Made by a program: the position numbers and the translations under genes. Positions 1-34,468 of a stretch of DNA of 34,468 nucleotides are shown one piece after another (within the stretch, counting starts at the first letter, position 1; every line of letters begins with the position of its first letter). The stretch is from Bdellovibrionales bacterium (GTDB taxonomy: Bacteria; Bdellovibrionota; Bacteriovoracia; Bacteriovoracales; Bacteriovoracaceae). The notes beneath the pieces are model-generated. The model did no database searches. It saw only the letters and a list, made by a program, of their open reading frames with translations, and was not told where the DNA came from. The DNA is taken from the NCBI GenBank assembly GCA_023250815.1, contig JAHEZZ010000007.1, positions 1 through 34,468 on the forward strand, given 5' to 3'.

Positions 1-163
1 AAGCCGAAGCCTTAATCAGCGCATTTTGCTGATAAGTAGTACCATTTTCTTCTACTTCTAATTTTATTTTTGCTGCGGAAATTTTCAAAATATTTTTATC
101 AAACAATTCTTCAAACTCTTGTGCTTTATGGACATTACCTGAGGCCAAAATAAATTCTTTCAC
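1..163 (-). CDS. rdgB: XTP/dITP diphosphatase (RdgB/HAM1 family), N-terminal part only
   Basis: The gene runs off the left edge; about 54 N-terminal residues are visible. It begins VKEFILASGNVHKAQEFEEL, matching the family start (hydrophobic strand, then S/TGNxxK, which binds the nucleotide triphosphate), followed by EENGTTYQQNALIKA, matching the family E-(D/N)G-T-(F/Y)-x-x-NA-x-x-KA motif. The enzyme hydrolyses non-canonical purine triphosphates (XTP, dITP) to monophosphates and so cleans the nucleotide pool. I chose the GTG at 161-163, which overlaps the rph stop codon as GTGA; an in-frame ATG is absent and a weak AGG lies upstream. rph-rdgB pairs are common in bacteria, and the overlap suggests translational coupling. 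The ORF is too short here for a full check. Confidence 0.85.
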   Translation of the reverse strand, partial: MKEFILASGNVHKAQEFEELFDKNILKISAAKIKLEVEENGTTYQQNALIKASA

Positions 164-879
164 AAAGACAAAACCTGATCTTGCATATTAAAAACTTCTT
201 TTAAGGATTCTTCTGCACAAGACATAATCACCATCAATTGATCTTTATTAAAAGGATCTTTCTCCGCTGTTCCTTGTATTTCCACAAATTTTCCAGATTT
301 AGTCATCACAAAATTCATATCTGTGTGACAACTGGAATCTTCTTGGTAATTTAAATCGGCCAAAATATTTCCTTGAGGATCGATACCAACGCTGACTGCG
401 GCGATCGCTTCTTTCAAGGGATTTTCTTTCGAGAGGCCGCGTTTTGTAAGCTCACGAGTGGCCAAAACCAAGGCCACGTAGGCGCCAGAAATTGAAGTTG
501 TTCTTGTTCCGCCATCAGCAACAATAACATCGCAGTCGACAAAAATAGAATTTTCACCAAGTTTTTTAAGATCAACAATCGTGCGCAAACACCGGCCAAT
601 TAATCTTTGAATTTCCTGTGTCCTTCCCCCGGGCCCATTTCTTTCTCTTTTTGAGCGGGTGTGAGTGGCCCCCGGGAGCATATTATATTCAGCGGTAATC
701 CAGCCTTGGCCTTTTCCCTTCATCCAATGAGGAACACCTTCCTCAAGAGAAACTGTAATATGAACTTTGGTATTTCCAAACTCTGCCATCACACTTCCAA
801 GAGCGTATGGGTTAATATGAGGAGTAAATTTAATTGCTCTAGTTTGCTTGCGACATTTAACATTGTTGTCTAAATTCAT
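160..879 (-). CDS. rph: Ribonuclease PH
   Basis: Phosphorolytic 3'-5' exoribonuclease that trims the 3' ends of tRNA precursors in the cytoplasm. The 239-residue protein has the usual family length. Diagnostic stretches are GQGWITAEYNMLPGATHTR (about residues 57-75), GRTQEIQRLIGRCLR (about 84-98) and DCDVIVADGGTRTTSISGAY (about 115-134), which carry the phosphate- and metal-binding residues. The extreme N-terminus lacks the common RPDGR motif and reads NLDNNVKCRKQTR instead, a mild divergence. The ATG at 877-879 is supported by AAAGG seven bases upstream. The stop overlaps the downstream rdgB start by four bases, so the two genes are likely one operon, transcribed away from birA out of the 880-1031 gap. 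Confidence 0.95.
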   Translation of the reverse strand: MNLDNNVKCRKQTRAIKFTPHINPYALGSVMAEFGNTKVHITVSLEEGVPHWMKGKGQGWITAEYNMLPGATHTRSKRERNGPGGRTQEIQRLIGRCLRTIVDLKKLGENSIFVDCDVIVADGGTRTTSISGAYVALVLATRELTKRGLSKENPLKEAIAAVSVGIDPQGNILADLNYQEDSSCHTDMNFVMTKSGKFVEIQGTAEKDPFNKDQLMVIMSCAEESLKEVFNMQDQVLSL

Positions 880-913
880 ATTGGCCTTTGTATATACTTA
901 TACTCATCACGTT

Positions 914-938
914 TGAGTTTTCCAGTATGGAAAACTCA
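914..938. repeat. Perfect 10-bp inverted repeat in the rph-birA gap
   Basis: TGAGTTTTCC (914-923), a 5-base loop AGTAT, and GGAAAACTCA (929-938) form a perfect 10-bp stem. It lies in the short divergent gap between rph and birA. It has no flanking T-run that would make it an ordinary terminator, and no gene ends here. It could be an operator for rph, an RNA hairpin in the rph leader, or half of a two-hairpin extragenic palindromic element together with 952-996. Confidence 0.6.
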
Positions 939-951
939 GTATTACGAGTGG

Positions 952-996
952 TATACCCGCAGCGGTTTGCTTGAAAAGCAAAGTGCGAAGGGTATA
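952..996. repeat. Nested inverted repeat (REP-like candidate) in the rph-birA gap
   Basis: The outer arms TATACCC (952-958) and GGGTATA (990-996) enclose an inner perfect stem TTTGCTT (966-972), loop GAA, AAGCAAA (976-982). The segments between them form an unpaired internal bulge. It is followed directly by ACTGGGGTCAG. A short outer stem, a bulge, an inner stem and a G-rich flank recall bacterial REP elements mobilised by Y1 transposases, but only one copy is in the window and no such transposase is present. A candidate birA promoter sits inside the structure. Confidence 0.5.
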
Positions 997-998
997 AC
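971..998 (+). promoter_or_regulatory. Candidate sigma-70-type promoter for birA
   Basis: TTGAAA (971-976, 5/6 to TTGACA) is separated by 16 bases from TATAAC (993-998, 5/6 to TATAAT). Transcription would start about 25 bases upstream of the birA ATG. The -35 box lies in the inner hairpin and the -10 box overlaps the right outer arm of the 952-996 repeat, so the palindrome could affect polymerase binding. A TATATAAC a little downstream (1009-1016) is a rival -10 without a clear -35. Confidence 0.4.
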
Positions 999-1031
999 TG
1001 GGGTCAGTATATAACAAGATTTACGGAGTTT

Positions 1032-1757
1032 ATGAACGAAAAAAATATTTATCATCTCACATTTGATGAAATTGACTCGACTCAAGAGTGGTTGCGCAAA
1101 AATTATAATCACCAGAGCTATGAGAACTCGCCCAACCTTCTGGTTTCCACTAAAGCACAAACTAAAGGAATTGGACGACAAGACAGAGAATGGGCCCATT
1201 CAAAACATTCACTAGCCTTTTCTTTTATCATAGACCCAGCAGAAATTATTTTTAAAACGCCCTTAGAAATGGCAGTACAGTGTGCACTCTTTTTTAAATT
1301 AAAATTCCATTTAACTATAAAGTTAAAATGGCCTAACGATCTTATGAAGAATGACAAAAAATGCGGGGGAATCATTTGCCATTCTGTAACCAGAAATAAA
1401 AAAGAATTTATTATTGTCGGGATTGGAATAAATCTCAATGAAAAAAGTGAGTCCATGCCTTGCCAAGAATATCCAAGCGGAAAAAGTTCACTACAAATAG
1501 AAAAGTTGATTGAAAATTTCCAGCACAATATACCATTTGATTTTTATCATTATCTTCTAGGGAATCGACTAGATGACCTTCGCATTACAGAAGAATGGCA
1601 CAAAAACTGTTGCCATCTAAATCGCAAAATTAAAACTCATCATGACAAAAATATAATTGAAGGGATTTTTATTGGTATCGGAAATCAAGGTCAAGCCATT
1701 TTAGAAATAAACAATCAAAAAATTGAAATCTTTAGCGGTGAATTTTCTTTGACCTAA
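1032..1757 (+). CDS. birA: Biotin-[carboxyl-carrier-protein] ligase, no DNA-binding domain
   Basis: Activates biotin with ATP and attaches it to the acceptor lysine of biotin carrier proteins; a likely client is the carrier at 29277-29795. The 241 residues are the catalytic and C-terminal domains only: the protein starts at FDEIDSTQEWL (substrate-contact region) with no winged helix, so it is a group I ligase and not a biotin-operon repressor. The KWPNDL motif (about residue 98) and GIGINLN (about 133) are clear. The biotinyl-AMP loop, GRGRRGRKW in E. coli, reads GIGRQDREW here. The Arg matching E. coli R118 and the Trp remain, but other glycine/arginine positions are changed. The ATG follows GGAG at short spacing. 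The stop overlaps the stop of the convergent gene by three to four bases. Confidence 0.9.
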   Translation: MNEKNIYHLTFDEIDSTQEWLRKNYNHQSYENSPNLLVSTKAQTKGIGRQDREWAHSKHSLAFSFIIDPAEIIFKTPLEMAVQCALFFKLKFHLTIKLKWPNDLMKNDKKCGGIICHSVTRNKKEFIIVGIGINLNEKSESMPCQEYPSGKSSLQIEKLIENFQHNIPFDFYHYLLGNRLDDLRITEEWHKNCCHLNRKIKTHHDKNIIEGIFIGIGNQGQAILEINNQKIEIFSGEFSLT

Positions 1758-3058
1758 ATTTCTTTTGATATTTCTTCAATTTCTTTTTTTATTAAATTTT
1801 CCGCCAAATCTGGAATTACTTCCCATGCAATTTTCTCTATCGTTTGTTTGCAATAATCTTTGACAAATTGCTCTAAGACAGGAGCAAGAGAAGTTTTGAG
1901 TTTTTCAATTAATTCTTCATTCATCTCAAATTTTTTGCTTGCTTCTTGAGTCGTCGATTCAATCTTAGGGACAATTTTCGCATTTGTTTCTTGTGTACTC
2001 GTCTTAGAGAGATCCAGCTTATTTGATTCAATTATTTCATCTGCCTGCCAAAGATCTTCTTGGCCCATTTCAGATAGGATTTCTTTTTCTAGCGCTTCGT
2101 TTGGTTTTGATTTTATATCTAATGACAAAGGTCTCAAGCTTGAATCTTCTTCATCAAAATCTTCAACCAAATCAGACATCGGAACTAGTTTTGGAGCGGA
2201 AGAAATAGCAGGGATACTTTCAACTTTATCACTAAGACCACGGGAATGTGCCTCAAGATCTGGAAAATCTAAATCCTCTTCTTTTGGATATACTAAAGTA
2301 GCGGCATCAATTTTGCTCTTTTTGACAGGAGAAACTCTAGATGGAACTTCCTGTGATCCACTGCCTGACTCACCAATAATTCCAGGGATGCTCATTCCCC
2401 AATCTTCTAGTTCTTTTGATAATTGATTATCTTTATCAGCTTTAATCATAGACCCTGCTAAACCCGTATTTTTTTTGTCTGTTGATACCGCAATTTGCTC
2501 ATGAGTAACATGCCAGTCTTCACTTTCTTCTTCAATTTTATCACTTTCTCTACTTAAACTTTGATCGATCTTAAACTCTTTTGTTACTTCGTGTGCCGGA
2601 TTAACTTCCTCTTCATCCCCATTCTCATTCTCAGAAATTTCAGATGCTGAAGAAATCTCAACTTCTCCTTCGCCGACATTTGAAGATATTTTTTGCGTAC
2701 TAGTTAAGTTTTTACAAAGTTCTATAAATTTTTGACCATCAAATGGTTTTACAATTTTATCAACAGCTCCGGCCTCAAATATGGCATTTTCGTTGATATT
2801 ATCAAAAGTTCCAAGCATTACCAAAATAGGAGTTCCAGCAGAAATAGTCGCCGTTTGTCGAATGAGATCATACCCCGTACGAGCATTAGATAAATTAAAA
2901 TCTAACAAAATTAAAGAATATGTATTATTTTTTATTTTTTGAATAAGGTCAGACTCATTTAAACACTCATCTATTTCATACTTTAAATTTTTTAGTGTAA
3001 TACTAATAACTTTTTGAATAGTTAAACTATCATCAGCGACGAGAATCTTTGCGGCCAT
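1754..3058 (-). CDS. CheY-like receiver protein with long acidic linker and conserved C-terminal helix
   Basis: Single-receiver protein without a recognisable output domain. The receiver spans about residues 1-125: KILVADDS supplies the acidic pair D9/D10, D53 in LILLDF is the predicted phospho-acceptor, and the lysine is in DKIVKPF. The usual switch Thr/Ser is missing: PILVMLG replaces the common P-x-x-x-(L/V)-T-A, so it has Leu at that position. Residues about 130-370 are a low-complexity, Glu/Asp/Ser-rich, probably disordered linker. The last 50 residues (KLKTSLAPVLEQFV onward, then WEVIPDLAENLIKKEI) form an amphipathic helical tail that I recall from similar deltaproteobacterial receivers. 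The frame stays open to 3079, but I start at 3058 because CGGAGATCTT lies right before that ATG. It is the last gene after the FHA/PP2C genes and has its own candidate promoter, so it may be independent. Confidence 0.85.
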   Translation of the reverse strand: MAAKILVADDSLTIQKVISITLKNLKYEIDECLNESDLIQKIKNNTYSLILLDFNLSNARTGYDLIRQTATISAGTPILVMLGTFDNINENAIFEAGAVDKIVKPFDGQKFIELCKNLTSTQKISSNVGEGEVEISSASEISENENGDEEEVNPAHEVTKEFKIDQSLSRESDKIEEESEDWHVTHEQIAVSTDKKNTGLAGSMIKADKDNQLSKELEDWGMSIPGIIGESGSGSQEVPSRVSPVKKSKIDAATLVYPKEEDLDFPDLEAHSRGLSDKVESIPAISSAPKLVPMSDLVEDFDEEDSSLRPLSLDIKSKPNEALEKEILSEMGQEDLWQADEIIESNKLDLSKTSTQETNAKIVPKIESTTQEASKKFEMNEELIEKLKTSLAPVLEQFVKDYCKQTIEKIAWEVIPDLAENLIKKEIEEISKEI

Positions 3059-3088
3059 AAGATCTCCGAAAAAAAACATCCAAAATCT

Positions 3089-3116
3089 ATTTTACAGAAT
3101 AAGATCGGCTTATCAA
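3089..3116 (-). promoter_or_regulatory. Candidate promoter for the CheY-like gene
   Basis: On the minus strand, TTGATA (3111-3116; 5/6) is followed by a 16-base spacer and TAAAAT (3089-3094; 5/6). It lies in the 83-base gap between the end of the phosphatase gene and the start at 3058, about 25-30 bases upstream of the start codon. This suggests the receiver can be expressed apart from the upstream FHA/phosphatase genes. Confidence 0.5.
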
Positions 3117-3141
3117 CCAGAATGGCGAATCTTCAATCAAA

Positions 3142-3882
3142 TTAAAATTGAAATAACAAGGCCGTTTGATTATCAAAATTCCCTCGAGAATTGGCAAAGT
3201 CCATTAAACCATTTATTTTCTCACGTAAACCTGGAGTCTTTTTCTCAATTATAAATTTAATTTCCTCTAAATTTAGTCGATTAAAAATTCCGTCTGAAAG
3301 CATAATGATAATATCATCATCTTGCGGTCTAAATTCTCTAATCTGGAAATGTAAATCTTCAAAAAGACCAATTCCACTCATTGGTAAAGAAGAGTAATAT
3401 GGTCGATAATTATCCTTGGAAATGGCCTCAAAGCTGTCGGGCGTAATGATCGTTTTAATTTCACCTTTTCGATAAAGATAGACTCCCATATTTCCCACGG
3501 AGACAAAAGTTCCAATGGAATCAGAAAGTGCAAAACCGACAACTGCGGCACCACCGCGCTTTGAAATTTCAAGTTGCGAATTCGATGAAAAGATTTCTTT
3601 GTGTGCCAAATGAAAAGCATTAATGAGAGCATTGGCCTCAAGCAAATATTTATGACTATAAAAAAAAGGCATGGTCGAATCTGGATCAGTCGCCACTTTT
3701 GTATAAAATATTTTTAAAAGTTCTTTTACTCTAGCTGTTGTCTTATCTCCTATTCCGATTCCTCCAAATCCATCGATTGCAAAAAATAAATTATTAACCA
3801 AATCAACTTCAAAGTCGTCTTCATTTAGTTCCAAGACAGGGCCGTGATGAGTTTTTGCAGAATATGACTTTAATAAATTCAT
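3142..3882 (-). CDS. PP2C-like Ser/Thr protein phosphatase
   Basis: Cytoplasmic metal-dependent phosphatase of 246 residues, the size of a bare PP2C domain; no signal peptide or membrane segment. Motifs in order: LNEDDFEV (about 19-26, the R-x-x-N-x-D-x motif without the Arg), FAIDGFGG (about 34-41, metal-binding Asp), GGAAVVGF (about 109-116), IIMLSDGIF (about 192-200, second metal Asp) and DNQTALLF at the C-terminus (third Asp). The GDSR motif reads GNMG (about 132-135), so one acidic residue linked to the third metal in bacterial PP2Cs is absent. It starts two bases after the stop of the large FHA gene. PP2C next to FHA proteins points to removal of phosphothreonine from FHA targets (inference). 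A catalytically weakened or binding-only role cannot be excluded. Confidence 0.8.
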   Translation of the reverse strand: MNLLKSYSAKTHHGPVLELNEDDFEVDLVNNLFFAIDGFGGIGIGDKTTARVKELLKIFYTKVATDPDSTMPFFYSHKYLLEANALINAFHLAHKEIFSSNSQLEISKRGGAAVVGFALSDSIGTFVSVGNMGVYLYRKGEIKTIITPDSFEAISKDNYRPYYSSLPMSGIGLFEDLHFQIREFRPQDDDIIIMLSDGIFNRLNLEEIKFIIEKKTPGLREKINGLMDFANSRGNFDNQTALLFQF

Positions 3883-3884
3883 CT

Positions 3885-6194
3885 TTACTCCAAATAATCT
3901 CTAAGTCGATCACTCGATTTTTTATAATAATCACTATCTGAAGGTGAAATCTGCTGAACCTCTTGAAACTTTTCTTTGGCATCACTAAATAAACTTAAAG
4001 ATTCAGAAATAATGGCCTCTCGATAAACTTTTTTGGCACGACTATTTAACAAATCTCTAATTGCCACAGTTTCTTCGAGGGCCTCAGATGAGATTGGATC
4101 ATATACTAAAACTTGAATATAATTTTCATAAGCGCCTTTTAAATCTTGGCCTTCTTTCATAGATCTTGCCTTCCCAAGAAGAGGCCCAGTTATTTCTGAT
4201 AACATCTTTTTAGACTCTTCAAGCATACCCTGCCCATCTTTCATAAGATCTTCATCCATTTCTTGAATTTTCATAAAGTCTTGCAACTTAACAATTGCTT
4301 TAAACCATTCTTTTTGTAAAAAGAGAGTTTTTCCTGGCTGCAATTGGGATACTTTTCTTTTTCTATCTGCTTCCTTCTGTGCTAATTCCAAGGCTATGCG
4401 ATCTTGTTCTTTCTTCCAAGCATCCAGTTCGATTTTCAATTGTGGCACATCGAAGTTTTCTGGATCCAAAGAAAGAACCTGGGTAAAAAGCGCTTCTGAA
4501 ACAGGAACATTTCTTTCTTTCGTGGACTCCTTTGCCTTTTCTACTAATTCTTTTACTTTAATTTGTCGCAAACGCCTCTCTTCATCTTCTCGTCTTTTCT
4601 TTTCAAGTTCTTCTAATTTGATCAAGCCCTCTTTGGAAGATTCTTTAAGCGATCTCGCTTCTTTAAAATTTGAAGTCACTGCAAATATTTTATCTAACTC
4701 CATAATTGCTTCGCTATATTTCCCAACTGCGTGCAATTCCTTAGCAAGTTCGTAAACTTGATTCATGTGCTCTTCTACTTCTTTACTTAACGGCTTTTCC
4801 TTTTTTTTCACATCTCCAGCAATTTGCTGACGTTCATCTTTTTTTTCACCATTTGCTCCATCTTCTTTTTTTTCATTCTCAGCAGTTTTTTTATCTTTGC
4901 TTTTTTCTCCTTCCGGAGGCGGAGAATCTGTCAAAAGCATTAAAAGTGCGCCAGCAACAACTGTATAAATTAATGCTTTCTTCCTTTTAGCAGGATCTTT
5001 TAAAATTCTTTTTATAAAGCTTTTTTCTTCTGGGCCACTCGATTGTTCGGCATCAGATTTTAAGCTTATCCCTTGACTTGCGGCATCCTCTTCATCATCA
5101 ACATTAACTTCGACAATTTCTTCAACTTCAACTTCCTGATTTGTTTCAACAGGCATCAACCGTTCATCTTCACTTCTAAGCAAGTCGGAAACAACTCTAA
5201 TTGTAAAAGTTGTACTGCCAATTACAAATTCGTCACCATTGCTAATTTCGCCCTTTTTTACCCTAGATCCATTTAAAATTGTTCCGTTGGATGAATTTAA
5301 ATCTTCTACCGTACAAGTTGTATAATCTTTTCTAACAACAGCATGAACTGATGAAACTTCATCGTCATTTAATACAATCTGACATCTTTTAGGATCTCTT
5401 CCAATATAAGTTTCTGGCAAATCAAGAGGGTATCTTTCATAGGGTGCAAATTCTCCAAATAGCTCCAATTCAAATTTAGCAAATGATCTAAAAACTTTTG
5501 TACCGCCTTCAGTTTCAACGTCACTTTCGACCGCTGGCAAATTATTAGGATCAATCCCCGGATGTTCCTGGTGCTCATTTCCTGGTTCACTGTTTGCCTG
5601 ACCTAAATCATGATTCTCTGCCTCGCTCGAGGCAGCGTGCTCCTCTCCTTCTGAAATATGATGATCATTTAATTCCCCTTCGCCAGAAACAGCTCCATGA
5701 TCCAGGGGCGCAAGGGATGCTTCATCAGAACCTGGATCTGTATCATGCTTGGCAATTTCAGAATCCTTTCCAGCTTCAAATGCTGTCTCAGTTAAAAGAT
5801 GAGAATCTTCTTCTTTACTCACCGAGCTTTCATTGCCCAAAATAGGTTTGGCCAATACCGACGATGGTGCTTTATTTGCTTCTGAACGAAAATAAAATGT
5901 TAAATTAAATGCCGAAAAAGAAATAACGTCATTGGGAGATAGTTCTGACTCTTTGACGACCACTCCATTAAGAGACATCGGAACAGAAGGAGAAATATTT
6001 TTTATCTTCCAAACACCAGCATTAAAATTTAACTCCCCTTGCTCTCGAGATATTTTAGGGTCATCAATTTGGATTGTGCAATCTTCTGATCTCCCGATTA
6101 AAAAAGTAAGCGAAGCATTTTCTAACAATGCTACTTCATTTGTTAAATCAACAAAATTTAAAGCCAGATCCCCTTTTTTAATCTCTATTTTCAT
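3885..6194 (-). CDS. Membrane protein with two FHA domains, acidic linkers and TPR-like coiled C-terminus
   Basis: 769 residues. FHA domain 1 is at about 1-103 (LIGRSEDC, then SREQ where most FHAs have SxxH, and SLNG). A His/Glu/Ser-rich, probably disordered linker follows (about 104-235). FHA domain 2 is at about 240-336, with all landmarks: YIGRDPKRC, VSSVHA, LNSSNGT. A single transmembrane segment is near 406-422 after the basic stretch KDPAKRKK, so the FHA half should be cytoplasmic (positive-inside) and the C-terminal half periplasmic. The C-terminal about 300 residues begin with a Lys/Glu-rich tract and then contain TPR-like helical pairs and a long charged coiled coil (EELEKKRREDEERRL). 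FHA domains bind phosphothreonine peptides. The start ATG overlaps the previous stop as ATGA. Probably a scaffold between a phospho-signal and an envelope machine; partner unknown. Confidence 0.85.
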   Translation of the reverse strand: MKIEIKKGDLALNFVDLTNEVALLENASLTFLIGRSEDCTIQIDDPKISREQGELNFNAGVWKIKNISPSVPMSLNGVVVKESELSPNDVISFSAFNLTFYFRSEANKAPSSVLAKPILGNESSVSKEEDSHLLTETAFEAGKDSEIAKHDTDPGSDEASLAPLDHGAVSGEGELNDHHISEGEEHAASSEAENHDLGQANSEPGNEHQEHPGIDPNNLPAVESDVETEGGTKVFRSFAKFELELFGEFAPYERYPLDLPETYIGRDPKRCQIVLNDDEVSSVHAVVRKDYTTCTVEDLNSSNGTILNGSRVKKGEISNGDEFVIGSTTFTIRVVSDLLRSEDERLMPVETNQEVEVEEIVEVNVDDEEDAASQGISLKSDAEQSSGPEEKSFIKRILKDPAKRKKALIYTVVAGALLMLLTDSPPPEGEKSKDKKTAENEKKEDGANGEKKDERQQIAGDVKKKEKPLSKEVEEHMNQVYELAKELHAVGKYSEAIMELDKIFAVTSNFKEARSLKESSKEGLIKLEELEKKRREDEERRLRQIKVKELVEKAKESTKERNVPVSEALFTQVLSLDPENFDVPQLKIELDAWKKEQDRIALELAQKEADRKRKVSQLQPGKTLFLQKEWFKAIVKLQDFMKIQEMDEDLMKDGQGMLEESKKMLSEITGPLLGKARSMKEGQDLKGAYENYIQVLVYDPISSEALEETVAIRDLLNSRAKKVYREAIISESLSLFSDAKEKFQEVQQISPSDSDYYKKSSDRLRDYLE

Positions 6195-7156
6195 TTAGAT
6201 GTTTCCTGATAATTTGTACACTTAATCTCGCCCTCAGAAAGCCCCATCTTTTCTTCTAGCTGCTTAATCTCCTCCGCTGCTTTTTTATAACGATCATCAT
6301 CTGAATAACCTTCAAGCAATCTGATAATATTACAATAAACTTGTACTGCTCCCATGTATTTTAAAGACTCTTGATCACGACGGGCCTTAATAAGACTTTG
6401 TTCAATTTCGCGATCGAGCGATTGCCTTGTTTTATTGAGATAAAAACTAGCACGCCCATTATTAGGGCTCATCACTAGCGCTAAATTAAATTCCGCCATT
6501 GCTCTAAAATAATTTCCTTCGCGCATTTCACGAAGCCCTCTGTGAATAATCATATCTAGTTTTTCTTGAATTTCTTTGTTCTCTTCATCCTTCTTTTTAT
6601 TCCCAACAGTAAACTCATCTGTAACTTCTTTAAATTTTTTATCGTCACTTTTTTTCTTTACCCCACTATTATCTTCCCCTCCCATAAAAAGCATAAACAA
6701 AACCAAAATTCCCACAATCAAAAACATTAAAGGTTTTTTATTAGTATTTTGTTTTGTATCTAAATCATCATCTTTTTTTTCTTCTAAGGGAGCTACTACT
6801 TCTAGGACTTGCAATACATTGTATTTAAAAACAGTTTGACCAATAATTATTTTATCACTGTCTTTTAATGTGTATTGAGTAACTTTTAAATCATTGACCA
6901 TCGTTCCGTTTTGAGATTTCAAATCTGTTAGGACAAAGTCATTCCCCATTTTTACAATTTCAGCATGAACTTTTGAACATTTGCCGTCCATAATTTTAAC
7001 ATCGGCAGTATCACCGCGACCAATCGTAATGCGATTTGATTTTATATAATACGATACTCCTTTGTTTTCACCAGTCATGCACAGAAGACGATGATGCTTC
7101 CCGGATGCCGTTGGAGGCCGTATATCTTTAACTATTGCTATATTCCCACTCTTCAT
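6191..7156 (-). CDS. FHA domain protein with one membrane segment and TPR-like tail
   Basis: 321 residues. The FHA domain is at about 24-115 with TIGRGDTADV, CSKVHAEI (the SxxH motif) and LKSQNGT, so the phosphothreonine pocket looks intact. A Lys/Asp linker leads to one hydrophobic segment at about 142-159 (PLMFLIVGILVLFMLFMG). The rest, about 190-310, is charged and helical with a TPR-like unit (GNYFRAMAEFNLALVMSPNN). The layout is a shorter version of the next gene downstream: FHA inside, TPR outside. The gene overlaps the downstream start by four bases and begins 15 bases after the FHA/PAS gene, so all three should be co-transcribed. Function is not known; the context suggests assembly or regulation of a Tad-type apparatus. 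Confidence 0.82.
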   Translation of the reverse strand: MKSGNIAIVKDIRPPTASGKHHRLLCMTGENKGVSYYIKSNRITIGRGDTADVKIMDGKCSKVHAEIVKMGNDFVLTDLKSQNGTMVNDLKVTQYTLKDSDKIIIGQTVFKYNVLQVLEVVAPLEEKKDDDLDTKQNTNKKPLMFLIVGILVLFMLFMGGEDNSGVKKKSDDKKFKEVTDEFTVGNKKKDEENKEIQEKLDMIIHRGLREMREGNYFRAMAEFNLALVMSPNNGRASFYLNKTRQSLDREIEQSLIKARRDQESLKYMGAVQVYCNIIRLLEGYSDDDRYKKAAEEIKQLEEKMGLSEGEIKCTNYQETSK

Positions 7157-7171
7157 TTATCTTTTTTATCC

Positions 7172-8731
7172 TCATTCATCTTTTATCATCGAAACCAAAA
7201 ACCCTTTCGCAAACTTGTCTTTTCCAATCATTGCTACAACATGCAATTTATATGGTCTGCCCTGCAATTCATATTTTCCTTGTTGTCCTACGCCACCATT
7301 ATTTGCCGAACCATCACAAAGCTCGATCAAAGTTGCCGCAAAACCTTGTTCCCTTGTCAAATCAAGTAAACTAACACCAATTGAAGCAGCTTCTCTAATT
7401 CCAGTAATATCTTCTGCGGCGGGATTTATCGCTTGAAGATTTTTTTGATTATCAAGAACCATTGCAGGGCCAGCAACACAGGCATAAAAATATTTTAAAG
7501 ATTCAATATAAGGCCCGGCCTCCTCTTCTTGAACCGTCTCATCCTTCCCAACACTTTGAAATTCTCTTAGCCTTTGAAGTGCTCCATTAATAATCGTTTT
7601 TAGAGCGTTCATTTCTTCCATTAATAAACTGCCTTCTATCGCACGCTTTTTGCCCTTCAAAACTTCTTCAATTTCATGTTTTAGTTCTTCCAAGTGCCGG
7701 ATTGTCATAAAATATACAATCCCAAAAAATATTATTGCTACGATAGCTGAAATAATTAACGATTCTAAAAATGCTTTTGAGTTTTTTGTTGCTTCAATGG
7801 TTAAAGATTTAGGTTTAAAACGAATTGCAATAATCCCAACCGCTTCACTGCTGCCCATTTTGCTATTAAATGCCATCACCTTATGGCCAATTCCAATCTG
7901 ACCATTATCTAAAAGCTGAACAAGTGTATTGGAGTCTCTATTTATTCCTGTCGTCACCCACTCTTTTGCTTTTATTGAAAAAGGATCATTAATATATTCA
8001 TTTAAACGTGCGATAGGTCTTACAATTCGCCCTTCAAGATCATACAACTCATAGGATTCAACTCCTTCTTCAGATTCCATAAAATTCGTATCAACACTGT
8101 CGATGTTTTTTTGCTCTAATGCTCGAGCATTGATGCGTCCAATTTCTTCTGCAAAATGTTGCCCCCGAAGTGCTACTTCTCTTAAAAGAATCCTCTTGCT
8201 ATCATCGAGAACTGGAAAAATAGTAAGCGTGATCGTGGTTAATACAAAGATTGAAAGGACAATTGCAAAAAGAACACGCCATTCATATTCTTGATTAATA
8301 CCATAAAGGAACGGCATTAATTTATACTTAAATAAATAAATGATTTTACCGGCCAAATTCTGCGGAGGTGCGGGAGGTTTTGTAAAATCAGCTTCCTCCA
8401 CTGCCTGTTTAACAACCGCTTTTTTAATTATTTTTTTCTTTTCTTGGATTTTTATCAATTGAAAAATAATATCTGGAAGAGAAATTTTATCTCCTGCTTT
8501 CAGTGTTGCCCTTTTAACTATTTTGCCGTTGACAAATGTACCATTTGAACTGCCCAGGTCCTGTACATAGGGGGTATCATCGGCCACCGTAATATTCATA
8601 TGTCTTTTTGAAACACCATCAACATCAATTTGAAAAGTACAAGCACCATCCCTGCCAAAAATATTATCACCATTAGAAAGCGTAAACTCTTTCCCCCGTA
8701 ACTTTCCTCCAACAACTACTACTTTATACAT
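7172..8731 (-). CDS. FHA - transmembrane sensor - PAS protein
   Basis: 519 residues. The N-terminal FHA domain is at about 1-95 with NIFGRDGAC, VSKRHMNI and LGSSNGTFVNG, so pocket residues are kept. A Pro-rich linker (TKPPAPPQN) follows, then TM1 at about 151-175, an extracytoplasmic region of about 150 residues (about 176-320; contains YELYDLEGRIV, a PAS/dCACHE-like strand pattern), and TM2 at about 323-343. A helical linker EELKHEIEEVLKGKKRAIEG, HAMP-like in position, leads to a PAS-like domain at about 414-519 (PAMVLDNQKNLQAINPAAEDITGI). There is no kinase, cyclase or HTH output domain, so a signal must pass to partners, perhaps through FHA binding. The gene overlaps the DUF192 stop by 13 bases. 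The domain order is unusual. Confidence 0.82.
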   Translation of the reverse strand: MYKVVVVGGKLRGKEFTLSNGDNIFGRDGACTFQIDVDGVSKRHMNITVADDTPYVQDLGSSNGTFVNGKIVKRATLKAGDKISLPDIIFQLIKIQEKKKIIKKAVVKQAVEEADFTKPPAPPQNLAGKIIYLFKYKLMPFLYGINQEYEWRVLFAIVLSIFVLTTITLTIFPVLDDSKRILLREVALRGQHFAEEIGRINARALEQKNIDSVDTNFMESEEGVESYELYDLEGRIVRPIARLNEYINDPFSIKAKEWVTTGINRDSNTLVQLLDNGQIGIGHKVMAFNSKMGSSEAVGIIAIRFKPKSLTIEATKNSKAFLESLIISAIVAIIFFGIVYFMTIRHLEELKHEIEEVLKGKKRAIEGSLLMEEMNALKTIINGALQRLREFQSVGKDETVQEEEAGPYIESLKYFYACVAGPAMVLDNQKNLQAINPAAEDITGIREAASIGVSLLDLTREQGFAATLIELCDGSANNGGVGQQGKYELQGRPYKLHVVAMIGKDKFAKGFLVSMIKDE

Positions 8732-9081
8732 TCAAACTCCAATTCATCGCCAACATTAAAATGATCTCCAATTTTTCCATTTTTTAATTCAAGTACTTTT
8801 TGAGAACTAAAATATAATGCGCTTAAGCCCCATGGTTTAAAATTTTTTATAATTTTTATAATTTGATTTTTTTTATTAACAAAAATAACATCTATGCTAA
8901 ACTTCATAAAAAAAGTATGAATAGAACTACAAGGCTCAAGAATCAAACAATCACAATTGGGCATATCCATTTTAAACATTAAACCTAATAACCTTTCATA
9001 AAATGAAGTTGCAACCTTGGCATTTTCACAAAGGATTGGCCCTCCATTTTTTTTCTTAATTCTAAAAATTTTTATATTCAT
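8719..9081 (-). CDS. DUF192 family protein
   Basis: 120 residues, the usual size of a single DUF192 domain. Family features are A-x-x-x-x-ER-L-x-GLMF near residue 25-36 (TSFYERLLGLMF), the HTFFMKFSIDVIFVNKKNQI block (about 55-74) and a C-terminal ELKNGKIGDHFNVGDEL. No signal peptide is visible, whereas many members are secreted, so this copy is probably cytoplasmic. The biochemical function of DUF192 is not established to my knowledge. The start ATG directly follows the tadC stop codon (zero spacing) and the stop lies inside the next gene, so it is tightly embedded in the tadC-FHA operon. Confidence 0.8.
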   Translation of the reverse strand: MNIKIFRIKKKNGGPILCENAKVATSFYERLLGLMFKMDMPNCDCLILEPCSSIHTFFMKFSIDVIFVNKKNQIIKIIKNFKPWGLSALYFSSQKVLELKNGKIGDHFNVGDELEFECIK

Positions 9082-10473
9082 CTATTTTGCCCTAAGCCCT
9101 AAAGCTTCTAAAATCATTGGAGCTGCAATCACTATAAAAACAGCAGGAGTAATAAAAAGAAGCATAGGAAATAATATTTTGGTAGCAGCAGTTGCACCTG
9201 CTTTTTCTGCCTCAGACGATTTCTTTTGACGAATTTCGACTGCCAATGCTTTTAAAATTGGCCCAATCGAAGCACCGACAGAATCGGCAGCAATCAAAGT
9301 AGCAGTAAAAGAAGTGATTTGAATCAAGTCAGTTCTCCAAGACATATTCCTTAATGATTCGGCCCTGCTCGCTCCAATTTTTATTTCTTTTATTACAATT
9401 CCAAACTCTTCAGTAAGTGCACTGGCCTTTGCTTTTTCAATAACCTTCCCCATCGCTGCAATAAAATCCAGACCAGCTTCCACAGAAAGGGCCAACATAT
9501 CGACACAAAATGGCATCGACATAATGATTTCCTTTTGCCTCTGCTGAATTTTTCCGTTAACCCATATATCAGGATAAATAAACCCCACTGCTGCGACAAA
9601 AGGAATCGCTGACAATGGCCAATCTGCCTCCATAAAAGAACGAACACCCAAAAAAACGATAGGAAATCCCACAATCAGAAAAATTTTAAATGAAAAAAAA
9701 TCTTCCGTACTTAAAACATCTGTCAATCCAGCGGCAGCTAATTTTCTTCTATATTTTTCTTTGATTTTTTTCTTATTCTTCATACTGGAAACAATCGGAG
9801 ATACATATCTTCGAAAAAATGGCCTTGAATATTTTAAAATAAATCCATGTTTCCCAATATCATCCTTATTACTTTGCCCCTCATCCATTTGCTCAGATGC
9901 CTTAAACTGACTTTCTTCTTGAAACATTGTTCTAGTGACAATAAAAGTTGCAAGGCCAATTAAGATTAGAGATGTGTAAAGAAGAAGATCAGATTCTTCT
10001 TTTTTAAATTTAACTTTCGTACAACCTTCTGCTAGTCCTAAGTCGCAGGCCTTCTGATAAGCTTCCGTAGCGTTAAGGCTATTGCCTTCAATCGTTAAAA
10101 TATTTCCCAAACGAACACAGGCAAGAGGATATTTATTTTTGCATACTTCTAAAAATACAGCTTTCGCCCCAGCTAAATCTTTCGTTTTTTCCAAATATTC
10201 TGCGTAAGGAACACAAGAACTTAATTTTTTTTCTTTTGTTTTATATTCTTCTTTAAGCCTTTTATCATTTTTAGAATCTTTTTTATCTTGATATTTTCTT
10301 TTTAAATCACAATTCTCATAATGCCTCACCGCTGCTTCTTTTGCATTTTCAGGGTTCATATCTTCCACTGACGGGCCACCCAAATCAGTTGAATCAAGTT
10401 CTTGCGAATATATTTTAGGAACAAATAAAAAATAAATTATAATTAGTAAAAAATTAAAGAAGAGTCTTTTCAT
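9082..10473 (-). CDS. tadC: TadC/GspF-family pilus inner-membrane protein with N-terminal Cys-rich Sel1/TPR-like domain
   Basis: 463 residues, about 140 longer than common TadC proteins (about 320). Residues 1-23 are a signal peptide-like hydrophobic stretch. Residues about 35-155 are helical with regularly placed cysteines (C55, C87, C111, C119, C143, C151) and Sel1-like units such as ATEAYQKACDLGLAEGC. A membrane segment at about 163-181 links this to a TadC core with membrane segments near 261-300 and the type II secretion F domain at about 325-440 (SMPFCVDMLALSVEAGLDF, then FTATLIAADSVGASIGPIL), ending in a hydrophobic segment. TadC works with TadB and the TadA ATPase to assemble Flp-type pili. 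No other tad gene is in the window. It heads the operon leading into the DUF192 and FHA genes. The fusion needs a check against homologues. Confidence 0.85.
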   Translation of the reverse strand: MKRLFFNFLLIIIYFLFVPKIYSQELDSTDLGGPSVEDMNPENAKEAAVRHYENCDLKRKYQDKKDSKNDKRLKEEYKTKEKKLSSCVPYAEYLEKTKDLAGAKAVFLEVCKNKYPLACVRLGNILTIEGNSLNATEAYQKACDLGLAEGCTKVKFKKEESDLLLYTSLILIGLATFIVTRTMFQEESQFKASEQMDEGQSNKDDIGKHGFILKYSRPFFRRYVSPIVSSMKNKKKIKEKYRRKLAAAGLTDVLSTEDFFSFKIFLIVGFPIVFLGVRSFMEADWPLSAIPFVAAVGFIYPDIWVNGKIQQRQKEIIMSMPFCVDMLALSVEAGLDFIAAMGKVIEKAKASALTEEFGIVIKEIKIGASRAESLRNMSWRTDLIQITSFTATLIAADSVGASIGPILKALAVEIRQKKSSEAEKAGATAATKILFPMLLFITPAVFIVIAAPMILEALGLRAK

Positions 10474-10557
10474 CTTGGGTTTCCAGTTTTTGTACGCATC
10501 GCTTTAATTTTATCAAATAGCTGAAAAGATTCGAATTTTTTGAATCATGAACAAATC

Positions 10558-10574
10558 TTCCTAGTGAATAGGAA
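10558..10574 (-). terminator. Weak hairpin after nagZ
   Basis: Ten bases after the nagZ stop, the minus strand has TTCCTA, loop TTCAC, TAGGAA followed by GATTTGTT. The six-pair stem is AT-rich and the T-run is broken, so it is a poor intrinsic terminator. The rest of the 110-base gap before tadC (10474-10583) holds a second imperfect inverted repeat (10528-10546) and a possible -10 TAAAAT, but no convincing -35. Confidence 0.25.
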
Positions 10575-10583
10575 ATGTTTTAC

Positions 10584-11663
10584 TCAGGCTTTTTTAAAAA
10601 TATTAATTTTTTTGACAAGATCATTAATCAACTGCTGGTGGCCAGAAGTATTAATGCTTTTACTAAGTGAGGGAATATAAACAGGATTATAATCTTTCAA
10701 ATACTCCGCTTTAAGCAAATTGATTCGCTCATATTTTCGGTTTAAATCATCTGCTTTAATTTTTTTTTCTTTAACAGCTTTTTTTAAGGCCTCAAGTCCA
10801 ACAACTGCAGGCCCAAAATCTCGATACTCGATAATATCAGTTCCAGCGATAATAGCTTTTATTGCCGCATCTTCCGCACCAAAATGATCTGTGATTGCTC
10901 CCATTTGCATATCATCAGAAATAATTAATTTGGTAAATTTTAATTCTTTGCGAAGCATTTGGTGAGTTTTTAAACTTAAAGAACTTGGAAATTCACTGTC
11001 AAGGGAATCAACCATCAAATGGGCCATCATAATAAAATCCACTCTTGCCTTAATGGCCTTCACAAAAGGAAGAAGCTCACGATTTTTCAAAGTCTCTAGA
11101 GGCGTTTTTATAATCGGCAAATTAAAATGAGAATCCTTTGTCGAGGCCCCATGCCCGGGAAAATGTTTTGCACAAGCCATTATTCCATTTGTTTGCAAAC
11201 CTCGAATGGCCGAAGAGACATATCGACTGACAATATCAGCATCTCTTCCAAACGCTCTATCGCCAATTGAATCAGTCGCATCAGTTAAAAGAATGTCACA
11301 AACCGGTGCTAGGTTAAGATTAATTCCACAAGATTTTAATTCTTTTGCCATGATTTGATAAACTTCAAAACACGCCTTTGGAGAATTTAATAAGGCCATA
11401 TCAAGAGAAGATGGTATTTGGGTAAACCCTGTTTTTAATCTATTAACTCTTCCACCTTCATGATCAATGGCAATAAAAAGTGGAAAGTCTTTTCTTAGTA
11501 CTTGAATGGTATTGATTAATTCTGCCAATTGTCCTGGAGATTCATAATTTTTTTTAAAAAGAATCACCCCGCCAATATTTTCAGTTGTAATAAATTTTTT
11601 CTCTTCTTCAAGAAGAGCTAATCCATTAATTCCAGTTATAATTAATTGTCCTAAATTACTCAT
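10584..11663 (-). CDS. nagZ: Beta-N-acetylhexosaminidase, glycoside hydrolase family 3
   Basis: Removes N-acetylglucosamine from GlcNAc-anhydroMurNAc (peptides) during peptidoglycan recycling. 359 residues, typical of NagZ. Key motifs: IGGVILFKKN (about 30-39), AIDHEGGRVNRL (about 65-76), GDRAFGRDADIV (about 134-145) and the general acid/base loop KHFPGHG (166-172) with D177-S-H179. The nucleophile lies in ISDDMQMGAI (about 248-257). There is no signal peptide, so it should be cytoplasmic as in E. coli. The start follows the lipoprotein gene by two bases, giving the chain mreB > PilZ > lipoprotein > nagZ. In a predator-like bacterium it could also serve host-wall digestion, but the lack of an export signal argues for recycling. 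Confidence 0.92.
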   Translation of the reverse strand: MSNLGQLIITGINGLALLEEEKKFITTENIGGVILFKKNYESPGQLAELINTIQVLRKDFPLFIAIDHEGGRVNRLKTGFTQIPSSLDMALLNSPKACFEVYQIMAKELKSCGINLNLAPVCDILLTDATDSIGDRAFGRDADIVSRYVSSAIRGLQTNGIMACAKHFPGHGASTKDSHFNLPIIKTPLETLKNRELLPFVKAIKARVDFIMMAHLMVDSLDSEFPSSLSLKTHQMLRKELKFTKLIISDDMQMGAITDHFGAEDAAIKAIIAGTDIIEYRDFGPAVVGLEALKKAVKEKKIKADDLNRKYERINLLKAEYLKDYNPVYIPSLSKSINTSGHQQLINDLVKKINIFKKA

Positions 11664-11665
11664 TA

Positions 11666-12526
11666 TTACTCACTCTCAAAATCTACATCAGAATTTATTT
11701 CATCAGCATAAATATTTTCATTTTTTTTAATTCTTTCTTTCTTCCTTGGCAAATCATCATGATCCATTTTTGTCAAAGTAAGACCTTCAGATACCCAAAA
11801 CATTTTTTTTAATTCATTCTTATTTCCAACAAAATAAAAAATCGATTGCCCGGCGGCTTGAAGGGTGTATCGACGTTCATCATTTTTATTTTTTCCATCA
11901 AACTCTAAAACAGCTTGGGAAAATGGAATTTCTTTCAGTCCGGTATATTGATCTTGTAGAAAGGGATAGCCATCCCACAAAACTTGAAAATGCATTTTCC
12001 CTGCGCCTTTATCCTGAGACTGCGATAAAAACCCTGTCGCTCGCACACAATCTACCAATTGACTAAAAAAACATCTCACTCCAGTACTTTTCGGCAGCAC
12101 AATATCTTTTACCCCACTTTTTCCAGACTCAGGAGAAGTGTAGTGAATTGACAATTTATTATTAGAACTCAACTTCATTTCGGAAAAATATTTTTTACCT
12201 TCAAACCAAACTGTATATTGTGAAATAATGGGGCCAAGCACCTGCAAAGTCCCACCTTCTTTTAATTTTAATTTCCCTTTTTTTGAAATACTTATAAGTT
12301 GCTCGAGGGGGCCTTTTGAAGCTGCATCTTCTAATAACACTTTCTTTTTAAAAACAAAATTTGATTTCTTAGAAATCCCTGACTCCGTCTCAACTAAAAA
12401 CTTCCCAGACTTGTCATTTAAATAATATCTTTCTTTTAAATTAACTTCTTCATCGACGGCAATTCTCCTTTTAAAAAAAGAACATGAATTAAATAAAAAT
12501 AAATAACACAATAAGAATATTCTCAT
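11666..12526 (-). CDS. Uncharacterised lipoprotein
   Basis: I do not recognise a family. The protein is about 286 residues with a lipoprotein signal: a short basic start, LLCYLFLFNS, then the lipobox cysteine at residue 15. The mature part is rich in beta-type strands and Lys/Ser, has a Cys pair (RCFFSQLVDCVRA) and ends in a charged tail (KKERIKKNENIYADE). I start at the ATG 12524-12526, which overlaps the upstream TAA by one base (TAATG); a TTG nine bases further upstream is an alternative with closer spacing to AAAGGTG. It sits between a PilZ gene and nagZ in an operon headed by mreB, so an envelope role is plausible (inference). Confidence 0.75.
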   Translation of the reverse strand: MRIFLLCYLFLFNSCSFFKRRIAVDEEVNLKERYYLNDKSGKFLVETESGISKKSNFVFKKKVLLEDAASKGPLEQLISISKKGKLKLKEGGTLQVLGPIISQYTVWFEGKKYFSEMKLSSNNKLSIHYTSPESGKSGVKDIVLPKSTGVRCFFSQLVDCVRATGFLSQSQDKGAGKMHFQVLWDGYPFLQDQYTGLKEIPFSQAVLEFDGKNKNDERRYTLQAAGQSIFYFVGNKNELKKMFWVSEGLTLTKMDHDDLPRKKERIKKNENIYADEINSDVDFESE

Positions 12527-13434
12527 TAATGACAAGCACCTTTAATATATTTTAAAAAATCAATCCTCGTTTCAGTCTCAATCTTTTCCGTTAAATAATG
12601 ACTTAACATATTTTCCAAGTTTTCATTTTTTTCAAGAATTTTAAATCCAACTTTATCCCAAACAACACTATGATTAGTAAGCGCTTTTTGATCAACAAAC
12701 GGAATAGAATAAATCATCTCTAGTTTATTAAGCTCAAAACAATATGAGTTTAAACTCAATACCGCAACAGAAGCCCTTGTCTCTTTTAGAGCTTCCCTCT
12801 CCTCATTGTTGGCCAAAACTGAAAAACCCCCCAGGCTTAAATCAGAAATTCTAAGCTCCAGCACATTTTTTTCATTGTCGTATTTCAGCGATGTTTCAGA
12901 AACTAATTTCTCCCACAATTTTTTTTGCATAGTTTTTAAATAGTTATTATTAATCTCATGTGCTCTATTTTCTTCTTGTTTAAAAAAAATTACATTACTT
13001 TTCATTACCGGGATTAAAAAATAGGCATAAGATTTATGATGGGGGTAAGTAATAAATCTTTCATTTTCCCTATCTTCTTGTCTAAAAAGATCTGAATTAA
13101 TTTCTACTAACCACTCCTGGGCATTATTTTGAATAGTACTTTCAGCGATATAAACAAATAGGCCAAAATTTATAGTTAAAATAATTTTTTCAGGAAAATT
13201 AAAACTAGATAAAGACATTAAAAAAATCGGAAATTTAATTTTTAACGGGCCGACAGTATCTAGTTTAAAATCTTTTAGATTATTAAAAACAGATGGCCGA
13301 TCTTGATATCTACCGTCTTTTATACGCCAAATATAAATCTTCGAGTTATATTCTGATTTGAGAGCGAGAGAAATCTTATTAATCGCCTCATCCCTCGTGA
13401 ATTTGAGAAACTGGGAACTATCGCCTTTATCCAT
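12526..13434 (-). CDS. Probable PilZ-domain protein
   Basis: 302 residues, no signal peptide or membrane segment. The case for PilZ is RENERF near residue 133 (R-x-x-x-R, the first c-di-GMP binding motif) and RISDLSLGGFSVL near 201 (D-x-S-x-x-G, the second). The gap of about 65 residues between them is longer than in a minimal PilZ domain, so either an insertion is present or the first motif is a coincidence. The N-terminal about 120 residues are unrecognised and may be a YcgR-like N-domain. The ATG is preceded by GGGAAGG at good spacing. It starts 20 bases after mreB and its stop overlaps the lipoprotein start. The inferred role is c-di-GMP-responsive control of something in the envelope. 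Confidence 0.6.
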   Translation of the reverse strand: MDKGDSSQFLKFTRDEAINKISLALKSEYNSKIYIWRIKDGRYQDRPSVFNNLKDFKLDTVGPLKIKFPIFLMSLSSFNFPEKIILTINFGLFVYIAESTIQNNAQEWLVEINSDLFRQEDRENERFITYPHHKSYAYFLIPVMKSNVIFFKQEENRAHEINNNYLKTMQKKLWEKLVSETSLKYDNEKNVLELRISDLSLGGFSVLANNEEREALKETRASVAVLSLNSYCFELNKLEMIYSIPFVDQKALTNHSVVWDKVGFKILEKNENLENMLSHYLTEKIETETRIDFLKYIKGACH

Positions 13435-13454
13435 GGCCTTCCCTTAAAATATTT

Positions 13455-14504
<1,050 letters not shown>

Positions 14505-14533
14505 TTAAACAACACATAAAAACTAATTAAAAA

Positions 14534-15544
14534 TCACCAAGTGTAGTGGCGAATCTTTTCGCCTCTGTCTGCAATATCGGCCATCGCTTCAATGCCTAAT
14601 TCAATATGCAAATCGGTGTACTTTTTAAACACCTCTCGGGCCGATTCTTTTGTTTTAATTCCATCGCGATTCATCGGACAGTCTGAAACTAAAAGAAGTG
14701 CTCCAATGTTGACTTTACTGACAAAACAACTGGTAAATAGTGCCGCAGTTTCCATCTCTACGGCAAGCACTCTTTCTTCAATTAAATTTTCCTTAAATCC
14801 CTCGTCAAATTCCCAGAAACGGTAATCGGTAGAGTGTATTGTTCCTGTTCGATATTCATGGTTATGCTCCACCAAAATTTGACTCACAAATTTTTGAATT
14901 TTAAACGTAGGAAGGGCGGGAACCTGCTTTGGCAAAAAATGCCCAGAAACCCCCTCCGCTCGAACAGATGCAATTGGCAAAATAAAATCACCTACCTTGA
15001 GTGAAGAGTGAACTGCACCGCACATCCCCAAAAATAAAACGGCCTTAGGGTTAATTACCGAAAGTAATTCTCCGATCAATGCTGCCATTGCAGAACCCAC
15101 CCCAAATTCTACAATTGTTACCCTTGCAGCTTTAGAGCTTGAAGCTTTAAAGGCAGATCCTGTGGTGTAATTTGAATCCTCCAGAAGTGTATTAAACCTC
15201 TCGATATAATAGTGAAAATTTGTCAAAATTATTTGCGATTGAAAATCTTCGATATGATGTCCGGTGTAGCGCTCAAGCATATCAATCGCAATTTTCTTTT
15301 TATGCTCATTTCCATGAATTCTTTTTGAAATAAGCATTAATTTTTTTGGATGAACTGCAGATTTCAATTCATCAGATGCTCCAATTAGTTCTTCCTGGGT
15401 TAAGACAGGAGGAAGTGTCTGGGGAAATCCTCCGGTATTCGTACCTCTTGAGGCGCTATGCAAAGCTCCTAAATGAGATTTTTTATTCTTTTTAATATTT
15501 TTAGATGATTTCTTTTTTTTAGATTTTTTTTTGCCAATATCCAC
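14534..15544 (-). CDS. amn: AMP nucleosidase (short form) with Lys-rich N-terminal extension
   Basis: Hydrolyses AMP to adenine and ribose 5-phosphate. The phosphorylase-family core starts near ERYTGHHIEDF and carries VEFGVGSAMAALIGELLSV, LFLGMCGAVHSSLKVGDFIL, PKQVPALPTFKIQKFV, YRFWEFDEGFKENL and VLAVEMETAALF, matching the C-terminal catalytic half of E. coli Amn rather than uridine or MTA phosphorylases. The large regulatory N-domain of the E. coli enzyme (484 residues) is absent. Instead there is a tail of about 65 residues, very Lys/Ser-rich at first (KKKSKKKKSSKNIKKNKK). The frame is open to a TTG at 15560-15562, but GAGG five bases before the GTG at 15542-15544 favours that start. Whether the basic tail is translated is uncertain. 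It runs 41 bases ahead of mreB, so co-transcription is possible. Confidence 0.85.
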   Translation of the reverse strand: MDIGKKKSKKKKSSKNIKKNKKSHLGALHSASRGTNTGGFPQTLPPVLTQEELIGASDELKSAVHPKKLMLISKRIHGNEHKKKIAIDMLERYTGHHIEDFQSQIILTNFHYYIERFNTLLEDSNYTTGSAFKASSSKAARVTIVEFGVGSAMAALIGELLSVINPKAVLFLGMCGAVHSSLKVGDFILPIASVRAEGVSGHFLPKQVPALPTFKIQKFVSQILVEHNHEYRTGTIHSTDYRFWEFDEGFKENLIEERVLAVEMETAALFTSCFVSKVNIGALLLVSDCPMNRDGIKTKESAREVFKKYTDLHIELGIEAMADIADRGEKIRHYTW

Positions 15545-15641
15545 AGCAACCTCATTATTCAATATTACGAGCAGTATAATCTAATAAAATTTAGCATTTG
15601 GTCGCTCATTGCACAATCACAGAATGAAATGCACTGCACTC

Positions 15642-15670
15642 TTGTCAAGCTTAAGCTCTTTACCTATTAT
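15642..15670 (+). promoter_or_regulatory. Near-consensus promoter for the small basic protein
   Basis: TTGTCA (15642-15647, 5/6), a 17-base spacer and TATTAT (15665-15670, 5/6) form the best sigma-70-type promoter seen in the window. It reads rightward and places a start about 35 bases before the ATG at 15712. The spacer contains the palindrome AAGCTTAAGCTT-like segment (AGCTTAAGCT), which may matter for regulation. Confidence 0.6.
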
Positions 15671-15711
15671 GCTCGCTCTATTCAAGTAACACTTCGCAAA
15701 AGGATGCTGAA

Positions 15712-15819
15712 ATGGGTGCAGGACGAAAACATTCTACATTAAAAATGAAAAGAAAAAAATCTCAAAGAAAACTAAAGGCCAGAGTTAAGAGAAAAATTGC
15801 CGCCAGTAAAAAGAAATAA
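15712..15819 (+). CDS. Very basic 35-residue protein
   Basis: A short rightward gene encoding 35 residues, starting MGAGRKHSTLKMKRKKSQRK and ending in ASKKK. About half of the residues are Lys or Arg, with almost no acidic residue. Support for a real gene: AAAGGATG at good spacing before the ATG, a near-consensus promoter 40-70 bases upstream, and its own slot between divergent amn and the convergent lipoprotein gene, whose stop is two bases away. I do not recognise a family with certainty. Composition and size resemble small ribosome-associated proteins such as bS22/COX24-domain or Thx-type peptides, so RNA or ribosome binding is the first guess (inference). It lacks the sequence signatures of those families. 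Confidence 0.7.
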   Translation: MGAGRKHSTLKMKRKKSQRKLKARVKRKIAASKKK

Positions 15820-15821
15820 TT

Positions 15822-17810
15822 TCAAAATAATTTTTCGACTTTTCCACGTCTCATTTTCAATGAGGCGAGAGTTTTCATCCAAATTCCTTCACTTTGAAAC
15901 CAGTGGCCAGTTACTCCAGATAGCTGTCCTTTATTTTTAAGAATATTATTGAAATCTTTTCTTGAAGAAAAAACTTCCGATACCAATAATTTCGAAGCAA
16001 TTTCAAAAGCATCATAAGCAGACATTTCTACAATACGAGGTTTTTGTCCGAAAGACTGGGTTAAATAATTAATCTGCCCACTATCAGGAAGATTTTCAAA
16101 GTCTACATCATCCCCAACGAAAAAAAGATCACCCCATTTATCAGATTCCTTGCCAATCGACTGCGCTCGCCAAGTAGGGCCACCAATAAAATTCAAATTG
16201 TTGGCATCAAAATAACTAAAAATAGGAATAATCTGTAATGTTTCACGGGGAAGTGAAGGAATAAAAATCCAATCAAAATCGATCTGTGGTTTAAGTACAG
16301 AAACTCTCCGGATTTGAGAATTCTTATCTAGGTTTTGTAGATCATTTACGATCTGAAACTCTTCTTGCCTGTCTCGCCTATATTTTAACCCCAAAACCTG
16401 TTTAACTGGCTCTCTAAAATCAGTTAAATTTTTTTCGAAGGGAACAATTCCCGTCACTTTTACACTGCTAATCTCGGCCTTGCGCCAAAACTCGTCTAGA
16501 TAAGAATTCCCCATTTGATCTTCCGAATATAAAATCGCCGCTCTTTTTCCAAATTTATTAATCATTTCTTTTGAAAATAATTTATTTATTTGCGACTCAA
16601 CAGAACCTGGAATCTCTAAGAGCAAATAATCCTTTTGCTCTTTAGGTAAATAAATTTGAGATAAAGAAATAAATAGCACCCCATGTTTTTTGGCCTCTAA
16701 ATATTCCTTAACCGCTTCATCGGGAAAAAGTCCCCCAATAATTAAAGTTACATTATGGTGCTCAATCAATTCCTTTACCGAGTTAGAACCAATTGCACCT
16801 GACCCTTCGGAATCTTTTACAAATAGAGAAAGTGTATTAAGCGCAGGATTTTTCTTAATCAGTTCTTTTTTAGAAACATCGATTCCCAGTAATGATCTTT
16901 CTCCAAATTGTTTTTTCTTGCCACTTAAGGGAAGTACAATTCCCACATTTTGCGGCTCAATTTTTTCAAAGTTACTGCTTCTCTCTTTAAATGACTTTAC
17001 TAATTCTTGAATTTCAGAAAACGAAGTAAACTTTGACTCTAACCAGTTCAAAATATCTTTAGCTTCAGGATGGCCGGGATCATAATAAAATTTTTCAACT
17101 TCAAGATAACCGACATAGCCGGAAAGTAGTGGATGACTTACCTGAAGCTTTTCTAAAAGCTGCATCTTTTCACGACTAGAAAGTTTTTGAAATGCACTTA
17201 AAAAATTGGGAAAATGTGAATCTGCACGAAGCATTAACAAAGTTGGTTTGTCCGCCAAAAAAATTGTTGTTGCCTCTATTTCAACTAACGGCAAATTTAA
17301 GTCTTTGGCCAGCCTTGAAAGGAGCTGAGAATATTTTCTTTTTTCTTCATCATTTAAACTTTGGATATCGCAAGTTTTTACAACTTCATAAGCTTTCTCA
17401 TTTTTTCCCAATCTAAAAAGCGCTGATGATAAATTTAATTGCACCTGAGAATAAAGTCCTGGATCATCTTTTGAAGGAGTAGTTGCTAACTCAAAATTAT
17501 AAATGGCCTGTTCAAATCTTTTTTTAGAAAAATTTATTACACCCATGAGATTGCGCTTAAAGGCCTGTTCCAAAGCAGTTATTTTAGTATCTTCAATATT
17601 TTTAAGATCATTTAATGCTTCTTCACTCTTTCCAATTTTATATTTTTCTTTAATGATTGTAATTTTTTGTAAAAAAACAGGAGAATAGAAATCTGGATTG
17701 GGGGCGGTCAAAGATTGTCTTTCTTGACCCTGTCCCCTGATAACGCTTACTCCTCCACAAGAGCTAAAAAAGAAAAGACAGGTGAAAAAAAATGCCGCAA
17801 TTAATTTCAT
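15822..17810 (-). CDS. Lipoprotein with TPR half and LpoA/LppC-like periplasmic-binding half
   Basis: About 662 residues. It begins MKLIAAFFFTCLFFFSSCGG, a lipoprotein signal with the Cys at about residue 18. Residues about 45-290 are helical with TPR-like units (RFEQAIYNFELATTPSKDDP; LNLSSALFRLGKNEKAYEV). From about 295 on, a type 1 periplasmic binding fold starts with NVGIVLPLSGKKKQFGERSLLG and includes TLIIGGLFPDEAV, RAAILYSEDQMGNSYLDEF and SAYDAFEIASKLL. TPR plus this fold is the layout of LpoA (LppC), the outer-membrane activator of PBP1a, but family identity is weak at this distance. I start at 17810, where AAGGGATTAT precedes ATG; the frame also opens at a TTG at 17834. TATAAT at 17870-17875 (minus strand) is a possible -10. 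It converges on the small basic gene. Confidence 0.8.
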   Translation of the reverse strand: MKLIAAFFFTCLFFFSSCGGVSVIRGQGQERQSLTAPNPDFYSPVFLQKITIIKEKYKIGKSEEALNDLKNIEDTKITALEQAFKRNLMGVINFSKKRFEQAIYNFELATTPSKDDPGLYSQVQLNLSSALFRLGKNEKAYEVVKTCDIQSLNDEEKRKYSQLLSRLAKDLNLPLVEIEATTIFLADKPTLLMLRADSHFPNFLSAFQKLSSREKMQLLEKLQVSHPLLSGYVGYLEVEKFYYDPGHPEAKDILNWLESKFTSFSEIQELVKSFKERSSNFEKIEPQNVGIVLPLSGKKKQFGERSLLGIDVSKKELIKKNPALNTLSLFVKDSEGSGAIGSNSVKELIEHHNVTLIIGGLFPDEAVKEYLEAKKHGVLFISLSQIYLPKEQKDYLLLEIPGSVESQINKLFSKEMINKFGKRAAILYSEDQMGNSYLDEFWRKAEISSVKVTGIVPFEKNLTDFREPVKQVLGLKYRRDRQEEFQIVNDLQNLDKNSQIRRVSVLKPQIDFDWIFIPSLPRETLQIIPIFSYFDANNLNFIGGPTWRAQSIGKESDKWGDLFFVGDDVDFENLPDSGQINYLTQSFGQKPRIVEMSAYDAFEIASKLLVSEVFSSRKDFNNILKNKGQLSGVTGHWFQSEGIWMKTLASLKMRRGKVEKLF

Positions 17811-17890
17811 ATAATCCCTTGATACCGCTGCCAACTTATCACTCTTAATGTGAGTATAAATTTTAAAAGATTATATCCCAGGATCCCACC

Positions 17891-19015
17891 TTAAAAAAGG
17901 TCTTTGAATTTATCAAAAAAAGTTTTGCCCATAGGGTTACTTTGACCATGGTCGTAAGCCGAAAGTTTTTCAAATAACTCTCTTTGCTCGCTGGTTAACT
18001 TGGTAGGAGTTTCCACATGAACAATAATAATTTGATCGCCTATTCCATGACCGCCAAGCTTGTTAATACCTTTGGCCTTAAGTCTCATTTTTTTTCCAGA
18101 TTGAGTACCTGCGGGAATTTTTACTGCAACTTTTGATTCTAAAGTTGGAACCTGAATCTCGGAACCAAGTGCAGCTTGAGAAAAACTCACTGGAATTGTG
18201 CAAATAACATCGTGGCCATCTCTTTCAAAAAATTCATGAGTCTCTACTTCAATATTTACGTATAAATCACCAAAATGACCGCCTTGAGTTCCACTGTCAC
18301 CCTCGCTTGAAAGCTTTAATCGCTGATCACTATCTATCCCTGCCGGAACTTTTACAGAAAGAGTTACTTTTTTTCGCTTTCTACCGTCTCCATGACAAGT
18401 ACCACAAGGATCAGAGATCATTTGGCCCGAGCCCTGACATTTTGGACAAGTACTTGCCATGGTAAAAAAACCCTGCTGTCTCCGAACTTCTCCATGACCT
18501 TTACAAACATCGCAACTAGTAGGCCCAGCTCCGCTTTTTCCCCCAGAACCATGACAAGTTTCACATTCTACAAGTTTATTATAGTGTATTTCTTTTTCAA
18601 CACCGAAAGCCGCTTCTTTAAAAGTTACTTTTAAATTCATCTGAAGATCAGATCCCGGCCTTCCTTTACTGCGTCCACCGCCACGCCTTCGGCCACCACC
18701 CAAAAAATCGCCAAAGATATCGCCAAAAATATCACCTAAATCTCCAAAATCTCCACCTTGAAATCCACCTTGTCCACCAGCACCCATACCATCAACTCCA
18801 GCATGCCCATACTGATCATAGCGAACTTTTTTCTCATCTGTTAAAAGGACATCGGCCGCTTCTGAAGCTTCTTTAAATTTATTTTCTGCTTCTTTGTTGT
18901 TAGGATTGCGATCAGGATGAAATTGCATGGCCAGTTTTCTATAAGCTTTTTTAATATCATCCTTACTTGCATTTTTTTGAACGCCTAAAACTTCATAGTA
19001 ATCTCTTTTCGCCAT
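17891..19015 (-). CDS. dnaJ: Chaperone protein DnaJ
   Basis: Hsp40 co-chaperone that delivers unfolded clients to DnaK and stimulates its ATPase. 374 residues. J-domain at about 1-70 with HPDRNP (HPD motif near 33); Gly-rich region at about 75-125 ([16 protein letters not shown]); four zinc-binding repeats [24 protein letters not shown] and CGTCHGDG at about 150-210; then the two beta-sandwich substrate-binding domains and a dimerisation tail. This is a complete type I DnaJ. The ATG follows AAGGG. It lies 63 bases after dnaK, with a strong hairpin between them, so its level may be set below that of DnaK. Confidence 0.98.
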
Positions 19016-19023
19016 ATAAAACC

Positions 19024-19054
19024 CTTAAACAAAGGCACCCCATTTAGGGGTGCC
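19024..19054 (-). terminator. Intrinsic terminator/attenuator between dnaK and dnaJ
   Basis: On the minus strand a perfect 8-bp stem GGCACCCC, loop TAAAT, GGGGTGCC is followed by TTTGTTTAAG. It is GC-rich with a T-rich tail, lies 25 bases after the dnaK stop and ends shortly before the dnaJ start. It probably gives partial termination, or protects the dnaK mRNA 3' end, so that DnaK exceeds DnaJ. No strong separate dnaJ promoter is visible in the 63-base gap. Confidence 0.8.
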
Positions 19055-19078
19055 AATCGATTTTAATTTATTTAAAAA

Positions 19079-21007
19079 CTACACTTCTTTATAATCAGCA
19101 TCCACAACATCATCATCATCTTTTTTGCTTCCTGCTCCTGTGTTATGGGGCTCCGGTCCAGCTCCAGCATTATTTTCCCCAGGAGCACCGCCCGGAGCAG
19201 CTCCTTGCGAATAGAGCTCCGTCGCTGCTTTATGAGAAACATTTTGCAGCTTCTCAACTGCAGCTTTTAACTCCTCAACAGATTCTGAAGTTAATTTAGT
19301 TTTAGCTTCAGTCATCGCAGCTTCAAGCTCAGATTTAACTGGAGCACTAATTTTAGCAGCAGACTCTTTCAACATTTTTTCCGTCGATAAAATCAGTCCA
19401 TCAAGACTGTTTCTGGAGTCAACAACTTCTCGACGTTTTTTATCAGAGTCCCGATTAAGATCTGCCTCTTTTACCATTTTTTGAATTTCCGCTTCGGACA
19501 GGCCAGAGCCTCCTGTTATTCTTATTTCCTGCGACTTCCCAGTCGCCTTATCAGAAGCAAAAACATGCACGATACCATTGGCATCAATGTCAAATGAAAC
19601 TTCTACTTGAGGAACTCCGCGAGGAGCTGGAGCAATACCAGTAAGATCGAACCGACCGAGAGTTTTATTATCGTTTGCAAATTCCCTTTCTCCTTGTAAT
19701 ACGTGAATACTCACTGCAGGCTGGTTATCAGACGCAGTTGAAAACACCTGCGATTTTTTCACAGGAATAGTTGTATTTTTTTCTATAATTTTAGTGAAGA
19801 CACCTCCCAAGGTTTCAATTCCCAAAGAGAGCGGGGTTACGTCGAGAAGAAGAACATCTTTAACGTCTCCCGCAAGCACCCCTCCTTGTATTGCCGCACC
19901 AGCGGCCACAACTTCATCAGGGTTAACTCCCTTACTTGGCTCTTTTCCAAATATCTCTTTAACTTTTTGCTGAACAAGTGGAATACGGATTGAGCCACCC
20001 ACCAAAACCACGTCATCAATTTCGCTTAATTTTAATCCAGAGTCTTTAATACAAGTTTGGCATGGGCCAACAAGCTTGTTAACAAGATCAGAAATCAAGC
20101 TTTCAAATTTAGCACGAGAGATATTGACATTGAGATGTTTTGGGCCAGCCGCATCTGCTGTAATAAAAGGCAAATTAACATCTGTGTTCATCACATTTGA
20201 TAGTTCATGCTTTGCTTTTTCTGCGGCCTCTTTTAGTCGCTGAAGGGCCATTGTATCTTTTTTCAGATCAACACCAGTTTCTTTTTTAAACTCTTCCACT
20301 AGGAAATTGATAATTCGATAATCAAAATCCTCGCCACCTAAAAAAGTATCGCCATTAGTGGCCTTGACTTCAAACACCCCGTCAGAAGTAATCTCCAAAA
20401 TTGAGATATCAAAAGTACCACCACCGAGATCGAATACCGCAATATTTTTATCTTTTTTAGAATCTAATCCATATGCCAATGCCGCAGCAGTGGGCTCGTT
20501 GATAATTCTTTTTACATCAAGTCCAGCAATTCTTCCGGCGTCCTTTGTCGCTTGTCTTTGGGCATCATTAAAATAAGCAGGAACGGTAATAACTGCTTCC
20601 GTCACAGGCTGCCCCAAATAATCCTCAGCTGCTTTTTTCATTTTTTCTAAAACTAAAGCAGAAACTTCTTGAGGTGCTGTTTCTTTGCCATCGACCTTTA
20701 CCCAAGCATCGCCATTTTTATTAGCGAGCATTTCAAAAGGTGCAACTTCGACAAATTTTTTAACTTCAGCATCAGTAAATTTTCTTCCAATTAATCGCTT
20801 AATCCCAAATAGTGTTTTTTTCGGATTTGTCACCGCTTGTCTTTTGGCGACTTGTCCAACTAGCTTTTCCCCATTATTGGCAAACCCGACAATCGAAGGC
20901 GTGGTATTATGACCTTCAGAATTCGGAATCACTTTTACTTGCCCATTTTCCATGATCGCTACACATGAGTTTGTTGTACCTAAGTCAATTCCAATAATTT
21001 TTCCCAT
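19079..21007 (-). CDS. dnaK: Chaperone protein DnaK (Hsp70)
   Basis: ATP-dependent folding chaperone in the cytoplasm. 642 residues, usual length. [18 protein letters not shown] opens the nucleotide-binding domain; [31 protein letters not shown] and [16 protein letters not shown] are the Hsp70 signatures. [20 protein letters not shown] marks the linker and start of the substrate-binding domain. The C-terminal lid ends in a Gly/Pro-rich tail and the conserved [13 protein letters not shown]. The ATG is preceded by AAGGAGAA. The start is 19 bases after grpE, so both are one transcription unit, with dnaJ following after the hairpin. Confidence 0.99.
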
Positions 21008-21026
21008 ATAATTCTCCTTTTTAAAT

Positions 21027-21587
21027 TTATTCCTGATTCTTAACCAAAATAACTTTAGCTGCTCTCATTAATCTTCCGCTTAACAAATAACCTTTTTTAT
21101 ATTCAAAAATAATTTCATTCTCTTTTTTACCTTCCGCTTTTTGAGTTCCCATTGCCTCATGAAAATTAGGGTCAAAACTTTTTCCCAAGCTCTCAATCAC
21201 GGTAAGCCCATTTTGCGAAAGAACATCAACAAACTGCTTTCTCACCATTTCTACTCCCACTGAGATGTTTTTAATTTTGGGATCAACTTCGTTGGCGATT
21301 GCATTGACAGTAAGATCGAGATTATCAACAACCTCAACCAATGAATTTAAAATCTTTTCATTACCATACTTAATCCAGGTATCTTTTTCTCTTTCAAAGC
21401 GCTTCCGCATATTATCCATTTCGGCCGCTAAATAATAGTACTTGGCCTTAAAGTCCTCTTTTGCAGAATCATCTCCGGCCTTCTTTGAAACCTCTTCGGC
21501 CACAGGTTTGCAACAGCTATCTTCCACCACTTCCTGCGCTTCTACCTTTTTATCAGCTTGATCCAAATCAGACGTAACATCATTCAT
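21027..21587 (-). CDS. grpE: Nucleotide exchange factor GrpE
   Basis: Exchanges ADP for ATP on DnaK. About 186 residues from the start I choose. An acidic, variable N-terminus with a Cys-Cys pair (EDSCCKP) is followed by the long dimerising helix ([20 protein letters not shown], about residues 47-66) and the beta-wing domain ([20 protein letters not shown], then [17 protein letters not shown] at the end), all typical. The frame is open upstream to 21644, but AAAGGATCAAAA just before the ATG at 21585-21587 fixes the start. It is first in the order grpE-dnaK-dnaJ. hrcA, which often precedes grpE, is not there; the next gene upstream is hemW. Confidence 0.96.
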
Positions 21588-21625
21588 TTTTGATCCTTTC
21601 ATACCCATCTCCCAGCAACTTGGCG

Positions 21626-21644
21626 GCCCTTTAAGGGCTGTCAA
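21626..21644 (-). promoter_or_regulatory. Candidate promoter/operator of the grpE-dnaK-dnaJ operon
   Basis: On the minus strand a perfect TTGACA (21639-21644) is followed at once by the palindrome GCCCTTAAAGGGC (21626-21638). At 17 bases spacing there is no TATAAT-like box, which argues against a plain sigma-70 promoter. A GC-rich CCGCCAAG follows, at short spacing for a sigma-32-type -10. No CIRCE element (TTAGCACTC-N9-GAGTGCTAA) is visible. Heat-shock control is expected for this operon, but the element is only suggestive. Confidence 0.3.
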
Positions 21645-21690
21645 TATACTCTTAAAAAATAAATTCCTTTAGACATGCAATCTATTGATT

Positions 21691-22899
21691 TTATATATGT
21701 TTAAATTCCCTAAATATATCCCCAAGCAAGTTGTCCTGCAGCAAAAAACCTCGGGGAGTTAATGAAATTTTATGAGTTCCGGGATCTTTATGGGCCAATC
21801 CCTTACTGCACCAAGACTCTCCCAAATCGATAAATTTTGTCAGATCAATTGGCGATAAATTCAAATCGCTAAAATCAATTCCCAAGTTAAGTCGAAGTTT
21901 TAAATATATATTTTCAAGTTGCAATGTTTTTTTATCTAAATTTTCAATTTCATAAATAATTTGCTGGGGGGCCCATTTATAGCGAAGAGCAAAATCTAAA
22001 AAACGGAGTAGCCCAGTGGCCGAAGGACCGATTGCCGCAACAGACCTAGAAAGCCAATACTGCATATTGTGTTTTGATTCTTTTTTATCTAGAGCAAAAT
22101 TAGAAACTTCATAGTGATTAAATCCCCTAAAGCGAAGATGATCAGAAACTTCAAGATATTCCTGTTCAATATATTCTTCACTTGGAAGTAAGGTGAAATG
22201 CTTATAATTGTTTTTGGTGGTCAAAATATAAACACTAAAATGGGACGGTCTATATTTCAAAAAAAAATCAAGCTCCGAAATAATATTGCGATTATGTTTA
22301 GAAGATTCCGGAAGTCCCAACATCAAATCAACTGAATAATTGCAATCCGTTGATTCAAGGGCCTCTAGAGATTGATAAACTTCTTCTAGTGAGTGCACTC
22401 GGTCAAGCATCAACAAGAGTTCAGGATTAAGAGTTTGTGCTCCCATAGAAAAACGATTTACTCCAATATCCATAAACTCAAGCAAAAGTTCACGGGGATG
22501 ATCGCCCAAGGTGCCCGGATTAATCTCCAAAGTGAATTCTATATCTGAAGCTAAATTAATTTCATGAGTGGCCAATTTATTTAAAAACTTTTTTAGGCCG
22601 ATCGGACTCCAGAGAGAAGGAGTGCCGCCGCCGATGTATAAAGTTTTAAGAGGAAGAAAAGACATTTTCTGTTCTTTTAATAAAAAATCATTAAGCTTCA
22701 AATAGCGATCTAAATCGCTTTCAAATTGCTCTATTTCATAACTTGAACTGGGAATCTTTTTATAAAAATCACAATAATTGCAAAGGTGTTTGCAAAAGGG
22801 AAAATGTACATAAAGTGAACTTACATTAGGGTTTGCAAAACTTTCGCTAAGTTGATCTTGAACAACACTTGAATATGAGTCTAAAATATTTCTTATCAC
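21691..22899 (-). CDS. hemW: Radical SAM haem chaperone HemW (HemN-like)
   Basis: 402 residues. The radical SAM cluster motif is C36-K-H-L-C40-N-Y-C43-D-F. The residue after the third Cys pattern (CDF rather than the CxC of oxygen-independent coproporphyrinogen oxidase HemN) favours HemW. GGGTPSLW (about 94-101), EINPGT, GVNRFSMGAQT (about 146-156), VDLMLGLP and HNMQYW (the HNxxYW motif of this family) are all present. HemW binds haem and a 4Fe-4S cluster and is thought to deliver haem to respiratory enzymes. The only in-frame start near the top is GTG at 22897-22899, with no clear Shine-Dalgarno; the N-terminal extension of about 25 residues before SSLYVHFPFC is slightly long. It is divergent from the M16 peptidase. 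Confidence 0.9.
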   Translation of the reverse strand: MIRNILDSYSSVVQDQLSESFANPNVSSLYVHFPFCKHLCNYCDFYKKIPSSSYEIEQFESDLDRYLKLNDFLLKEQKMSFLPLKTLYIGGGTPSLWSPIGLKKFLNKLATHEINLASDIEFTLEINPGTLGDHPRELLLEFMDIGVNRFSMGAQTLNPELLLMLDRVHSLEEVYQSLEALESTDCNYSVDLMLGLPESSKHNRNIISELDFFLKYRPSHFSVYILTTKNNYKHFTLLPSEEYIEQEYLEVSDHLRFRGFNHYEVSNFALDKKESKHNMQYWLSRSVAAIGPSATGLLRFLDFALRYKWAPQQIIYEIENLDKKTLQLENIYLKLRLNLGIDFSDLNLSPIDLTKFIDLGESWCSKGLAHKDPGTHKISLTPRGFLLQDNLLGDIFREFKHI

Positions 22900-22904
22900 C
22901 AGTA

Positions 22905-22921
22905 TGCTTTATTAAAAAGCA
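22905..22921. repeat. Short inverted repeat in the hemW/M16 divergent gap
   Basis: TGCTTT, ATTAA, AAAGCA form a 6-bp inverted repeat centred in the 37-base gap between the divergent hemW and M16 peptidase genes. The gap is too short for two separate promoters, so at least one must lie within coding sequence. The repeat could be an operator, but its AT content makes chance occurrence likely. Confidence 0.25.
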
Positions 22922-22936
22922 ATCAAAAAGGCCAGA

Positions 22937-25501
22937 ATGCAACATCAATTCACAGAACTAAAAAACAATTTAAAAACTCTTTTCATAGATGCTCCAGGAT
23001 CTACCGCAGCAACAGTACAAATTTGGTTCAGGGCAGGAAGCGCTCTTGAGCAAACTGGAGATGAGGGAATTGCCCACTTTTTAGAGCATATGTTTTTCAA
23101 GGGCACCGCCAAAAGGCCAGGTGCTGCAATTGCTCACGAGGTTGAATCTTTTGGAGGAGAAATCAACGCATTCACCTCTTTTGATTACACCTGCTATTAT
23201 ATCAATACACCCAATACTCAAATTAATAATACCATTGAAATTTTGCTTGATATGGTTTCCAACCCCCTTTTTAATAAAAAAGATCTGATTCCAGAACGAA
23301 ACGTGGTTTTTGAAGAATATCGAAGATCACTCGATAATCCAAATCACTTCGCCTTTCATACTCTTCAAAAAAATTGTTTTACCCAGGGCTATGCCCATCC
23401 TATTTTGGGAAGTGAAGAAACGATCAAAACATTTTCCGTTGAACAATTGCAAAAATTTCGCCAAAATAATTACAATTTATCGAATGCGCTTTTTGTAGTT
23501 GCCGGCGACCTCTATGAAAAAAATAAAACCATTAGTCTCATTGAAAAATATCAACTGCCTTTGGGGCCAGCAAGTAATTTTTCTAAATTTGAAATAGTGA
23601 ATAACGATCATGTGGATGTTCATGAAAGAGATGTACGCATGGCCCAACTTACTTTCGTTTGGCAAGCTCCAACATTTGAAGAAAAAGATGCAGCGGCCGA
23701 AGACCTTTCACTCAATTGTCTGGGGCACGGAGAAACGTCAAGACTTTATAAAGAATTAGTACAAAACACCAGTTTGGCCAATAATTGTTCTGCCTCAACT
23801 ATGTTTATGTCTAAAGGTGGTGCTCATTTTGCAAAAATTATTTTCCCTACAAAAAACCTCAAAAAAATATTGGATATTGTCCATAATGAATTCAAAAAAA
23901 TCAAAGAAGAAGGTTTTGGACAATTAGAAACCCAAAAAATAAAAAACCAATATCTTTCTTCTAAGATATACGAAATGGAGAGCGTGGAATCCTACGCCTT
24001 TTCGCTTGGCCACAGCTTTGCTCAAAACGGAAATTACCTCTGCGAAGAAGAATTTATTGCCAAAATAAAAAACACTTCACATCTGGAAGTACATGACTCA
24101 TTCAAAAAAATAATTAAACGACCAATGCACTTATTTTTACAGGTCCCGAAAGGAGAATCCCTAGATAAACACAAAAAAATGCTCACTTCTTTTTCTGGCC
24201 AGTTTAAAAAAGAGATGAGCAAAGAAGAAGTCAAGGAAACAAATCTCAATATCCCAGGAATTAAATCTAAACATGACCCACAAGTTCGCCTCATCCCCTT
24301 AAAAAAAGGTATTTCTCTTTTATACCGAAAAAATGGAATGACCCCCACCTTTGTCATGCACGCCTACTTAAATGGCGGCCTTTCATTTGAAAATACAAAA
24401 AACAATGGCGCTTTTAATATTATCAGCTCGATGATAACTTCTGGGCATGGCGACTGGAGCAACGACCAACTTAAACAAGATCTAGAAGATAAATCGGCAA
24501 TGCTCAATGGCTTCTCGGGCAAAAATGCTTATGGCCTCACCCTACATGGATTGTCTGAACATTTTCCCAATTTGCTTCAGCATTTTATAGGCTCGCTTAT
24601 TAATCCAACTTTTCCCCAAAAATACTTTGACCATGAAATTGAAATGTCTTTAAGGGCACTAGAAAATCAAAAAGAAGATCCTGTTAAATATTGCTTTATG
24701 GATTTTTCAAAAATAATTTTTGGAAAACATTCCTATTCTTTTAATCCAATTGGGACGAAAAAAAATCTCAGAAACTTTAAGGTAAAAACCCTTAAAAGTG
24801 AACATCAAAAACGCTTAAGAGAAAGCGAAATCCTTATTACCTACTGTGGAGATATGGATTTTAATGATCTTAAACAATTGCTTGATCCTCATCTTGAAAA
24901 GATGGGGCAGCGGAAAAAAAACAAATACAAAAAAAATGAAATCACATCCCAATACGGCAAATCAATTTTTATTCCCTTTGATCGTGAGCAAACTCAAATC
25001 ATGATTGGAATTAAAACATTTCCCGTTAGTGATCCCAAACATATCTTTTTCAAAATCCTGACAACACATTTATCCGGTCAATCATCTGAGCTATTTGTGG
25101 AAGTGAGAGATCGACAAGGTCTTTGCTATAGTGCTCAGCCTATCCATTTCTTGGCAAAAGAAGCAGGATATTGGGGAATCTATATGGCCTCAGGCCATGA
25201 CAAAGTAGTACACGCCATTGCCGCCATTAAAAATATTCTGAAAAAGATAGCCGATAATGGCATAAGCAAAGAAGAATTTGAAAGAGTTAAGTCCATGCTT
25301 GAAGGCCAGGCCCTTATCAATGTTCAAACCAATGATGATTATGCCAACCTTTATTCTGTTCCCGTATTTCAAGGATCGGGCATAGATTTTTATTATGAAA
25401 CCAATAATCGGATTAGAAATTTAACTTATGAAGATTTCCAAAAAAATATTAAAATTATTTTAAATAAAGAATGGAATCAAGTTGTAGTAGGAAGAAAATA
25501 G
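22937..25501 (+). CDS. M16 family (pitrilysin/insulinase-like) zinc peptidase, two-domain
   Basis: 854 residues forming two tandem M16 repeats. The active half is N-terminal: inverted zinc motif H47-F-L-E50-H51, then the distal Glu region in NVVFEEYRRSLDNP (about 123-136). Each half has the M16 fold; the second half (from about residue 450) has no HxxEH but keeps the LFVEVRDRQGLCYSAQP block typical of the inactive partner domain, with the substrate-binding Arg/Tyr. No signal peptide is visible at the start (MQHQFTELKNNLKTLF), so it seems cytoplasmic or exported by an unseen route; many family members in Gram-negatives are periplasmic. AAAAGGCCAG precedes the ATG. It ends two bases before the convergent unknown gene. 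Confidence 0.92.
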   Translation: MQHQFTELKNNLKTLFIDAPGSTAATVQIWFRAGSALEQTGDEGIAHFLEHMFFKGTAKRPGAAIAHEVESFGGEINAFTSFDYTCYYINTPNTQINNTIEILLDMVSNPLFNKKDLIPERNVVFEEYRRSLDNPNHFAFHTLQKNCFTQGYAHPILGSEETIKTFSVEQLQKFRQNNYNLSNALFVVAGDLYEKNKTISLIEKYQLPLGPASNFSKFEIVNNDHVDVHERDVRMAQLTFVWQAPTFEEKDAAAEDLSLNCLGHGETSRLYKELVQNTSLANNCSASTMFMSKGGAHFAKIIFPTKNLKKILDIVHNEFKKIKEEGFGQLETQKIKNQYLSSKIYEMESVESYAFSLGHSFAQNGNYLCEEEFIAKIKNTSHLEVHDSFKKIIKRPMHLFLQVPKGESLDKHKKMLTSFSGQFKKEMSKEEVKETNLNIPGIKSKHDPQVRLIPLKKGISLLYRKNGMTPTFVMHAYLNGGLSFENTKNNGAFNIISSMITSGHGDWSNDQLKQDLEDKSAMLNGFSGKNAYGLTLHGLSEHFPNLLQHFIGSLINPTFPQKYFDHEIEMSLRALENQKEDPVKYCFMDFSKIIFGKHSYSFNPIGTKKNLRNFKVKTLKSEHQKRLRESEILITYCGDMDFNDLKQLLDPHLEKMGQRKKNKYKKNEITSQYGKSIFIPFDREQTQIMIGIKTFPVSDPKHIFFKILTTHLSGQSSELFVEVRDRQGLCYSAQPIHFLAKEAGYWGIYMASGHDKVVHAIAAIKNILKKIADNGISKEEFERVKSMLEGQALINVQTNDDYANLYSVPVFQGSGIDFYYETNNRIRNLTYEDFQKNIKIILNKEWNQVVVGRK

Positions 25502-25503
25502 AT

Positions 25504-26058
25504 CTAAGAAGCTCTAATATTTTTATTAAGAATCAAAATAATATTATCACTTTGATTCATCTGGTTTGTTTGCATTTGTTTGGCCACTATCCCCATCATA
25601 TTGGTAATCATCTCAAAAGAACGAGAAAGCTTTTTATAAAATGAAGGTATTTTGAACTCTTGTGGAACAATACTATTTAAATTTTTATAAGCAACAATTC
25701 CCAACTCTTGATAGTAGCGTCCATCGATCAATTTTCCATTTAAGGATTCCGAAAAATAACCACATAAAAGCAGCGCTGTGTCTCCAATATCTTTTAGATC
25801 TCGTTTTTGAGTACTTTTATTTTTATTTGATGTTTCTAAAAGCTTTTGACCGAGTATCTTATTGCGTACTCGTCCTTCAATTATCTCAAAATATTTTTCA
25901 GATTCGCCAAATTTATCCATGACAATACTTGAATAATAAATTGTCTCGTTGGGAAGTGGGTTATTTGATTTTTTATTTAATTCAGACAATTTATCAAAAA
26001 AGAAGCACTGTAAGCTCGACTCAAGAACCAATGAAGACTCTTTATTTTTGCCTTCCAT
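25504..26058 (-). CDS. Uncharacterised protein, about 184 residues
   Basis: I do not recognise a named family. The protein is mostly helical and soluble, with no signal peptide or membrane segment. The most distinctive stretch is LKDIGDTALLLCGYFSESLN (about 88-107), followed by DGRYYQELGIVAYKNL. I recall similar 'GDT-x-L-x-x-x-G-x-F' plus 'D-x-x-Y-Y-x-x-x-G' proteins annotated only as hypothetical in myxobacteria and Bdellovibrio-like genomes. I start at 26058 because GGAGGG lies about eight bases upstream of that ATG and would fall inside the coding sequence if the upstream ATG at 26082 were used. It is a single gene facing the M16 peptidase, with MCM divergent on the other side. Confidence 0.7.
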   Translation of the reverse strand: MEGKNKESSLVLESSLQCFFFDKLSELNKKSNNPLPNETIYYSSIVMDKFGESEKYFEIIEGRVRNKILGQKLLETSNKNKSTQKRDLKDIGDTALLLCGYFSESLNGKLIDGRYYQELGIVAYKNLNSIVPQEFKIPSFYKKLSRSFEMITNMMGIVAKQMQTNQMNQSDNIILILNKNIRAS

Positions 26059-26177
26059 CAATGCAACCCTCCATAGGTACATTTCGTCTATTGTAGCAAA
26101 TTAATTTAGTCTTTTGTAGGCACTGTAATCAAGAATCTAAACTACTCAACCTTAAATTCCCCTGATAGGATAGAAGC

Positions 26178-28325
26178 ATGACGAAAACACCAAAATATAA
26201 TCCGCCAATGCCCGACAAAAACGATTGGGAAAAATTAGTAAATAAAGAAACAAAAGGAAAATCATCCGAAGAATTATTATTTCAAACTGCTGAAAAAATA
26301 AAAATTAAACCTCTCTATACTCAAAATGATATTAAAAATATAAATTTAGAATTCCCTGGAATAGAACCCTTTACAAGAGGTCCAAGAGCGACAATGTACA
26401 GGGTAAGACCTTGGACAATAAGACAATACGCCGGTTTTTCAACTGCAGAAGAATCAAACCAATTTTATAAAAAAACGCTTGAAAAAGGTGGGCAAGGAAT
26501 TTCTGTCGCTTTCGATCTGGCCACTCACCGTGGCTATGATTCTGATCATCCAAGAGTAAAAGGAGACGTTGGAAAGGCTGGCGTTGCCATTGACTCGGTT
26601 GAAGATATGAAAATCCTTTTTAATCAAATTCCACTTGATACTACTTCTGTTTCTATGACAATGAATGGTGCCGTCCTTCCCATTCTTGCTAATTATATTG
26701 TTGCTGCCGAAGAGCAAGGCGTGCCACAAGAAAAGTTAAGCGGTACAATTCAAAATGATATTTTAAAAGAATTCATGGTGAGAAATACTTATATTTATCC
26801 ACCAACTGCATCTATCAAAATTATTTCCGATATTATCTCATACACTTCAAAACATATGCCGAAGTATAATTCCATTTCTATCTCCGGTTATCATATGCAG
26901 GAGGCAGGAGCACATTCGTCATTAGAGTTAGCCTATACTTTAGCTGACGGTATGGAATATATTAGAGCTGCCACTTCAAGTGGTTTGCATATTGATGAAT
27001 TTGCTCCAAGACTTTCATTTTTCTTTGGAATTGGAATGAATTTCTATATGGAAATCGCAAAACTTCGGGCCGCCAGATTTCTCTGGTCTAAGATTGTCAC
27101 AAATTTTGGCGCAAAAAGTCCCGAATCAAAAATGCTCAGAACTCATTGTCAAACCTCTGGCTGGTCACTCACGGAAAAAGACCCTTATAACAATATTATT
27201 CGCACAACAATCGAAGCCATGGCGGCGGTATTTGGAGGGACACAATCTTTACACACCAACTCGTTCGACGAAGCAGTTGCTCTTCCAACCGATTTTTCTG
27301 CGAAGCTTGCAAGAAATACCCAATTAATAATTCAAGAAGAAAGCCAAATTTGCAAAGTCGTTGATCCTTTTGGTGGATCATACATGATGGAAAGTTTAAC
27401 CCAAGAATTAATTTCTAAGGCAGAAGAGATCATCGCAGAAATAGAGGAACTCGGCGGCATGAGTAAGGCCATTGAATCGGGGCTACCCAAACTTCGAATT
27501 GAAGAAGCCTCAGCAAACCGACAGGCCATGATCGATAAAGGTCAAGATGTCATCGTAGGTGTAAATAAATATAAAGATAAAAGCAATGAACAAATTGAAA
27601 TTCGAGAAATTGACAACAATAAAGTTCGTGAAATACAAATTGCGAGATTAAAAAAAATTAAATCTACAAGAGACAATCATAAAGTTGCAGAATGCTTAAA
27701 TGCACTAACTGAATACTCTAAAAAAGGAATTGGAAATGCCCTAGACCTAGCAATTAAAGCAGCAAGAGCAAGGGCCACCGTCGGTGAAATTTCATTTGCA
27801 TTAGAAACAATATGGGGAAGATATCAAGCACATTCTCAAACCGTTTCTGGTGTCTTTGAAAGAGCGATGAAGAATGAGGAGAAATGGATGTCACTAAAAG
27901 TTGAAATAGAAAATTTTTCAAAAAAATTTGGCAGGAGGCCTAGAATACTTATTGCAAAGATGGGGCAGGATGGACATGACAGAGGAGCAAAAGTCATCGC
28001 TTCATCTTTCTCTGACTTAGGTTTTGACGTCGACCTCTCACCTTTATTTTCAACCCCAGAAGAAGTCGCCAAAGTTGGCATAGAAAATGATGTTCACATT
28101 ATAGGCATTTCTTCTTTGGCCGCCGGCCATAAAACGTTGGTTCCAGATTTAATTGCCGAACTTAAAAAGAAAAACTCCAGCGATATTATGGTCGTTATTG
28201 GTGGAGTAATCCCAAAACAAGATTATGATTTTTTAATAAAGTCTGGCGTTGCATTTATTTTTGGGCCAGGAACACCTGTAATGGAATCAGCAAAACAAAT
28301 AATTGAAAAACTTTTGGCAAATTAG
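26178..28325 (+). CDS. Methylmalonyl-CoA mutase, single-chain catalytic subunit
   Basis: Adenosylcobalamin-dependent enzyme that interconverts (R)-methylmalonyl-CoA and succinyl-CoA. 715 residues with both domains. The TIM-barrel substrate domain (about 45-560) has [18 protein letters not shown] (about 76-93), [39 protein letters not shown] and [15 protein letters not shown]. The cobalamin-binding domain (about 580-712) has [13 protein letters not shown] (DxHxxG, His as lower cobalt ligand, near 599) and [18 protein letters not shown] precedes the ATG. meaB follows after two bases. It should be the last step of propionyl-CoA conversion started by the carboxylase operon on the other strand. 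No epimerase is in the window. Confidence 0.97.
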
Positions 28326-28327
28326 TT

Positions 28328-29272
28328 ATGACCATTGATTTAAAAAAAATAAAAACAGGTGATCGCAGAGAATTGGCCAAAGCGATTACACTTGTTGAAG
28401 ATAGTAGAAGTGATTCCAAATTAGAAGTAGAAAAACTTTTTAAAAACATCCCGATTGACAATAAAACTATTCGTATCGCCATCACTGGCATTCCTGGAAG
28501 TGGAAAATCATCACTAATCGAAAAGCTTGGTCTTTATGCTATCAAAGAAGGAAAAAAGGTCGCCGTACTGGCGATTGATCCTTCTAGCCCTATTAACGGG
28601 GGAAGTATTCTAGGCGACAAAATTCGCATGGAACAATTATCCTTGGAAAAAAATGCTTTTATAAGGCCCTCTCCAAGCAGAGGGCATTTAGGCGGTGTGG
28701 CCTTTTCTACTTTTGAAACTATATTGCTCTGTGAATACGCAGGATTCGATTTTATACTGATTGAAACAATTGGGGTTGGACAATCAGAATTTGAGGCCAA
28801 AACCTTATCAGACATTTTTTTATATCTTGCAGGCCCCAATACAGGTGATGAAATACAAGGCATAAAAAGAGGAATTTTAGAATTAAGCGATATAATCGTT
28901 GTTAACAAACACGACGGTGATAGCAAAATCCAAGCTGAAGTAACTAAAGGGCAACTTGAAAATTCTCTTCACATAAAAGGCATCGATAATATAAACATCT
29001 TACTAGCATCGGCGATAAAAAATGATGGCATTTTAGAAATTTATAATCTCCTTTTATCCTTAAGCAAAAATAAAAACTTTTTTGAAAATAGGAAAAAACA
29101 AGTTGATAACTGGATCATAAATCTCACTCTTCATTATATCTCAGAAGAAATGAAAAATTCAAAAAATATAAAGATGAGACTTGCTGAGTTGAAAGATGAA
29201 ATTTGGATGAGTAAAAAAAGCAGTTATGATGCTGTAAAATCAATTATAAAGGAACTAAAAAAAGATATTTAA
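28328..29272 (+). CDS. meaB: MeaB-type GTPase, methylmalonyl-CoA mutase chaperone
   Basis: G3E-family P-loop GTPase that gates cofactor loading and protects the mutase from inactivation. 314 residues. The Walker A is GIPGSGKSSLIEKLG (about 56-70). AIDPSSPINGGSILGDKIRM (about 82-101) contains the metal/switch region. SRGHLGGVAFSTFETI (about 117-132), LIETIGVGQSE (about 148-158) and VVNKHDGD (the NKxD base motif, about 196-203) are classic MeaB. The start lies two bases after the mutase stop with little Shine-Dalgarno, so translation is probably coupled. It ends four bases before the convergent biotin carrier gene. Confidence 0.95.
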   Translation: MTIDLKKIKTGDRRELAKAITLVEDSRSDSKLEVEKLFKNIPIDNKTIRIAITGIPGSGKSSLIEKLGLYAIKEGKKVAVLAIDPSSPINGGSILGDKIRMEQLSLEKNAFIRPSPSRGHLGGVAFSTFETILLCEYAGFDFILIETIGVGQSEFEAKTLSDIFLYLAGPNTGDEIQGIKRGILELSDIIVVNKHDGDSKIQAEVTKGQLENSLHIKGIDNINILLASAIKNDGILEIYNLLLSLSKNKNFFENRKKQVDNWIINLTLHYISEEMKNSKNIKMRLAELKDEIWMSKKSSYDAVKSIIKELKKDI

Positions 29273-29276
29273 ATAA

Positions 29277-29795
29277 TTATTTTTCCTCAATAATTTCCAA
29301 GAGCTTTACACCTTGCTCAAGAGCATCGCCTTCTTTTACAAAAATGTTTTTTACGACACCATCAATCTGCGTTTTAATTTCGTTTTCCATTTTCATCGCT
29401 TCTAAAATAATCACCGTTTGGCCGGCAATTACCTTGTCGCCAACTTTCACTGCAATTTTCACTGCTTTCCCAGGCATTTGTGTAACTAAACTTCCTGAAT
29501 TAGCAGCTGCCCCACCAGAAGGCCTAAATCCTCTATGCAGATTAAACACTCTATTCACATTCAAAAGTTTTGTCGGGATATCTTGCCTTGCTAACTTTTC
29601 CCAATGTATTTGATCAAAAGACGTAAAATATTGACCAGCAAGTTTTCTTAAAAATATCTTTTCTAATTTTTCATAATTAGTTTTAGATTTGTCTAAAGCT
29701 TTAAAATGAAATTCAACGATGTCAGATGTGTGCCTAATCGTCCTAATTAAATCTAAAATATATTCTTCTTTTTCTTTCGTTAAATAGTATCTCAT
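29277..29795 (-). CDS. Biotin carboxyl carrier protein of the acyl-CoA carboxylase
   Basis: 172 residues. The C-terminal about 75 residues are a biotinyl domain with LEAMKMENEIKTQIDGVV; the biotin-accepting lysine is K135. An Ala/Gly/Ser hinge (SGGAAANSGS) precedes it. The N-terminal about 95 residues (YILDLIRTIRHTSDIVEFHF onward) are charged and helical and do not look like the E. coli AccB N-terminus; they may be the part that holds the carrier to the other subunits, replacing the BT domain of fused PccA chains. TAGGAGCAGTA before the ATG gives a strong Shine-Dalgarno. It is third in the carboxylase operon, eight bases after the biotin carboxylase stop. BirA at 1032-1757 is the expected modifying enzyme. 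Confidence 0.92.
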   Translation of the reverse strand: MRYYLTKEKEEYILDLIRTIRHTSDIVEFHFKALDKSKTNYEKLEKIFLRKLAGQYFTSFDQIHWEKLARQDIPTKLLNVNRVFNLHRGFRPSGGAAANSGSLVTQMPGKAVKIAVKVGDKVIAGQTVIILEAMKMENEIKTQIDGVVKNIFVKEGDALEQGVKLLEIIEEK

Positions 29796-29803
29796 TACTG
29801 CTC

Positions 29804-31237
29804 CTAAACACCCATTTTGCGCGCTTCTATCCCCGCCAAAATTCTATAAATCTTCTGATAATCAACATCTACATTTACTTTGGCATTCGGTTTATTTTCA
29901 TTAATAAACCCAGTTGTATAATTCCCTTTTACAAATCTCTCATCATTTAAAATAATTTTATGAAGTGGAATATTTGTTTTTAGGCCTTCTAACAAAAGCC
30001 CATCCAGCGCTGCTCGCATTTTTCTGAGGGCCACTGATCGAATCAATCCTTTGGTCACAAGTTTTCCTACCATCGGATCAAAATCTGGAGTAACTTTTAA
30101 GCCCCTATAAAGACAATGATCAAACCGAGTACCTTGAGGAAATATGGTCTCAAAGGCCTGGACTTCACCTGGCGCCGGAAGCATTGTTATTGGATCTTCC
30201 GCACAAATTCTACATTCAATGGCATGCCCTGTTCTTTTTATCCATTCCTGAGATGGAATGCCCAAATCCTCACCGAAAGCTGATTGGATCATACATACAA
30301 TTAAATCTATTCCCGTAATTTCTTCAGTTATGGGATGTTCAACTTGAATTCTGGTATTCATTTCAAGAAAATAAAAACTTTTATCTTCCCCCATAATCAT
30401 TTCAACGGTCCCTGCAGAATCATATCCAACGGCCCTTGCAAGCATGACTGCAGTCTCACAAACCTTTTTTCGAAGGGCCTCATCTTCTCCAATAAAAGGA
30501 GAAGGGGCTTCTTCAATTATTTTTTGATTTCGACGTTGAATTGAACACTCTCGCTCAAAAAAATGAAAAACATTTCCTCTTTTATCTGCAAGGATTTGAA
30601 CTTCAATATGATGAGGATTAACAATAAATTTTTCGACTAACAACTCTCCATTGTTAAATGCAGCTTTTGCTTCTCTGCCAACTGCTTCAAAATTATTTTT
30701 AACATCTTGATCATTATGACAAATTCGCATCCCGCGCCCACCACCACCGTGTACCGCTTTAAGAAGAACAGGATATTTAATATCTTTGGCAATTTTAATC
30801 GCCTCATCGATCGTATTAATCGCTCCAATCGATCCAGGGACAACTGGTATTCCCGCCTCTTTTGCACACTGTTTTGAAATGGCCTTATCTCCCATTAACC
30901 TCACAGCTCGAGAATTTGGCCCTATAAATACCACTCCAAGTTTTTCAATTTGCTCGGCAAATTCAGTGTTTTCAGAAAGAAAACCATAACCGGGATGAAC
31001 TGCATCGATTTTATATTCTTTAATTAATTTTACAATATTGGGGACATTAAGATAGGTTTCGGCATTTGTTTTTCCCGATAACCTCACCCATTCATGACAA
31101 TATTCCAAATGGGTTGCATGTGGTTCATTATCAGTCCAAACTCCAACTGCAATATGTTTAAGTTCTCGTATTGCTTTAGCAATACGAGTTGCAATCTCAC
31201 CTCTATTAATAATAAGTATTCTTTTTTGTTCTGTCAT
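29804..31237 (-). CDS. Biotin carboxylase subunit of acyl-CoA (propionyl-CoA) carboxylase
   Basis: ATP-grasp enzyme that carboxylates the biotin of the carrier using bicarbonate. 477 residues, containing only the carboxylase domains, with no fused biotinyl region. ILIINRGEIATRIAKAIREL at the N-terminus, HPGYGFLSEN, FIGPNSRAVRLMGDK, KAVHGGGGRGMRI (ATP loop, near 160-172) and FLEMNTRIQVEHPITEEITG (about 289-308) are the standard motifs. It is closely related to both AccC and PccA; the operon context with a PccB-like carboxyltransferase and the adjoining mutase supports propionyl-CoA use, but acetyl-CoA or broad acyl-CoA activity is possible. AGGAATTT precedes the ATG. Spacing to the carboxyltransferase gene is six bases. 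Confidence 0.93.
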   Translation of the reverse strand: MTEQKRILIINRGEIATRIAKAIRELKHIAVGVWTDNEPHATHLEYCHEWVRLSGKTNAETYLNVPNIVKLIKEYKIDAVHPGYGFLSENTEFAEQIEKLGVVFIGPNSRAVRLMGDKAISKQCAKEAGIPVVPGSIGAINTIDEAIKIAKDIKYPVLLKAVHGGGGRGMRICHNDQDVKNNFEAVGREAKAAFNNGELLVEKFIVNPHHIEVQILADKRGNVFHFFERECSIQRRNQKIIEEAPSPFIGEDEALRKKVCETAVMLARAVGYDSAGTVEMIMGEDKSFYFLEMNTRIQVEHPITEEITGIDLIVCMIQSAFGEDLGIPSQEWIKRTGHAIECRICAEDPITMLPAPGEVQAFETIFPQGTRFDHCLYRGLKVTPDFDPMVGKLVTKGLIRSVALRKMRAALDGLLLEGLKTNIPLHKIILNDERFVKGNYTTGFINENKPNAKVNVDVDYQKIYRILAGIEARKMGV

Positions 31238-31243
31238 AAATTC

Positions 31244-32806
31244 CTAGAGTTGAATGTTGCCATGTTTTCTGCGTGGAAGCTCAACTTTTTTATCTTTTAG
31301 CATCACCAAATATTCATAAATTCTAAGCCTAGTTTCTTCTGGCAAAATAATTGCATCTAAATAACCAAGCTCTGCTGCTTGATATGGATTGGCAAAATTT
31401 TCTTCATAATGGGCAACTAGTTCAGCTTTTTTTTCTTCATATTTTTTTCCTGTAAGACCGGCCAATTCATGTCTAAAAATAATATTAACCGCGCCATCTG
31501 CCCCCATTACTGCGATTTCAGCTGTGGGATATGCAAGATTAACATCAGCACGAATATGTTTTGAGGCCATCACATCATAAGCACCACCATATGCTTTTCG
31601 TGTAATAACAGTAATCAAAGGAACGGTGGCCTCCGAGTAGGCATAAAGTAGTTTTGAGCCGTGTTTTATAATTGCACCATGCTCTTGAATCACTCCAGGT
31701 AAAAACCCCGGAACATCAACAAATGTTACAATAGGAATATCAAATGCATCACAAAATCTAATAAATCGGGCTGCTTTAACAGAAGCATCAATATCAAGAA
31801 CACCTGCTAAAAAATTAGGTTGATTAGCGACAACTCCAATTTTTATTCCACCAATTGAAGCAAAACCACAGATTATATTTTTGGCAAAAGACTGATGGAC
31901 TTCCAAAAATCTTCCATCATCAACCACATCCAAAATAATTTCTTTAATATCATATGGTTTTTTAGAACTCGAAGGAATAACATTTTTAATTTTCGTGTTA
32001 TCGCGATTTGGTAAATCAGAAGTATACACCGCTGTTGGCATTCGATAGTTTGATGAAGGAATATAGGTCAATAATTCTCTTACTCTCTCAAAACAATCAT
32101 TCTCATCTCTACATTTAAACTGAGCGACCCCGGATTTATCTCCATGGGCACTCGCTCCTCCCAATTCTTCTTTTGTTATTTCTTCATGAGTAACCGCTTT
32201 GATAACATCTGGGCCAGTCACAAACATATAAGATGTTTGTTCAACCATAAAAATAAAATCTGTGATGGCCGGAGAATAGACCGCCCCACCAGCACAGGGG
32301 CCCATGATAAGAGAAATTTGCGGTATAACTCCAGAGCACTTCACATTGCGATAAAATATTTCGGCATAGCCAGCAAGCGACTCCACTCCTTCTTGAATTC
32401 TTGCCCCACCAGAATCATTAATTCCAATAATAGGCATTCTCGATTCAAGACACATATCCATGATCTTGCAGATTTTTTTAGCATGAGCGGCACCGAGGGC
32501 CCCTCCCCAGCAGCTAAAATCTTGGGAAAAAATTCCTACTTTTTGCCCATTAATTCGAGCAATACCAGTAATAACCCCGTCACCTAAAAATTTGTGAGCA
32601 CTCATTCCAAATTCAGTACAACGATGAGTTACAAAGCGATCAAATTCCAAAAAAGAACCTGGATCAACAAGTCTTTCAATTCGCTCTCTGGCCGAATATT
32701 TGCCCTGAGCGCGTTGTTTTGCGCTCCGCTCCGCTCCGCCACCCATTTCTGATTGTTTTCTAAGACTAATTAATTTATTGCGCTTTTCTTCTAATAGATC
32801 GGTCAT
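31244..32806 (-). CDS. pccB: Acyl-CoA (propionyl-CoA) carboxylase carboxyltransferase, beta subunit
   Basis: Transfers the carboxyl group from biotin to propionyl-CoA to give (S)-methylmalonyl-CoA. About 520 residues, the usual length of PccB/MmdA. Two crotonase-like halves: ARERIERLVDPGSFLEFD and GINDSGGARIQEGVESLAGY (N-half), GPCAGGAVYSPAITDF (oxyanion hole), then FVDVPGFLPGVIQEHGAIIK and KAYGGAYDVMASKH (C-half). Two ATGs are adjacent (32807-32809 and 32804-32806); the second has the better spacing from AGGAG. The Shine-Dalgarno and first ATG lie inside a 9-bp hairpin (32808-32828). It is the first gene of the carboxylase operon and lies about 100 bases downstream of a sigma-54 activator gene on the same strand. 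Confidence 0.95.
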   Translation of the reverse strand: MTDLLEEKRNKLISLRKQSEMGGGAERSAKQRAQGKYSARERIERLVDPGSFLEFDRFVTHRCTEFGMSAHKFLGDGVITGIARINGQKVGIFSQDFSCWGGALGAAHAKKICKIMDMCLESRMPIIGINDSGGARIQEGVESLAGYAEIFYRNVKCSGVIPQISLIMGPCAGGAVYSPAITDFIFMVEQTSYMFVTGPDVIKAVTHEEITKEELGGASAHGDKSGVAQFKCRDENDCFERVRELLTYIPSSNYRMPTAVYTSDLPNRDNTKIKNVIPSSSKKPYDIKEIILDVVDDGRFLEVHQSFAKNIICGFASIGGIKIGVVANQPNFLAGVLDIDASVKAARFIRFCDAFDIPIVTFVDVPGFLPGVIQEHGAIIKHGSKLLYAYSEATVPLITVITRKAYGGAYDVMASKHIRADVNLAYPTAEIAVMGADGAVNIIFRHELAGLTGKKYEEKKAELVAHYEENFANPYQAAELGYLDAIILPEETRLRIYEYLVMLKDKKVELPRRKHGNIQL

Positions 32807-32807
32807 C

Positions 32808-32828
32808 ATTTTCTCCTGGGGAGAAAAT
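32808..32828 (-). promoter_or_regulatory. Hairpin covering the pccB ribosome binding site
   Basis: ATTTTCTCC, loop CCA, GGAGAAAAT on the mRNA strand is a perfect 9-bp inverted repeat with a 3-base loop. The right arm contains the Shine-Dalgarno (GGAG) and the first two bases of the first ATG. If formed in the mRNA it would block ribosome entry, so the site could act as a translational switch or an attenuator for the carboxylase operon. Confidence 0.55.
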
Positions 32829-32833
32829 ACTAA

Positions 32834-32846
32834 CTAATCTCATTAG
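32834..32846. promoter_or_regulatory. Short palindrome, possible operator upstream of pccB
   Basis: CTAAT-CTC-ATTAG is a perfect 5-bp inverted repeat 28 bases upstream of the pccB start. A possible TAGTAT -10 (minus strand, about 32827-32832) lies just next to it, with TTTGCT as a poor -35. It has the position of a repressor site, but its length allows chance occurrence. Confidence 0.25.
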
Positions 32847-32876
32847 AGGAAGCAAATTTTGAATATCTTAAGTATG

Positions 32877-32904
32877 CCAATTCTGGATATTAATTTAGAA
32901 TTGG
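32877..32904. repeat. 8-bp inverted repeat between the sigma-54 activator and pccB
   Basis: CCAATTCT (32877-32884) and AGAATTGG (32897-32904) are perfect inverted arms around a 12-base AT-rich spacer, two bases beyond the activator's stop codon. On the minus strand no T-run follows, so it is a weak terminator candidate; a dimeric operator or mRNA 3' end hairpin are alternatives. Confidence 0.45.
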
Positions 32905-32906
32905 TA

Positions 32907-34468
32907 TTATTCGCCGGCCGCTTTTTTGCGCTTATCTAGGCCATATTTTTCTACTTTCATAATGAGACTTGCGCGGCTAACATCAAGTTCTTTTGCTAAG
33001 CGTGACTTATTAAAATTGGTCCGTTTTAAACCTTCTCTAATCATAAGAATTTCTAACTCTTCCATCGCAATCTTTAGGCTTCCATTAATATCCACACCCT
33101 TTAGGCCCGATGAAGACAAAAAACTTGCCGGAGAACCAGCACTAGCATGCTCTAATATTCTTGGACTCAAATGCTCTGGCCCGATGGTTTTTTCATCACC
33201 AGCGAGAACCACTAAACGCTCGATCTCATTTTCTAACTCACGCACATTGCCTGGAAAAGGATAATCAAAAAGTTTTTCCAAGCATTTTTTTGACAATATT
33301 TTATGCGGAACACCAGATTCTCCGCACCTCTTCACCATGAAATGATCAATCAAAAGCTGAAGATCTTCTTTTCTTTCTCTTAAGGGTGGTAAATTGACGT
33401 TAATAACGTTAATTCGATAGTAAAGGTCCTCTCTAAATTCACCTTTAACCATCATGCTTTTAATATCTTTATTTGTGGCGGCAATTAATCTCACATCCGT
33501 TTTTTTTGAACTTGAACCACCCACTGGCATAAAGGTCCCTTCTTGCAAAACCCGCAAAAGTTTAACTTGCATTGCTAAGCTGGTGTCTCCAATCTCGTCC
33601 AAAAATAATGTTCCACCATGGGCCATTTCAAACAGACCTTTTTTATCTTTAACTGCCCCCGTAAAAGAACCTTTAACGTGTCCAAATAATTCTGAATCCA
33701 AAAGATTATCATTAAAAGCAGAACAGTTTACTGCCAAAAACTGAAATTCTTTTCGGGGAGAATAATAATGGACTGCTTTTGCCACTAATTCTTTACCGGT
33801 ACCATTTTCTCCTTGAATAAAAACACTCGACTCCGAACTGGAAACTTTTTCAAGCAAGTTATAAATTTGCTGCATCTTCTTAGATTTGCCAATCATCATA
33901 TGATAACGATATTTTTCACCAAGCTCAGAATTTAGATCATGAATACGACTTTCACGCTTAGAAATTTCTTCATGAAATGTCGAAACCTCTGTACTCACCA
34001 ACTCGACTAATTCTTTTACATAGTCAATTTCAACCACTGAAATCTTTTTCAATTTAGAAACTGCAATTAACGAATCTTCTTTGCTAGCTCCCCATTCCTG
34101 AAGTTTTGCTTTTATTTTATCTATATCTCCTGAACTAGAATTATCTGCGATAAACGGATAAACCATCACAGATCCCAAAAATTCACCATCAACAACAATG
34201 GGACAAGCAAATATTTTAACCCCGGGAACACCTGAGTCAAAGCTTTTGGCCACTGGTGCTTGTCCCGACAATTCAGCACTAATTTTTTCAGCATCTTGAA
34301 CGATCCATTCATGCCCACGGGATAAACTTGCTTGCAGCTTAAATAAATAACTTTTAAAGTTATGATCTTTCTCTAGTTGACGACTCTTAATTTTTCCATG
34401 TGGATCTATATAAAAAACTTCAACACTAAACCATTTTGCCAAGATGTGTTCAAGTTTAGCAACGACAT
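32907..34468 (-). CDS. Sigma-54-dependent transcriptional activator, 5' end beyond window
   Basis: The frame stays open to the right edge (residues VVAKLEHIL precede the first possible TTG start at 34440-34442), so the N-terminus is probably outside the window. Visible part about 520 residues: a GAF-like regulatory domain (about 1-150), a helical linker (about 150-175; coiled coil), the AAA+ domain with Walker A GENGTGKELVAKAVH, GSFTGA in place of the sigma-54-contacting GAFTGA (Ser for Ala), Walker B GTLFLDEIGD and the FREDLYYRINV sensor, and a C-terminal Fis-type helix-turn-helix (NKSRLAKELDVSRASLIMKV). Such proteins open sigma-54 promoters using ATP. No receiver domain is visible, so the signal is likely a ligand or partner. 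The target is not known; proximity to pccB is suggestive only. Confidence 0.92.
   Translation of the reverse strand, partial: VVAKLEHILAKWFSVEVFYIDPHGKIKSRQLEKDHNFKSYLFKLQASLSRGHEWIVQDAEKISAELSGQAPVAKSFDSGVPGVKIFACPIVVDGEFLGSVMVYPFIADNSSSGDIDKIKAKLQEWGASKEDSLIAVSKLKKISVVEIDYVKELVELVSTEVSTFHEEISKRESRIHDLNSELGEKYRYHMMIGKSKKMQQIYNLLEKVSSSESSVFIQGENGTGKELVAKAVHYYSPRKEFQFLAVNCSAFNDNLLDSELFGHVKGSFTGAVKDKKGLFEMAHGGTLFLDEIGDTSLAMQVKLLRVLQEGTFMPVGGSSSKKTDVRLIAATNKDIKSMMVKGEFREDLYYRINVINVNLPPLRERKEDLQLLIDHFMVKRCGESGVPHKILSKKCLEKLFDYPFPGNVRELENEIERLVVLAGDEKTIGPEHLSPRILEHASAGSPASFLSSSGLKGVDINGSLKIAMEELEILMIREGLKRTNFNKSRLAKELDVSRASLIMKVEKYGLDKRKKAAGE

Follow-up and report, generated by a model that had tools for sequence, protein, structure and literature searches.

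Our analysis indicates that six neighbouring genes in the window (the whole 34,468-nucleotide stretch examined here, from the genome of a Bdellovibrionales bacterium) probably encode an FHA-based, phosphothreonine-responsive inner-membrane subassembly of a Kil-type Tad (type IVc) pilus for predation. The operon is present nearly throughout the predator phylum, and its six genes correspond to Bd0470-Bd0475 of Bdellovibrio bacteriovorus (PMC12034629, PMC6561027), a match made by gene order, domains and product lengths. An earlier sequence-only reading of this DNA had called the module possibly undescribed, which does not hold, as the operon is already in the literature under these locus numbers. 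The results bear on how predatory bacteria link prey contact to the firing of a killing pilus, and they supply parts for testing that link.

Gene content and conservation of the operon

Seven open reading frames lie on the leftward strand, and counted from TadC down they are spaced by 0, -13, 15, -4, 2 and then 62 bases; the coordinates agree with the seven-gene anatomy and the first five gap sizes of the sequence-only reading. The first (9082-10473) encodes a TadC-type inner-membrane platform protein, the positional ortholog of tadC (Bd0470) in the conserved operon, with its T2SSF domain at residues 325-449 (PF00482, 56 bits). This protein starts with a helix that resembles a signal sequence, and about residues 1-160 form a weak TPR/Sel1-like extension. 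The second, also conserved, encodes a DUF192 protein of 120 amino acids (8719-9081; PF02643, 1.5e-16). Three FHA proteins follow: an FHA-TM-extracytoplasmic sensor-like domain-TM-PAS protein of 519 amino acids, assigned by Pfam, transmembrane prediction and a structure model (FHA-PAS; 7172-8731), an FHA-TM-TPR-like protein of 321 amino acids (FHA1; 6191-7156; positional ortholog of Bd0473) and an FHA-FHA-TM-extracytoplasmic TPR protein of 769 amino acids (FHA2; 3885-6194; positional ortholog of Bd0474). Next come a predicted PP2C-type phosphatase of 246 amino acids (3142-3882; positional ortholog of Bd0475) and a receiver-domain protein of 441 amino acids (1754-3079). Pfam recovers T2SSF, DUF192, four FHA domains across the three proteins and the response-regulator domain, and scores the PAS fold slightly under its cut-off; taken with NCBIfam and profile matches, this confirms the gene contents first read from the DNA.

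The conserved unit is the first six genes, from 9082-10473 down to 3142-3882. When gene order was compared among relatives, as had been proposed, the order TadC-DUF192-FHA-PAS-FHA1-FHA2-PP2C proved to be conserved in relatives of the window lineage and in 22 of the 23 families sampled from the phylum, and because the order is identical in so many families the clustering lies far beyond chance. The DUF192 slot in distant loci is occupied by a single blast family (22 loci) and is confirmed by Pfam in the Bdellovibrio-type locus L080. The receiver gene is conserved at the end of the module in the window lineage only; it is a lineage-specific addition, and membership in the module is ruled out for it. 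Its product retains the phosphoacceptor Asp60 and Lys111, and the usual switch Thr, adjoining an invariant GTFD motif, is replaced. In the window, as in most relatives, a scan for FliA-type promoters 5' of tadC gave nothing above shuffles, L095 and L083 being the only loci to stand out, while sigma-70 and terminator scans returned counts at chance level.

The FHA genes are not mostly unlinked to tad, an outcome that the sequence-only reading had regarded as fatal to the module: TadC is the first gene in 22 of the 23 sampled families. In five families (L082, L083, L084, L095 and L101) the main tad genes come directly after the module on the same strand; Pfam identifies TadE, RcpC, a secretin and TadZ-TadA beyond it in L101, TadB in L082 and a TadA-TadB chain in L095. 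Because the module continues straight into the main tad genes in these families it belongs to the tad locus, and the proposed link to Tad is thereby upheld. In many families the rest of the tad genes lie at other chromosomal places, away from the module. The suggested search for more tad genes succeeded beside the module in five relatives, but the main tadA/tadB locus (TadB, TadZA) was not recovered in the window's genome, which is 86% complete, nor within the window. The only CpaF-like ATPase detected in that genome is a fragment (C71) without an FHA domain, possibly a paralog and doubtful as the main TadA, as complete relatives have a TadZ-TadA of 720-760 amino acids next to TadB; G003 has a 503-amino-acid frame with both CpaF-like ATPase and FHA domains. 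A T2SSE/T2SSF pair (C251) was ruled out as the absent tad genes, its 570-amino-acid ATPase and F protein being of the GspE/PilB and GspF/PilC kind.

FHA proteins, phosphatase and kinase

The transmembrane pattern is consistent with FHA domains in the cytoplasm and, together with Pfam, fits the placing of four such domains on the cytoplasmic side of three membrane proteins that had been suggested; the helix of FHA2 is short and scored below the transmembrane threshold used. The C-terminus of FHA2 forms TPR-like helices in the structure model (pLDDT 88), in line with the outer tail predicted for it. Of the sensor-PAS that had been assigned to the third FHA protein only part stands: the extracytoplasmic portion is a distinct sensor-like alpha/beta domain, but the PAS domain is separate from it, following the second transmembrane helix and facing the cytoplasm. 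In a fold search with the FHA-PAS model the FHA domain dominates, and the best long match is weak (WalK-YycH 9a5d, TM-score 0.23).

In the window the phosphothreonine motif (GR, S..H, NG) is complete in FHA-PAS, FHA1 and the second FHA domain of FHA2, and the first FHA domain of FHA2 has Q in place of the motif H. Essentially all aligned homologs of FHA-PAS retain it, as do nearly all those of the second FHA domain of FHA2; the Asn-Gly of FHA1 is absent in 10 of 12 Bdellovibrio-type loci. Judged by this motif, the FHA domains of the module are predicted to be pThr-competent, and FHA-PAS and the second FHA domain of FHA2 should be the phosphothreonine readers.

The phosphatase falls below the Pfam cut-off for PP2C; an NCBIfam Stp1/PP2C match spans the protein (4.6e-17), and a profile built from the window lineage finds solved PP2Cs, the best being PppA 6jkv (2.3e-10). 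The metal-centre ligands D37, D197 and D237 are present, whereas the third-metal Asp of the GDSR motif is N131 and the phosphate-binding Arg is Leu17, both replacements being invariant in an alignment of 14 window-lineage sequences. Within the window lineage, 35 of 37 distinct loci have an intact metal site. Many loci beyond that lineage have lost it in part, and it is intact in none of the 12 loci of the Bdellovibrio-type clade, where the gene is still in place despite the lost active site. Since the site has been erased throughout that clade, the conserved function is not phosphatase activity, which leaves binding or scaffolding as the conserved role. Across a large clade, Bdellovibrio among its members, the protein has lost its catalytic site; it is therefore not essential as an enzyme, and a simple kinase/phosphatase cycle is not the conserved mechanism. 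Bd0475, so far annotated as hypothetical, is probably a PP2C-fold pseudophosphatase. Joint loss of the FHA1 Asn-Gly and the PP2C site is confined to one clade, and the idea that the two degenerate strictly together is weakened by several lineages in which PP2C decays and the Asn-Gly is kept. Neither the phylum-wide conservation of the operon nor the repeated death of its PP2C appears to have been reported before.

No kinase was found among the window ORFs, as the first reading had it, nor in or near the operon in any genome examined. The search for a Ser/Thr kinase elsewhere, which had been recommended, yielded one Hanks kinase in the window's genome, on contig C217; 29 of the 30 genomes tested carry an unlinked Hanks kinase, which is homologous in 14 (about 38-54% identity). 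This lone conserved kinase is a candidate phosphothreonine writer.

Proposed mechanism and alternatives

We propose that TadC and the three inner-membrane FHA proteins would form the subassembly, with the FHA domains in the cytoplasm and the TPR tails of two of the proteins extending into the periplasm. There the tails may dock other envelope proteins, much as Bd0474 binds the TPR protein Bd0075 in a two-hybrid assay (PMC12034629). The conserved unlinked Hanks kinase would write phosphothreonine and the FHA domains would read it; the FHA-sensor-PAS protein, the kinase or both would detect prey contact, and pilus assembly or firing would follow from it. In the window lineage the PP2C may reset or tune the mark, and in the Bdellovibrio-type clade it would have turned into a non-catalytic binding partner. 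We infer the dependence on phosphothreonine, the link from kinase to FHA domains and the direction of control. Counting against such a subassembly are the lack of a linked kinase, the losses in Bdellovibrio-type loci (PP2C site in 12 of 12, FHA1 Asn-Gly in 10 of 12), the two residues missing from the window PP2C and the unrecovered tadA/tadB. A more tentative possibility is that a TPP-like relay of kinase, FHA proteins and phosphatase, of the T6SS sort, licenses the Tad platform; the phosphatase would since have become inactive in the Bdellovibrio-type clade, surviving there as a pseudophosphatase that partners the FHA proteins.

Whether the FHA domains instead serve a structural role, forming phosphorylation-independent rings or connectors round TadC as in SctD/YscD of type III secretion, with PP2C as a vestigial scaffold part, has to be weighed. 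The FHA-TM-periplasmic architecture, overlapping PF16697 YscD matches, the retention of the PP2C gene after clade-wide loss of its active site and the decay of the FHA1 motif in part of the Bdellovibrio-type clade all agree with this, yet FHA outscores YscD in each of the three proteins, and a purely structural domain would have no need of the phosphothreonine-contacting residues that FHA-PAS and the second FHA domain of FHA2 keep phylum-wide; we consider it unlikely. Still less probable is a general phospho-signalling operon (for example in c-di-GMP or cell-cycle control) that shares its transcription unit with tadC by accident. The separate sites of other tad genes in many families would suit it, as would the Bdellovibrio FHA-GGDEF protein DgcB, which works in c-di-GMP control (PMC6733907), but TadC is strictly first in all but one of the sampled families, five families run on into TadE-RcpC-secretin-TadZA(-TadB), and transposon insertions in both tadC (Bd0470) and Bd0474 abolish predation (PMC6561027). 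That the clustering is functionally meaningless regional synteny of one lineage has practically no chance of being right: MreB, NagZ, BirA and RNase PH are indeed syntenic as well inside the window lineage, but the six genes remain together beyond it, where every flank differs, which refutes the idea. The phosphothreonine-responsive subassembly remains our preferred reading.

Comparison with known systems

The closest counterpart is Bd0470-Bd0475 itself. The Bdellovibrio-type locus L080 carries TadC, DUF192, an FHA protein, an FHA-TPR protein (Bd0473), a two-FHA-TPR protein (Bd0474) and a PP2C-fold slot (Bd0475), with product lengths that agree with those published (PMC12034629). The window differs in keeping the PP2C metal site that the Bdellovibrio-type protein has lost, in its extra receiver gene and in the N-terminal extension of TadC. 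Kil of Myxococcus xanthus is likewise a predation machine derived from Tad with unusually many FHA proteins (PMC8460266), but its ATPase KilF carries a fused FHA domain, unlike the C71 fragment. Phospho-signalling through FHA proteins has already been proposed for this homologous system by analogy with T6SS (PMC8460266), and the idea cannot be called undescribed either.

The threonine-phosphorylation pathway of T6SS (PpkA-Fha1-PppA) shares the pairing of FHA and PP2C, PppA being the best solved match of the PP2C profile; here, by contrast, no kinase is linked, and the FHA proteins are anchored in the membrane and have TPR tails in the periplasm. In agreement with the sequence-only reading, no T6SS gene was found among the window ORFs read. 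DgcB is a predation protein gated by contact between FHA domain and phosphothreonine, and its FHA domain binds a phosphothreonine peptide (PMC6733907), but DgcB is a soluble cyclase and no part of a pilus. SctD/YscD and GltG have a cytoplasmic FHA-like domain, one transmembrane helix and a periplasmic part; the FHA proteins of the module score far under the NCBIfam cut-offs for both (12-18 bits against 86 for SctD, 30-41 against 650 for GltG), and in the module the pThr residues are retained.

Gene order within and beyond the window lineage

An ORF check of the window reproduced the seven leftward genes of the sequence-only reading and every spacing between them. Pfam and NCBIfam identify a T2SSF domain in the 463-aa TadC and support DUF192, the PAS fold, the receiver and four FHA domains spread over three proteins, FHAPAS (519 aa), FHA1 (321 aa) and FHA2 (769 aa). 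Hydropathy gives FHAPAS two transmembrane helices, FHA1 a single one, and FHA2 only a short candidate at about residues 405-421, below the threshold used. The AlphaFold model of FHAPAS (pLDDT 72), used at domain level only because of its low pTM, gives an FHA domain, a helix, an extracytoplasmic alpha/beta sensor-like domain, a second helix and a cytoplasmic PAS domain. The C-terminus of FHA2 is modeled as all-helical (pLDDT 88); structural comparison places it next to TPR proteins, at global TM scores that are weak. In window-lineage TadC (9082-10473, reverse strand), residues 1-160 comprise a signal-like N-terminal helix and an extension with weak TPR/Sel1 likeness, expected in the periplasm; TadC in other families is mostly about 300 aa.

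Gene order is kept in all 23 loci fetched from the window lineage, as far as the contigs extend, with the receiver gene next, then BirA on the opposite strand and RNase PH. This neighborhood is syntenic as a whole, and comparison outside the lineage is the stronger test. In the window the BirA gene (1032-1757) converges on the receiver gene (1754-3079), their ends overlapping by 4 bases; farther along, a close group of genes at 26178-32809 was assigned, by visual inspection of the translated ORFs, to methylmalonyl-CoA mutase, a MeaB-like GTPase and subunits of biotin-dependent carboxylase.

Sampling one or two genomes per family across many other families, we found TadC, a DUF192-sized gene, FHAPAS, FHA1 and FHA2 consecutive in 22 of 23 families, the window's own included, while the flanking genes vary; the receiver is thus excluded from the core. 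The DUF192-sized gene forms one blast family in 22 loci, with Pfam confirmation in L080. A PP2C-slot gene completes the module in most of the 22 families, although two loci (L097, L098) have no recognizable PP2C. The sole exception is family f14, where the module was not found (L100, L103; genome G029, rated 100% complete). Gaps in TadC or at the downstream end affect three loci (L085, L088, L099), owing to short contigs or no TadC call; at 3300-6343 of L085 an extra short FHA gene (132 aa) stands ahead of the FHA-PAS gene.

The six genes belong to the tad locus

In five loci (L082, L083, L084, L095, L101) the genes of the main tad locus come next on the same strand. Those downstream encode TadB in L082, a 917-aa chain joining TadA and TadB in L095 (15625-18375), and TadE, RcpC/CpaB, a secretin and a ParA-T2SSE (TadZ-TadA) fusion in L101, all by Pfam. 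TadA/TadB positions in four genomes (G044, G087, G023, G003) are consistent with this continuity, whereas in others, such as the Bdellovibrio-type, TadA-TadB is located away from the module. This synteny shows that the six genes belong to the tad locus.

Phosphatase, FHA motifs and kinase

The window phosphatase falls under the Pfam PP2C cut-off and matches Stp1/PP2C along its length in NCBIfam (4.6e-17). Its lineage profile retrieves solved PP2Cs, the best being PppA (6jkv, 2.3e-10), a member of the T6SS phosphorylation pathway. The three Asp residues of the metal site are all present in 35 of 37 distinct window-lineage loci, in 10 of 24 from other non-Bdellovibrio-type families and in none of the 12 of the Bdellovibrio-type clade, where the first Asp is gone as well. 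Its syntenic position, together with an hhalign profile match (probability 97.6%, E 3.5e-12), is the basis for calling this dead form homologous to PP2C. In the window lineage the protein may act as a phosphatase, although even the window PP2C is missing the Arg that usually binds phosphate and the Asp of the third metal; as the phylum's common denominator phosphatase action is excluded.

Inspection of the recognition motifs showed that virtually all FHAPAS homologs, and nearly every second FHA domain of FHA2, retain GR, S..H and NG, while the Asn-Gly of FHA1 is gone in most Bdellovibrio-type families. The dead loci group as a single clade (support 1.0) in a tree built from joined FHAPAS, TadC and FHA2 sequences, and the first branch of this clade, the f28 pair, still has the FHA1 motif; loss of the PP2C active site therefore preceded that of the FHA1 motif, which happened a single time. 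Elsewhere PP2C eroded independently without loss of the FHA1 motif.

A Hanks kinase is present in 29 of the 30 genomes tested (the one without a detected kinase is G105, source of L085), and in none of the 30 does it lie beside the operon. Fourteen compared kinases are homologous to that of the window's genome, at about 38-54% identity; the Bdellovibrio-type kinase carries a C-terminal PEGA domain. The single kinase detected in the window's genome, with one transmembrane helix, lies on contig C217 (311-2299 of locus L041), about 3.6 kb and three unrelated genes from an FHA-GGDEF protein (5902-6813 of that locus) similar to DgcB, the predation cyclase. The G069 kinase is probably Bd3148, judging from its mirrored map position; Bd3148 was proposed as the predation kinase by Meek et al. 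(PMC6733907).

FHA motif conservation and kinase co-occurrence lead us to infer a dependence on phosphothreonine. The six genes probably encode an inner-membrane subassembly of a Kil-type Tad pilus, in which the FHA proteins would couple the state of phosphothreonine in the cytoplasm to the TadC platform and to contacts made by the TPR parts in the periplasm.

Comparison with Bdellovibrio and Myxococcus

The module matches the B. bacteriovorus operon Bd0470-Bd0475, in which Bd0470 is TadC, Bd0473 a 386-aa FHA protein, Bd0474 (674 aa) has a pair of FHA domains in the cytoplasm and a TPR domain outside it, and Bd0475 is a 228-aa hypothetical protein; a two-hybrid assay shows binding of Bd0474 to Bd0075, and a Bd0473-Bd0475 contact is predicted (PMC12034629). 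The one-contig genome of L080 encodes products of 387, 684 and 228 aa, fitting Bd0473-Bd0475. Bdellovibrio predation, which needs type IVb pilin genes (PMC5430801), fails in Bd0470 and Bd0474 mutants at different steps, and Bd0474 was suggested as a possible part of the pilus machinery (PMC6561027). By analogy with these positional orthologs, the module may serve predation.

In the related Kil system of Myxococcus, which has many FHA proteins, phospho-signalling was proposed by its authors with the T6SS as analogy (PMC8460266). Both the module and the idea of phospho-signalling have thus been published before. The earlier interpretation holds in part; its word "undescribed" does not. New, as far as searchable papers go, are the finding that the six-gene unit is conserved across the phylum and continuous with tad genes, the assignment of the Bd0475 slot to a PP2C that appears catalytically dead clade-wide, and the absence of the receiver from the core. 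In G003 (contig C2, 44871-46142) FHA and T2SSE share one 503-aa frame, which resembles KilF, the Myxococcus FHA-ATPase fusion.
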